From Paragorgia papillata (Eukaryota > Cnidaria > Anthozoa > Scleralcyonacea > Coralliidae), in the NCBI GenBank assembly GCA_035771165.1, contig JAWNZC010000322.1, forward strand, positions 6,992,501 to 7,056,500: a stretch of 64,000 nucleotides of DNA, given 5' to 3'. A model generated the notes under the pieces. It worked only from the letters and a program-made list of their open reading frames with translations. It had not been told where the DNA came from and searched no databases. Position 1 is the stretch's first letter; each line of letters begins with the position of its first letter. Shown one piece after another: positions 1 to 64,000 of this stretch. A program made the position numbers and the translations under genes.

Positions 1-1181
1 CCAAGTTTCATGCATTAGGCGATCATCAGGCAACTGAAAAAGTTTCACTTTAGCTTCTGTTTATATTGCATGGCACACATGACATCACCACACACGTGAA
101 TTGCATGGGATGAGTTAGAGAGATTGTTCCCGGATGTACATCTCTGTTCCTAGAGCGGCTATATATATATATACACCATTCACCAGCCAAACACTAAGCA
201 GTACTCAATTACTTTAAAGTCCACAAATGCACTCTGGGTCTAACTGGCTCTTACTAAAGGGCAGTACTATATACTGTATATTGTGTTACCAAGTTACAAT
301 ATATAAAGTCAAAGACTGTTACTAATTAATAATTATAAGATAAAGTTCTTAAAACTTTAGGTAGAGCAGATTATACTAAAAGTTATGCTTCAATAGCTAA
401 TTGCTCTTGTTGCTATACCTTTACTAGCATTTGTTTTACATTATACAAATGTCACTAGTCACAATTAAGTGAGTGACTATAGTCATAGACTTAATTCAAA
501 TTTAGACAATTAGAATTTTCTTAAACAAATACCTCCATTTCTCAGCTGAATATTATCTTGAATAAACAGTCTACACTTTTATTAAAGCATAACGTTTTAT
601 ATCAACCAAGAATTCGTTGTTTAAGCTGAATATACAACATCCAAACGGTCAGATCAGGTTTAATCACGATAAACTTAAATAATAGTAATAATAGTGTAGT
701 AGCAACACAAAAACAACAAGACTCCTTTGCAGCCAATCATATAGCATAGCAGTAAAAACAATAGACGTTCTAGTGACATAACTACCAGGAATAAATTATT
801 AATAGCAAGTTTTTCTCCTAATGTCTTCATTTTTCATACTGCCAAGTGCCAGCTGCATCGAAGAAAAAGTCACAGCCATTCAAAAGCCTTTCAAACATTG
901 TTTTTGAATAAATATTTATATTCCAATGAGAGACTGAAGAACAAATGTTAAGTCTGACTTCTTACCTTCATTATCTTGCGTTAATATTCGACGTTCTTAA
1001 TCTTTCTTTAGTTGGAAAATGCAGTTTTTAAGACGCCATATTGAATATCCGCGTCAGAGAAGGTATGGGGAAAAGCTTTCCAGGTTGTCATGGAGATCGA
1101 ATCGTCAATAATATTATTTTACCCATATTATTTAATTTCCCGTTATTATATTATATATATATTTAATATATTTAAGAAATA
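1..1181. other. Non-coding block with dispersed cnidarian-type repeat
   Basis: No gene is supported here. The first 440 bases recur at 12592-13040 and again at 13199-13640. The segment around ATTAGGCGATCATCAGGCAA recurs, diverged, near 11592-11640. It is therefore a dispersed repeat family rather than unique sequence. The remainder is A+T-rich with no long open frame. Confidence 0.6.
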
Positions 1182-1355
1182 GAAAATGGCCGCCCGTGTT
1201 TATATAGCCTGATGCAAACGCGAGAGTGAGTTGGGAGAATTCGAAAGTACTTATGTAAACCCTCGCCTACGGCTCGGGTTCACATAAACTTTCGAATTCT
1301 CCCAACTCACTCGAGTGTTTGCATCAGGTTATATAAACACAGGGCATCCATTTTC
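1182..1355. mobile_element. Foldback MITE-like hairpin (copy A)
   Basis: The arms 1182-1262 and 1272-1355 are near-perfect inverted complements around a loop of about 10 bases. They would form a hairpin of about 80 bp. There is no coding capacity. A partial relative of the arm (GTTTACATAGCCTGATATAA) lies at 1408-1430, so the family is locally multicopy. Superfamily unassigned. Confidence 0.75.
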
Positions 1356-2318
1356 AATTTCTTTTATGAAATAAGGCTAAAAAATGTTCCGTGACATCAC
1401 AACCGTGTTTACATAGCCTGATATAAACACGATAACTGACCAATCACAGCGTGCGTAAGATGCAACCTATTTTATAATATTGACTATTCTATAAACGTAT
1501 ATTGGACTGAGTCGTGGTGGCCAAAATTAATGAGCCACTTATGTTTCTGGAAGTTAATTTTTCAACTTTCAATTCTCATAATGCGCTTTTTAGAATCCAA
1601 TTATTGGCCAGTAGAGTTCATTAGAAGTTTAACTTTGAATTCTTATATGTTAAAGTGAGGGGGGCAAGGGTATATTTTCGTGAACCGGCCGTGTTGGCTA
1701 TTTTTGAGCTTTGTGAATCGTGATTTAGAGCAATTTTACTTTTTGTGATTCGTGAAATGCCAAAAAAGTATCTGTGAACTCGTGACAAGTCCTCCTTCCT
1801 CCCTCTAAAGTGTATTATAAAATAAAGTGTCCGCTTTACGAACACTCTGATTTGCCAGGTCCCGTGCATTTTGAACTACGTAGAATGACATGGAATCACC
1901 TGGCGGAAAAAATCAGCCAGCTTTCTAAACTGTCCAACTTTTAGCTCGTTTTTTTCTTCATATTTTATAAAACAAATAAAACAAATTACTCCTGTGCACA
2001 TGTACTCTTATAAAGGAGTACATTTGACGTTATTTGAACACCGAAAGAAGTGTAAAGGCACTCGTCGGCCGTCGCCTCGTGCTTCTACCCAGGGCGATCT
2101 AAAACTAGGCAGTTTCACCATAGTAGGATGCACTTCAACTTCGCGCAACGGTTTGTGAAACCATAGATACTTCCGCGTTTGTTCAGTTACGTTTGAAACG
2201 TTCACGTTGGGCGTAACTTGTTCGTTCAGATTTGAAATCTGTAAACCAACTGATTTGAACCGTGAGTGGACAATCTTTGACTAGTCCCACCCACATGTTT
2301 AGTATGTTTTCGAGTGTA
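1356..2318. other. No gene recognised
   Basis: The short open frames on either strand lack recognisable domains and are interrupted. There is a G-rich purine stretch near 1655-1670. I see no RNA gene or transposon end. Confidence 0.5.
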
Positions 2319-2407
2319 TTTTTACAGGCTAGCTTTAAATGGGGGAATCGGAGGAATCGGGGGAATCGGGGAATGGATGAATCGGCGAATCCGGGAATCC
2401 GGGAATC

Positions 2408-2463
<56 letters not shown>

Positions 2464-2495
2464 TACTACTACTATACTACTACTACTACTACATT
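2319..2495. repeat. GGGGAATC-type repeats plus (AAT)n, left flank of foldback
   Basis: An inverted motif (GGCTAGCTTTAAA) is followed by iterated GGGGAATC/GGAATCGG units at 2341-2408, then (AAT)n at 2409-2462 and (ACT)n to about 2492. The same series occurs in reverse complement at 9842-10070, so these tracts are the outer parts of one large inverted-repeat structure. Open frames of poly-Asn, poly-Ile or poly-Tyr here are artefacts of the trinucleotide repeat. Confidence 0.8.
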
Positions 2496-2896
2496 TTGTA
2501 AGCGAATCGTATATTGTATTTCTCTTTGCCATTTACTGGACAACTCTTTGATCAAGTTCGTACACAGCTAAGGAAACTTTTCAATTCCGCCTACCCCCAA
2601 ATTAATATTAGGTTTTCTGCACGTCCTTAGCTTCTACACAACATGCGGTGTTGTCACTTTTTGACAGTATATAGACCAGCTGTGCGTGAATGTAAACTAC
2701 TTAAATGCCTTCACAAAGCTAGCTTTGAAATAATGTTTGTTTAATTGCAAAAACGTCTTAGTATCATCAGCCGAAGCACAGTCAAAGATGTTTTTTATCC
2801 TCAACTCACTCAATAAAAATGTTGCTGATAATTGTAAGTAATTAACGCCCAATGGCCAGCTGCGCTTACACAGAAGAGTACATGACGAGTTCGAAA

Positions 2897-3211
2897 GGGT
2901 GTAGATAAAAGGCGGGCGCGGACTCACGAACTGGCGGTATTTTTAACCGGGGTTTTATTGCCGGTAGAATTCAAGGAAATTTACTCCAGACAGACCCGCG
3001 GAATGGCGGCAGAGTTATTCGTGATGTGTTTTTAACCGGGGTATTTCCCCCGGCGGACTGACGAAATGTCGGCATTTTGTCGCGAGTTGTGGTTTTCGAG
3101 TCTGTCTGGAGTAAGTTTCCTTGAATTCTACCGGCAATAAAACCCCGGTTAAAAATACTCACCAGTCCGCCAGTCCGGCGCCAGTCCGCGCCCGCCTTTT
3201 ATCTATACACA
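2897..3211. mobile_element. Nested MITE with about 110 bp TIRs (copy A)
   Basis: The termini are inverted complements containing AGATAAAAGGCGGGCGCGGA, and continue through AACCGGGGTTTTATTGCCGG toward the centre. The direct repeat GTTCGAAA flanks both sides (2889-2896 and 3212-3219), consistent with an 8 bp target duplication. It lies only in the left arm of the foldback, so it is younger than the arm duplication. There is no coding capacity. Confidence 0.75.
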
Positions 3212-3533
3212 GTTCGAAAAGGTAGTGCACTTTTTAAAGTGCCTATCTCAGGGTTGGGGATTTTACATATTTAGGATATTTTGAACATGTTAAGAAGATT
3301 TGTAATATATCTTCTTTTCCTAAAATTTCATCTTCATGGACTTTTTTGCTGTTAAAGTTGGCGATTTTGACGATGGCCGTGAAATTTTTTTACTGGGTTC
3401 TAGTCGCCGGAAGTGACGTAGAAGCAGGGAGACCTTCTCAGACAGTAACAGTGTTTACATCGGGAGTTTACGGTTCACCTTGGATTTTCTTGGCTTTATT
3501 CAGGTTATTTTGTCGGAAATTCTTTTAAAAACT

Positions 3534-3860
3534 ATGCCAAACAAGTGCGTAGTGTTTTTACTCTCGAATGAACCCAATTGATATGCTAGAATAGCGCTGT
3601 ATGCCATTCTTTTTTTTGCGACAATAACGATGTACAATCCCGACTCACGGGAGGCGAATAAAAGAAGGATAGCTTCGGGTGAAAGGAACGCCGAATTGTC
3701 AAGGATAAAGGTGTGAAATGAACGCCGACATCTACTTCTGTGACCTGTTCGTTGTTCGAAGTAGTTTCAACGGGAATATTTGGTACTAAGACGATTCACA
3801 GCAGTTTATCACGGGGAAAACCCGTCGGTGTGGCGATTACAAAACGACAACAATAGAGCG
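3534..3860 (+). pseudogene. Decayed THAP zinc-finger domain, left arm (copy A)
   Basis: An ATG opens MPNKCVVF, then SNEPN, a stop, then RIALYAI..FF, then DSREANKRRI. A shifted frame gives PTSTSVTCSLFEV, and another gives LRRFTAV followed by PSVWRL. This order matches the THAP pattern (N-terminal C-x2-4-C, basic KRR segment, C-x2-H, later FxRRF), but the second Cys of the first pair and the His are lost, and stops and frameshifts separate the pieces. THAP domains bind DNA in P-element and THAP9-type transposases. It could only be a relic of a transposase N-terminus. Recognition is by pattern, without an alignment search. Confidence 0.45.
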
Positions 3861-5454
3861 CGGAAAAGTGACAAGAACTTGTGCATGTCATCAGTCTCAT
3901 ATTTCTTTTTATCGAAGTATTGTTTGCGTTCGATCTTTGATCAAGAATATATCGAAATATACTTGACTTGGTAATGTCGTCTACCTCTGGTTCTAACACT
4001 GATAGCTAAAATGACTAGACTAGGATGTAAACATTCCGGGATACGTAATCGAGATCGAAACGAAGTAAAACTGTCTTCCAGTGCAGTGCGGCCATACCTG
4101 AAGACGAATCATCTGAATGCATTGTCAAGCCGTATGAAGACGAGTCGGTTGCCGATGAAATTTGGATCGTAAATCATAATGAGCAAATGCGACCTGAAAA
4201 AGGTCTTTAGTACGACGGCTACAAATTCGCTTTTGAGGGGCACGATAAGGTAAATGATTGGTAAGTTTAATTGAAAGTTGCTTTTATCAGTGAATTTATG
4301 TTTACGTTTTATCTGCAATGTTGTTTTCACGCATTTGCTAAAACAAAATTGTATGCTGTCAAAGCCAAATGATTCGCATGTTTAATTCTCTTCGATATTA
4401 CTCTGACACTGAACTGCTTAATGCGAATGCGAAGGAATGTCAGTAAATCAAAGCCTTGCATTGAAATGGTTTATAATAACAGTGATCAAGTTCTTTACAC
4501 TTGTTTGCCTGGAAATGTGGTCACTGCGTCTAGCGGGACACTTACATCGAAAAATTGACAAGATAAAGTATCAAATAAAAGATCAGTGCAGAAAACAGGT
4601 AGGAACTGTCTGTTGATTATAGATTAATGGAATACTTGCATCCACTTTTGAAATTTGAACTTGCAGGCGACAGTATACATACAGAGTCAATTTCTTCAAG
4701 TTTGAAGATGAAATCGCACAATTGTTGTTGTTTATCGAATTGGACGAGCACTGAATTGTGGCAATTTTGAAGAACGAAGCAATTATATTAGCCTAGGTGA
4801 ATTGTGCGCAGCTGGCTTATTCGCAAGTGGAAATCGGAAAGCGAACGGGTATTCTATTAATCAATATTGACAGTATCTACCTGCTTTCTACATCTTCTAT
4901 TTTATACTTTGCCTCGTCAATTCTTCGATATTTGCAGCTCGCTAGACGCAGTGACCAGATATATAACAAATATAAACATGCGAATCATTTGGCTTTGACA
5001 GCATACAATCTTGTTTTAGCAAATATGGCCAATTGCAAATATGGCATGCCAGTATACAACATTCGATAAAACGTAAACATAAATTCACTGATAAAGCAAA
5101 CTTTCATAACTTACAAATCGTTCACCTTATTGTGCCCCGCAAAGCGAATTTATAGCCATCGTAGAAGATATTTTTCAAGTCGCATTTGATCCTAAGCTCG
5201 TCTTCATACGGCTTGACAATGCATTCTGATGATTCGTCTTCAGGTATAAATGGCCTAGACAGTTTTACTTCGTCTTCGATCTCGATTACGTATCCCGGAA
5301 TGTTTACCTTCTAGTCTAGTCATTTTGGCTATCAGCATTAGAACCAGAGGTAGACGACATTACCAAGTCAAGTATATTTCGATATATTCTTGATCGAAGA
5401 TCGAATTCGATAAAAAGAAATATGAGACTGATGACATGCACAAGTTCTTGTCAC

Positions 5455-5779
5455 TTTCCGGAAAAACACGCTCCATTGTTGTCGTCTAGTAATCGCCACA
5501 CCGACGGGTTTTCCTCGTGATAAACTGCTGTGAATCGTCTTAGTACCAAACTACTTCGAACAACGAACAGGTCATAGAAGTAGATGTCGGCGTTCATTTC
5601 ACACCTTTATCCTTGACAAATCGGCGTTTCCCGAAGCTATCCTTTTATTCGCCTCCAGTGAGTCGGGAATCGGGATTGTACATCGTTATTGTAGCAAAAA
5701 AAGAAATGGCATACAGCGCTATTCTAGCATATCAATTGGGTTCATTCGAGAGTAAAAACATTACGCACCTGTTTGGCAT
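5455..5779 (-). pseudogene. Decayed THAP zinc-finger domain, right arm (copy A)
   Basis: This is the mirror copy of the left-arm relic. Reading the minus strand from 5779 gives MPNRCVMF, SNEPN and a stop, with the same downstream PTSTSMTCSLFEV and RRFTAV pieces in other frames. Small differences from the left arm (K to R, V to M) show the arms have diverged independently. It is non-functional for the same reasons as its partner. Confidence 0.42.
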
Positions 5780-6506
5780 AATTTTTAAAAGAATTTCCGA
5801 CAAAATAACCTGAATAAAGCCAAGAAAATCCAAGGTGAACCGTAAACTCCCGATGTAAACACTGTTACTGTCTGAGAAGGTCTCCCTGCTTCTACGTCAC
5901 TTCCGGCGACTAGAACCCAGTAAAAAAAGTTCACGGCCATCGTCAAAATCGCCAACTTTAACAGCAAAAAAGTCCATGAAGATGAAATTTTAGGAAAAGA
6001 AGATATATTACAAATCTTCTTAAAATGTTCAAAATATCCTAAATATGTAAAATCCCCAACCCTGAGATAGGCACTTTAAGAAAGGAAACGAAATTCTGGA
6101 ATAAACTAAATTAGGTTAAAACTCATTTCTCAAATAAACTGAATTGATTGTTTACATTTTGTTTTAATAATTTATGTTGAAGATCTAAGCGGCTCCGCTG
6201 CTTCGACAGGAAAAATAATATACAACACGTGGCTTCAAACGTAAGGGAATTCTATCTTTAAAAGACAAGAAATGAGAAAGCCGTGTAGAAGCTAAGGACG
6301 TGCAGAAAACCTAATATTAATTTGGGGGTAGGCGGAATTGAAAAGTTTCCTTAGCTGTTTACGAATTTGATCAAAGAGTTGTCCAGCAAAGAGAAATATA
6401 TGATTCGCTTAGAAAATGTGGATGTTTTAGGCGACTTTGAAAAAACCTTGTCAAGAAATGAAGCAATGCAAGCATCAAGTAGTTTCTCAGGGTATCCATT
6501 CCCCTT

Positions 6507-6552
6507 ATCATCATCATCATTATTATTATTATTATTATCATTATTATTATTA
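6507..6552. repeat. (ATC)n(ATT)n tract at the 3' end of the R4-like element (copy A)
   Basis: A short ATC run passes into an ATT run that abuts the 3' terminus of the minus-strand retroelement. The element's last recognisable codons run directly into ATA repeats on the minus strand. Together with the tract at 9842-9916, this shows insertion within a TAA/ATT microsatellite. Confidence 0.8.
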
Positions 6553-9500
6553 TGGATTCACTCTCCATTAATATGGTCTTTTGCATTTCTTTTACTACCC
6601 ACTTCTGTCGGGATTTCTCTTTTATCATCTTCTCTATCTGTTCTTCCAATTTATCCAACCCTCCTCCTAAGCATCCAGCTACCAAAGGTACTATTTCAAC
6701 CATAAAGCCTGGACGCCTCTCGCGGATTTCAAATGCCAGCTGTTGGTATTTTTGCAATTTTTCCCTCTACTATCCCTACACTATCCAAATTTTACCTTCC
6801 TCGATGTTTTCCAGAATCAGATCAGGTCTTCTTGCTGTTGTTTTCTTTCTCATCTTGTATTCAATATCCCACACAAGCTTTTTACCCGGCTTTTCAATAA
6901 CTGTTCCTTTCTTCCATGCTGTTTTGTACCACACTACACTCTCTTCAAGCAAACCTGCCTCTTTTCCCCATTCCACAGCAAACACCATCAGCGCATTGTC
7001 AAGACTTCTCATGTACTCATTACCAGCAAGAACCTTACATCCAGCCAACAAATGATGTACGGTTTCTCTCTTATCAGAACACAATCTGCAATTCTCCGAT
7101 TCTATCTCTATTCCCCTTAAGGCCTTCCAAGCTCTGGTCTCGACCATCTGCTCTAACATCCCCATCACTGCTGCCGTCTTTCTGGAGTCTATATAGGTTG
7201 CACTCCAACCACTGGTTACATTTCTCTTCTTGACCCATGAAAACCTCACTTTGTAACTTCTTCTCTCGGTATTGATTGATACGTCCTTCTTCCGTCTTCG
7301 ATTTCCAGCAAGGTTTTCAACCTCCTCCAGGCATCCTTCCAAGTTCCACACATCTTTTCGCCATTCAAGTAAATCTCTCCTATCCCAAAACTAATTTCTT
7401 CTCCAACCATCTCCAAGCTTTTCTGCTTCTCTCTTTATCGAACAATACTCATTTTTATGCTCCCGTCTCCAGGCAACTTTTATCCATCGACATCTCGATA
7501 GTGACATATAACAAGCTATTTTGACCAATTGTTTCTTTGTACAGATCCCTCATACTCTTCACCCCTCTGCCCCCTTTGCCACGAGCCAGATACAATCTTT
7601 CATCGCTTGCTTGCCTCCCATGCATTTTTCTCTCTCTAAGTTCCCTCTTCACAATCATGTCCATTTCAACCAAATCTTCCTTACTCAATCTGCAAACATT
7701 CAACAAAATCTTCACCATTTTACCGTGTTCAATCACGATCTCTGCACACTTTGTTACCCCATAGCACGCCCCTGTATCATGGCTATAGCCATTACGATCG
7801 TCTCATTGACAGCTTCTAAATTGCTGTGGTATTCTTGGTACACTTTGAGGTCATCTATAAATAAACTGTGCGTCCTTTTCACTATCCTGACCGGCCCCAG
7901 GCATTCCCATCCTTTACCCTCTAGTTTCGCTTAGTAGCATGCCAATTGGCACCTCACTTAAGCAAAATCCAACAGGCGAATAACTGTCTCCTTGTAAAAA
8001 CCCGGTCCTAACCGAAATCCATCTGCTTGTCTTCTTCTGCCCATCTTTCCATACTTCCAATTTTGTTTGCCATTTCTTCATCAATTCCTCAATTAATTTA
8101 CACACATCATCTGGTATCCCCATCCATCTATATACTGTACTTTCAGCGTCCAGTCGTGATGCACTCTATCATAAGCCTTCTGGTATAGTCGTAGTACGCA
8201 ACAGCCAGATTTCTCTTGTGTTCCCTCACTTCATCCATTATACATTTATCAATTAGCAGAAGATCCACTGTACCCAATTTCCCCTCTGATGTTCCCATCT
8301 GTCCTTCATCCCACATATCATTTCTAACAGCATGGTTCTTTAGACACTTCGCTATTAAACCAGTGTATGTTTTGTATGAGGTATTCAAACAGGTAATAGG
8401 CCTGTAATCTTTAACTGGGCTCAGATTCTGAGTCTTAGGCATTAATGGAGATCTTCCCCATGCTATCCATTCTGGTATCTTTCTCATGTCTTGCTTCCAT
8501 GATTGCATTGCGTTACACAATGATTTCCAAGTTCCTTGCAATTTCTTCCACCAGTAGTTTTGGATACCATCAATTCCTGGAGAAGTCCAGTTCTTTCGTT
8601 TCTTCAATACCCTCTCAATATCAGTTACTGTTACCATAAACTCTTCTACATCTTGGATTTTATTCTTTAGCTGTTGCTCTATCTCAAACATCCATGGTTG
8701 TTCTATTGTTGTACATTTTTGTTCCCAGATACCTCCCCAAAATTCTACAAACTTTTCGATCTCTGGAACAGTCCCAGTAAAGTTCTTTGTCTGGTTCATT
8801 TTTCGGTAGAATCTTCCTTCATCTTCTCTAAACCTTGCATTATTATGGATCTTTCTGCCTCTCCTGGTCATCTTTTCTAACACCACTTTACTATATCGCA
8901 GCTTATCCAACCATTTCTCTTTTGCGTCTCTAAGCTCTTGGTCTGTCACCTGCTGACATCCTAGTTTTCGTTTTAGATCTTTCAAGATAGCTTTCTCTTT
9001 TCTGGTAGCTTTTCTATGTCTTTTTCGTCTACAGAGCTCATTCCCAGCCCTAGCAATCAGCTGACGTAATTCTTTCATCTTATTCTTTAATTTCCTTTCG
9101 CGTCTATTACACCCGCCTCCTTTGTTCTTTCGCTCTTTCTCTTTCACATTCATGACCATAGCTACTGCCTTTCCCATGCATACACTGCATCAGTTATTAC
9201 TGTTATTTCATCAACATTTTGCAGGTGCTTCTCCAGTATTCTATTCGAGCTTCGTTCCACTTGTGTCGTCATTTTCAATTTCGGAAGCTTTACTCTCGGC
9301 TCTATCTTACTTATTGACGTCTTACCTATTTCATTCAGTTGTTTAAGAAATTCGCTTTCCAACTCAGCATCTTCCTCTTCTAAATATATTATATAATCTC
9401 TACCGGTGTTGTCTTCTTCTGTTGCTGCATCTGCCTCTTGGCGTTACTCATTAAGACTCAAGCCTTCATTTGCTCTACTCTCCTCCTGAATAGTTACTTC

Positions 9501-9841
9501 CTCGTTTTGCAATTCCTCCACCGTTATCGGTTCTTCTGCTGCTCTTTTTCTTACTAATACCAAATTGGTAATCTCTGTCTCCTTTTTAAATCTGGCCGCA
9601 CTATCCCTCAATGTTTGTGGATTTATCCTGCTATATTCAGTAAATTCTTCATCCCATCTTTCTTTCACTCTCTTCATAAAGCCTCGACCTCTTTCCCTTT
9701 CCTCTGTATCAATCTCTACTAATCTTACTTTCATTACCGTTATCTGTTTGCTGTACCTCTGTTGCTCTGTTATAAAAACCCATAGTTTCTGCATCCTGGT
9801 TGTTCAATTCTTCCCTCTGCGATATACTTCTCATTATGTTT
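6553..9841 (-). pseudogene. R4/Dong-like non-LTR retrotransposon, broken ORF (copy A)
   Basis: Minus-strand frames together give a single-ORF LINE of the restriction-like endonuclease type. From 9177 down there is a basic N-terminal part, then SPVKDYRPITCLNTSYKTYT (RT motif), then LAVAYYDYTR, where the frame breaks. Next come GFLQGDSYSPVGF (7914-8123), the catalytic FIDDLKVY near 7838-7861, a C-x2-C..H-x4-C knuckle (CRLC...HHLLAGC) and RRPDLIL, the PD start of the endonuclease. A C-terminal tail with LGGG and EMQKTIL closes it. At least three frameshifts and several stops inactivate it. Location in (TAA)n agrees with the known target preference of Dong in the R4 clade. Clade assignment is by motif and target, not by tree. 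Confidence 0.7.
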
Positions 9842-9858
9842 TGTATTATTATTATTAC

Positions 9859-9918
<60 letters not shown>

Positions 9919-10070
9919 ATTAGTATTAGTATTAGTATTAATAGTATTAGTATTATAGTATTAGTATTAGTACTGATTAGTATTAGTATTCGATTCCCCG
10001 ATTCCGCCATTCCCCATTTCCCAATTCCCCGATCCCCATATTCCCCCTTTTAAAGCTAGCCTATTTTTAC
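9842..10070. repeat. (ATT)n, (AGTATT)n and reverse GGGGAATC repeats (copy A)
   Basis: (ATT)n at 9842-9916 is followed by an AGTATT-like hexamer array to about 9989, then by GATTCCCC-type units (9990-10048) and the inverted motif AAAGCTAGCC. This is the mirror of 2319-2495 and closes the outer palindrome. The trinucleotide tract is the site that differs by 3 bases between copies A and B. Confidence 0.8.
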
Positions 10071-10384
10071 ACGTACAATGACGTAGCCGAAACTGTTAAT
10101 TCGATTTTTATGGGAAAGGATGGAGTTTATCGGCGGTGATCACGGTGAGGATAGAGCAACTATCGATCTTAGCTTTGTTTTGGCGTCGAAATCTTGGCTG
10201 CCGATTGTGATTTGGGTGAGAAAACGTCGTTCAAGTAAACGTGATTGGCAAATTTTTGACGGAGTGTCTAGCCTTTACCTTTATATTATTATATAAACAG
10301 GTCAGTTCGAGTCGATCACGAAACACTTCAAACCAATATTATTATCGCAAAGTTGTTACAAACAACAACCAAGCAGGGGTGGCG

Positions 10385-10520
10385 CCAAGTTAAAGAGCGA
10401 AAGTTAAATGTGAAACGTGAACAGCGAAAGTTAAATGTGAAATGTGAACAGCGAAAGTTAAATGTGAAATGTGAACAGCGAAAGTTAAAAGTTAAAAGTG
10501 AAACGTAAAAATTAAAATCA
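10385..10520. repeat. 27 bp tandem repeat (copy A)
   Basis: Three to four direct copies of GCGAAAGTTAAATGTGAAAT plus a GTGAACA spacer occur head to tail, then decay into shorter AAGTTAAAAGT pieces. It has no coding meaning; peptide frames through it are repeat artefacts. Confidence 0.8.
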
Positions 10521-10638
10521 AAAATTATTTTTAACATTTTAATTTTGAATTTGACTTTCTACGTTTCACTTTCACTTTTCCTATTCTTGTTTTGCGATTT
10601 CGGCAAAAAGTTTCGACGAACGGGCTTTTTTTTTCACG

Positions 10639-10860
10639 ATTTCTAAAAATGGCAATTTGGTTTCGCTATTTCGCAAGTGAAATGTTCAAACGGCACTTTG
10701 ATTTCGCAATTTCGCAAAATGAAATGTTTAAACGGCATTTTGGTTTCGCTATTTCGCAAATGAAATGTTTTTAAAACAGCATTTTGATTTCGCAATTTCG
10801 CAAGGTACGCGATTTTGTGAAATGAAATGTTCAAACGGCATTTTGGTTTCGCGATTTGCT
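10639..10860. repeat. About 60 bp minisatellite, TTTCGCWATTTCGCAA unit (copy A)
   Basis: Four imperfect units share TTTCGCWATTTCGCAA, then GAAATGTT(C/T)AAACGGCA. Alternate units carry GGTTTCGCTATTTCG versus GATTTCGCAATTTCG, suggesting a two-unit higher-order repeat. Confidence 0.8.
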
Positions 10861-10861
10861 A

Positions 10862-11437
10862 TAATGAAAATGCTGAGTGAGCCTCCTCGGCTTCTATAGG
10901 GAACTGGTTGGGAAACGCATAGTGTCACCATGACGCAAACTTGAAAAACGTCGTGGACAAATTCAATTCACGTCAAAACTTGGACTAAATAGTCCGTAAG
11001 AAAATGCACTAATGAGTTACATTTTTAAGGTTTTATGAATATTATTCCTTTTCTTTGCACATAAAATGAAATACATGGCTAGAAATCCAGGACACTCAGC
11101 GGCAGTGGCCTGTGGGCTCATATTTAGATGGAATATTAATTTGAAAATTCTGATGGCTAAATATCGATCATTTCGGCTATAAACAGAAGCCTATAGCAAT
11201 AAATTAAAGTAGAGTTATTCGCTAAAATGTCTTATTGACCCATTTCTTACCCAAATATCAAATTACAAAAGGTTTAATCGTCTAGACAGGCCTGTACCCT
11301 CATACTCACAAAAATTGCCGCATAAATTTCGGTTATTATTTCTGAATCCACAGTCACATTTAATAATAATAACAGCGCTTAAGACCCTGGCAACCTAGCA
11401 ACAGCTCCATAAGAAATGGTGGACAATAATCCGAAAT
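10862..11437. other. No gene recognised (copy A right end)
   Basis: Unique-looking A+T-rich sequence up to the abrupt end of the long duplication. I see no coding exon, RNA gene or inverted repeat. Confidence 0.5.
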
Positions 11438-11680
11438 ATATATATATATATGATAAACATATTATATGCTTTATCATATTTTATGCTTTGTCTTGTATTT
11501 TATACATGAAAACTTGGCAGTAGATCGAAGAGTGCTCTATATCAAAGTTGGTAGAGCATGTATAAATAAGTTTTTAACTTAAAATCTGTTTGTTGCTACT
11601 CTAAGTTTCACTATATACTGCTAGACAATCATCAGGCAACTTATATATAGTGGAGCCTCGCCATAGCGCACATCGTTATA

Positions 11681-11821
11681 CAGTAAAAACCTGCTAACAA
11701 GAACCTACATTTTACCAAATCAGCCTGGGATTAGGTTCTTATATATTCTTACATAAATAAATTCTTAATTTCAGCCTGAGGTTCTTAATAGTGGCAGGTT
11801 CTTGTTAGCGGGTTTTTACTG
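11681..11821. mobile_element. 141 bp MITE, TA target duplication
   Basis: The ends CAGTAAAAACCTGCTAACAA and its near inverted complement (GGCAGGTTCTTGTTAGCGGG then TTTTTACTG) are flanked by TA at 11679-11680 and 11822-11823. Both size and ends fit a Tc1/mariner-pogo-type MITE. Non-coding. Confidence 0.75.
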
Positions 11822-11828
11822 TAACGTG

Positions 11829-11893
11829 TAGCCTGCGGGCAGGCCCTCCTGTTGCCGTGAAATGTGGCGTTGAGAGAGCCTGCTTGCAGGCTA
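11829..11893. mobile_element. 65 bp hairpin element with 9 bp TSD
   Basis: The ends TAGCCTGCGGGCAGGC and GCCTGCTTGCAGGCTA are inverted complements. The flanks TGTAACGTG and TGTAACATG are a 9 bp direct repeat with one mismatch. Two other insertions in the window (34220 and 35347) share the TAGCCTGC terminus and the 9 bp duplication, which fits Mutator-like MITEs. Confidence 0.7.
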
Positions 11894-12443
11894 TGTAACA
11901 TGTGACTAGTTGGTATATAATAATGTGGTTGATCCTTGGACCCCAAAATTTTACTTTTCCTGGTTAGTCAATTGATGACTTACCTGTATAATAATGTTTA
12001 CCTACACTACTAAAGCTCACCACAGACCACAAGACTCTGCAATATTAGTGACAGAATTGATGACTATTGTAATATGACACTGAAACTGCGGAAGTTTCTA
12101 TTATGCTCACTGGAGACAATTCGATCTTGACAGCTGATGATTGCTTTATATCATCCTGAATTGCAATCATTATGAGATAAAACGACAATGCGGCAGTGTG
12201 ATCATTGCGAGAAATGAAAACCACACTCAAAAATCTTATTTCAATTCCATTTTGTTGATGTCTTGAGTGGACTTCAAGTTTCTTCAGTCATGATTTAGAT
12301 TGTTAGGATCGAACAGAATGTGCTTCTGGCAGTATTCAATCTCGCTCCCAGTACTCAGCCCACAATATTGCACCAGAACTGAGTGGGAAGAGTACTGGGA
12401 ATGAAATTGGGCTGTACCTCGCAATAACGCACTTCATCTATAA

Positions 12444-13655
12444 CATGTTGGTCACCTCTAAGGACCCCAACTACTGCGTTATAGCAAGGCTCCACTGTAT
12501 ATATATCATTTACAATAGATCACAGAGTGCTCGATACTTTTGAAGGTAGAGCAAGATAGATTTTATTTTAAAAAATGAACGTTGCTACTCCAAGTTTCAT
12601 GCATTAGGCGATCATCAGGCAACTGAAAAAGTTTCACTTTAGCTTCTGTTTATATTGCATGGCACACATGACATCACCACACGTGTGAATTGCATGGGAT
12701 GAGTTAGAGAGATTGTTCCCGGATGTACATCTCTGTTCCTAGAGCGGCTATATATATATATACACCATTCACCAGCCAAACACTAAGCAGTACTCAATTA
12801 CTTTAAAGTCCACAAATGCACTCTGGGTCTAACTGGCTCTTACTAAAGGGCAGTACAATATACTGTATATTGTGTTACAAATTTACAATATATAAAGTCA
12901 AAGACTGTTACTAATTAATAATTATAAGATAAAGTTCTTAAAACTTTAGGTAGAGCAGATTATACTAAAAGTTATGCTTCAATAGCTAATTGCTCTTGTT
13001 GCTATACCTTTACTAGCATTTGTTTTACAATGTACATTATACAAGTGTCATGTTGGTCACCACTAAGGACCCCAACTACTGCGTTATAGCAAGGCTCCAC
13101 TGTATATATATATATCATTTACAATAGATCACAGAGCACTCGATACTTTTGAAGGTAGAGCAAGATAGATTTTATTTTAAAAAATGAACGTTGCTACTCC
13201 AAGTTTCATGCATTAGGCGATCATCAGGCAACTGAAAAAGTTTCACTTTAGCTTCTGTTTATATTGCATGGCACACATGACATCACCACACACGTGAATT
13301 GCATGGGATGAGTTAGAGAGATTGTTCCCGGATGTACATCTCTGTTCCTAGAGCGGCTATATATATATATACACCATTCACCAGCCAAACACTAAGCAGT
13401 ACTCAATTACTTTAAAGTCCACAAATGCACTCTGGGTCTAACTGGCTCTTACTAAAGGGCAGTACTATATACTGTATATTGTGTTACCAAGTTACAATAT
13501 ATAAAGTCAAAGACTGTTACTAATTAATAATTATAAGATAAAGTTCTTAAAACTTTAGGTAGAGCAGATTATACTAAAAGTTATGCTTCAATAGCTAATT
13601 GCTCTTGTTGCTATACCTTTACTAGCATTTGTTTTACATTATACAAATGTCACTA
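12444..13655. repeat. Tandem duplication of about 605 bp
   Basis: 12444-13048 is repeated at 13049-13655, starting at CATGTTGGTCACC. The second copy runs straight into copy B of the long duplication. It carries the right end of the pogo-like element plus the dispersed repeat seen at position 1. A TA-run difference explains the 2 bp length change. Confidence 0.85.
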
Positions 13656-14379
13656 GTCACAATTAAGTGAGTGACTATAGTCATAGACTTAATTCAAATT
13701 TAGACAATTAGAATTTTCTTAAACAAATACCTCCATTTCTCAGCTGAATATTATCTTGAATAAACAGTCTACACTTTTATTAAAGCATAACGTTTTATAT
13801 CAACCAAGAATTCGTTGTTTAAGCTGAATATACAACATCCAAACGGTCAGATCAGGTTTAATCACGATAAACTTAAATAATAGTAATAATAGTGTAGTAG
13901 CAACACAAAAACAACAAGACTCCTTTGCAGCCAATCATATAGCATAGCAGTAAAAACAATAGACGTTCTAGTGACATAACTACCAGGAATAAATTATTAA
14001 TAGCAAGTTTTTCTCCTAATGTCTTCATTTTTCATACTGCCAAGTGCCAGCTGCATCGAAGAAAAAGTCACAGCCATTCAAAAGCCTTTCAAACATTGTT
14101 TTTGAATAAATATTTATATTCCAATGAGAGACTGAAGAACAAATGTTAAGTCTGACTTCTTACCTTCATTATCTTGCGTTAATATTCGACGTTCTTAATC
14201 TTTCTTTAGTTGGAAAATGCAGTTTTTAAGACGCCATATTGAATATCCGCGTCAGAGAAGGTATGGGGAAAAGCTTTCCAGGTTGTCATGGAGATCGAAT
14301 CGTCAATAATATTATTTTACCCATATTATTTAATTTCCCGTTATTATATTATATATATATTTAATATATTTAAGAAATA

Positions 14380-14553
14380 GAAAATGGCCGCCCGTGTTTA
14401 TATAGCCTGATGCAAACGCGAGAGTGAGTTGGGAGAATTCGAAAGTACTTATGTAAACCCTCGCCTACGGCTCGGGTTCACATAAACTTTCGAATTCTCC
14501 CAACTCACTCGAGTGTTTGCATCAGGTTATATAAACACAGGGCATCCATTTTC
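14380..14553. mobile_element. Foldback MITE-like hairpin (copy B)
   Basis: Same hairpin as at 1182-1355: about 80 bp arms with a short loop. Present because of the block duplication, not a new insertion. Confidence 0.75.
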
Positions 14554-15517
14554 AATTTCTTTTATGAAATAAGGCTAAAAAATGTTCCGTGACATCACAA
14601 CCGTGTTTACATAGCCTGATATAAACACGATAACTGACCAATCACAGCGTGCGTAAGATGCAACCTATTTTATAATATTGACTATTCTATAAACGTATAT
14701 TGGACTGAGTCGTGGTGGCCAAAATTAATGAGCCACTTATGTTTCTGGAAGTTAATTTTTCAACTTTCAATTCTCATAATGCGCTTTTTAGAATCCAATT
14801 ATTGGCCAGTAGAGTTCATTAGAAGTTTAACTTTGAATTCTTATATGTTAAAGTGAGGGGGGCAAGGGTATATTTTCGTGAACCGGCCGTGTTGGCTATT
14901 TTTGAGCTTTGTGAATCGTGATTTAGAGCAATTTTACTTTTTGTGATTCGTGAAATGCCAAAAAAGTATCTGTGAACTCGTGACAAGTCCTCCTTCCTCC
15001 CTCTAAAGTGTATTATAAAATAAAGTGTCCGCTTTACGAACACTCTGATTTGCCAGGTCCCGTGCATTTTGAACTACGTAGAATGACATGGAATCACCTG
15101 GCGGAAAAAATCAGCCAGCTTTCTAAACTGTCCAACTTTTAGCTCGTTTTTTTTCTTCATATTTTATAAAACAAATAAAACAAATTACTCCTGTGCACAT
15201 GTACTCTTATAAAGGAGTACATTTGACGTTATTTGAACACCGAAAGAAGTGTAAAGGCACTCGTCGGCCGTCGCCTCGTGCTTCTACCCAGGGCGATCTA
15301 AAACTAGGCAGTTTCACCATAGTAGGATGCACTTCAACTTCGCGCAACGGTTTGTGAAACCATAGATACTTCCGCGTTTGTTCAGTTACGTTTGAAACGT
15401 TCACGTTGGGCGTAACTTGTTCGTTCAGATTTGAAATCTGTAAACCAACTGATTTGAACCGTGAGTGGACAATCTTTGACTAGTCCCACCCACATGTTTA
15501 GTATGTTTTCGAGTGTA

Positions 15518-15606
15518 TTTTTACAGGCTAGCTTTAAATGGGGGAATCGGAGGAATCGGGGGAATCGGGGAATGGATGAATCGGCGAATCCGGGAATCCG
15601 GGAATC

Positions 15607-15662
<56 letters not shown>

Positions 15663-15694
15663 TACTACTACTATACTACTACTACTACTACATT
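15518..15694. repeat. GGGGAATC repeats plus (AAT)n (copy B)
   Basis: Counterpart of 2319-2495, with the same repeat order and the same apparent (AAT)n length. Confidence 0.8.
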
Positions 15695-16095
15695 TTGTAA
15701 GCGAATCGTATATTGTATTTCTCTTTGCCATTTACTGGACAACTCTTTGATCAAGTTCGTACACAGCTAAGGAAACTTTTCAATTCCGCCTACCCCCAAA
15801 TTAATATTAGGTTTTCTGCACGTCCTTAGCTTCTACACAACATGCGGTGTTGTCACTTTTTGACAGTATATAGACCAGCTGTGCGTGAATGTAAACTACT
15901 TAAATGCCTTCACAAAGCTAGCTTTGAAATAATGTTTGTTTAATTGCAAAAACGTCTTAGTATCATCAGCCGAAGCACAGTCAAAGATGTTTTTTATCCT
16001 CAACTCACTCAATAAAAATGTTGCTGATAATTGTAAGTAATTAACGCCCAATGGCCAGCTGCGCTTACACAGAAGAGTACATGACGAGTTCGAAA

Positions 16096-16410
16096 GGGTG
16101 TAGATAAAAGGCGGGCGCGGACTCACGAACTGGCGGTATTTTTAACCGGGGTTTTATTGCCGGTAGAATTCAAGGAAATTTACTCCAGACAGACCCGCGG
16201 AATGGCGGCAGAGTTATTCGTGATGTGTTTTTAACCGGGGTATTTCCCCCGGCGGACTGACGAAATGTCGGCATTTTGTCGCGAGTTGTGGTTTTCGAGT
16301 CTGTCTGGAGTAAGTTTCCTTGAATTCTACCGGCAATAAAACCCCGGTTAAAAATACTCACCAGTCCGCCAGTCCGGCGCCAGTCCGCGCCCGCCTTTTA
16401 TCTATACACA
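16096..16410. mobile_element. Nested MITE with about 110 bp TIRs (copy B)
   Basis: Counterpart of 2897-3211 with the same GTTCGAAA flanks. Confidence 0.75.
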
Positions 16411-16732
16411 GTTCGAAAAGGTAGTGCACTTTTTAAAGTGCCTATCTCAGGGTTGGGGATTTTACATATTTAGGATATTTTGAACATGTTAAGAAGATTT
16501 GTAATATATCTTCTTTTCCTAAAATTTCATCTTCATGGACTTTTTTGCTGTTAAAGTTGGCGATTTTGACGATGGCCGTGAAATTTTTTTACTGGGTTCT
16601 AGTCGCCGGAAGTGACGTAGAAGCAGGGAGACCTTCTCAGACAGTAACAGTGTTTACATCGGGAGTTTACGGTTCACCTTGGATTTTCTTGGCTTTATTC
16701 AGGTTATTTTGTCGGAAATTCTTTTAAAAACT

Positions 16733-17059
16733 ATGCCAAACAAGTGCGTAGTGTTTTTACTCTCGAATGAACCCAATTGATATGCTAGAATAGCGCTGTA
16801 TGCCATTCTTTTTTTTGCGACAATAACGATGTACAATCCCGACTCACGGGAGGCGAATAAAAGAAGGATAGCTTCGGGTGAAAGGAACGCCGAATTGTCA
16901 AGGATAAAGGTGTGAAATGAACGCCGACATCTACTTCTGTGACCTGTTCGTTGTTCGAAGTAGTTTCAACGGGAATATTTGGTACTAAGACGATTCACAG
17001 CAGTTTATCACGGGGAAAACCCGTCGGTGTGGCGATTACAAAACGACAACAATAGAGCG
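16733..17059 (+). pseudogene. Decayed THAP domain, left arm (copy B)
   Basis: Identical in layout to 3534-3860: MPNKCVVF start, early stop, EANKRRI basic piece, then frameshifted CSLFEV and RRFTAV pieces. Confidence 0.45.
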
Positions 17060-18653
17060 CGGAAAAGTGACAAGAACTTGTGCATGTCATCAGTCTCATA
17101 TTTCTTTTTATCGAAGTATTGTTTGCGTTCGATCTTTGATCAAGAATATATCGAAATATACTTGACTTGGTAATGTCGTCTACCTCTGGTTCTAACACTG
17201 ATAGCTAAAATGACTAGACTAGGATGTAAACATTCCGGGATACGTAATCGAGATCGAAACGAAGTAAAACTGTCTTCCAGTGCAGTGCGGCCATACCTGA
17301 AGACGAATCATCTGAATGCATTGTCAAGCCGTATGAAGACGAGTCGGTTGCCGATGAAATTTGGATCGTAAATCATAATGAGCAAATGCGACCTGAAAAA
17401 GGTCTTTAGTACGACGGCTACAAATTCGCTTTTGAGGGGCACGATAAGGTAAATGATTGGTAAGTTTAATTGAAAGTTGCTTTTATCAGTGAATTTATGT
17501 TTACGTTTTATCTGCAATGTTGTTTTCACGCATTTGCTAAAACAAAATTGTATGCTGTCAAAGCCAAATGATTCGCATGTTTAATTCTCTTCGATATTAC
17601 TCTGACACTGAACTGCTTAATGCGAATGCGAAGGAATGTCAGTAAATCAAAGCCTTGCATTGAAATGGTTTATAATAACAGTGATCAAGTTCTTTACACT
17701 TGTTTGCCTGGAAATGTGGTCACTGCGTCTAGCGGGACACTTACATCGAAAAATTGACAAGATAAAGTATCAAATAAAAGATCAGTGCAGAAAACAGGTA
17801 GGAACTGTCTGTTGATTATAGATTAATGGAATACTTGCATCCACTTTTGAAATTTGAACTTGCAGGCGACAGTATACATACAGAGTCAATTTCTTCAAGT
17901 TTGAAGATGAAATCGCACAATTGTTGTTGTTTATCGAATTGGACGAGCACTGAATTGTGGCAATTTTGAAGAACGAAGCAATTATATTAGCCTAGGTGAA
18001 TTGTGCGCAGCTGGCTTATTCGCAAGTGGAAATCGGAAAGCGAACGGGTATTCTATTAATCAATATTGACAGTATCTACCTGCTTTCTACATCTTCTATT
18101 TTATACTTTGCCTCGTCAATTCTTCGATATTTGCAGCTCGCTAGACGCAGTGACCAGATATATAACAAATATAAACATGCGAATCATTTGGCTTTGACAG
18201 CATACAATCTTGTTTTAGCAAATATGGCCAATTGCAAATATGGCATGCCAGTATACAACATTCGATAAAACGTAAACATAAATTCACTGATAAAGCAAAC
18301 TTTCATAACTTACAAATCGTTCACCTTATTGTGCCCCGCAAAGCGAATTTATAGCCATCGTAGAAGATATTTTTCAAGTCGCATTTGATCCTAAGCTCGT
18401 CTTCATACGGCTTGACAATGCATTCTGATGATTCGTCTTCAGGTATAAATGGCCTAGACAGTTTTACTTCGTCTTCGATCTCGATTACGTATCCCGGAAT
18501 GTTTACCTTCTAGTCTAGTCATTTTGGCTATCAGCATTAGAACCAGAGGTAGACGACATTACCAAGTCAAGTATATTTCGATATATTCTTGATCGAAGAT
18601 CGAATTCGATAAAAAGAAATATGAGACTGATGACATGCACAAGTTCTTGTCAC

Positions 18654-18978
18654 TTTCCGGAAAAACACGCTCCATTGTTGTCGTCTAGTAATCGCCACAC
18701 CGACGGGTTTTCCTCGTGATAAACTGCTGTGAATCGTCTTAGTACCAAACTACTTCGAACAACGAACAGGTCATAGAAGTAGATGTCGGCGTTCATTTCA
18801 CACCTTTATCCTTGACAAATCGGCGTTTCCCGAAGCTATCCTTTTATTCGCCTCCAGTGAGTCGGGAATCGGGATTGTACATCGTTATTGTAGCAAAAAA
18901 AGAAATGGCATACAGCGCTATTCTAGCATATCAATTGGGTTCATTCGAGAGTAAAAACATTACGCACCTGTTTGGCAT
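18654..18978 (-). pseudogene. Decayed THAP domain, right arm (copy B)
   Basis: Counterpart of 5455-5779, reading MPNRCVMF on the minus strand followed by the same stop. Confidence 0.42.
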
Positions 18979-19751
18979 AATTTTTAAAAGAATTTCCGAC
19001 AAAATAACCTGAATAAAGCCAAGAAAATCCAAGGTGAACCGTAAACTCCCGATGTAAACACTGTTACTGTCTGAGAAGGTCTCCCTGCTTCTACGTCACT
19101 TCCGGCGACTAGAACCCAGTAAAAAAAGTTCACGGCCATCGTCAAAATCGCCAACTTTAACAGCAAAAAAGTCCATGAAGATGAAATTTTAGGAAAAGAA
19201 GATATATTACAAATCTTCTTAAAATGTTCAAAATATCCTAAATATGTAAAATCCCCAACCCTGAGATAGGCACTTTAAGAAAGGAAACGAAATTCTGGAA
19301 TAAACTAAATTAGGTTAAAACTCATTTCTCAAATAAACTGAATTGATTGTTTACATTTTGTTTTAATAATTTATGTTGAAGATCTAAGCGGCTCCGCTGC
19401 TTCGACAGGAAAAATAATATACAACACGTGGCTTCAAACGTAAGGGAATTCTATCTTTAAAAGACAAGAAATGAGAAAGCCGTGTAGAAGCTAAGGACGT
19501 GCAGAAAACCTAATATTAATTTGGGGGTAGGCGGAATTGAAAAGTTTCCTTAGCTGTTTACGAATTTGATCAAAGAGTTGTCCAGCAAAGAGAAATATAT
19601 GATTCGCTTAGAAAATGTGGATGTTTTAGGCGACTTTGAAAAAACCTTGTCAAGAAATGAAGCAATGCAAGCATCAAGTAGTTTCTCAGGGTATCCATTC
19701 CCCTTATCATCATCATCATTATTATTATTATTATTATCATTATTATTATTA

Positions 19752-22700
19752 TGGATTCACTCTCCATTAATATGGTCTTTTGCATTTCTTTTACTACCCA
19801 CTTCTGTCGGGATTTCTCTTTTATCATCTTCTCTATCTGTTCTTCCAATTTATCCAACCCTCCTCCTAAGCATCCAGCTACCAAAGGTACTATTTCAACC
19901 ATAAAGCCTGGACGCCTCTCGCGGATTTCAAATGCCAGCTGTTGGTATTTTTGCAATTTTTCCCTCTACTATCCCTACACTATCCAAATTTTACCTTCCT
20001 CGATGTTTTCCAGAATCAGATCAGGTCTTCTTGCTGTTGTTTTCTTTCTCATCTTGTATTCAATATCCCACACAAGCTTTTTACCCGGCTTTTCAATAAC
20101 TGTTCCTTTCTTCCATGCTGTTTTGTACCACACTACACTCTCTTCAAGCAAACCTGCCTCTTTTCCCCATTCCACAGCAAACACCATCAGCGCATTGTCA
20201 AGACTTCTCATGTACTCATTACCAGCAAGAACCTTACATCCAGCCAACAAATGATGTACGGTTTCTCTCTTATCAGAACACAATCTGCAATTCTCCGATT
20301 CTATCTCTATTCCCCTTAAGGCCTTCCAAGCTCTGGTCTCGACCATCTGCTCTAACATCCCCATCACTGCTGCCGTCTTTCTGGAGTCTATATAGGTTGC
20401 ACTCCAACCACTGGTTACATTTCTCTTCTTGACCCATGAAAACCTCACTTTGTAACTTCTTCTCTCGGTATTGATTGATACGTCCTTCTTCCGTCTTCGA
20501 TTTCCAGCAAGGTTTTCAACCTCCTCCAGGCATCCTTCCAAGTTCCACACATCTTTTCGCCATTCAAGTAAATCTCTCCTATCCCAAAACTAATTTCTTC
20601 TCCAACCATCTCCAAGCTTTTCTGCTTCTCTCTTTATCGAACAATACTCATTTTTATGCTCCCGTCTCCAGGCAACTTTTATCCATCGACATCTCGATAG
20701 TGACATATAACAAGCTATTTTGACCAATTGTTTCTTTGTACAGATCCCTCATACTCTTCACCCCTCTGCCCCCTTTGCCACGAGCCAGATACAATCTTTC
20801 ATCGCTTGCTTGCCTCCCATGCATTTTTCTCTCTCTAAGTTCCCTCTTCACAATCATGTCCATTTCAACCAAATCTTCCTTACTCAATCTGCAAACATTC
20901 AACAAAATCTTCACCATTTTACCGTGTTCAATCACGATCTCTGCACACTTTGTTACCCCATAGCACGCCCCTGTATCATGGCTATAGCCATTACGATCGT
21001 CTCATTGACAGCTTCTAAATTGCTGTGGTATTCTTGGTACACTTTGAGGTCATCTATAAATAAACTGTGCGTCCTTTTCACTATCCTGACCGGCCCCAGG
21101 CATTCCCATCCTTTACCCTCTAGTTTCGCTTAGTAGCATGCCAATTGGCACCTCACTTAAGCAAAATCCAACAGGCGAATAACTGTCTCCTTGTAAAAAC
21201 CCGGTCCTAACCGAAATCCATCTGCTTGTCTTCTTCTGCCCATCTTTCCATACTTCCAATTTTGTTTGCCATTTCTTCATCAATTCCTCAATTAATTTAC
21301 ACACATCATCTGGTATCCCCATCCATCTATATACTGTACTTTCAGCGTCCAGTCGTGATGCACTCTATCATAAGCCTTCTGGTATAGTCGTAGTACGCAA
21401 CAGCCAGATTTCTCTTGTGTTCCCTCACTTCATCCATTATACATTTATCAATTAGCAGAAGATCCACTGTACCCAATTTCCCCTCTGATGTTCCCATCTG
21501 TCCTTCATCCCACATATCATTTCTAACAGCATGGTTCTTTAGACACTTCGCTATTAAACCAGTGTATGTTTTGTATGAGGTATTCAAACAGGTAATAGGC
21601 CTGTAATCTTTAACTGGGCTCAGATTCTGAGTCTTAGGCATTAATGGAGATCTTCCCCATGCTATCCATTCTGGTATCTTTCTCATGTCTTGCTTCCATG
21701 ATTGCATTGCGTTACACAATGATTTCCAAGTTCCTTGCAATTTCTTCCACCAGTAGTTTTGGATACCATCAATTCCTGGAGAAGTCCAGTTCTTTCGTTT
21801 CTTCAATACCCTCTCAATATCAGTTACTGTTACCATAAACTCTTCTACATCTTGGATTTTATTCTTTAGCTGTTGCTCTATCTCAAACATCCATGGTTGT
21901 TCTATTGTTGTACATTTTTGTTCCCAGATACCTCCCCAAAATTCTACAAACTTTTCGATCTCTGGAACAGTCCCAGTAAAGTTCTTTGTCTGGTTCATTT
22001 TTCGGTAGAATCTTCCTTCATCTTCTCTAAACCTTGCATTATTATGGATCTTTCTGCCTCTCCTGGTCATCTTTTCTAACACCACTTTACTATATCGCAG
22101 CTTATCCAACCATTTCTCTTTTGCGTCTCTAAGCTCTTGGTCTGTCACCTGCTGACATCCTAGTTTTCGTTTTAGATCTTTCAAGATAGCTTTCTCTTTT
22201 CTGGTAGCTTTTCTATGTCTTTTTCGTCTACAGAGCTCATTCCCAGCCCTAGCAATCAGCTGACGTAATTCTTTCATCTTATTCTTTAATTTCCTTTCGC
22301 GTCTATTACACCCGCCTCCTTTGTTCTTTCGCTCTTTCTCTTTCACATTCATGACCATAGCTACTGCCTTTCCCATGCATACACTGCATCAGTTATTACT
22401 GTTATTTCATCAACATTTTGCAGGTGCTTCTCCAGTATTCTATTCGAGCTTCGTTCCACTTGTGTCGTCATTTTCAATTTCGGAAGCTTTACTCTCGGCT
22501 CTATCTTACTTATTGACGTCTTACCTATTTCATTCAGTTGTTTAAGAAATTCGCTTTCCAACTCAGCATCTTCCTCTTCTAAATATATTATATAATCTCT
22601 ACCGGTGTTGTCTTCTTCTGTTGCTGCATCTGCCTCTTGGCGTTACTCATTAAGACTCAAGCCTTCATTTGCTCTACTCTCCTCCTGAATAGTTACTTCC

Positions 22701-23040
22701 TCGTTTTGCAATTCCTCCACCGTTATCGGTTCTTCTGCTGCTCTTTTTCTTACTAATACCAAATTGGTAATCTCTGTCTCCTTTTTAAATCTGGCCGCAC
22801 TATCCCTCAATGTTTGTGGATTTATCCTGCTATATTCAGTAAATTCTTCATCCCATCTTTCTTTCACTCTCTTCATAAAGCCTCGACCTCTTTCCCTTTC
22901 CTCTGTATCAATCTCTACTAATCTTACTTTCATTACCGTTATCTGTTTGCTGTACCTCTGTTGCTCTGTTATAAAAACCCATAGTTTCTGCATCCTGGTT
23001 GTTCAATTCTTCCCTCTGCGATATACTTCTCATTATGTTT
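19752..23040 (-). pseudogene. R4/Dong-like non-LTR retrotransposon, broken ORF (copy B)
   Basis: Same element as 6553-9841: a 344-codon RT N-terminal frame (21342-22376), GFLQGDSYSPVGF at 21113-21322, FIDDLKVY near 21037-21060, and knuckle plus RRPDLIL in 19975-20550. The frameshifts are at the same places, so the element was dead before the block was duplicated. It is bounded by the ATT tract near 19706-19751 and the (ATT)n that starts near 23041. Confidence 0.7.
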
Positions 23041-23057
23041 TGTATTATTATTATTAC

Positions 23058-23120
<63 letters not shown>

Positions 23121-23272
23121 ATTAGTATTAGTATTAGTATTAATAGTATTAGTATTATAGTATTAGTATTAGTACTGATTAGTATTAGTATTCGATTCCC
23201 CGATTCCGCCATTCCCCATTTCCCAATTCCCCGATCCCCATATTCCCCCTTTTAAAGCTAGCCTATTTTTAC
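23041..23272. repeat. (ATT)n, (AGTATT)n and reverse GGGGAATC repeats (copy B)
   Basis: Counterpart of 9842-10070 but 3 bases longer, because the ATT run has one extra unit. This is the clearest length difference between the two blocks. Confidence 0.8.
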
Positions 23273-23586
23273 ACGTACAATGACGTAGCCGAAACTGTTA
23301 ATTCGATTTTTATGGGAAAGGATGGAGTTTATCGGCGGTGATCACGGTGAGGATAGAGCAACTATCGATCTTAGCTTTGTTTTGGCGTCGAAATCTTGGC
23401 TGCCGATTGTGATTTGGGTGAGAAAACGTCGTTCAAGTAAACGTGATTGGCAAATTTTTGACGGAGTGTCTAGCCTTTACCTTTATATTATTATATAAAC
23501 AGGTCAGTTCGAGTCGATCACGAAACACTTCAAACCAATATTATTATCGCAAAGTTGTTACAAACAACAACCAAGCAGGGGTGGCG

Positions 23587-24062
23587 CCAAGTTAAAGAGC
23601 GAAAGTTAAATGTGAAACGTGAACAGCGAAAGTTAAATGTGAAATGTGAACAGCGAAAGTTAAATGTGAAATGTGAACAGCGAAAGTTAAAAGTTAAAAG
23701 TGAAACGTAAAAATTAAAATCAAAAATTATTTTTAACATTTTAATTTTGAATTTGACTTTCTACGTTTCACTTTCACTTTTCCTATTCTTGTTTTGCGAT
23801 TTCGGCAAAAAGTTTCGACGAACGGGCTTTTTTTTTCACGATTTCTAAAAATGGCAATTTGGTTTCGCTATTTCGCAAGTGAAATGTTCAAACGGCACTT
23901 TGATTTCGCAATTTCGCAAAATGAAATGTTTAAACGGCATTTTGGTTTCGCTATTTCGCAAATGAAATGTTTTTAAAACAGCATTTTGATTTCGCAATTT
24001 CGCAAGGTACGCGATTTTGTGAAATGAAATGTTCAAACGGCATTTTGGTTTCGCGATTTGCT
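23587..24062. repeat. 27 bp and about 60 bp tandem repeats (copy B)
   Basis: Counterparts of the minisatellites at 10385-10520 and 10639-10860, with the same copy numbers. Confidence 0.8.
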
Positions 24063-24639
24063 ATAATGAAAATGCTGAGTGAGCCTCCTCGGCTTCTATA
24101 GGGAACTGGTTGGGAAACGCATAGTGTCACCATGACGCAAACTTGAAAAACGTCGTGGACAAATTCAATTCACGTCAAAACTTGGACTAAATAGTCCGTA
24201 AGAAAATGCACTAATGAGTTACATTTTTAAGGTTTTATGAATATTATTCCTTTTCTTTGCACATAAAATGAAATACATGGCTAGAAATCCAGGACACTCA
24301 GCGGCAGTGGCCTGTGGGCTCATATTTAGATGGAATATTAATTTGAAAATTCTGATGGCTAAATATCGATCATTTCGGCTATAAACAGAAGCCTATAGCA
24401 ATAAATTAAAGTAGAGTTATTCGCTAAAATGTCTTATTGACCCATTTCTTACCCAAATATCAAATTACAAAAGGTTTAATCGTCTAGACAGGCCTGTACC
24501 CTCATACTCACAAAAATTGCCGCATAAATTTCGGTTATTATTTCTGAATCCACAGTCACATTTAATAATAATAACAGCGCTTAAGACCCTGGCAACCTAG
24601 CAACAGCTCCATAAGAAATGGTGGACAATAATCCGAAAT

Positions 24640-25265
24640 TATCGAGGAATGCATTGCTTCTTCACGCCGAGTTCAGTTTTTATCTCGGCGCTTGATGGAT
24701 TAAATTACAACGACTCGGCTGCAATAAATCGTACATTTTAAGGTCTTTGGGAACCTATTAAACAACGAAAAAGTGGAACGAACAACTCCGCAAAACAAAG
24801 TAACGTTCATCCCGAGCAAATTCAGACGTTCGCATCGTGGACAAACAACACAGAAGCAGCCAAAATTGGAGCTCCAAAATAAGTGATATAGCAGATTAAT
24901 AGACTTTAAACAGCGAATAAGAGGTATGCTTGTGAGGGGCTCGGGAACCTATTTAGGACGCTCCAAACTTAATAGAAATTGTAGTGTTGAACGATTGTTC
25001 AATTTGGTGAAGTTTTGGACGTTCGCATGTCGGAATTTACAATAGTAAATAACCGAAAATGATTGTTCTTTATATTTCCTTAAGAAATCTATTGAAGGAC
25101 GCCATATTGAATTAATTAAAAAGGGATTCAGTGCGCATGCTTTGCCGCCATGTTGTCCTCGATTTCTGGCCATGTAATTTTTTAAGTCTTTCAAACGATG
25201 TTACGAAACCGGAAACGATGTTTGCTAATGAACCCACTTCTGTCAGTTATAAGCATGTTTTTCCA
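24640..25265. other. No gene recognised
   Basis: Sequence to the right of the long duplication. It has no convincing exon and no RNA gene. A GCCATATTGAATTAATT segment near 25090 resembles the GCCATATTGAATATCC near 1035, but too weakly to define a family. Confidence 0.45.
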
Positions 25266-25267
25266 CG

Positions 25268-25376
25268 AGGCGGAATTTTGCGCGCGGAGCGGAAATTTTC
25301 TTTGTCTTGTGATTTCTCGGGTGGAACTAATTAGAAAAGACAAAGAAAAATTCCGCTCCGCGCGCAAAATTCCGCC
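25268..25376. mobile_element. Short foldback, GGCGGAATTTTGCGCGCGGA arms
   Basis: GGCGGAATTTTGCGCGCGGA followed by GCGGAAATTTTC near 25270-25304 is inverted at about 25340-25369, with a loop of roughly 35 bases. It forms a G+C-rich hairpin in A+T-rich surroundings. Non-coding; a MITE is likely. Confidence 0.65.
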
Positions 25377-25742
25377 TAATGAAAACCGGATTAAGCGTGG
25401 GCATGTGGGACAACCCGTTAGATGATTAGCCACCTATAAGTGTATACTTACTATAGCAAGATAGCAAGTTGTGCAAACATGGGGAGTTGAAAATTTTCAA
25501 CTTTCAAAGCCCACTCCGCCCGCGTTGTAAACTTAAACATTTTGCTTTGTTATTGATTTTGCATATCTCAAATAGTCGTAATAGGATTTTCGTGACATAT
25601 TAATCAGCCCGGTAATTGGGCTAGAAGAATATAGTTTTGATGATAACTATCAGTCCAGATGGTGTTGATCAGGCCGCCTGCTCGCAGGCTACGCTCGAAA
25701 CGTATAAATTGGCCACAGGTCTGGGAGCCCAACTCTGACGCC

Positions 25743-26092
25743 TGTGATTGAGCTTCTAACAGAAAACCGAGGCCGCTTAACAGTTGTGTAAGCTGGTTAA
25801 CAGTTTGAATGTGTTTTATTAAAAACGTGTTTTTGAATGTGTTTTATTATAAATTTTATTTGTCTTTTAACTGTACAGGTATAAAGCGTGTTTTTGAGAA
25901 AATGGTCAAATATATTTCTTGCCGATCAAGATGATCGGCAACCTTGCTTCTCCGCCGATCATAAACAATTTCGTGCCGATCATTGATCGGTTGTTATTTC
26001 GAGCCCAGATATATATGCATATATTACCAACTGTTAACCAGCTTACCCAACTGTTAAGCGGCCTCGGTTTTCAGTCAGAAGCTCAATATAAT
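25743..26092. mobile_element. MITE with about 65 bp TIRs
   Basis: TTGAGCTTCT, then ACCGAGGCCGCTTAACAGTT, then AGCTGGTTAACAGTT (25746-25815) is inverted at 26027-26092. The centre includes four CCGATCA-type boxes (25922-25990) that could form small hairpins. No coding capacity. Superfamily unassigned. Confidence 0.65.
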
Positions 26093-26500
26093 AAAACAAA
26101 ATAAGACGCCCGCTAGGCGTAAACTTGGGCTACTTATAGGCTGTTTAACTCTAGCTATAGACATGCAATGGACAGCATTACTCAAGTTACCAAAATATAT
26201 TGTCAATATATAAAAATATATACAACATAAAGAAGATTAATACGAACTATAAACAATAAAAACACAGAAACCGAGGCGAACCCTAGACTCGGCCTTACCA
26301 TAGGTAGACTGAGTTAATGATATAGAACTGTCTATAAACAAGAACAAATGTTTGTGACAGTGTGTCGAAGGCACAAACTGGCATATAAAAATTGTGTAGC
26401 AACTTTAACATCTTGGATATCTGTGACAATCATTTGGTTACTGTATTACATGTAGGTGATTGTCAGTGTATAATAAAGTAGAGGTTATTATTGCGAGTGA
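26093..26500. other. No gene recognised
   Basis: A+T-rich spacer. A CCTAGACTCGGCCTTACC segment near 26282 has a loose relative (CCTAGACTCTGCCTACC) near 38036, suggesting fragments of a common repeat. Confidence 0.4.
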
Positions 26501-26517
26501 AGTGGTGCCTCAAATGG

Positions 26518-27200
26518 GACAATAAAATGGTGGCCATACTGGTGTACCAAAACATTGAAATGGTGGCCATACTGGTGTACCAAAACAATGAAATGGTGGC
26601 CATACTGGTGTACCCAAACAATGAAATGGTGCAGGCCATACTAGTGTAGCAAAACATTGAGATGGTGGCTATACTGCCTGGTGTACCAAAACAATGAGAT
26701 GGTGGCCATACTGGTGAACCAAAACATTGAAATGGCAGCCATACTGGTGTAGCAAAACATTGAAATGGTGGCCATACTGGTGTACCAAAACATTGAAATG
26801 GTGGCCATACTGGTGTACCAAAACATTGAAATGGTGGCCATACTGGTGTACCAAAACAATGAAATGGTGGCCATACTGGTGTACCAAAACAATGAAATGG
26901 TGGCCATACTGGTGTAGCAAAACCGTTGAAATGGTGGCCATATTGGTGAACCAAAATAATGAAATGGTAGCCATACTGGTGTACCAAAACAATGAAATAG
27001 TGGCCAATCAGGCATTACTGGTGTACCAAAACAATAAAATGGTGGCCATACTGGTGTACCAAAACATTGAAATGGTGGCCATACTGGTGTACCAAAACAG
27101 TGAAATGGTGGCCATATTGGTGTACCAAAACAATGAAATGCCAGCCATACTGGTGTACCAAAACATTGAAATGGTCGGCCATATTGGTGTACCCAAACAA
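26518..27200. repeat. 33 bp minisatellite, about 20 copies
   Basis: About 20 head-to-tail copies of a 33 bp unit carry TGGTGGCCATACTGGTGTAC and then CAAAACAWTGAAA. Because 33 is divisible by 3, every frame stays open on both strands, giving long spurious peptides such as repeated VHQYGHHFNVL. Variants (GTAGC for GTACC, TATTGG for TACTGG, small insertions near 26630, 26670 and 27005) are scattered, so the array is ageing. Coding meaning is unlikely, since all frames are open equally. Confidence 0.9.
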
Positions 27201-27345
27201 TAATACACACTTGATGAAAGTACAGCAATGTATAAACTGTTTAATAACATCGACTTTTAGTCAAGACATCAGTACAATAGTAAACAATACAAGCAAAAAT
27301 AAAGCAAACCACAAATATTAATACAGTTATAGAGATTACTTCATG

Positions 27346-27466
27346 GTTGGTGAGCGCGTACGATTTTATTCACGAGTGGATTATTACAAGCGAACGAGTG
27401 AGCGCAGCGAACGAGTGAGCTTGTAATAATCCACGAGTGAATAAAAATCGTATTCGCGAACCAACT
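27346..27466. mobile_element. Foldback with ATTCACGAGTGGATTATTAC arms
   Basis: ACGATTTTATTCACGAGTGG plus ATTATTACAAGC is inverted after a 30-base CGAACGAGTGAGC duplication. The hairpin spans about 120 bp. Non-coding. Confidence 0.65.
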
Positions 27467-27479
27467 ATGATGTTATTTG

Positions 27480-28036
27480 TTTATTATATAAGTACTGAGA
27501 TTTCATTCACGATGACAAAGTTTTTAATGTTATTAACGTAGAATATTTAATGGCATTTATTCATTTCCGGTTTGCATAATTAACTTATGTTTAAAAATAA
27601 CTTATGTTTAAAAATAACTTGTTGTTTTTCAAAATAGTAAAGTACTATCGACATCGAGGTCGTTTGTAGTCGTTCATATTTGTATAAAGCGTTTATATTT
27701 AGTTTTATTGTTTTCTTTTTATTTTTTTTTATTGTTTTTTTATTGGTTTTTTTTTGGGTTTTTTTGGGTTTTTTTATATTTTTTTTTATTGTTTTTTTTT
27801 GTTTGTTATTTTTTTAGTTTAATTTTTTTTTTTTGTGGTGGAAAAGGAACGTATTTTCCCGTACGATCATTTTTCACTAGTGAAAAAACATCGTTCGTCC
27901 AATCAGACGGCACGAACGATATTTGTTTCACTAGTGAAATTTCATCGTTCACGTCGCTGATTGGCTGTGGCTAAATTCCGTACGATTATTGCGCAATGAC
28001 ATTTTAATGAATAAATCTCAGTACTTATATAATAAA
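27480..28036. mobile_element. MITE-like element with about 30 bp TIRs
   Basis: TTTATTATATAAGTACTGAG at 27480 is inverted as CTCAGTACTTATATAATAAA ending at 28036. The interior holds a long T-rich tract (27700-27835) and a second palindrome around TTTTTCACTAGTGAAAAAAC (27868-27887). The apparent Phe/Leu-rich peptide of the T tract is low-complexity sequence, not a gene. Confidence 0.65.
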
Positions 28037-28870
28037 CCTCAATACATATTTTAAAGCTTACATACAGCATTCACAGACACAAGTCAGTTCAGCTATGAAA
28101 TGACAACTTCGATGAAGATGTAAAACACAGCATGTTTTTCTTTGTTCTTTGATTTACAGCACTTGAGCACCATTTAATTTATAGTAATAATTACACATGT
28201 AAATTGATCGGGAATTTTCGTAAAAGTTCGCGGACCAACCTAGGTCTACTATAGTATAAAAGCATTGCGAGCGTGTTTATCATTAAAACACAAATTCACT
28301 TCGAACAACACAACCAAAGGCGTCAGGAGAAGAAAAAACTCGTCACTCCTGAAACTCGCCACTCATGAAAATCTGTCAGATGAAACATCAGCATTTGAGC
28401 TGTGACGTCAGAAGTGCCGTTTGGCAACACAAAAAAAATAAAAATTATAAGGAGGCGTCAGAGTTGGGCTCCCTGTGAATATTATTGCCGCATATAAAAT
28501 CTCAAGGGATTACATGTAAATCTACTCTATATACGAGTACCATAGTCGGCCCAGTGCGTGAAACTTGGCACAGCTAGAAGAGGGAGGAACAAACAGCTCA
28601 ACCGGAACTACATAACTTCAAAAAGATCGGATATGATGATTGCATGAGTCGCACACGAATGACAGAAGTCAGGAAATGACAAGAAGTGACCCCTGTCACT
28701 ATGTGTCTTGGTTACGATATCGTTTGGCGAAATAAATGGACATATGCTGTGTATTGAATTACTGGACAGGATCATACTGTATTCATACAAGACAGTATGG
28801 TTTCGAGTTGATGAGTTGATGTTGGTCGATAATTTTTGGACTGATCAGAAACCGTGTCTGTGAAACATAA
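28037..28870. other. Upstream region of the Ig gene, no gene
   Basis: No coding exon. It contains GGCGTCAGAGTTGGGCTCCC at 28453-28472, the exact inverted complement of 25722-25741, and several short A+T-rich stretches. It leads into a TATA box and a start codon. Confidence 0.45.
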
Positions 28871-28873
28871 GAA

Positions 28874-28885
28874 GGGTATAAAATC
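28874..28885 (+). promoter_or_regulatory. TATA box of the Ig-domain gene
   Basis: GGGTATAAAATC lies about 55 bases before the ATG at 28934. A start site about 30 bases downstream would leave a 5' leader of roughly 25-30 bases. Position and sequence are those of a focused core promoter, but transcription is inferred. Confidence 0.5.
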
Positions 28886-28933
28886 AGTCCAGGAATTAGT
28901 TGACAAGAGGCTGCAGGAGTCGGTCTAAAAAAT

Positions 28934-29030
28934 ATGGCCTTCGCTTCTTCAAATAAAATTCTTGGTTTTTGTAAATTATTACATTTGGCTTTGGTTGCTT
29001 GGACTTTGGTCTCCTGCCAGACTATCCCAA
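28934..29030 (+). CDS. Exon 1 of an Ig-superfamily gene: signal peptide
   Basis: The ATG in AATATGGCC opens 32 codons: a short polar start (MAFASSNK), a hydrophobic core (LLHLALVAWTLV) and a polar end at SCQTIP, the layout of a secretory signal peptide with likely cleavage near SCQ. The exon ends at A|GTAAGT in phase 1. Signal-peptide exons ending in phase 1 before Ig exons are typical of cell-surface Ig receptors. The next coding exon is 9.4 kb downstream and accepts the same phase. Product: secreted or membrane Ig protein. A specific role, for example recognition, cannot be claimed. Confidence 0.65.
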
Positions 29031-29626
29031 GTAAGTTTGCTTATGTTTAGTGATTATATAGCTGACATTGTTTAGATAATTGTCAAAATATATAAAACAA
29101 ATCATTGCCGCTTCGAACAAAGGCCTTCGGCTTCAGATTATTTTAAACTATTAATTAAATGCCTTCATATTAAACGCACTGCTCAATGCGCGGGACTAAA
29201 ATTTTTCTGTCAAATCAGTGTTTATATTAATCGTCTCTCAAGAGCACATTCCTTGCTGTATATTGTGCTATGTGAATTTTATACGAATGATTCATAATTG
29301 CTATTTTGTTAACGGTTATCGTCTGGCGTTTAGACTAATATTATCAAGGGGTCGGTTTTGGCCGGCTCAGGCAGGAATGTGGTTTTTATTATACTTTTTT
29401 TCGTTCTTGGTGTTTCAAGTACTGTGCTGACAGATGCATGTATTTAATCTCAGGATATCAACATTATCAATTTACTATTTTATTACTTACATGTATTTAC
29501 AATTTTTATTATTTATTTCCTATTTTATTATTTATTTGCTATTTTATTTTATTTTATTTTATTTTATGTTATGTTATGTTATGTTATTAACTTATTTTAT
29601 TTTATCTTATTTTATTTTATATATTT

Positions 29627-29679
<53 letters not shown>

Positions 29680-29870
29680 CATATTTATTTATTTATTTAT
29701 TTATTTAATATTTATTTATTTATTTATCAGTGCCATATCCAGAAATAATTTGGGCACACCAGTCAGTGGCAAATTTGTGGCAATATTCGAGCCATGAAGG
29801 TGTGAAAACCCTTTAGGGTAGAGATGAGCAGACCACTACAAATTACGGCTTAGCCAATCTGAAGCCAATT
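29031..29870. other. Intron 1, 5' part, with simple repeats
   Basis: After the donor there are (TTTTA)n/(ATGTT)n near 29520-29610, (AT)n at 29632-29675 and (TTTA)n at 29682-29735. I see nothing coding; the only open frames are low-complexity. Confidence 0.6.
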
Positions 29871-30084
29871 ACAGTTGAACCTCTATTAAGCGGCCACCCT
29901 CTATTAAACGGCCACTTGTCAAAACCCCTAAAATATTCCCTGTAATTTACTATAGATTACCCCTCTATTAAATGGCCACCTCTATTAAGCGGCCATGGCC
30001 ACCTATGAGCCAGCTTAATAAAATAAAAAGGCCTCAAGTTTACATGTAATCAAATTCAAAAACATTGTCGGTAATAAAAATATC

Positions 30085-30742
30085 TGCATGTCCGGTGTAG
30101 AGAAACACTATACACTTGTTGACTGGTGCTGAGGGAAACATCGAGTTTTACAGACCTGAAGGCTTCAATGTCACCCGAGGGCTTTAGCCCCCGAGGGTGA
30201 CATTGAAGCCTGAGGGACCGTAAAACTTGATGTTTCTCAACTGAAGGCAAAAGTCAACAAGTGTTTTGTTATATACCAAAGACTTTTAAAATACAAAATA
30301 CCAAACTGACTTGAAACTTGTAAAAGGGAAAAAGACTTACCAAAACACTTAAAAAAACTGAACAAATACACCAGACTCAACAAGTACAAAGAACAGCTTT
30401 AAATTTATCCAGATTTTCTTCAGACCTTCTTTGAAGATATGTATAGATATTCTTTCCTTTGGGAAATGGACTATTTCGTACCAAACAAGCTCGAAACAGC
30501 TCTTGTTTTCAAAATGTTCCATTGAAAAGTCCAAAGTTCTTGATCTGATGCAATAATCATTGTGTATTCACGTGAACAACGCATGATTAAAGCTGATGTC
30601 AGAGGGAAACATTGCAATGAGGGAAACATTGCAATGTTTCCCTTGGCAGAGAGAAACATTGAGTTTGTTGAACAACATGTGATCATGATTTGACCAATAG
30701 GATTTCATCTTTGGCAAATGAAAGTCTTTGGTATATAACAAT
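30085..30742. mobile_element. Foldback cluster nested in the pogo-like element
   Basis: TGTTATATACCAAAGACTTT near 30266 is inverted as AAAGTCTTTGGTATATAACA ending at 30742. Left of it, a tighter palindrome around GGGCTTTAGCCC (30178-30190) has arms of about 60 bp that include CTTCAATGTCACCC. A GGGAAACATTG(A/C) box recurs at least four times between 30130 and 30665. These are probably two related insertions. Non-coding. Confidence 0.55.
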
Positions 30743-30764
30743 ACTCTTTATTTTGCATCAAATC

Positions 30765-31000
30765 TCTCCTTGTGCAGGGATTTGGTGTGCTGAGACTCTG
30801 CAGAATTTCACAAAGTATCATGGATATGAGGAGCTAGCTCTATCAATTTCAAAGAAAAATGACTTGCTTTGCGCTTTGAAACTCAGTGCATTGCAGCAAC
30901 AGATGCACATTGAAAACTATTTTAAGCCAACAACAACACTTCATGCTAGGTGTCAGTATACATGCATTGAATGTGTGGCATTTTTTGTTATTCGTTTCGT
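30765..31000 (+). pseudogene. Possible pogo-like transposase C-terminal fragment
   Basis: The open frame contains GYEELALSISKKNDLLCALK and LQQQMHIENYFKP, a short acidic/hydrophobic stretch ending in a Q-rich hinge plus an aromatic tail. Pogo/jerky-type transposases often end in this style, and the fragment lies near the end of an element with pogo-like termini. No DDE core is present, so it is only a relic. The assignment is weak and context-based. Confidence 0.3.
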
Positions 31001-31203
31001 TGAGCTCCTTTGTTTTATTATTTTTTCTTGTTGTTTTTTTCAAAGTCTACATGTTACTGTTATCAGTGTTTTAGAATTGAATAAAAGGACATTTGACCAC
31101 ACCCAAGGCCCATTGTTGGCGTCACTCTACTAAGCGGCCACCTCTATTAAGCGGCCACAAAGCCATTCCCCGAAGGTGGCCGCTTAATAGAGGTTCGACT
31201 GTA

Positions 31204-31985
31204 CTGTAATAATTATTTCTGCATCAAAAATGACTAACCTGGCCATCATCTTATAACATTTGTGGTTGTTTTCTGTTGCTCAACTTGGTCATTTTGATTT
31301 ATACACTGTCAATTTATATGATTTAATTCATGAACTAAGACTCATCAGTGTTGTACTTTTATTGATTAAAAGACTTGTTGACAAGTGATGACAAAATGAT
31401 CACATTAAAATTAAAAAAATATTTGATTGTATTTAAATTTCAGCCACCATTTTGTTTGTGACAATTGCATGATTGATAAAATTCATGTGTGAAAATGATG
31501 GTTTTCTACAGCTTAAATTCTGCAGGCATTATTGCAGTGATTATGAGTTGTGTAATTTTCTGCATTCATAGGCAACAATCATAGATATAGTGTGATTTTT
31601 TTTTTGGCTCTCCAGTTTTGCCCAAGTAAGCTTTGCCATACTGTACTAACTGAGTGATACATGTCATGTAACTGCTACTGAGTGCTAACTGCTACTGACT
31701 GCAAGTCTCTTTACTGACTGCAGCTAACTATGTCTGATTATGTGATTACGCTTGTTCACAAGGTCAAATTTGAATGCATTTGCATTTATTGGTTAGCAAA
31801 TGTTTTGCTACAAATCAATGCTTTAGTTCCATCTTAATATTTGCCATTGTGTAATAATTAGAACTTTCTCAGACTCTAAATTGTTTTATGTTTTAACATG
31901 TTTTCACTTCGAACCTTCCTCGCTAGTAAATCATTCTCATGGATGTCGTACATCCATTCAATTGCATGCATCAGAATGAGAAAAA
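31204..31985. other. Intron 1, no gene recognised
   Basis: A+T-rich intron sequence. A duplicated CTGCTACTGA motif lies near 31670-31700. No exon, RNA gene or inverted repeat seen. Confidence 0.45.
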
Positions 31986-31989
31986 TCAC

Positions 31990-32075
31990 ACCAAAAATCA
32001 CCTGTGTTTACAATGATACAACTTACAAGCAAATATGCGGTTGTGCAATGGGAAGCCCATGGCTCATGAGTGACA
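31990..32075 (+). pseudogene. Penelope-like reverse transcriptase fragment, upstream piece
   Basis: The frame gives ITCVYNDTTYKQICGCAMGS followed by P. This matches the Penelope-like RT segment in which an F/Y-x-x-YKQ-x-x-G-x-AMGSP motif precedes the catalytic palm. It ends abruptly where unrelated LINE sequence begins. The downstream half of the same protein reappears near 32655, so the piece was split by a later insertion. Confidence 0.5.
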
Positions 32076-32109
32076 GAGTGAGTGCTATTACGGTATGCCA
32101 CCCCGGCTT

Positions 32110-32545
32110 TACATGGAAACATGATGAAAACCGTTGTGTGGAGCATACTCCTGTATGGAGCAGAAACATGGACAATTGGAAAAGAGGAGCAAAGAACTGA
32201 AAGAAGCTTACTAGAAAGTTGTGAAGTATGGATGTGGAGGAAACTGCTAGGCATTAGCTGGAAGAACAAAATGAGAAACAAAAACGTTTTTGAAAGGATT
32301 GAAGGAAAGAAATGTCTGATGGAAATAATCAGGAAAAGACATGAGTTAAAAGACAAAAAAGAAATGAGTTGGACACATACTGTAGTGTGAGGTGCGTTTG
32401 GTAATGGAAGGAAGAATGGAAGATAAAAGACCTAGAGGAAGAAAGAGAACTACTGTTAGTAGTATGTTAAACAACTTGAAAGTCAATGGAAAGTATTATT
32501 TAATGAAGAAACTAGCCATGGATAGAGAAAAATGGTGAGAATACT
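32110..32545 (+). pseudogene. LINE reverse transcriptase 3' fragment
   Basis: The first frame reads VVWSILLYGAETWTIGKEEQ, then WMWRKLLGISW. A second frame, after a shift near 32390, reads LVMEGRMEDKRPRGRKRTTV. This order (LLYGAETWT, W-W-R-x-LGISW, IRKR, EG-x-KRPRGR) is the usual C-terminus of RTE/CR1-type LINE proteins. It is a 5'-truncated, frameshifted copy, on the same strand as the Ig gene and inside its first intron. Confidence 0.65.
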
Positions 32546-32649
32546 CAAGTTGCACTAACTGAGCATTTTTAACTGTGTTTTTGTCTATTGGACCGGTAAG
32601 TACTTATGGTTGTTGAACCTGTTTGTTAGCAGATCACCTGACACCCACA

Positions 32650-32905
32650 CACCACAGTGAAGTACTCTTGGAAGCAGTTATGTCAACGACAGTTCTTCCA
32701 CGTTCTACAAAACTCTCAGCGCTATCGACCCGCACATATCATGTACTGTTAACATGAACACAATGGACATATGTATAGGTTGCCCTTTTTGACTTCACGG
32801 AACCATCATGGTTCGAGTTGACGTTTACAGAAAACCTGCCCAGGCAGACCGTTTAATATCATAATTGTAGATCATCACTCCCACATAAGTCAGTTATTGA
32901 AACCA
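32650..32905 (+). pseudogene. Penelope-like reverse transcriptase fragment, downstream piece
   Basis: The frame gives SSYVNDSSSTFYKTLSAIDP, then HISCTVNMN, a stop, then VRVDVYRKPAQADR. YVND occupies the place of the YVDD catalytic motif, and DVYRKP-x-x-x-D is a typical Penelope-like palm/thumb sequence. It continues the protein begun at 31990 after removal of the LINE fragment. Stops show it is dead. Confidence 0.55.
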
Positions 32906-32959
32906 TGCACCGACCTGCATGCTGAACATAATAAAGGAACAGGACGCGACGCCCACACC

Positions 32960-33690
32960 GGAAAAATTAGTCAGGATGTTTTTCAAGTGGGCAGAGCCAG
33001 AAAAAACAACAAAATGGTTATTGTTCAGTTTTGACGCGACATTTACGCAAGCATGACGTCATGGTGACAAACAAGCCACTCAAGACATTACAACAGGAAT
33101 CTCAGACCGCTGTCTCCATGTGGCGAAGAAGCAGACGTTATGTATAAAATATCTTAATTCTCAGGATTGGAGAAGCAGAAAGGAGTTTTCAAACTAGGAA
33201 AAAGGAACATATAAGAAACGTTAAATTGGGTAAAAAGGGATCCAATATAGCTAATCGCGCTTGGCCTTGGGCTCTGGAAGCAGCTGGGCCCAGTTGCATA
33301 AATTTGAAAATATTTAACTTTGGACGTTATAACTTAGGCTGGACGTTAGCGTTTATGTAACTGGACCGAGGTGTCCAGGTGTCCGGACACCCACACTTTC
33401 TGGATTACGGGTGTCCCACATAAGAAGGACACCCACAATATATTTTAGCAAATATTATCCAAATTGAAAATTGTGGAAAGCACAATCATGCTTAACGATT
33501 TGTTGCTACCACGTGATTATTAAACTACGAGTAGGTTGGATTACTCAAACAGTGACATCAGAAAATATCTAAATATCATCTTTGGTGGCAATTTAATTTC
33601 GGAAATTCCCTTCCAGGCACGAATATGATCAATTTGGCGATCCCTCTTTTTCTTGGTGTGCATCTGGGTCGGAGGTTGGTCCGACGCGTC
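32960..33690. other. Intron 1, no gene recognised
   Basis: No coding signal. A short imperfect palindrome, GGTGTCCGGACACC, lies near 33377-33390, with GTGTCC/GGACAC boxes repeated to 33430. Confidence 0.45.
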
Positions 33691-33696
33691 ACAGCG

Positions 33697-33807
33697 TTTG
33701 TTTGTTTGTTTGTTTGTTTGTTTGTTTGTTTGTTTGTTTGTTTGTTTGTTTGTTTGTTTGTTTGTTTGTTTGTTTGTTTGTTTGTTTGTTTGTTTGTTTG
33801 TTTGTTT
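33697..33807. repeat. (TTTG)n microsatellite
   Basis: A nearly perfect tetranucleotide run of more than 25 units. All frames stay open, giving spurious VCLF or KQTN repeats. T-rich sequence follows to 33830. Confidence 0.95.
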
Positions 33808-34219
33808 TTTCTTTTTCTTTTCTTTCTTTAATTTGTAGTTTGTTTTTATTGAGTAGGCCACATAAAAAAAATATTTGTTTAGAAAAAACCCTATAAATTT
33901 GTGCAAAAACTCTCAAAACAACGTTTTACCTGTAGTATTAAAAATGGTGATTTGCGCTTTGCAATCGTCAACGAACTTCATGGCCCGGACAATGCCTGGA
34001 CGGGTTCAGACCTCGGACTTATTCTCGTACCCAGACCCTTACATGTTCCATGCCTGCGCATTAAGTTATTATAAACCTTGACTCATTTTCTGTTTAATAA
34101 AACATGAGTGAGTGAAAACAAATACGTCTTTGTTAGACCACCAATGGCATTTGTGATATGCTGTGTGGCCAAAGAAGGCTATAGTACGTTTTTGAAACAC
34201 CCTGTAGTATAGATGAGAG

Positions 34220-34678
34220 TAGCCTGCGTCGCAGCCGGACGTGTTTTGAAATTGAAACCCGATATAGTCCGTCTGCCGACCAGCGACCAAATTCGTGTTC
34301 TGGACGCCTGCACGTTTGGATTAGCAATGCTCTTCGTTTTCTTCAGCTTCTGAATACAAACACGACAGATGAAACAACTCGTACGCCTTAAATTAAACGC
34401 GAGACTTTTCAGCTTCAAATGACATCAAATTGTCCACGTCCAGCTCCCATTAAAAATCTCTCGTGAATCTTTTTTAATCCTTTTTAAATATACATTACAT
34501 GTCGCTTGACCAATCACGTAGCGCCGTATAACAACAACTGACGACAAGCGCCAATTACAAGCGATTATTAAAAACCTTGCAAACTCGCAGGGAGTCAGAA
34601 CACGAATTTGGTCGCTGGTCCGCAGACGGACTATATCGGGTTTCAATTTCAAAACACGTCCGGCTGCGACGCAGGCTA
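34220..34678. mobile_element. 459 bp Mutator-like MITE, 9 bp TSD
   Basis: TIRs of about 85 bp begin TAGCCTGCGTCGCAGCCGG and are inverted at 34595-34678. The direct repeat AGATGAGAG flanks the element exactly (34211-34219 and 34679-34687). A 9 bp duplication is characteristic of Mutator-like elements. There is no transposase. The G+C-rich arms stand out from the local A+T-rich intron. Confidence 0.75.
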
Positions 34679-34689
34679 AGATGAGAGCG

Positions 34690-35337
34690 GTGCCCCTGTA
34701 GGGCAAAAAGAAAAAAAACATACAAAAAAACAACAAACCTCCCTCCCGACCTGGAAAAATTGAAATAAAACAATTGACGCTAAACAAGTATTTTTTTTAT
34801 GTGGCCTTATTGGTTTTTTTAGGGGGGCGCCTCGCATGGATCTTCGTGTCCCGTTTGCGCCTTCTCCCTATTGGGTACACTATTTTCCTCGTTTTCTCTT
34901 AACATTTCTTTATCTTATAACTTAGTCTTATTATTGGTATATTTACTTTTGCTAATACCCAATAAAGTTGTTAAATTATGAATAGCCAAAAATGCGTTTC
35001 TAGGTCCGCTTAAATTCAAAATTTTCAGGGCTGGGCGGAAGTGTGTGTGTGTGTGTGTGTGGGGGGGGGGGGGGGAGCATGCTGACTGCTTCCTAATTCC
35101 TATACCTCTGGTGGACATCCGCAACTTTGAAAGCTTCCAGAACCACTGGCTTTGGGACTACAGTACGATCATGACTAGACTTACAGAAACCAAGTCTAAT
35201 TAATATATCCGTATAAATCTCGTACAACACTTATTAACTGGCATCGAGGGAAAGCAACAAACTGAACCTGACCATCTATTTTCGGTTTTGATATATTTCC
35301 CTAGGGAGTAAAAGTAATGTTACCCAATGACACGCAT
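34690..35337. other. Intron 1 with (GT)n(G)n tract
   Basis: No gene. A GT run followed by a run of about 18 G lies at 35041-35077. Confidence 0.5.
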
Positions 35338-35346
35338 GGGTTACGC

Positions 35347-35424
35347 TAGCCTGCGTGCAGACTCGTATAACATGTTGACGTTATATATATTTAATTTGTG
35401 TAATTTGAGTCTGCACGCAGGCTA
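35347..35424. mobile_element. 78 bp hairpin element, 9 bp TSD
   Basis: TAGCCTGCGTGCAGACTC is inverted as GAGTCTGCACGCAGGCTA, with a loop of about 40 bases. The flanks GGGTTACGC and GGGTTATGC are a 9 bp direct repeat with one mismatch. It shares its terminus with the elements at 11829 and 34220. Confidence 0.7.
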
Positions 35425-36077
35425 GGGTTATGCGCGAGAAGAAAAATGTTTTGGGATCACTTTGAGTCTTGGTAACCTGGTCTATTATGGAAGTATCTGG
35501 GGTTTTTTGCGCGCGCGTACAAGAAATGCTTACATTGCTCAACCCCCGCACAAATACGAGCTAAATTTCTAATTATTCGCGCTAAATTTGATATCGCAAC
35601 TCCTTGCACTCCCCGCGAAGCGACTATCGTTTCTCCTGCGTTCGTCAAAGGTTTGCGTTTATTAAAGTTTTACAGGTCCTGCGTTCGTCAAAGGTTTGCG
35701 TTTATAAACGTTTTACAGGTCAGTTCTGATTTTGAATAATGACTCTAACCAAAAGGCATTCAAAAATCTAGGGAATACTTGCTTTGCTAACTTGCAGCAT
35801 CCTATCCTGTCTGTTACGCCATACCGGACGTTTTTGAGTATTAGGGAAAGTACTTGCGTTTCCGGGGGATGTCCAATAAGACCCGAAAGAGAATAATTTT
35901 AATTTGCACAGATCTAAGGAAGCTTTGACGACCCCTGTTAATTTTGCATGTACTGTATATTTCTATCAATTTCACCTTGCTTTTAGACTTCGAGTTTCCA
36001 TATTTGAGGCTATTCCGGCCCAACCTGTCCACTGGGTTTAGCGCCACATATTCAGAAAATAAAATCTTGAGCTGATT

Positions 36078-36136
36078 ATACATACATACATACATACATA
36101 CATACATACATACATACATACATACATACATACATA
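36078..36136. repeat. (CATA)n tail of the LINE fragment
   Basis: Tetranucleotide run at the 3' end of the minus-strand LINE fragment, i.e. (TATG)n on its sense strand. CR1-group LINEs characteristically end in short tandem repeats. Confidence 0.85.
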
Positions 36137-36605
36137 CAAATTTATTATAGCTCCCTAAAAAGGGCTGTTCCGCTACAATATTAACTAATACATAATTAAG
36201 TAACTAATAAAAATAATTAAGTTAAAAATAAATTAAGTTGAAATTACTATATACTATTAACAATGAATTACATTGCAGAGGTAATTTCGTAGCCTCCTTC
36301 TAAAAGTCTTTGTGTCCTCTATTTGCTTGATATTACAAGGTAGGTTATTATACAGTTTTGCCCCTCTATAAGAAAACGTTCTCTGCCCAGTCGTGAGCCT
36401 ACATTTCGGTAAGTTAAGATCACTATTATATCTGGTCGATCTATTGTGCACACTAGAGCGCCGCGTAAACTTATTAGAGAGATAACTAGGTACCCTACCA
36501 TACAGGCACTTATGAACCATAACTGCATCATTTAAAAACAACTTATCCTTCACATTAAGCCACTTAAGTGATCGTAGGCCTTCAGAAATATGATACCTCC
36601 TTTCA
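36137..36605 (-). pseudogene. CR1/L2-type LINE 3' end, 5'-truncated
   Basis: The minus-strand frame reads GLRSLKWLNVKDKLFLNDAV, then MVHKCLYG, YLSNKFTRRSSVHN, LPKCRLTTGQRTFSYRGAKL and YNNLPCNIKQ. This is the conserved end of CR1/L2-like reverse transcriptases (L-x-W-L-x-V, Y-K-x-L-x-G, N-TR, R-x-FS-x-GAK-x-WN-x-LP). The coding part ends at 36257 and is followed by a short UTR and the tetranucleotide tail. Only the last third of the RT is present, as usual for 5'-truncated copies. Confidence 0.75.
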
Positions 36606-37022
36606 GTATTCAGTGAATTGTAATTATAACTATTATTACAATTAACCGATAACTAGAACTATTATTATGAACTTATCTTATAATTTCTAATAAGAACAAG
36701 AATGTCGTACCCCACGCTTTCTGCTAAACAGCGAGCCCTGTTGTGTCCCATATGCAGTAATTCATTTCTGTCTGGCGCAACAGACAGTAACGCTTGTAGA
36801 ATGCTGTTAGCAAAGCAAGTATTTCCTAGATTTTGAATGCCTTTGGATACAGAGTCATTACTTGAAAATCAGAACTGAACTGTAAAACCTTACTAAACGT
36901 AAACATTTGACGAACACTGGAGAATTTAGCATGCATTTGTACGGAAGTTGAGCAACGCAAGTATTTCCTTCACGCGCGCAGAAAAAAAGATACTTCCGTA
37001 ATATGCCAGGTTACCAAGACTC

Positions 37023-38435
37023 GAAGATATATGATATATTTTAACTATTTAGTTATTCTAACAGTATTGAATTTTAAATATTTTATTACTTACTAGTATT
37101 GAATAATTTGTAAATTTTTTAAATTTTTAATATTATATGCATGTACTAACAAACGTTTTAAGTAGTAATAGTAGTTAAAACATTTAATATTTTGTTCTTA
37201 CTTCACACGGCCCCATGAAAAGCAACCTTTTTAGTTTTGTATTTTTTAACGTTCTATATATGTGTATATATATATAATATATATATATATATGTTGTGGT
37301 TGATGGGTTACCGTGTTAAAATATGATTAAATAAATAAATAAATAAATAAATCTCAAAATATTTTTCTGCCGTCGGAAGCATTTTCGTACCGCCACGACG
37401 CCACAGTCGCTCGCCTAATCAGAATGCTAGAAAAACACACTTTGACACATGATATATAACAATGTTTTTTTTGCTGTCACTGTCGATAGGCACTATGATT
37501 GGATGCTTGAATATGATATAAAAAACAAGACGCCTGGGTCAGGCGTTCACTCGGACTACTGGCAAAGTGCGGAGGTGCTTGGGTAAAAGATACTAATTGT
37601 AGTGTTATTGCAGCAATCACAAAATTGAAGGCCTCTCGGCCTCCGCAGCCTACCGCACTAGCAAAGGTGGGAGTGGGCTGAGGAAGATCGGATCGAAGGC
37701 TGAATGTAGTGCATACTTCACAGAGGTGAACATATATTTTCGATCACAACAGTTGTCAGCCACATCTTGATCGCTATTAAACTACAAAGTCAGTTAGTCT
37801 CTTTCGAAATCTACCAATGTCCATGAACACCTTCATCAAAAGGCAAAGCTGTTCAACTTTTTGTCCATCTCTAAAAGCAAAAGGAGCAAAGAACTTACAA
37901 CATGTCTCACGGACTCACTTCATTACACGGCTAACAACTCACCGGAAGTATGAATATAGTAGCGGAAGTAAAAAGTGCAAAAATGCAAAATCGTGACACC
38001 CCCCAAAAGGAGGGAAAAAAAAACCCGAGCGGAAACCTAGACTCTGCCTACCACAGTAGCCCGAGTAATTATGCATCGTCATTAGACGATTTCCCCCCCG
38101 TTTTTTAATGACGTCATTTGTCCAATAATTATCTTTTTGTTTCGAGCATTACCAAATATAGATAGCTAGCCACGGGCGGTTCGGCCAAATCCTGCCAGCT
38201 AGGTATGCCAAATCCCATGGTCTCAATTCTTGCTCTGCAACACACTTATATAAAGTGGGTGCATACACTATCCACAACAAAGATCCATAAGCTTTTTAAG
38301 GGTCTGTAATAACTTCCCTACATCAAACAAAAACGGGTGTGAAAGAAACCCCAAAAATCTATTTGTATACAACTGTCCATTTAAGACAAAATGTTGAGTT
38401 AAAATAGTATGTTTGTTGTGTGTTTTTTTTTGCAG
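37023..38435. other. Intron 1, 3' part, no gene
   Basis: Contains (AT)n near 37255-37290, (TAAA)n at 37328-37352 and a short run of CCCCCC near 37985. No exon recognised before the acceptor TTTTTTTTGCAG at 38424-38435. Confidence 0.5.
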
Positions 38436-38690
38436 AATGGTTCACGCAAAGGGAACTGGGATCATCATACAGTTTGACTTGCCCTGGTAATCTAAGTAAA
38501 AATTACACATTTACCTTCTATCTGAAAGGAGGTAAAGTAATATTAGACGATGAAACGAAACAAAAGAGGTCTGTATTGATGTTTATTAAACTGGCGTATA
38601 AGGATGCTGGGAAATATCATTGTACAGTGCAAAATGAAACTGGTAATCAAATAAATAAAGTAGAGCTTGGATTTCTGATTGTCATCAAAG
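38436..38690 (+). CDS. Exon 2: Ig-like domain 1
   Basis: 255 bases, 85 codons, with acceptor TTTTGCAG and donor AAAG|GTGAGA, phase 1 at both ends. It encodes one Ig fold: first Cys in SSYSLTCPG, second in DAGKYHCTV, the canonical D-x-G-x-Y-x-C of the F strand. The core Trp of the C strand is replaced (TFTFYLKGG). N-glycosylation sequons NLS, NYT and NET indicate an extracellular location. A length of 85 residues is slightly short for a V-set and near I/C2 size. The symmetric phase allows domain gain or skipping. It joins in frame to exons 1 and 3. Function in adhesion or recognition is only inferred. Confidence 0.75.
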
Positions 38691-38715
38691 GTGAGATAAA
38701 CGGTTTAATCTTCCC

Positions 38716-38958
38716 CGTTCACACGAGTCCGGAGCGAGTTGAAAACGGCGCTAAAAAGTCATAAAACGTCGTTGCGTTCGCACGGCACCGGATCGAAATT
38801 GTGTGAAAACGGCGCTCTAACGACAGCTTTGAAATAATGGATGTACACCAGAAGGTTCCGGAGTCGGGTGAACACTTCAAAGCGTCGTTAAATTATGACA
38901 GACGTACTGTAACCTTATTTTATACCGTTTATTTTCTATACCGGACTCGTGTGAACGC
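38716..38958. mobile_element. MITE in intron 2, just after the exon 2 donor
   Basis: GTTCACACGAGTCCGG (38718-38733) is inverted as CCGGACTCGTGTGAAC (38941-38956). GAAAACGGCGCT is repeated directly inside the left half. It lies only about 25 bases after the splice donor. Non-coding; superfamily unassigned. Confidence 0.65.
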
Positions 38959-38959
38959 A

Positions 38960-39550
38960 GTCTGATACGGCTATTCGCCAGAGTTAAAAGTTAAGTTGGA
39001 TTTTCAAAAATATCACTGTTCAGTTGCTATATATAGGATGACGTCAAATTAGGCATTTGTGTTTTTTTTCTTTCTTTTCCGATAAGCTTCTTGAAATTTT
39101 TAATGAAAAAAAAGATAGAATATGCTGTTGAAGTATTCCATTAACGTGCAAATGCATGGGTAATATTTATTCTGTAATAGAACATTGTGTTTGCAAATTA
39201 TGCCTACTTTGACGTCATCCTCATCACCATTTTGGAAATACAAACTTTAATATAACAAAAATAAAAGCTCAGATCAAAAAAATATTTTAAAAATTAAATA
39301 TACACTTTACATAGAATCTATATCAGTAATATCGTATTTGGGGTGATGGGCACTTAAAAATGCTAGGACGACAGCGGCGGTTAAGAAGCCACACATTTTG
39401 CAATTCAGTTAAAGAAGTCACGGTTAACTGTTGATATTTGAAGTTAACTCGGTAATTTCCAACACGAGTAATACTGCTAAAATTATTGTGGTGTCTCTAT
39501 CGAGGTCAATGGTAACAACAGTTTTCAGCTACCGTTGCGATTTATTCTCA
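38960..39550. other. Intron 2, no gene recognised
   Basis: A+T-rich intron sequence, nothing recognised. Confidence 0.5.
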
Positions 39551-39554
39551 GGGG

Positions 39555-39950
39555 ATGTTTACATGAGCCGGGCTAGCCCGGTTAACCGGCCAGTCTGCAT
39601 TCCATGTACTCCACCGGAGATGTCCGGCGTGGACTTGAAAAAATCTCAGCGTGACGGCGGAGATCTCCGGCGTGAACTCGTCGAGTATAAGTGCTTGGCG
39701 TAACAGCACTTTATGTTTTTACGCATAAGAAATATTACTTAATAATGCTTTAAACTTCTTCCTGATTGATTCAAACTGAAGGAGATGACTGAAGATAAGA
39801 AATTGTGCAATCTTGGCGCGTGTTTGTCACTCTCCCAAACTCTTTATTTTCTATATTATGTAAACCTTGGCGTGGCGGTCGGAAGTATTCGGCGTATCTC
39901 CGGCGTGTGGTTTACATGGAATGCACCCTGGTAATAACCGGGCTCACGCG
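39555..39950. mobile_element. MITE-like element with GAGCCGGGCTAGCCCGG end
   Basis: GCCCGGTTAACCGGCCAGTC plus TGCATTCCATGTA on the left is matched in inverted, diverged form at about 39908-39948 (CATGGAATGCACCCTGGTAA). The interior repeats TCCGGCGTG several times. The boundaries are approximate. Confidence 0.5.
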
Positions 39951-39980
39951 ACCATAGTATGATCTTAATTAATCGGTGAG

Positions 39981-40499
39981 CCCCCTAAGGGGGCATTTAT
40001 ATGGAGGAGGGCCAGTCCTTTTGGTAGGGCTAGCCTTAGTTAGAGAGCTGGAATTTACCTCGTGTTTACATGAGCTTTTTTGGTGGGGCTAGCCCTAGCA
40101 AGAGGGCTGCATTTCACCTCGCGTTGGCTTGTTTACAAACTTGTGCAGCTTTCCCACGAAGCCCGAAATCATGTTTTCGCAAACACGATTTGAATTTATA
40201 ACAAACACATGAACAATCGCAACTTGTAAAATAAAAAGTTGACCAAAAAATATTAGTAACGGAAAACTTTACTCAGCGTGGATTTTCTAGCCCTCGTATA
40301 AGAGGGCCAGCCCACTTGAGTGCGTTTACATTGGAAATTTCCAGCTCTCCTAGGCGGGATCTCGGGTTGTCAATAGCGATATCTCACCTAGGAGGGCTGG
40401 TCGGGCTGGCCCTCCGCTGAGATGTGGGGTCTGGGCAAATAGGGCTTGCCCTACCAAGAGGGCTGGCTTTCCTCCATATATATAAACCTCCTAAGTGGC
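39981..40499. mobile_element. MITE rich in GAGGGCTGG subterminal boxes
   Basis: The TIRs begin CCCCCTAAGGGGGCATTTAT and, inverted at the other end, CCACTTAGGAGGTTTATATA. Both run into GGAGG(A/G)(A/G)GCCAG(T/C)CC. At least eight boxes of the GAGGGCTGG / GGGCTAGCCC type occur in both orientations inside, like transposase-binding subterminal repeats. No coding sequence. Confidence 0.6.
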
Positions 40500-40903
40500 G
40501 TTGTACAATATAAGGAACGAGGTCGGTGTTAGGATTACTCGTGGGAATTATTCATTCACTTTGTTTGGCAAAAATAATTATTTTGGTTGAAGGACGTCGT
40601 CGTTGAGGTTGCCGTGATAGATCTTAAGGCTTTCTTTTTTGTCCCGTATAACCTCGATTTCAAGCTGTTGTTTGTGCTCATTGAAGCATGTCTATATTAT
40701 TACTTTTTCGTTTTCGATGAAATATATATCACTTGAAAGGCAATTTTCTACTAGGCGACTTTTTCGCGCGAATTGACTTCTATATTGTTAGAATTGAATA
40801 GAGATTTCTAATAAGTTCCAGTTCAGAGCTTATAGTGGGAAACTACCTTTATTAGTGTGTTAATAATAAGACTTGAAATATTGTTTCTATTTTTTTCTTG
40901 CAG

Positions 40904-41218
40904 CTACATATGTGTTAAAAATGCTCCCGGAAACTACTGCCGGAGTAAAAAATGTACATGTAATTAAAGAGGGTGAAGGTTTCATGTTTAGATGTGAATA
41001 TAACAAGCCTTCAATCCCAATAATATGGTGGAAAGTAATCAATGGAAATTCGACAAGTATTTCGAGGGATAAAATTACTGTAATTAATGATACTAAAAAA
41101 AGTCAAGAAGTTTATACGTTTAAGAAAGTAACCGCAGATGACGAAGGGGAATATTTATGCCAAGTAAATGAAAAGAAGGAGAAAAAGTTTTCCAAACATC
41201 ATTTTTTGGACGTGATAG
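40904..41218 (+). CDS. Exon 3: Ig-like domain 2
   Basis: 315 bases, 105 codons, acceptor TTTTTTCTTGCAG, donor ATAG|GTGAGT, phase 1 at both ends. It is a complete I/V-type Ig fold: EGEGFMFRCEY (B-strand Cys), IPIIWWKVINGN (C-strand Trp), ISRDKITVINDT and ADDEGEYLCQV (F-strand D-x-G-x-Y-x-C). It is followed by a Lys-rich G strand (NEKKEKKFSKHH). Sequons NST and NDT are present. In frame with exons 1 and 2. The donor requires at least one further exon (transmembrane or tail), which I could not identify with confidence before the window ends, so the annotated gene is partial. Confidence 0.78.
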
Positions 41219-42075
41219 GTGAGTTTAAGGAAGTTTAATACTAATCACTTATAATTGGTGGGTTGCAATCAATTCCCTGAGATTTAGAGGACAAAGACAC
41301 AATGGCCAATTGGTTGGTAGAAGCTCTTGAGAAATATCTTTATTTCCCAAACTTTCATCTTTGTATGGCTTATTAGAGGAGAATTTTTTCTATGTCACGT
41401 ATTTTTTTGTGAAAACCGCTCAAAACAATTTTTCTTTTGGTTCCCCACTCAAAACGTCTTTATTTTAGCTTTATTGTCGGACTTATTCAATCAACATACT
41501 TTTTAACTGCAGTTGGGAATTGAGAAACAAATTGAAAGGTGCAAATTTTTCATAATTATGAATATAGGTATTGATACAAAAATGTTGATGTCGAATCCGC
41601 CGTATTTACAGTAATCAAAGCAAAATTGTCTCAAGTTTTGGTTTCCCACTCATAACCATTGTCTAGCTTGTACATTCAACTTACATTTTAAATGCATTTG
41701 TATTTTGTAAGTTGAGAAACGTATTGAAAGATTTGTATTCAGTTTTAAAACGATATATATATATATTGTTGGGTTATCTTCTCGTCACGTTTTGACGTCT
41801 TCTGTGCATCTACAGTAACTGAACAGTCAACCACAACAAATAGGATTTATTTGTTTTACATAAGAACAGAAAAACACACCATTCATAAAGCTCGTAAATT
41901 TACGTGATGTGACATCAATCGTTATTCGATAGATTATGGGCAACAAGTAATAGATACAATATTCGCGTCCGAACTGTATGGGATTTACAACGGCTTGCCA
42001 ACCTGTTTAAACATTCATTTCTTTTGAATTTTCTTCATGAATTATTAATGGTATTTTAAGTAAACATAGAGACCA
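41219..42075. other. Intron 3, no gene recognised
   Basis: A+T-rich intron sequence with (AT)n at 41753-41766. It ends at the start of the Harbinger pair. Confidence 0.5.
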
Positions 42076-44601
42076 GGGGCCGGTTGTATAAAAAAGTGAT
42101 TAGCTTAATCATGATTAAGAAGTTAACCAGTGATTAACTTCTTAATCATGATTAGTTAATCACCCGGCAAAATTGCGTTGTATAAAGGGTGATTAGTCGA
42201 ATGATTAACTAACCACTATTTAACTCCCCAACGAGTGATTAAAATGTGATTAACATAATTAACATAAATTAACGGGGGTGTCATGTGATGTTTTTGGAAC
42301 ACCGTGGCCTTGTTTTGGAACCTTGCGACTGGCGTCTCTTGAGATTTAAGGATGGAAAATAGTTCGGATGACATGGTAAAAGGAGATATTATTTTTGAAA
42401 TATGCAGTGATTCTTTTGATGTATGATTGTGTGCACTGGAACAGTTAGATACTAAATTTTGGCTGGAAAATGGTCATGACAATGCCGCCATGATGATGTG
42501 ACATGCTGCTTCAGACACCACTTGAATATAAATTATGAAATGAATCGCGATTGAAGTGATAAAACAGACGGGAAAAAGAAAAAGATTCAAGCAAGCAGTT
42601 TACAAACAAGGTAGGTTTAGAGAAATCATTTTAATTCAAACAATTTTAACAATATAAAACGGAGTGAATGAGTTATAAATATCTTTGTTTACTTTCTAAT
42701 CAATACATATGGTGGACAAAGCTCTCTCCTTTGCAGCTGGTTCTTGTGCTTGTGTGGTTAAAACTATGCTCGTTCTTGGTAAGCATTTATCATAGCTTGT
42801 AATTTGCTCAAATCTTTCATTTGGCTTTGGATTACAATCACCTTCTTGTCATACCACTCTTGTTTTTTAATCACTGCATACGAATTAGTAACATTTTAAT
42901 AGCACTGTACATGTATGTACAGGATGACTCAGTGCTGTACCAGCTGCTCTGAATGTCTGATAATTGTGCATTTGCTTGGGTCTTCTCAAGAAGGTTCAAC
43001 CTAGAGGATGGCCAGCAATAACAGCATCCTTCTGCTGCCATGAGAATGACAGAATTCGTTTTTGCTCTTCTATTTTTTTGTCTTAAGTGTGTTGGGCCTG
43101 CAGTATGTAATTATATATGTTGGTAATTGTAATGTTGGCAAGGGTAATAAAAATAGATAAGGATAGCTTTCGATCAGTTTTCCAAGCAGTGAACTGGTAG
43201 GTGACGGATTTGAATAAACAAGAACAGCATTTTGATTTTATCTCATTATTAATAGTAAACTTGTTTAGAAGCTCGTGTCATTGTAAAGAAACAGCAGCCG
43301 GCAACTGTTTTGGTAACTAACAGCAAGATGAACATGTCATGAGATACTGTACTTGCATAATCTCTAATATCAACATTAATATACATACATATACAAAATA
43401 AACCATTAATAATTTTTTGTAACTTCATGCTTGAACTAGACTTCTTTAACTTTGTTCAAAATGGTGATGAGGATGGTTTTCATTTATCTCATAGGAACTA
43501 AGGATGCAAAACAAGCCCTGTCAATTGTATAGCAAAAGGAGCATCAAAAAATGAACTAAGGAATGGTTTGGTGAGCCATATACTATCAAGGGCCTAAGCA
43601 GGAATGACTTACCAGAAAACTACATGCATGCCAAGTGTCGGGTTTACTTTCCCAGTTGTTGCAAACTAAATATCTATTATATAAAATAAAATGTTTTTTT
43701 GATCTACAATATGAGAATAATTAATTGGGACACTAAAGCATCAATTAGCTTCCTTCTTGCTTATTTCACTATCGTGGGATAAATAACGTTGCTTTACCCC
43801 TCCCCACCCCCCCCCCAATCAATGTTGATTTCCAGGGGATACTTCTGAGGCCTAGAAAACAAAAATTCTGTCGCAACGTTGATCAGAGGGGGAAGGGGTG
43901 GGCACATTTTAAAATTAAATCGCGTGCGCACATAAGTCACTTGACATACGCTGTGTCCCAATGTAATTATTCCACGATTGTAGCTGCCACTATTCATATC
44001 AATCTGACTTGTGTGATTACTGTAAGAGATTAAGCTCCCCCTTTACAAGGTCAAAAATTAAAAAACCCTGGGTGGGGCTTGATAGAGCTTTTACAATATT
44101 CATAATATTCTTGCATGTGTTGATTATTGTTATACACATTGAAGTTTACTGCTTTAAGTAATAGTTAAAATATGAGCAGCCGATCTTTATGGGCATTTAA
44201 GTGTAAATGATGAACATTTTGTTTAAGAGTTTTAGAAAAGGTTAAATAAGATCATTTTAACTCAGAAAATGCTGAATTTGAGCCACTATTGCCTATTAAC
44301 TTTGATAAAAGTATTTAAAGATGCTGATTAAACATTCATTTCTTTTGAATTTTCGTCATGAATTATTAATGAATTTGATAATTTTAAATAATGAACATTG
44401 CATGGAAGCTTGAACATATACTTTTTTTTCACGCACTTAAAATAAATTTCATATTTCCGTACATCCATGTATTATTCTCGATGTATATTATAGGAATGAG
44501 TACATGTTCAATAAATAACAATTCAAGGACAAATACTTTTTATACTGTAAAAATTTGTATAATTCTGAATCTGGGTTTTTATTATCAATTTTTATCATTA
44601 C

Positions 44602-44903
44602 CAGGGGTGGATCCAGGGGGGTTATGGGGGTTGCAACCCCCCTTGGCCTATTATATATGTATTCTTTGAACGGTATATTACCAGTATATTTAATATATAT
44701 AATATATAAATTGTGTTTAGTGTATAATATAGTGTATAAAAATCACTATTTCTGATCCTAATATTGTGTTATTAAACTGCCCCCAAAATGCAGGAAATAG
44801 CATTTCAGGGTATCAGAAATCAAAAATTTTCTGGGGGAACATACCCCTGGACCCCCCTAGAGGCATCAACCCCCTCTTTAAAAAAATCCTGGATCCACCC
44901 CTG
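44602..44903. mobile_element. 302 bp MITE with proven empty site
   Basis: The termini are CAGGGGTGGATCCAGG and its inverted complement, and the direct repeat ATTAC flanks both sides (44597-44601 and 44904-44908). The mirror Harbinger copy near 47748 has a single ATTAC and no insertion, so boundaries and the 5 bp duplication are certain. The CAGGGGTGG end is hAT-like but a 5 bp duplication is not (hAT makes 8), so the superfamily is left open. Confidence 0.85.
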
Positions 44904-45049
44904 ATTACTACTCATTGTGAATTGTCATTGTGTGTCACTGTACATTGTACAGTCTATTTTATATAGTACAGTCATGAAAATACTGTATATTTTACCCACA
45001 ATGCTTTAACTTTTATTGGTATTTGTAATAATGTATTTGTGCACTTGTT

Positions 45050-46005
45050 GTATCTTCTTTCCTGCCTGGTTGCTGGATTGAGATAGGGAGTCATCAAGTA
45101 AGGATGACAGGCATATCCACTATCTCCCAGCAACACACCATTGTGTTCAGGGTGTGCTCTCCTCCATCAAGTGTCCTCCCCACCATTGATGTTCGGAATA
45201 TAAAAGAATCATGAATGGAACCAGGCCACTTTGCCACTACATTGGTTAGCCTACCTATATTTTTCCATTAAATATATAATTTCTTAAATAAAATGCTTGT
45301 TTTTTTTATTATTTTTTCTTTTACATGCTAAGCCATTTATGCCCTCATAGGGGGTTCACATAACCTGGGGTTCATACCGGTATAGGTATACATCATACAA
45401 AAACACTGGCAAAATTTCCTACTCAAATTCTAATTATTTTAACTTGTGTCCAAAAATGGTTAAGGGGTTATATGCTATAGAGTATTTGGTTTGTGTCAGG
45501 GGGTGGCGCATAGGAATGGGTTTCCCTACCATCAATTCAGTGCAGTAAATAGGTATATATTAGCCTTTTAAAATATAATTACTTAAATATTGTTTAATTC
45601 AATTTTTTTAAATTTTAATTTACTTTTGTCATCACGAATTACTTGCACATTGATACTATGAAATCCTTTCCAGTGGAAAGGATTGCAGTGTAAACACGGC
45701 TATAATTAGCTTCATTAGCCACGGGACCCTGGACTCGAACATGTGTTGCCATCTACCAAACCAATAACACAAGGAAAAGCAGCCAAGAGCTGTTCCTCTG
45801 CAGAAATTGAATGGTTACGGTGGGATATTGGCTGGATTTTCTCTGCTATTAGTGCTGCTATAAAACGTATGGAGTCTTTTCCAAACCGTTATCTATGTAG
45901 AAACTCATCTGACTCTTCGAAATTAACATAACGATTTAAATACTCGAGGTAAGCGATTTCTTCGTCGAAATTCAGTGTCATAAAGGAATTGCCTAAGTAT
46001 GGCTG
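45050..46005 (-). pseudogene. Harbinger transposase relic, left copy
   Basis: Minus strand from about 46005: the start of the protein (MTLNFDEEIAYLEYLNRYVN), then SVEEQLLAA, FPCVIGLVDG, and in 45060-45240 the GDSEYACHP segment. Stops and frameshifts are present and the insertion site seen in the right copy is deleted through here. Same product and same defects of the catalytic core as described for 46403-47640. Non-functional. Confidence 0.65.
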
Positions 46006-46402
46006 CCATATTAAACTTTTTTCTTAATCATAGTTAAGAAAGTTAATCATACTTTGGACCATGATTAACTTTAACGACATTTTAATCATGATTATCACTA
46101 ATCACTTTTTTATACAACGGGTTTAATCACCTTGTTAACTTTAATCACTTTTTAATCACAAAACGGGTGAGGCCCCAGGGGCCGGTTGTATAAAACTCTT
46201 AATCACTTTTTAATCACCCGTTTTGTGATTAAAAAGTGATTAAAGTTAACAAGGTGATTAAACCCGTTGTATAAAAAAGTGATTAGCGATAATCATGATT
46301 AAAATGTCGTTAAAGTTAATCATGGTCCAAAGTATGATTAACTTTCTTAACTATGATTAAGAAAAAAGTTTAATATGGCAGCCATACTTAGGCAATTCCT
46401 TT

Positions 46403-46999
46403 ATGACGCTGAATTTCGACGAAGAAATCGCTTACCTCGAGTATTTAAATCGTTATGTTAATTTCGAAGAGTCAAACGAGTTTCTACGTAGATACCGGTT
46501 TGGAAAAGACTCCATACGTTTTATAGCAGCACTAATAGCAGAGAAAATCCAGCCAATATCCCACCGTAACCATTCAATTTCTGTAGAGGAACAGCTCTTG
46601 GCTGCTTTTCCTTGTGTTATTGGTTTGGTAGATGGCATCATGGCAACACATATTCGAGTCCAGGGTCCCGTGGCTAATGAAGCTAATTATAGCCGTGTTT
46701 ACACTGCAAGCCTTGGCCTGGCCTGGCCTAACTTTGGCCTACATTTTGGCAGTGTAAACACGTCCTGGCTGGACAGAATATCTGGGCTTGCTTCTTTTGT
46801 TGGCCTATGCTTTGGCCTTGGCCAGGCTTGTGTCAGTGGCCATGCAGGCTTATGCCAGTGTAAACACGACACATTTACCCCAGGCCAGGCCATGGCTTGC
46901 AGTGTAAACATGGCTTATGTTAACCGGAAAGGATTTCATAGTATCAATGTGCAAGTAATTCGTGATGACAAAAGTAAATTAAAATTTAAAAACATTTAA
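46403..46999 (+). pseudogene. Harbinger (HARBI1-like) transposase, N-terminal and DDE-1 part
   Basis: Open for 198 codons. The order follows HARBI1-type transposases: RYRFGKDSIRFIAALIAEKI, then SVEEQLLAA, FPCVIGLVDG with the first catalytic Asp, NEANY and YVNRKGFHSINVQVI. Defects: the roughly 80-residue helical segment normally between SVEEQLLAA and FPCVIG is missing, three residues are inserted after VDG, and a 225 bp MITE splits NEANY from VNRKGF without breaking frame. The frame ends where the second catalytic region should start. Normal function would be cut-and-paste of elements with 3 bp targets. Confidence 0.75.
46691..46915. mobile_element. 225 bp MITE inside the Harbinger transposase
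   Basis: The ends AGCCGTGTTTACACTGCA and, inverted, AGCCATGTTTACACTGCA are flanked by TAT on both sides (46688-46690 and 46916-46918). The interior repeats GGCCTGGCC/TGGCCTT and the GTGTAAACA box. 225 plus 3 is a multiple of three with no stop in one frame, so the host reading frame survives. The left Harbinger copy retains only the first bases of it, so it was present before the two copies diverged. Confidence 0.75.
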
Positions 47000-47429
47000 T
47001 TAAACAATATTTAAATAATTATATTTTAAAAGGCTAATATATACCTATTTACTGCACTGAATTGATGGTAGGGGAAACCCGTTCCTATGCCCCAGCCCCT
47101 GACACAAACCAAATACTCTACAGCATATAACCCCTTAACCATTTTTAAACACAAGTTAAAATAAAAATAATTAGAATTTGAGTAGGAAATTTTGCCAGTG
47201 TTTTTGTATGATCTATACCTATACCAGTTATGAATGCCTAGCCTGCATAGCAGGCATTTCAGTAGGGGGTGGGGGTGAAAAAACAGGAGAGGGCGAGGCA
47301 GAGGTTATGTGACCCCCCAGGTTATGTGAACCCCCTACGAGGGCATAAATGGCCTAGCATGTAAAAGAAAAAATAATTAAAAAAAACAAGCATTCTATTT
47401 AAGAAATTATATATTTAATGGAAAAATAT

Positions 47430-47650
47430 AGGTAGGCTAACCAATGTAGTGGCAAAGTGGCCTGGTTCGATTCACGATTCTTTTATATTCCGAACATTAA
47501 TGGTGGGGAACACAATGGTGTGTTGCTGGGAGATAGTGAATATGCCTGTCATCCTTACTTGATGACTCCCTATCTCAATCTAGCAACCAGGCCAGAAAGA
47601 ACTAGATACAACCAGCACACAAATACATTATTACAAATACCAATAAAAGT
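47430..47650 (+). pseudogene. Harbinger transposase, C-terminal DDE part
   Basis: The frame reads WFDSRFFYIPN, then [20 protein letters not shown], then RPERTRYNQHTNT. This corresponds to the HARBI1 region with HDSR (second Asp, here FDSR) and LLGDSGYP-x-x-P-x-L-x-TP (third acidic region), followed by E-R-x-YN-x-H-x-x-TR. It is separated from the first part by about 430 non-coding bases (47000-47430), which may be an intron or a deletion scar. Part of the same dead gene as 46403-46999. Confidence 0.7.
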
Positions 47651-49439
47651 TAAAGCATTGTGGGTAAAATATATGGTATTTTCATGACTGTACTATATAA
47701 AATAAACTGTACAATGTACAGTGACACACAATGACAATTCACAATGAGTAGTAATGATAAAAATTGATAATAAAAACCCAGATTCAGAATTATACAAATT
47801 TTTACAGTATAAAAAGTATTTGTCCTTGAATTATTATTTATTGAACATGTACTCATTCCTATAATATACATCGAGAATAATACATGGATGTATGGAAATA
47901 TGAAATTTATTTTAAGTGCATGAAAAAAAAGTATATGTTCAAGCTTCCATGCAATGTTCATTATTTAAAAATAAAGCAGTAAACATCAATGTGTATAACA
48001 ATAATCAACACATGCAAGAATATTATGAATGTTGTAAAAGCTCTATCAAGCCCCACCCATGTTTTTCTAATTTTTGACATTGTAAATGGGGAGCTTAATA
48101 GAGCTCTTACAGTAATCACACAAGTCAGATTGATATGAATAGTGGCAGCTAGATAAAAAAACCATTTTATTTTACATACACTGTAATAGATATTGGGAAA
48201 GTAAATAACTGGGAAAGTAAACCCGACACTTGGCATGCATGTAGTTTTCTGGTAAGTCATTCCTGCTTGGGCCCTTGATAGGATATGGCTCACCAAAGTG
48301 AACCATTCCTTAGTTCATTTTTTGATGCTCCTTTTGCTATACAATTGACAGGGCTTGTTTTGCATCCTTAGTTCCTATGAGATAAATGAAAACCATCCTC
48401 ACCATTTTGAACAAAGTTAAAGAAGTCTAGTTCAAGCATGAAGTTACAAAAAATTATTAATGGTTTATTTTGTATATGTATGTATATTAATGTTAATATT
48501 AGAGATTATGCAAGTACAGTATCTCATGACTTGTTCATCTTGCTGTTGGTTACCAAAACAGTTGCCCTGCTGTTTCTTTACAGTGACACAGAGCTTCAAA
48601 CAAGTTTACTAATAATGAGATAAAATCAAAATGATGTTCTTGTTTATTCAAATCAGTCACCTACCAGTTCACTGCTTGGAAAACTGATCGAAAGCTATCC
48701 TTATCTATTTCTATTACCCTTGCCAGGTAGACATTACAATTACCAACATAGACATAATTACATTACTGCAGGCCCAACACATTTAAGACAAAAAATAGAA
48801 GAGCAAAAAAGAATTCTGTCATTCTCATGGCAGCAGAAGGATGCTGTTATTGATGGCCATCCTCTAGGTTGAACCTTCTTGAGAAGACCCAAGCAAATAC
48901 ACAATTACCAGACATTCAGAGCAGCTGGTACAGCACTGAGTCATCCTGTATATACATGTACAGTGCTATATATTAAAATGTTACTAATTCGTATGCAGTG
49001 ATTAAAAAACAAGAGAGTGGTATGACAAGAAGGTGATTGTAATCCAAAGCCAAATGAAAGATTTGAGCAAATTACAAGTTATGAAAAATGCTTACCAAGA
49101 AGTGCTGGTTCTTGTGCTTTTGTGGTTAAAACTATGCTTGTTCAGAACGAGCATAGTTTTAACCACAAAAGCACATGAACGCTGCAAAGGAGAGAGCTTT
49201 GTCCACCATATGTATTGATTAGAAAGTAAACAAAGTCAAAGATATTTATAACTCATTCACTCCGTTCTATATTGTTAAAATTGTTTGAATTAAAATGATT
49301 TCTCTAAACCTACCTTGTTTGTAAACTGCTTGCTTGAATCTTTTTCTTTTTCCCGTCTGTTTCATCACTTCGATCACGATTCATTTCATAATTTATATTC
49401 AAGTGGTGTCTGAAGCAGCATGTCACGGGACATTCCATT

Positions 49440-50990
49440 TAGTATCCGAACCCCCCCTATGGATGAGCCTTGCCGAAAATTTTACCTGTAGGAATCGGAC
49501 ATGTCACAGTTACTCGGTAGGAATCGTCATCAGTTTTTTCCACCCTTTGGAATCGGACATCTCACAGTTACTCGGTAGGAATCGTCATCAGTTTTTTCCA
49601 CCCTTGGCCCCTAGAAGTAGTCCAGCGTATATATCAGACCTGTAGACCTCTAAGGTCTTAAATATATAGTGAGCAGCGAAAGAATGCATGTTTATTTACT
49701 ATTTCTATTAAAAAAAAGTTCTTGAGCAAACCATGAAATGATGATTGTATCAGAATTAATATTTTTAGGCATACTATGTAAAAACCCCGATTAAAATCAT
49801 ACTGATACTAGTCGCAATATTTGTCTGTCCGTTGACTATTGAAGACAGCTCGAGAATAACTGCACATTCTGACACCATTGGTTTATTCAATTGCACAGGC
49901 AGTGGCTTATTACACAAATATTGCGAAACTGAATAAGGTGTGATGGGCCACAGACAATTAGAATTTAAGTGACTTTATTCGACAATATGATGCAGGCCTG
50001 TTGGCAGACTGTAGTACACAGTAACAGGATCTGAAAATATGTGCTGTACTAAGCATTTTCGAAACGTTTTCGTAAAAGATCGTGTATTTTATAAGTACGA
50101 ACGAAAAAAAACACCCGGAGAACAGTTTAAGATCAATAATTTAATACCCACGATAACATAAACTTTGTCTTGACCTCTTGAATTCTGGCATCAATGCTCA
50201 CATCAAAGTACTTTTTTTAACACTGAAGAAGTGCAGGGAAATGATTGACCTTCATTTATGGTCAATCTCGGTTAATTAATGAAGCTTTAGACACTAGTAT
50301 TTCTCTCAGTTAAACTGACTGATTACCTATACTCAGTTATAATACTTCACATTTAGGCTACATTTATAATTCTCATAGTTTGTAAATCTCTATCCGATAG
50401 CAGTGCTGTGAGTATATTATTTGTGAACTATATAACTATTTACATTGGGTCATCACCTGGTTGGTTCAGATAATCTAACCCAGCACCTTCCCCTAACCCT
50501 AATCAATAAGGAGCATATGAAGGAATTGATAATCAACAATGTGATTGGTTACTTATAGCCAATCATAAAACTTGTTCACATTGGTAGGTCTTTACTGTTT
50601 ACAATATTTGGCTTAGAAATTTAACTAGGTATACCGATTTACAATTGAATATATCTTTACAGTATTTAGCTTCCTAAGGTTATTTTGATATAATAAATGT
50701 ATGACTTATTAATATGTTCAATTTGACTATTTCTGTGCAGTCATAACTACATTTGGCTGAACTTGGGCATCTATTAAAATAGGCATGCTATGCATGCATG
50801 TGTCTATACTGCTATAATTAATTGTATATTGGTAATTAATAGAGGCGTGATTATAAGATGTTTTAATGTTTTGATTTTAATATAGACTCCATGCATATCT
50901 GTTACATAACTATCACAATTAATATTCAACTAAATATAAATAAGATGCATTATACGACTAGAGGTCCACCTTTTCAAACACACAGTCACA
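49440..50990. other. No certain gene; 58 bp tandem duplicate near 49493-49610
   Basis: Two copies of a 58 bp unit containing CACAGTTACTCGGTAGGAAT lie at 49493-49550 and 49552-49609. A 55-codon open stretch at 49771-49938, preceded by TTTTTAG, encodes a hydrophobic run (IKIILILVAIFVCPL) and could be a transmembrane exon, but its phase does not fit exon 3. The rest is A+T-rich with no recognised feature. Confidence 0.4.
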
Positions 50991-51101
50991 AAGATTAGAC
51001 TAATAACCGTTCCAGAGTTAACAGTTAACAGAGTTAACAGCTAGCTTCCGGAGTTACACAGCTTCCAATGTTACACAACTTTCGGAGTTGGGTAATTCCA
51101 C

Positions 51102-51846
51102 GTGACGGACGTTACATTCAAAGGATTTTTTAGAAATAAATTATCTTATATCTCTTTAGCTATTATATCTTGGCCCACACTTTTTTTCTACAATGATAAG
51201 TAATTACAATATCTATCTCATGAAAAAGTCCAATTTACTGAAATCTGCACTAGTCGGCTACAATCGGTATTTGTATGTGCGTGACGGACGTTACACAAAA
51301 TGGACAAAGACTTTTACCACATAATTTGTAATAAATTTTGTCTTCAAACTTTTCTAGACCAGATAAAATGTTTATGACATAACATTTAACAACAGAACAA
51401 ATTATATATATTGGAGGTAATTTACTGTCAATCTCCTTTCCAGGGGGGAGCAGAGGCCAAAGATGCCGTGACGGACGTTACGTGACGGACGTTACAAAAT
51501 CGACCACTGCAATAATAATATAAAACTAACTTGCCTATTATAAAAAATATAATGCCAAGTTCCAGAATACCTGTTTTAAGTATGATTTCTCTAGTCTTAC
51601 AGTTATCTAACGTTTGAGAAATTGTAGTGTTCCCAAGCATTGACCAATCCTGGACAAAGACGTTTACCGTATATGTTTAAATATATGTTGTCTTGCAAAT
51701 TTAATGATAAAAGATAAAAGTTTCATGACATAACATTTAACAAAAGGACAAATTATCTATATTGAAGGTAGTTTACAGTCAATCTCCTTTCCAGGGGGGA
51801 GGAGAGGCCAAAGATGCCGTGACGGACGTTACGTGACGGACGTTAC
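51102..51846. repeat. GTGACGGACGTTAC motif array, left part
   Basis: Exact 14-mers lie at 51102, 51281, 51468, 51482, 51819 and 51833, with two pairs directly abutting. The last two pairs are carried by a diverged tandem duplication of about 350 bp (51296-51495 against 51650-51846) that also shares TCAATCTCCTTTCCAGGGGG. Degenerate GTTACA boxes lie just upstream (51050-51080). All are in the same orientation. No protein is encoded. Confidence 0.9.
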
Positions 51847-52067
51847 AAAATCGCCAACTTTAATAATCAACTATAAAACTGTGGCAAAAGCCAAAGTAAC
51901 TGTCAAATATTGTTTATAGAGAACTTATATATAAATATATACTAAGAATAAGAATAAGATATCTTGGCGTGTCTTTGAGCAGCAGTGAGTGGAAGTGGCA
52001 TTACTTCCAACCCTGCTTCCAACAAATAATTTTAAATTTAGTATCTTTCCAGACAGCATGCCTAACC

Positions 52068-53167
52068 CAGTGAACTCGACGATGTAAGTTAAAATGTGAT
52101 ACCTGGAACGCTAACGAAGAACCAAAAAGTGAGGCAAAAAGTTCCAGGCCCTTGCGCGGTTTGCAGGTACGATTCAGTCTCCCACAAAATGTTTTTTACA
52201 CGGCCGCCCGTCTTGAGCGAACTGCGAAGGCTCGAAAAAAGGTTTGAAAAAATTATTTATCAGACTAAACGTGCATTTAATGGTTTCCCGTTGTTGTGCA
52301 GCGCTGTTGTTGTTTTATTTACTGTATAGCAATCCAAAACTATACAGTAAATTAAGCTAGGGATGAAAATAGGCTGAGAAAACAGACGTCCGACGCCTTT
52401 TGCTGGCTAGGATGAAAACAGCCAGCCGAAAAGGTGAGAACAAGAGTGAGAAAGCTATTCTTGTACGAGTTTGAAGACGTATTGATACTTGATATTTCAT
52501 AATATACATCTAATGTCATTTTCTTATTTCTGCTCCTTTAATTTCTTGTTCAGTTTTGTTAAACGGCCTTTTGTAACTAATGATATTTTAAGAAATATAA
52601 ACTGACAACTTGATTGTTTATTTTTCACGTTTACTCATGGCTAGTTGTTGTTTTCGGTACGAATGCGGAATGCTTTTTAAACAAAACGAATTGATGAAAC
52701 TGGTACTAAGCTAAACGGCATATTCTATACTAAGTTTGTGTTGATTTTTTGTATCCTCTTCGGAGTGACGAAACTCTAATATATATGGTTTATAATATAA
52801 CGAAAATTTGATTTAATTTCTTCACTGACAAACTTCGTGCACGTTTTGTAAAGACAATGACTTTTCCTATAGCAACAAATAGACAATCACTGCATAATTA
52901 GTTCGGCAGCATAGCACAACCAATCAAAATTTAAAATGCACGTTTAGCAAAGCGTGATAAAATGATTCAATAAATAATTTTTCAAACCTTTTCGAGTCTT
53001 CGCAGTTCGCTCAAGACCGGTGACCGTGTAAAAAACATTTTGTGGGAGACTGAATCGTACCTGCAAACCGCGCAAGGGCCTGGAACTTTTTGCCTCACTT
53101 TTTGCCCCCCGAATGACTGGACGTTAGCGTTCCAGGTATCACATTTTAACTTACATCGAGTTCACTG
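52068..53167. mobile_element. 1.1 kb hAT-like non-autonomous element, 8 bp TSD
   Basis: It starts CAGTGAACTCGACGATGTAA and ends in its inverted complement (CGAGTTCACTG). TIR similarity continues for about 190 bases through ACCTGGAACGCTAACG and TGCAGGTACGATTCAGTCTC. The direct repeat GCCTAACC flanks exactly (52060-52067 and 53168-53175). CAGTG ends with an 8 bp duplication are hAT characters. No transposase frame is present. It interrupts the GTGACGGACGTTAC array, so it is younger. Confidence 0.85.
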
Positions 53168-53307
53168 GCCTAACCATACAGCATCAAAACTGGTCAGCAG
53201 TAATGCTATTAGGGGTATATACATCATGTAGTACCAGTGATACTATTTTCTTTTTTAAATGCAATAAAAGTTGTATTGATAAGTGACATCTCTACCCACT
53301 TTTGAAT

Positions 53308-53503
53308 GTGACGGACGTTACATGTGACGGACGTTACATAATTTAACGATTAATTGTTGTGCACGTGTGTAACTTTTTGGGGGTTTTATCAGTTTTTCAT
53401 ACTTGTTCATACATAAAGTAACAAAATAAGTTGTACTTCATTAATTCAGAGTACTACTTTGCAACAGAAATAAACTTTGGCAATATTTCGTGATGGATGT
53501 TAC
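53308..53503. repeat. GTGACGGACGTTAC motif array, right part
   Basis: Two exact copies at 53308 and 53324 (2 bases apart) and one degenerate copy, GTGATGGATGTTAC, at 53490. Same orientation as the left part. It ends about 470 bases from the stop codon of the minus-strand integrase-like gene. Confidence 0.9.
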
Positions 53504-53976
53504 ATGAAATTTTGAATGTTGTAGTTTAATTAAATAATTATAAGTTCAAAAATATTTACTGACCAATAAACCATTTTTTCTTACATATATATGCCTAATG
53601 TTGCTAGCATTAAGAATATAACTCCTGTATAGCCCTAATACATAACATTATTCCAGTCTCAAATAAGCTCTTATACTTACTACTCCAAAACTACAAAAAA
53701 TGTCCTTTACTCTTGGACCCTTCAAAATTCACAGTAATCAATATTTTTAGGGATTCTGCTCAATTTATGTTATTTAGGTCTATTTTCTACCATAATCACT
53801 AAAATATTTTGTAAAATTCACAAATTAATTTTTTTATGAATGCCAACTCTACCGTGGAATTGCCCAGTTACACAACTTCATTTCTTTTCACACCTTTTTC
53901 ACTTTGTCATTGCAGCACTGTCCGAGAGGGCTATATAGTCTATAGTTTATATTAATTTTATCAAACTTATAAAATT
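53504..53976. other. 3' flank of the integrase-like gene, no gene
   Basis: A+T-rich, non-coding on both strands. I see no clear polyadenylation signal close to the stop codon on the minus strand. Confidence 0.4.
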
Positions 53977-56900
53977 TTAGTTTGAAGCAGACAGTTTTAT
54001 CTTCCCATGCGTGATCAACTCTGTCACATCTTCTGAGTACACTTCGTTTGGCACCTTTCTATATATAACATCTATTTTGTCATCATGAGGATAAAATGCC
54101 TGTACTTCAGCAGCGTACCAGCCCGGTTGCCATCCAGTTGCATCAACTTCATATTTATCCCATTTGACTAAAATATTTGTACCAATTTCGGTGAATCTGT
54201 CATACAGGTCGGAACCAACACTTGGACAATTTGCTAAACGTAATGTTCCTTTTTCAACACTCTGATTCACCTTTACGTGGTAAATACTTTCTGGTTCACT
54301 GAAGTATACAATTGCTACCTCATCAGTCAATGTGTTATAGCTCTGCACCTTCGCTGCATACCAGCCAGGTTTCCAATTGCCATTATTGTCTTCATCGGTC
54401 CACTTTACAACCACTCTTGTATTACAAGTTTGTATTGCCTCTAGATTCTCCGGGTCTAGTCGTTTTTCGATGGCTCTGCTAGTTGCTAGTATGGATTGTA
54501 GTAGTTGATAGAATATTTCTGGTAGGGTATCTAAAGTTGTTCCTTCTGGAACTGGAGCCTTCTCACATACTTGTGATTGTGGAATTCCAGCAGCTTGCCG
54601 TGGTCGGTAAAGTGTTTTTTCCGCAGTCTCAGACGTTGGAAACGCTCTTTTTCGCACTACTAACTCCTTTTCTACGACATTTATGGAGATTTGAGCATAG
54701 ATCAGTTTCTTGGCGATATCGATCGTGTCCAGGAGTCCTTCTCGTTCTCTCTTGAAAAGGAGGTGCGTGGTACCTGTTCTCAAAGCCAGAACACGTAAAA
54801 CAAGTTGGTCTTTAGAACCAGTAAAGGGAATATTATGAAATCGGAGAAACTGTTTTAGTTTAAATATGGGAAGTTTCTTTATTTCAGTAATACTTGATGG
54901 TATGTCGGCTATGTTTCCCCTATACTTTTCTAACTCACTGGGCTTCTGAAGTCCAAGTTTATTCGATAGTTTTTCAACAAGTCGACTTTTTGTGTCCTGT
55001 GCGTCTAGCTTGTTCTTAATGCACATGTTTTCTAGTTTCTCTTTTGAGTTCGCATAAAGCTTGTGAGTTCTCCATTTTGCACGGTGCATTGTTTCCAAGT
55101 AATCCTTCTCTGCTTCTTGCACTTTGTTTTCCAGGTATCTTTGAACATCACTGTGTGGGCACCAACACAAACGAGAAATTTCTTTAATGAAAAGATCGGA
55201 CATATAAGGGTCTGCAACATAAGCCATATCAAGAAGTCTTGATGGAAGGAAAAGTTCTTTAACATCGTCCCAAGGTCCATAATCAAGTTCTTTCCTTTGT
55301 TCAAATGTCATATAATGATATTCACCACCAGTGATATACCAGCGAACGTAATCAGGAAGAGGTTGTTCCCAGATGTTTTGTATTATGGACTGTTCATTAA
55401 ATATGACAGTTGTGTACTTGTCTGTCCATACGGTTCGGCGTTCAAGTGTGTTACATACAATTTCGTAATCTTCTGTATAAGTTCCAGAAAAATTTGGATT
55501 TACTTCCCAAATGTCAATTAAATCTTGAAAAATTTTTGAATTCTTGTTGGGAGCGTAGTACATTTCACACTTTTCTTTCTTGTCTTCATTAAGTCGAAGG
55601 AATTTCTCTAAATTTTTTGCGTCATTGAAAACAAAATTGATTTCCTCTCCAATTCCATTCATTACTAATGTACGAGTGCCACCAAAGCTTGCCATTTTCA
55701 GTTGTTCTCTTACATCTTCTCTTAGCTTTCCCATTTCATTTTTGTGTTCTTCGGTGTCAGTGTGCAAATCTTTTTTCAAGTGAAACGGACCATGCTTCTC
55801 CAGTTGTTTAGTGTGAACTGCATGGACTCTTTCAACGGGATTTCGTTTGCTGTGATATTCTGCGTACGATACTTGTATGACAGTCTCAAATCCCAAAAAC
55901 CTTCGGAGTCGAACTAGAAGCATCTTCACCATTGGACTCCTCGGCATTTCAACTCCATTATCCACTACCGAAACCATTACTTCTTTTAGTTTTCCAGTTT
56001 TGGGATTTCGAAAAAAACTATCGAGAGCAGGTAAAGTCATTAAATACAACAGTTCATTCAGAGAACGAAGGGCAGTTTCTGGCTCGTAGTAAGATAAATT
56101 TAGTAGAGTTACTGCCTTACCAGATCTTTTTATATGAATTGTTATTTCTTTGCGTGGCGATGTCGTCATGAGGAGTTCTTGGATATGTTGGTTACTGTTG
56201 AAAGTAATGTTTTTTTCTGTTTCCTTGGTCTCCACAAACAAGTGGGTCATTGGCGTAACAGCATTCGTTCGCGTTGTGTCAAAGGTGTGATCAGGATTTT
56301 CTATATTTTTCCAGGTTTTGCCACCAAACCCCAAATTAGGTCGGATGACTTGCTTGGCATCACGAGAGTCGACACAATAACATTCTTTGTTTCTTGATGC
56401 CTGGTCCAAGATAAAGTTGACATTTGCTGACGTCCAGTGTGTATTTACGACTAAGTCCTTTATCGGCGCTGTATCTGGTGCTTTATGTAGCGATACACAG
56501 GCATTTATTCCTTTTCCCTCATGGTGCCGCCGGGCTTGATACGTTCCTTTCCTGTAGTTTTGCGTGTAGTTGAAGCACGTTGACAAACTTATGGAGAAGT
56601 CCTCCGGAGCCAACGCCATAATTGCTTCTTTGGCATCTTTCATTTTTGTCTTGTTATCTGCTGCTCTGTATAGAATATCGTTGTGCAATTTTGAGTGGCT
56701 TTCGAGACCACCTCCTCCACGTTCTCTGGTGTCTCCTTCGCCAAATTCATATTCCAGGACAGCTACCAAGTCTGGGAATTCTTCAAGTTTTAGTTTTCTT
56801 CCTATGTTACTTATATTGCGTCTCGATTTTATTGTGCGAAGTTTTTCAATCTGAAGTTTTCTTCGTAGCAGTTGTTTTTCTTGTTTCGGGGGTAACTCAC

Positions 56901-58017
56901 GTCCCTGAAGGTCCTTTCTCAATTTTTCGCGCAAATTTTCGAACTGGTTTAATTGTTGTGGAACCGAATCCCTGCATTTTTGTAGAGCTTGTTTGTTTTG
57001 TGTCATTTGGAGCCTGGCCATAAACTTAACGCTTGTAATTCTGGTAAGTATAAATTTCATCGTGTTGCTATCCCTTTCACTATCCATGTAGTCCAGCGCG
57101 GTATGATAAATGTCCCCTACTTCATTTTCAATGTGCTTGTTTAACTTTGATTTCAAATTATTTCTATCAAAAATAGCAGACATACATTCTATGAAATGTA
57201 TTAAAGGGCTAGTATCTTTGTTCTCCATAATAAAACCAGTCCCGTTTATATACACATGAATTATATTGATGTATTTTGAGAGCTTATCGTAAATTTCGGA
57301 AGAGGTTGTCCGAGGTCTTTTTGTGCGCTCATCTCCATTTTTGTCTAACTGCAGTTTATTGGCAGGTTCTCTTAAGATCTTTGATGCATCCTGTGTTTTT
57401 ATGATTGGAAATTTATTCTGTAAGTATTTAGCAACTTCTAAAATACCAGCAAAGTACGTCTGCTTTTCAACATCCTGATTATTCTTAATTTTTTCTTCTA
57501 GACCTTTCATGTTTTCCAAAAGCGATGTCGTTTGCATTTGATTACAATGAACTACAACTGTTTCTTTACCACCACCGGTCACATTAGTCTTAGTTAACGT
57601 TCGGCGTCGTTCTGCTCTCTGCTTGTTGGCTATTGCAAGTTCTCCCTGTGCCGTGTACCAACTTTTGGATGTTGCTAATGGCAGACTAGAGTTTACCTCG
57701 TATGTGGAGCTTAAGTTTAGATCTCCAGTGTCTTGATCCTTCTCGTCTATCTTATCAATGTTTTCTGCAGTATTGTGCATGCTTGTTAAGTCGCAAATAG
57801 ATCTATCATTATGGAATGTCCCCAGAGAAAAAGCAAGAGGTACCTCTTCAGTAATTCTGCAAATGCTCCTCAGTTTCGCTTGTTTTGACTTCCGACGATT
57901 CGCCGTTGAAGACGCAAAGGTAGATATGTTGTCATGCGTCACGTTTTTTGTTTTCGCACCCTGGAGTTTGGGTGACGATGGTTTCAGCGTTTGATTTGGT
58001 GTGCTAGAATTATCTTT
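53977..58017 (-). CDS. Integrase-like protein with two SAP-like and two Tudor/Agenet-like modules
   Basis: One uninterrupted frame of about 1,345 codons. Positions are counted from the GTG at 57942, which the frame reads through. 330-375: basic coiled-coil-like segment. 455-480: conserved-looking YTQNYRKGTYQARRHHEGKG. A DDE-type core is suggested by D525 (CYCVDSRD), D661 in VSVVDNG and E704 in SKRNPVERVH, with 42 residues between the last two. SAP-like helices lie at about 967-997 and 1024-1057. The tail has twin modules at 1173-1237 and 1255-1318, each with W-x-PGWYAA-x-VQ, resembling Tudor/Agenet chromatin readers. A transposase/integrase role is inferred. The first in-frame ATG after the upstream stop is at 57780, codon 55, so an independent start would lose the basic N-terminus, while readthrough from the preceding frame would keep it. 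I do not recognise a named family. Confidence 0.8.
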   Translation of the reverse strand, partial: KDNSSTPNQTLKPSSPKLQGAKTKNVTHDNISTFASSTANRRKSKQAKLRSICRITEEVPLAFSLGTFHNDRSICDLTSMHNTAENIDKIDEKDQDTGDLNLSSTYEVNSSLPLATSKSWYTAQGELAIANKQRAERRRTLTKTNVTGGGKETVVVHCNQMQTTSLLENMKGLEEKIKNNQDVEKQTYFAGILEVAKYLQNKFPIIKTQDASKILREPANKLQLDKNGDERTKRPRTTSSEIYDKLSKYINIIHVYINGTGFIMENKDTSPLIHFIECMSAIFDRNNLKSKLNKHIENEVGDIYHTALDYMDSERDSNTMKFILTRITSVKFMARLQMTQNKQALQKCRDSVPQQLNQFENLREKLRKDLQGRELPPKQEKQLLRRKLQIEKLRTIKSRRNISNIGRKLKLEEFPDLVAVLEYEFGEGDTRERGGGGLESHSKLHNDILYRAADNKTKMKDAKEAIMALAPEDFSISLSTCFNYTQNYRKGTYQARRHHEGKGINACVSLHKAPDTAPIKDLVVNTHWTSANVNFILDQASRNKECYCVDSRDAKQVIRPNLGFGGKTWKNIENPDHTFDTTRTNAVTPMTHLFVETKETEKNITFNSNQHIQELLMTTSPRKEITIHIKRSGKAVTLLNLSYYEPETALRSLNELLYLMTLPALDSFFRNPKTGKLKEVMVSVVDNGVEMPRSPMVKMLLVRLRRFLGFETVIQVSYAEYHSKRNPVERVHAVHTKQLEKHGPFHLKKDLHTDTEEHKNEMGKLREDVREQLKMASFGGTRTLVMNGIGEEINFVFNDAKNLEKFLRLNEDKKEKCEMYYAPNKNSKIFQDLIDIWEVNPNFSGTYTEDYEIVCNTLERRTVWTDKYTTVIFNEQSIIQNIWEQPLPDYVRWYITGGEYHYMTFEQRKELDYGPWDDVKELFLPSRLLDMAYVADPYMSDLFIKEISRLCWCPHSDVQRYLENKVQEAEKDYLETMHRAKWRTHKLYANSKEKLENMCIKNKLDAQDTKSRLVEKLSNKLGLQKPSELEKYRGNIADIPSSITEIKKLPIFKLKQFLRFHNIPFTGSKDQLVLRVLALRTGTTHLLFKREREGLLDTIDIAKKLIYAQISINVVEKELVVRKRAFPTSETAEKTLYRPRQAAGIPQSQVCEKAPVPEGTTLDTLPEIFYQLLQSILATSRAIEKRLDPENLEAIQTCNTRVVVKWTDEDNNGNWKPGWYAAKVQSYNTLTDEVAIVYFSEPESIYHVKVNQSVEKGTLRLANCPSVGSDLYDRFTEIGTNILVKWDKYEVDATGWQPGWYAAEVQAFYPHDDKIDVIYRKVPNEVYSEDVTELITHGKIKLSASN

Positions 58018-59154
58018 TTATTGATCCTTTTCTGTGCATTTTGGAAAATAGTTAGTGACACAAGTTTGATTGGCTCGTTTACTTGAGTTCGGACGTAAAG
58101 GACCTTCTGTGACCTTGTCTTGCTTTTCCTTTTTCATCTTCAACTTGACGCTTTTTGCTGATGAACCACGGTTTGGATTGGAGCAGACGGAACCATTTGC
58201 TGGTGTTGTATGGTTGTTGCCAGTGACAGTGGGTTGTTCCGTGACAGAGCTAGCACGACGTTTGGCTTTATTGACAGTGTTGATAAGATTAGGCTCTGAA
58301 AAAGAACGTTTATAATTAGCAGCAAACTTTCTGCAGTCTTGATTTTGGCCTTGGTCTTGAGTCGGTTTCGCATGACGATTGTCGATGCCGATGCACGTTT
58401 GTCTGACTTTCGATGAAGAGCGAGGACTCGGGCACTTTGTGGAGTCATGAGTGCGTTCTCTACGCCAGTTGTCGCAAGATTTCATGCTTGGTCGTGGATT
58501 ATCAGTAGGTTGATTGATTTGCAATGTACATGTAGATTTTTTTGCGTCACTTACACGTTTTGCCTTTGGAGATCCTTCTCTGGAAGTGAAAAGTTTGTTG
58601 TTCGATTCCGTCTGGTATTGCCTTTTGCGTGGAGATTTCATGCTTGGTCTTGCGGAATTATCAGTGAAGTTACCGGCTACATGCGCCTGTACAGATGAAG
58701 CACGATCGTGTAACTTTGTTGGTTTTTTTTCATTTGCAGCGACTTGACCACGGCGGTCTTCGTGACATTTAGGTTGATTGATTTGAAATGTAGATCTTTT
58801 CGCGTCACTTGCACTCTTTGCCTTTGGAGATTCTTCTCTGGAAGTGAAAAATTTGTTGTTCGATTCCGTCTGGTATTGCCTTTTGCGTGGCTTTGTGGAG
58901 GCCTGTTGCTTATCGTTATGGTACCGGTTAACATCTGCCTCAATAAAATTACTGTGCTTCGCTTTAGGCATCGCCATTGATTTCATCTTCTTGCTATTAA
59001 TACTTTTTCCCATTGGCACTGATCTACTTTTCGTGAATTTTCGGCGGGAAAAAACGATCCAGTCTTCGTCTGCCACAATTTCCGTCATTAAAACAAAATG
59101 ATTGACTCTAAATTCTTTTGACCTATCTGGCCATCCTTGTGTACTTGTCCACAT
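58018..59154 (-). CDS. Basic linker ORF carrying the OTU His motif and internal repeats
   Basis: 378 codons, ATG at 59154, in the same frame as the integrase-like ORF and separated from it by a single TAA (58018-58020). Residues 1-22 (MWTSTQGW...VNHFVLM) look like the last strand of an OTU domain, with H19 in NHFV as the usual catalytic His, so this frame continues the upstream protease after a +1 shift. The rest is Lys/Arg/Ser-rich. A segment of about 41 residues with PRKRQYQTESNNK, FTSRE and SPKAK occurs twice (about 88-128 and 174-216), and a RPSMKS box recurs. It is probably a nucleic-acid-binding, disordered linker. An alternative independent start is the ATG at 59088. Confidence 0.6.
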   Translation of the reverse strand: MWTSTQGWPDRSKEFRVNHFVLMTEIVADEDWIVFSRRKFTKSRSVPMGKSINSKKMKSMAMPKAKHSNFIEADVNRYHNDKQQASTKPRKRQYQTESNNKFFTSREESPKAKSASDAKRSTFQINQPKCHEDRRGQVAANEKKPTKLHDRASSVQAHVAGNFTDNSARPSMKSPRKRQYQTESNNKLFTSREGSPKAKRVSDAKKSTCTLQINQPTDNPRPSMKSCDNWRRERTHDSTKCPSPRSSSKVRQTCIGIDNRHAKPTQDQGQNQDCRKFAANYKRSFSEPNLINTVNKAKRRASSVTEQPTVTGNNHTTPANGSVCSNPNRGSSAKSVKLKMKKEKQDKVTEGPLRPNSSKRANQTCVTNYFPKCTEKDQ

Positions 59155-59884
59155 CAGACATACGGTTGCGAGGGTAGCTAGTACTAGCCTGGGGTTCTAC
59201 ATTTGCCCCAGTGTCAGTGACTTTTCTTGGATTATAGATGCCATTAAGTAATGGCAACATACAATGGCGTTTGTCAGGATAAAGCATACTAATATTGCAT
59301 TCCATGGCAGAAGAAAGTCCCATAATTTGCAAAAGACCAGAGAAACAACCAAGTTGTACTGTTCTCTTTATTTCATGCTTTAGTGCAGCTTGGAATCCGT
59401 GTTTATGTAACTGTTCATAGGACTTTGCCGAAAAGACTGTTGCCGTATACATTCCCTCAATGCTGTAATTCTTGTTAGTCTTACTGTTCTTCGACACTGG
59501 TATAGTTGCTTTGGTTATTACTGGGTGGTTTGCGTAAAAATCTGGATTGAGAATCAGTTATATTGCAGTACGTAACCGAAGTTCGGTGGCCAGTCTTGCA
59601 GAACCACAAACAGCCATACTTGCAGCGTTAAACAAACAGTTTCCATCACCCAAAGTCTGTATGGGTTTGATAGTAGAATTGTTAGTTGGATCAGATATTT
59701 GTGGCAAAATGGAAAGAGCTACAATGTCAATCTTTGTTCGATCAAACACCACTTCTTTTACCCGACTCAAATCAATGGGATTGCAATAGTTTGCCTTTAA
59801 TATAACTGCGATTTCTTGCAAATGACCAAAGCTTTTCGCTGCAGATAGGTGTCTGAGGTCGTCAACGGGATTTCGAATAGCCAT
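59123..59884 (-). pseudogene. OTU-like cysteine protease, N-terminal part, one internal stop
   Basis: ATG at 59882-59884. The frame contains TLGDGNCLFNAASMAVCG, with D80 and the nucleophile C83 of an OTU peptidase, then ELRLRTAI. A TAA (59558-59560) follows, and the same frame resumes at once with LILNPDFYANHP and runs through GCFSGLLQIMGLSSAM and MLYPDKRHCMLPLLNGIYNP to 59123. The protein similarity crosses the stop without loss, so the stop is a point change, an assembly error or a readthrough site. The domain's His is in the overlapping next frame (59154). OTU enzymes remove ubiquitin-like modifiers. OTU domains are known in some Helentrons and LINEs, but neither a Rep/helicase nor an RT was found here. 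Confidence 0.65.
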
Positions 59885-60093
59885 AGCGAATAATGAAAAG
59901 CGCCAATAATTACAACTGCCAAAAGGCCGGTTTCCCGCGGTTCCTGTGGCGATGCAAAACGCTTTGCTTACGTCACAGATAATTCACTGCAATTTACTCG
60001 TGCTTCACGAAGTTGCTCATACACAATTACAGTCAAAGTTTTATATCATTATCAAAGAGTGGAAACTACTATAGAGGTACCAAGACAAAAATC
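59885..60093. promoter_or_regulatory. Candidate divergent promoter interval
   Basis: About 210 bases lie between the minus-strand OTU start (59884) and a possible + strand ATG (60094). They contain TTACGTCACAG (59964), close to a CRE/ATF half-site context, but no clear TATA box. Bidirectional promoter function is inferred from layout only. Confidence 0.25.
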
Positions 60094-60118
60094 ATGGCAA
60101 GTAAAAGCAAGAATGGAG
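60094..60118 (+). CDS. Possible first coding exon of a divergent gene
   Basis: AATCATGGCAAGTAAAAGCA opens MASKSKNG and meets GGAG|GTAAGTG, a consensus donor, after 25 bases (phase 1). The start context (purine-rich, ATGG) is good. No downstream exon was recognised within the next 3.9 kb, so this could be chance. If real, its gene diverges from the OTU/integrase block. Confidence 0.25.
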
Positions 60119-60870
60119 GTAAGTGTGACTATATACTATATTCGAGTGTAAAAAAGTAGAGACTAGTAATAAAATGTAAAGCAAAAAATGGTAACGCAAC
60201 AGATTCAATATATTTAACGATGTTTCGAGTTTCGTTTCAGTACTCTCTCAGTCTCTGATAAATGCCACGACTCCGCTCAAAACTCTGGTATTTTGTTGCT
60301 TAAAATCCTGACGGTTCACCACCTTTTCGTTTTGTGGGCTATATTCCTGAGTTTATATCATTGAATCGAGAATAATAATTATACATCGGCTCATGAGTGA
60401 GCAACGCGAACGTAGGAAATGCCGCCGGTTCAAGTGGTCAACACGAGAAATAACATTCATTATGAATGATTCATACTTCCCAAGCATCCATTTATTGTTT
60501 ATGTTTATTGTATAAAACTAGTCCTTTAGATTTGTCCCTTTGCCACAAAGAAGATAGAAAAAGTATAAAAAATATTGTTGTTTATACTTGTTCCGTTCGT
60601 ACAAAATTGTAATTTTCTTCATGAGTTTTAAATGGCTTCCTTCGTGACCTTATTAATTTTTTCGACAACCGGAATATTCATTATAATAGATTATTAAGCG
60701 CCTAAGTAAAACTAACAACTTTTGCTGCCCTTGCCACAACGTTGTCTTGAAAACGTGAAAACGCGTCACTTGACGTTTGATGTGCAACGAGAATGGTGTT
60801 GGTATTTATACTCTTGGGACTGCAAGTTATTCAACGCTTGGTTTTGGTTGAAAAATACTATTGTCCTTCA
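60119..60870. other. No gene recognised
   Basis: A+T-rich sequence between the possible exon and the Tc1-like element. No further exon, RNA gene or inverted repeat identified. Confidence 0.45.
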
Positions 60871-61051
60871 TACTGCGATTCCCAGTTGAGTTTGGAACGC
60901 CTATAGTTTTGACGAAATGCGAGGCATGTTGTCAAGGCGTGGCCAAGTTGTTGTCAAGCCGTTCTATTGTGATTATCACTAGTTGTCAACTTGACTGGCT
61001 TTCTCATTGCTTTGTCTTGCTGTTTAATAGCGCCAAAACTACACAAACTAC

Positions 61052-61779
61052 ATGGATAGAGTAAGCACAAGAGGAAGAACGTATTACCAAAGCCGATGAT
61101 GCACGGCATGGCCCCAAAAAATCACGTCATGATTTCTGTCCAAAACATTGACGAATCCGTCTGCATTCCTAAACCTTTTTGGCTGGATAATTCAAAAGTT
61201 GCAAATGACCAATCATATTGCAGTGATCTCACGGTGTCAATTTCAAAGGCTAACGAATGCAGACAGATTTTCAGCGAAAAACATGACATGTTTATTTTGG
61301 GCCACGCCGCGCATCATCGGTTTTGGTATAAATACGTGAAAGGTCGCGCTTTAGGAAATGACTTGCGAAGTCTAATTATTGACGAAATAATTATTGGTGG
61401 CAGCGACTCAGAGACCGGTTATTTCAACGGGAACTTCAAAACTGTAGCAGAAAAATTTAAAGTCAGTAACACGACGGTTAAAAACCTTTGGGTTGCTTTT
61501 TGCAATAATAAAACGATAAATCCACGTCCACACAAAGGAGGAAATCCAAGTCACCTTAGCCAAGGAGATCTCGAATTTATAGAGCCTCTAGTTAGTGCAA
61601 ACCCAAGCATATCAAATCGGGAACTGCTTAGAGAACTTGATAAATATGGTGATATATTTGGCGGGACATCTCGTTCGGCACTATCAAGAACGCTTCATTG
61701 CCGAATGTTAACAGGAAAAGAGTACACGCACAAAAAGATTACTACCGTTGCTAATGAACGATTTACTGAAGTTACATGA
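61052..61779 (+). pseudogene. Tc1/mariner-type transposase, HTH region only
   Basis: The ATG at 61052 opens MDRVSTRGRT in the left TIR, interrupted by a MITE at 61084. The frame after the MITE, VKGRALGNDLRSLIIDEIII then FKTVAEKFKVSNTTVKNLWV, then a Gly/Pro linker and LSQGDLEFIEPLVSANPSIS, is a paired-like double helix-turn-helix of the Tc1/IS630 group. It stops at 61779, before any catalytic Asp. The uninterrupted frame beginning at 61096 fuses about 79 MITE-encoded residues to this DNA-binding part. That fusion would lack nuclease activity. It might still bind the element's ends, but nothing shows it is expressed. Confidence 0.65.
61084..61332. mobile_element. 249 bp MITE nested in the Tc1-like left TIR
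   Basis: TTACCAAAGCCGATGATGCA is inverted at the right end (TGATGCGCGGC in reverse, then CCAAAACCGATGATG). TA duplications lie at 61082-61083 and 61333-61334. The uninterrupted right TIR (61915-61925) gives the empty site, so boundaries are well supported. Non-coding in origin although open in one frame. Confidence 0.8.
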
Positions 61780-61934
61780 TATACACACAGTTGTTTATAA
61801 ATTACCTTTATATTTAAACCGGTCTCTGAGTCGCCGCCACCAATAATTATTTCATCAATAATTAGACTTCGCAAGCCATTTCCTAAAGCGCGACCTTTCA
61901 CGTACGTTCTTCCTCTTGTGCTTACTCTATCCAT
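61695..61934 (-). pseudogene. Mirror 5' fragment of the Tc1-like transposase in the right TIR
   Basis: The minus-strand ATG at 61932-61934 opens MDRVSTRGRTYVKGRALGNG, then LRSLIIDEIIIGGGDSETG, the uninterrupted version of the N-terminus seen in the left TIR. After ETG the frame leaves transposase sequence. It shows that the TIR captured the gene's 5' end. Confidence 0.6.
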
Positions 61935-62152
61935 GTAGTTTGTGTAGTTTTGGCGCTATTAAACAGCAAGACAAAGCGATGAGAAAGCCAGTCAAGTTGA
62001 CAACTAGTGATGAATCACAATATAGAACTGCTTGACAACAACTTGGCCACGCCTTGACAACATGCCTCGCATTACGTCAAAACTGTTTGTTCAAACGTCG
62101 AAACATTACGACAAAACTATAGGCGTTCCAAACTCAACTGGGAATCGCAGTA

Positions 62153-62639
62153 GGTCGTTCGTTGTGACGTTCGCGTTGTGCTTGCTTTAATAATATATAG
62201 TGTCATTGATTGAACTAACTTATTTGCTTAACAACAAATTTTACCAAAATGATCGCTTGCATATAAGAATTCCAAGAGACGTTTCAAACAGCACAGGGCG
62301 AACACATATATGTAGGCGCCCAGTACTTGCCTATTTTTTTCTTCCATGTTTACATGTGAAAACAGGAACTCCGCCACTAGGACGTTGCATATAATATTTG
62401 CCAACTTTCTCGATCGCTTCTCTTCATTTTCGTTTACAGGTAAACTACGTCAAGTGTTCCTTCTTTTAGTTGCAAACTTGATTGCAATTTTGATTTACTT
62501 CCTTTGCAAATTTGCAAATTTCCAATCAAATTTCCAACATTCCTATAGGAAATTCACTTCCTGTTAAATTTTCCTAAGGTTCCTGTTTTAATTTCCTAAC
62601 TTCCTGTTTTGCGTAGTAGTATTTTATTATGTTTTTTAC
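62153..62639. other. No gene recognised
   Basis: Contains repeated TTCCTA/TTCCTGTTTT-type stretches near 62540-62610. No exon identified. Confidence 0.45.
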
Positions 62640-63296
62640 TTTCAAAAGGTTGCTCAAAAATAAAAATTATATATATGAAGGCTTATATACATATTATTTC
62701 GAAAACGAAGAAGCAAATTCAAAACTAAAACTTGGTTTGACAAGCCGTTAGGTTCGAATCGCCACCACACCCCCAAATTTAAACGTAAACAAAGGCGCCT
62801 GGTTTTAAAATTTAGAGTCCGTTGGTGTTTTCATTGTAGCTTCAAATTTAAAAAACCTTGCTGGTCGGTAGCTTGATTTATGTTACGCACTAAAAGATTG
62901 ACTTGCAAACCCGAGCGAAATTAGTATTCGACATGTATCATGCAGAAGGCATTTTTTTAAATATTAAGTGAATCACGAGTACTAAAAATATTGTTCGGGT
63001 TTGCAAATCGGTTGGTCGAACAGGAAAATATCACCAGTTGCATGATTTATATAGCGAGCGACCAGCAAGGTTTTGAAAATTTGAAAGTACAATGAACACC
63101 AATTACGTACTCTTTGTTTACGTGAATATATTTATACGTCTCGTTCGTTGCAGAGGCGGCGATCCGAACGTAACGGTTTATCAAACCGAGCCAAGTAGAA
63201 TATAATGTGTTTGAGTTTTGGATTTGTTTCTTCGAACAAGAAATTATAAGTATAGTTCACATGCAATTAAGTAATTTATATTTTTGAGCAACGTTT
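62640..63296. mobile_element. Element with diverged long TIRs
   Basis: AAAAGGTTGCTCAAAAATAA at 62645 is inverted as TTATATTTTTGAGCAACGTT near 63290. The arms match imperfectly for about 240 bases, including ACTTGGTTTGACAAGCCGTT against a diverged inverse near 63165-63190, and CAAACCCGA on both sides of the centre. No coding capacity; an old MITE. Confidence 0.6.
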
Positions 63297-63550
63297 TGAC
63301 GCTTGGCGGTATCGTGTGACACATATCAGGGGCGGATTTAGCATACATCAGACCAGTCACGCGACTGACGTAAAAAATCACAAGAATAATTGCGCAATAA
63401 GACAATATTTTAATCTCAAGAGTCTTCTAGAAAATGTTATGGTGCGACTGCTTTGGCTTGGCCTTCAGTGATCGCAGAGATTGGGTTTTATCTTAGTTTG
63501 CGAGTCAGCAAACACCGGGCAGAGATGACAGGTGGTCAGCGTTTGCTTTG
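63297..63550. other. No gene recognised
   Basis: CAGGGGCGGATTTAGCATAC near 63328 resembles the start of CAGGGGTGGATCC-type elements such as 44602, but no matching far end was found. Confidence 0.35.
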
Positions 63551-63553
63551 AGA

Positions 63554-63745
63554 GTTTTGCTGGATCTGCACCATGGCAACCACTTTTTTGCTGGATTTGC
63601 CTCAAACCTGATTGGCTCTCGCGTTGATTTCAAGCGTTTTGCTGGATCTGCACCATGGCAACCACTTTTTGCTGGATTTGCCTCAAACCTGATTGGCTCT
63701 CGCGTTGATTTCAAGCGTTTTGCTGGATCTGCACCATGGCTTGCT
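63554..63745. repeat. 81 bp minisatellite, about 2.3 copies
   Basis: Units start near GTTTTGCTGGATCTGCACCA at 63555, 63638 and 63718, and include GATTGGCTCTCGCGTTGATT. The two full copies differ by a single T in a T-run. A unit length near 81 keeps frames open, giving a spurious repeated peptide. Confidence 0.9.
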
Positions 63746-64000
63746 GAAAATTGGATTGCTGAGTCAGCTGAGATACTGAGTAATTAGATTTATATTCATC
63801 GTCATCGAAGCTTCTCACTTCTCACAGCTGTGTTTCAGTCATGAGTTCTGTAAGCGTTTTCGAATGGGTTTTAGCTGCTTACACAGTCATCGATTTGTTT
63901 CAACCGGAGTAACATTTAATAGACGCGATTGGAAGCATTTCGAGCTTCTCAATTTTGGCGCGGAGTCATTTATTCTTCCCCCACTGCTGTAAGGTAAGAC

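What the first reader, a model, noticed from the sequence alone, without database searches (positions are those of the whole stretch)
53977..59884. Uncharacterised mobile-element polyprotein: OTU protease + basic repeats + DDE-like integrase + SAP + twin Tudor/Agenet
Seen: consecutive minus-strand frames encode GDGNCLFNAAS (OTU), NHFV (OTU His), duplicated PRKRQYQTESNNK linker repeats, a D525/D661/E704 candidate triad with VVDNG and NPVERVH, two SAP-like helices and two W-x-PGWYAA-x-VQ modules. Known: OTU occurs in some Helentrons and LINEs, SAP and Tudor-type modules bind DNA or chromatin. Inference: a self-contained integrating element that combines deubiquitination with chromatin targeting. 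I do not know a named superfamily with this architecture, and no RT, Rep or helicase motif is present.
Basis: partly seen in the sequence, partly recalled or inferred. Interest (0 to 1): 0.85.

Follow-up and report, generated by a model that had tools for sequence, protein, structure and literature searches.

The report
Decayed OTU-integrase-SAP-Tudor transposon copy
This stretch is a broken copy of a large, apparently unnamed animal jumping-gene protein that joins a ubiquitin-cutting protease, a retrovirus-integrase-like enzyme and chromatin-reading modules, and its protease domain is a relative of a disabled domain in the vertebrate backbone gene vertnin.

The parts
59189..59884 (-). N-terminal OTU cysteine protease (GDGNC Cys codon 59636-59638), with an in-frame TAA at 59558-59560
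58948..59211 (-). end of OTU with the NHFV His, after a frame change between about 59123 and 59196
   Evidence: tblastn of P0002 residues 236-328; sequence
58018..58948 (-). basic low-complexity linker with a 103-nt duplication (58530-58632, 58788-58890); ends in TAA 58018-58020
   Evidence: the matching region of P0098 (265-484) is predicted at very low confidence, as disorder would be
56418..58017 (-). region upstream of the integrase core; from about 57579 down conserved and mostly helical
55672..56418 (-). RNase H-fold DDE integrase core; D528 (56359-56361), D661 (55960-55962), E704 (55831-55833)
54769..55068 (-). two SAP-like helical modules
   Evidence: Pfam SAP E 0.0012 here (below its cut-off), 4e-10 in P0025; THO1 SAP weak profile match, E 0.09
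54226..54444 (-). first Tudor-like barrel
   Evidence: PHF1, UHRF1 Tudor rows
53983..54231 (-). second Tudor-like barrel

Best explanation
A decayed copy of a multi-copy integrase-type DNA transposon of marine invertebrates. One large protein (about 1,700-2,000 aa in the longest relatives) carries an N-terminal OTU deubiquitinase, a long probably disordered linker, a helical region, an RNase H-fold integrase with 43-44 positions between second Asp and Glu, two SAP modules and one or two Tudor modules. Shown here: the ORF and its breaks, the predicted folds, invariant catalytic residues, and abundant relatives. Inferred: the integrase joins element ends to target DNA as retroviral integrases do; SAP holds DNA ends or A/T-rich DNA; the Tudor pair reads methylated histone tails to choose chromatin for insertion; the OTU removes ubiquitin from the integrase complex or from repair and chromatin proteins so that the intermediate survives.
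Confidence: 0.78

Rival explanations
1. It is a large or fused member of the already named IS3EU/GingerRoot superfamily (or another Repbase entry), so the element is known and only the architecture is undescribed.
For: Like IS3EU/GingerRoot it lacks an HHCC finger and has an integrase-like core. Vertnin, whose OTU-like domain is related, carries an IS3/IS911-type HTH.
Against: First catalytic Asp lies 689-1362 residues from the N-terminus in the 18 OTU-plus-triad relatives, against 100-300 described. The words OTU, SAP and Tudor do not occur in that paper's main text.
Confidence: 0.3
2. It is a fragment of an LTR retrotransposon or retrovirus-like element that has lost its RT.
For: The integrase fold is closest to retroviral integrases among the chains compared.
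Against: Long relatives (P0002, P0025, P0030, P0065) have no RT, RNase H or gag match in Pfam at E <= 0.1; no direct-repeat ends; no HHCC-like Cys column conserved.
Confidence: 0.07
3. It is a multigene host family, not a mobile element: OTU-integrase proteins domesticated long ago and duplicated.
For: The OTU is kept with the Cys/His pair in nearly all rows that reach those columns, and vertnin shows that a related domain does serve as a host gene.
Against: Invariant DDE triad, high cluster sizes and divergent records in one genome, decay of the window copy.
Confidence: 0.12

Closest known systems
Ginger1 DNA transposons (PMC2836005)
   Same: integrase-type transposase fused to an OTU protease, animals including Hydra
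   Different: Ginger1 has OTU or Ulp1 at the C-terminus, an H2C2 zinc finger, GPY/F and about 400 aa of Gypsy integrase; here OTU is N-terminal, no conserved Cys pairs, plus SAP and Tudor
IS3EU/GingerRoot and IS481EU (PMC10045372)
   Same: integrase-like DDE core without HHCC
   Different: first Asp 100-300 aa from the N-terminus in IS3EU and IS481EU; OTU, SAP and Tudor not mentioned; termini not comparable here
Retroviral integrases (PFV, SIV, MVV, HIV)
   Different: no RT or gag partner, core spans about 245 model residues against about 140 aligned, 43-44 positions from second Asp to Glu, different flanking domains
Vertnin (VRTN)
   Same: OTU-like domain: 125-156 bits to this family's OTU profile
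   Different: vertnin lost the Cys and His and carries HTH motifs in place of integrase, SAP and Tudor
Helitrons/Helentrons with OTU (PMC2836005 mentions Helitron OTU)
   Same: OTU in a mobile-element protein
   Different: no Rep or helicase match here

Membership tests
DDE/D RNase H transposase-integrase superfamily | RNase H topology | tested here: met
DDE/D RNase H transposase-integrase superfamily | three invariant acidic residues on strand 1, after strand 4 and on the core's last helix | tested here: met
   D528 77/77, D661 75/75 with 2 gaps, E704 77/77
OTU cysteine protease | OTU fold with Cys and His | tested here: met
   Fold tested in relative P0098; Cys 21 of 23, His 35 of 35 among rows with those columns filled. 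Pfam OTU is below its cut-off in the window and just above it in P0095
Ginger1 | OTU or Ulp1 at the C-terminus | tested here: not met
   OTU Cys precedes the triad in 18 of 18 OTU-plus-triad relatives
Ginger1 | H2C2 zinc finger upstream of the core | tested here: not met
   no Cys column reaches 93% in 77 rows; 0-2 CxxC in seven long relatives
Ginger1 | CCGG/CCGT TSD and 40-270 bp TIR | tested here: inconclusive
   no ends found
IS3EU/GingerRoot | no HHCC motif | tested here: met
IS3EU/GingerRoot | first catalytic Asp 100-300 residues from the N-terminus (said of IS3EU in PMC10045372) | tested here: not met
   Asp at 689-1362 in the 18 relatives
IS3EU/GingerRoot | TA..TA termini and 6-bp TSD | tested here: inconclusive
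   ends not found
IS3EU/GingerRoot | phylogenetic grouping of the DDE core | not testable with these tools
   no reference sequences available
Helentron | Rep and helicase domains | tested here: not met
   no such Pfam match in the window pieces or four long relatives
LTR retrotransposon | reverse transcriptase and LTRs | tested here: not met
   no RT in Pfam in the window pieces or four long relatives; no long direct repeats flanking

The most novel reading that the evidence does not exclude
This is an unnamed superfamily of eukaryotic DNA transposons that carries its own deubiquitinase and histone-reading tail, and the OTU domain of one of its lineages was co-opted in vertebrates, lost its catalytic residues and became the N-terminal domain of vertnin, a regulator of vertebral number.
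Probability: 0.33. Interest if true: 0.86.

Novelty: new variant of a known kind. Interest (0 to 1): 0.64.

Why it matters
An element that unites integration, deubiquitination and histone reading in one protein would make two ideas directly testable: that transposons protect their intermediates by deubiquitination, and that DNA transposons pick chromatin by reading histone marks. [quoted passage not shown]

Tried and rejected
TIR/TSD search: candidate left ends at 49000-51074 and 53885-53975 against right ends at 59990-60849 and 62170-63979, with an exact 4, 5, 6 or 8-bp TSD; the best score, 9.5, is reached or exceeded by 6 of 20 shuffles, so no ends are claimed. Blastn between the flanks: best E 0.015, a 27-bp A/T-rich direct match.

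Scans of viral contigs and genome contigs with alignment A1 found no relatives: 31 and 41 pattern matches, none confirmed; records of the window's own genome may be left out of those scans. Foldseek against viral models gave nothing with E <= 0.001. NCBIfam gave no relevant family. PDB sequence searches with the window ORF (one chance match at E 1) and with P0065 (none at E <= 1) gave no relative.

A link between vertnin's HTH repeats and the helical region before the DDE core was tested and rejected: best vertnin domain 1.2 bits, best shuffled decoy 2.5 bits. Whether vertnin is nested inside the transposon OTU tree cannot be said: the tree is unrooted, the fork that holds vertnin is itself open, and P0103 and P0091 are long branches; 3 of the 28 OTU rows (P0056, P0058, P0073, short) were dropped and 7 of 120 vertnins used. 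A first count of OTU catalytic residues was biased, because its rows had been picked by an HFV motif; one search repeats it on all 136 relatives by profile match, and that count is the one reported. P0017 has no HFV motif: its OTU is interrupted by tandem repeats.

Literature searches: searches returned 0 papers for OTU + transposon/integrase/transposase + SAP + Tudor; (at least 3 of 5 terms) returned 3 papers, of which only the Ginger paper concerns an OTU-bearing transposase by its title and abstract; vertnin + transposase returned 2 papers. Searches were broader. Only open PMC papers are covered, so 'not in print' is limited to that library. Papers seen: passages of PMC2836005, PMC3024977, PMC10318531 and PMC10027918 (the last holds neither VRTN nor OTU in its main text); of PMC10045372 the abstract, introduction, methods, most of the results and the discussion; the rest as search listings.

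Full report
What is there. On the minus strand, 53977-58017 is one stop-free stretch of 1,346 codons. Upstream, the same protein continues in pieces: 58018-59196 after an in-frame TAA, then, after a frame change between about 59123 and 59196, 59123-59557, and after a second in-frame TAA, 59558-59983. A relative without breaks, P0002 (1,893 aa), aligns across the pieces in order (24-255, 236-328, 437-1892; 60% identity and E 0.0 for the main piece). The start is also shared: MAIRNPVDDLRHLSAAKSF here, VIRNPCEDLHVLSTTRSF in P0002. So this is one gene, now dead; nothing in the alignment calls for an intron in the window copy. Tblastn with six relatives found no second copy in the window.

Relatives. 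Two searches returned 101 and 82 protein clusters, 136 different in all; each scored only the roughly 8,000 candidates sharing most words, so the lists are capped. Named sources are cnidarians (Desmophyllum, Oculina, Paramuricea, Exaiptasia, Clytia) and the mussel Mytilus. One record, P0110, has a source label that I recall as the Aurelia genome. Of the 136, 119 show the first-Asp motif, 111 the second, 111 the Glu motif and 98 all three; 20 have the OTU Cys motif and 18 have OTU Cys plus the whole triad. Many records are fragments, so these are lower bounds. The window's host was not identified; its nearest unnamed relatives are about 70-77% identical over 39-100% of the query.

What it is not. 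No RT, Rep or helicase family was matched in the window pieces or in four long relatives. One YIDD string occurs in P0017 among seven long relatives checked, taken here as chance. No HHCC-like Cys column is conserved. Ginger1, a known OTU-bearing integrase-type transposon, has the OTU at the other end of the protein, a zinc finger and GPY/F (PMC2836005, passages). IS3EU/GingerRoot is described as lacking HHCC, with TA..TA ends and 6-bp TSDs, and IS3EU with the first Asp 100-300 residues in (PMC10045372). Here the Asp is 689-1362 residues in and the ends are unknown, so membership stays open.

Ends. No LTR and no TIR plus TSD above shuffled flanks. The flanks are disturbed: a small non-autonomous element with 9 GTGACGGACGTTACA repeats sits about 110 bp beyond the stop codon (51090-53865), and a long-TIR, Tc1-like insertion (60871-62152) lies about 1 kb beyond the start. 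Mobility is therefore an inference from the invariant triad, the multi-copy relatives and the decay, not a demonstration.

Mechanism, with status. Shown by sequence and predicted fold: the domains and the catalytic residues. Inferred from families: strand transfer by the DDE core; DNA holding by SAP; methyl-histone reading by the Tudor pair; removal of ubiquitin by the OTU, perhaps from repair or chromatin proteins, in line with the repair role suggested for OTU and Ulp1 in Ginger1 (PMC2836005).

Verdict. A real and coherent element of a known broad kind (integrase-type DDE transposon) with an architecture I found in no paper of the searched library, plus a testable tie to a vertebrate developmental gene.

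Noticed in passing
window 51090-53865: Non-autonomous element with inverted ends GGG(T/C)AATTCCAC, apparent AGTT target duplication and 9 copies of GTGACGGACGTTACA (up to 2 mismatches) all on the + strand (0.03 expected); a hairpin MITE (52058-53177) sits inside it.
   Followed up: partly
window 1-11441 and 13199-24642: 11.4-kb stretch repeated in the same orientation at 99.96% identity; each copy holds two ORFs with identical translations, RT-like by eye. Recent duplication or assembly artefact.
   Followed up: partly
window 42498-49426: Large inverted repeat: several collinear arms (about 93-99% identical) in opposite orientation, with a Harbinger-like ORF at 46403-46999 (family name by eye only).
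   Followed up: no
window 60871-62152: Long-TIR insertion carrying a Tc1/mariner-like HTH ORF at 61096-61779 (family name by eye only).
   Followed up: no
window 26519-27201: Minisatellite array, read as FGTPVWPPF-like repeats in one frame.
   Followed up: no
P0137-P0256: Vertnin's dead OTU-like domain is a relative of this transposon family's OTU, closer than the solved OTU structures.
   Followed up: yes
window 60095-60125 (+): Short ATG-started frame running into GTAAGT on the + strand, possibly a divergent first exon.
   Followed up: no
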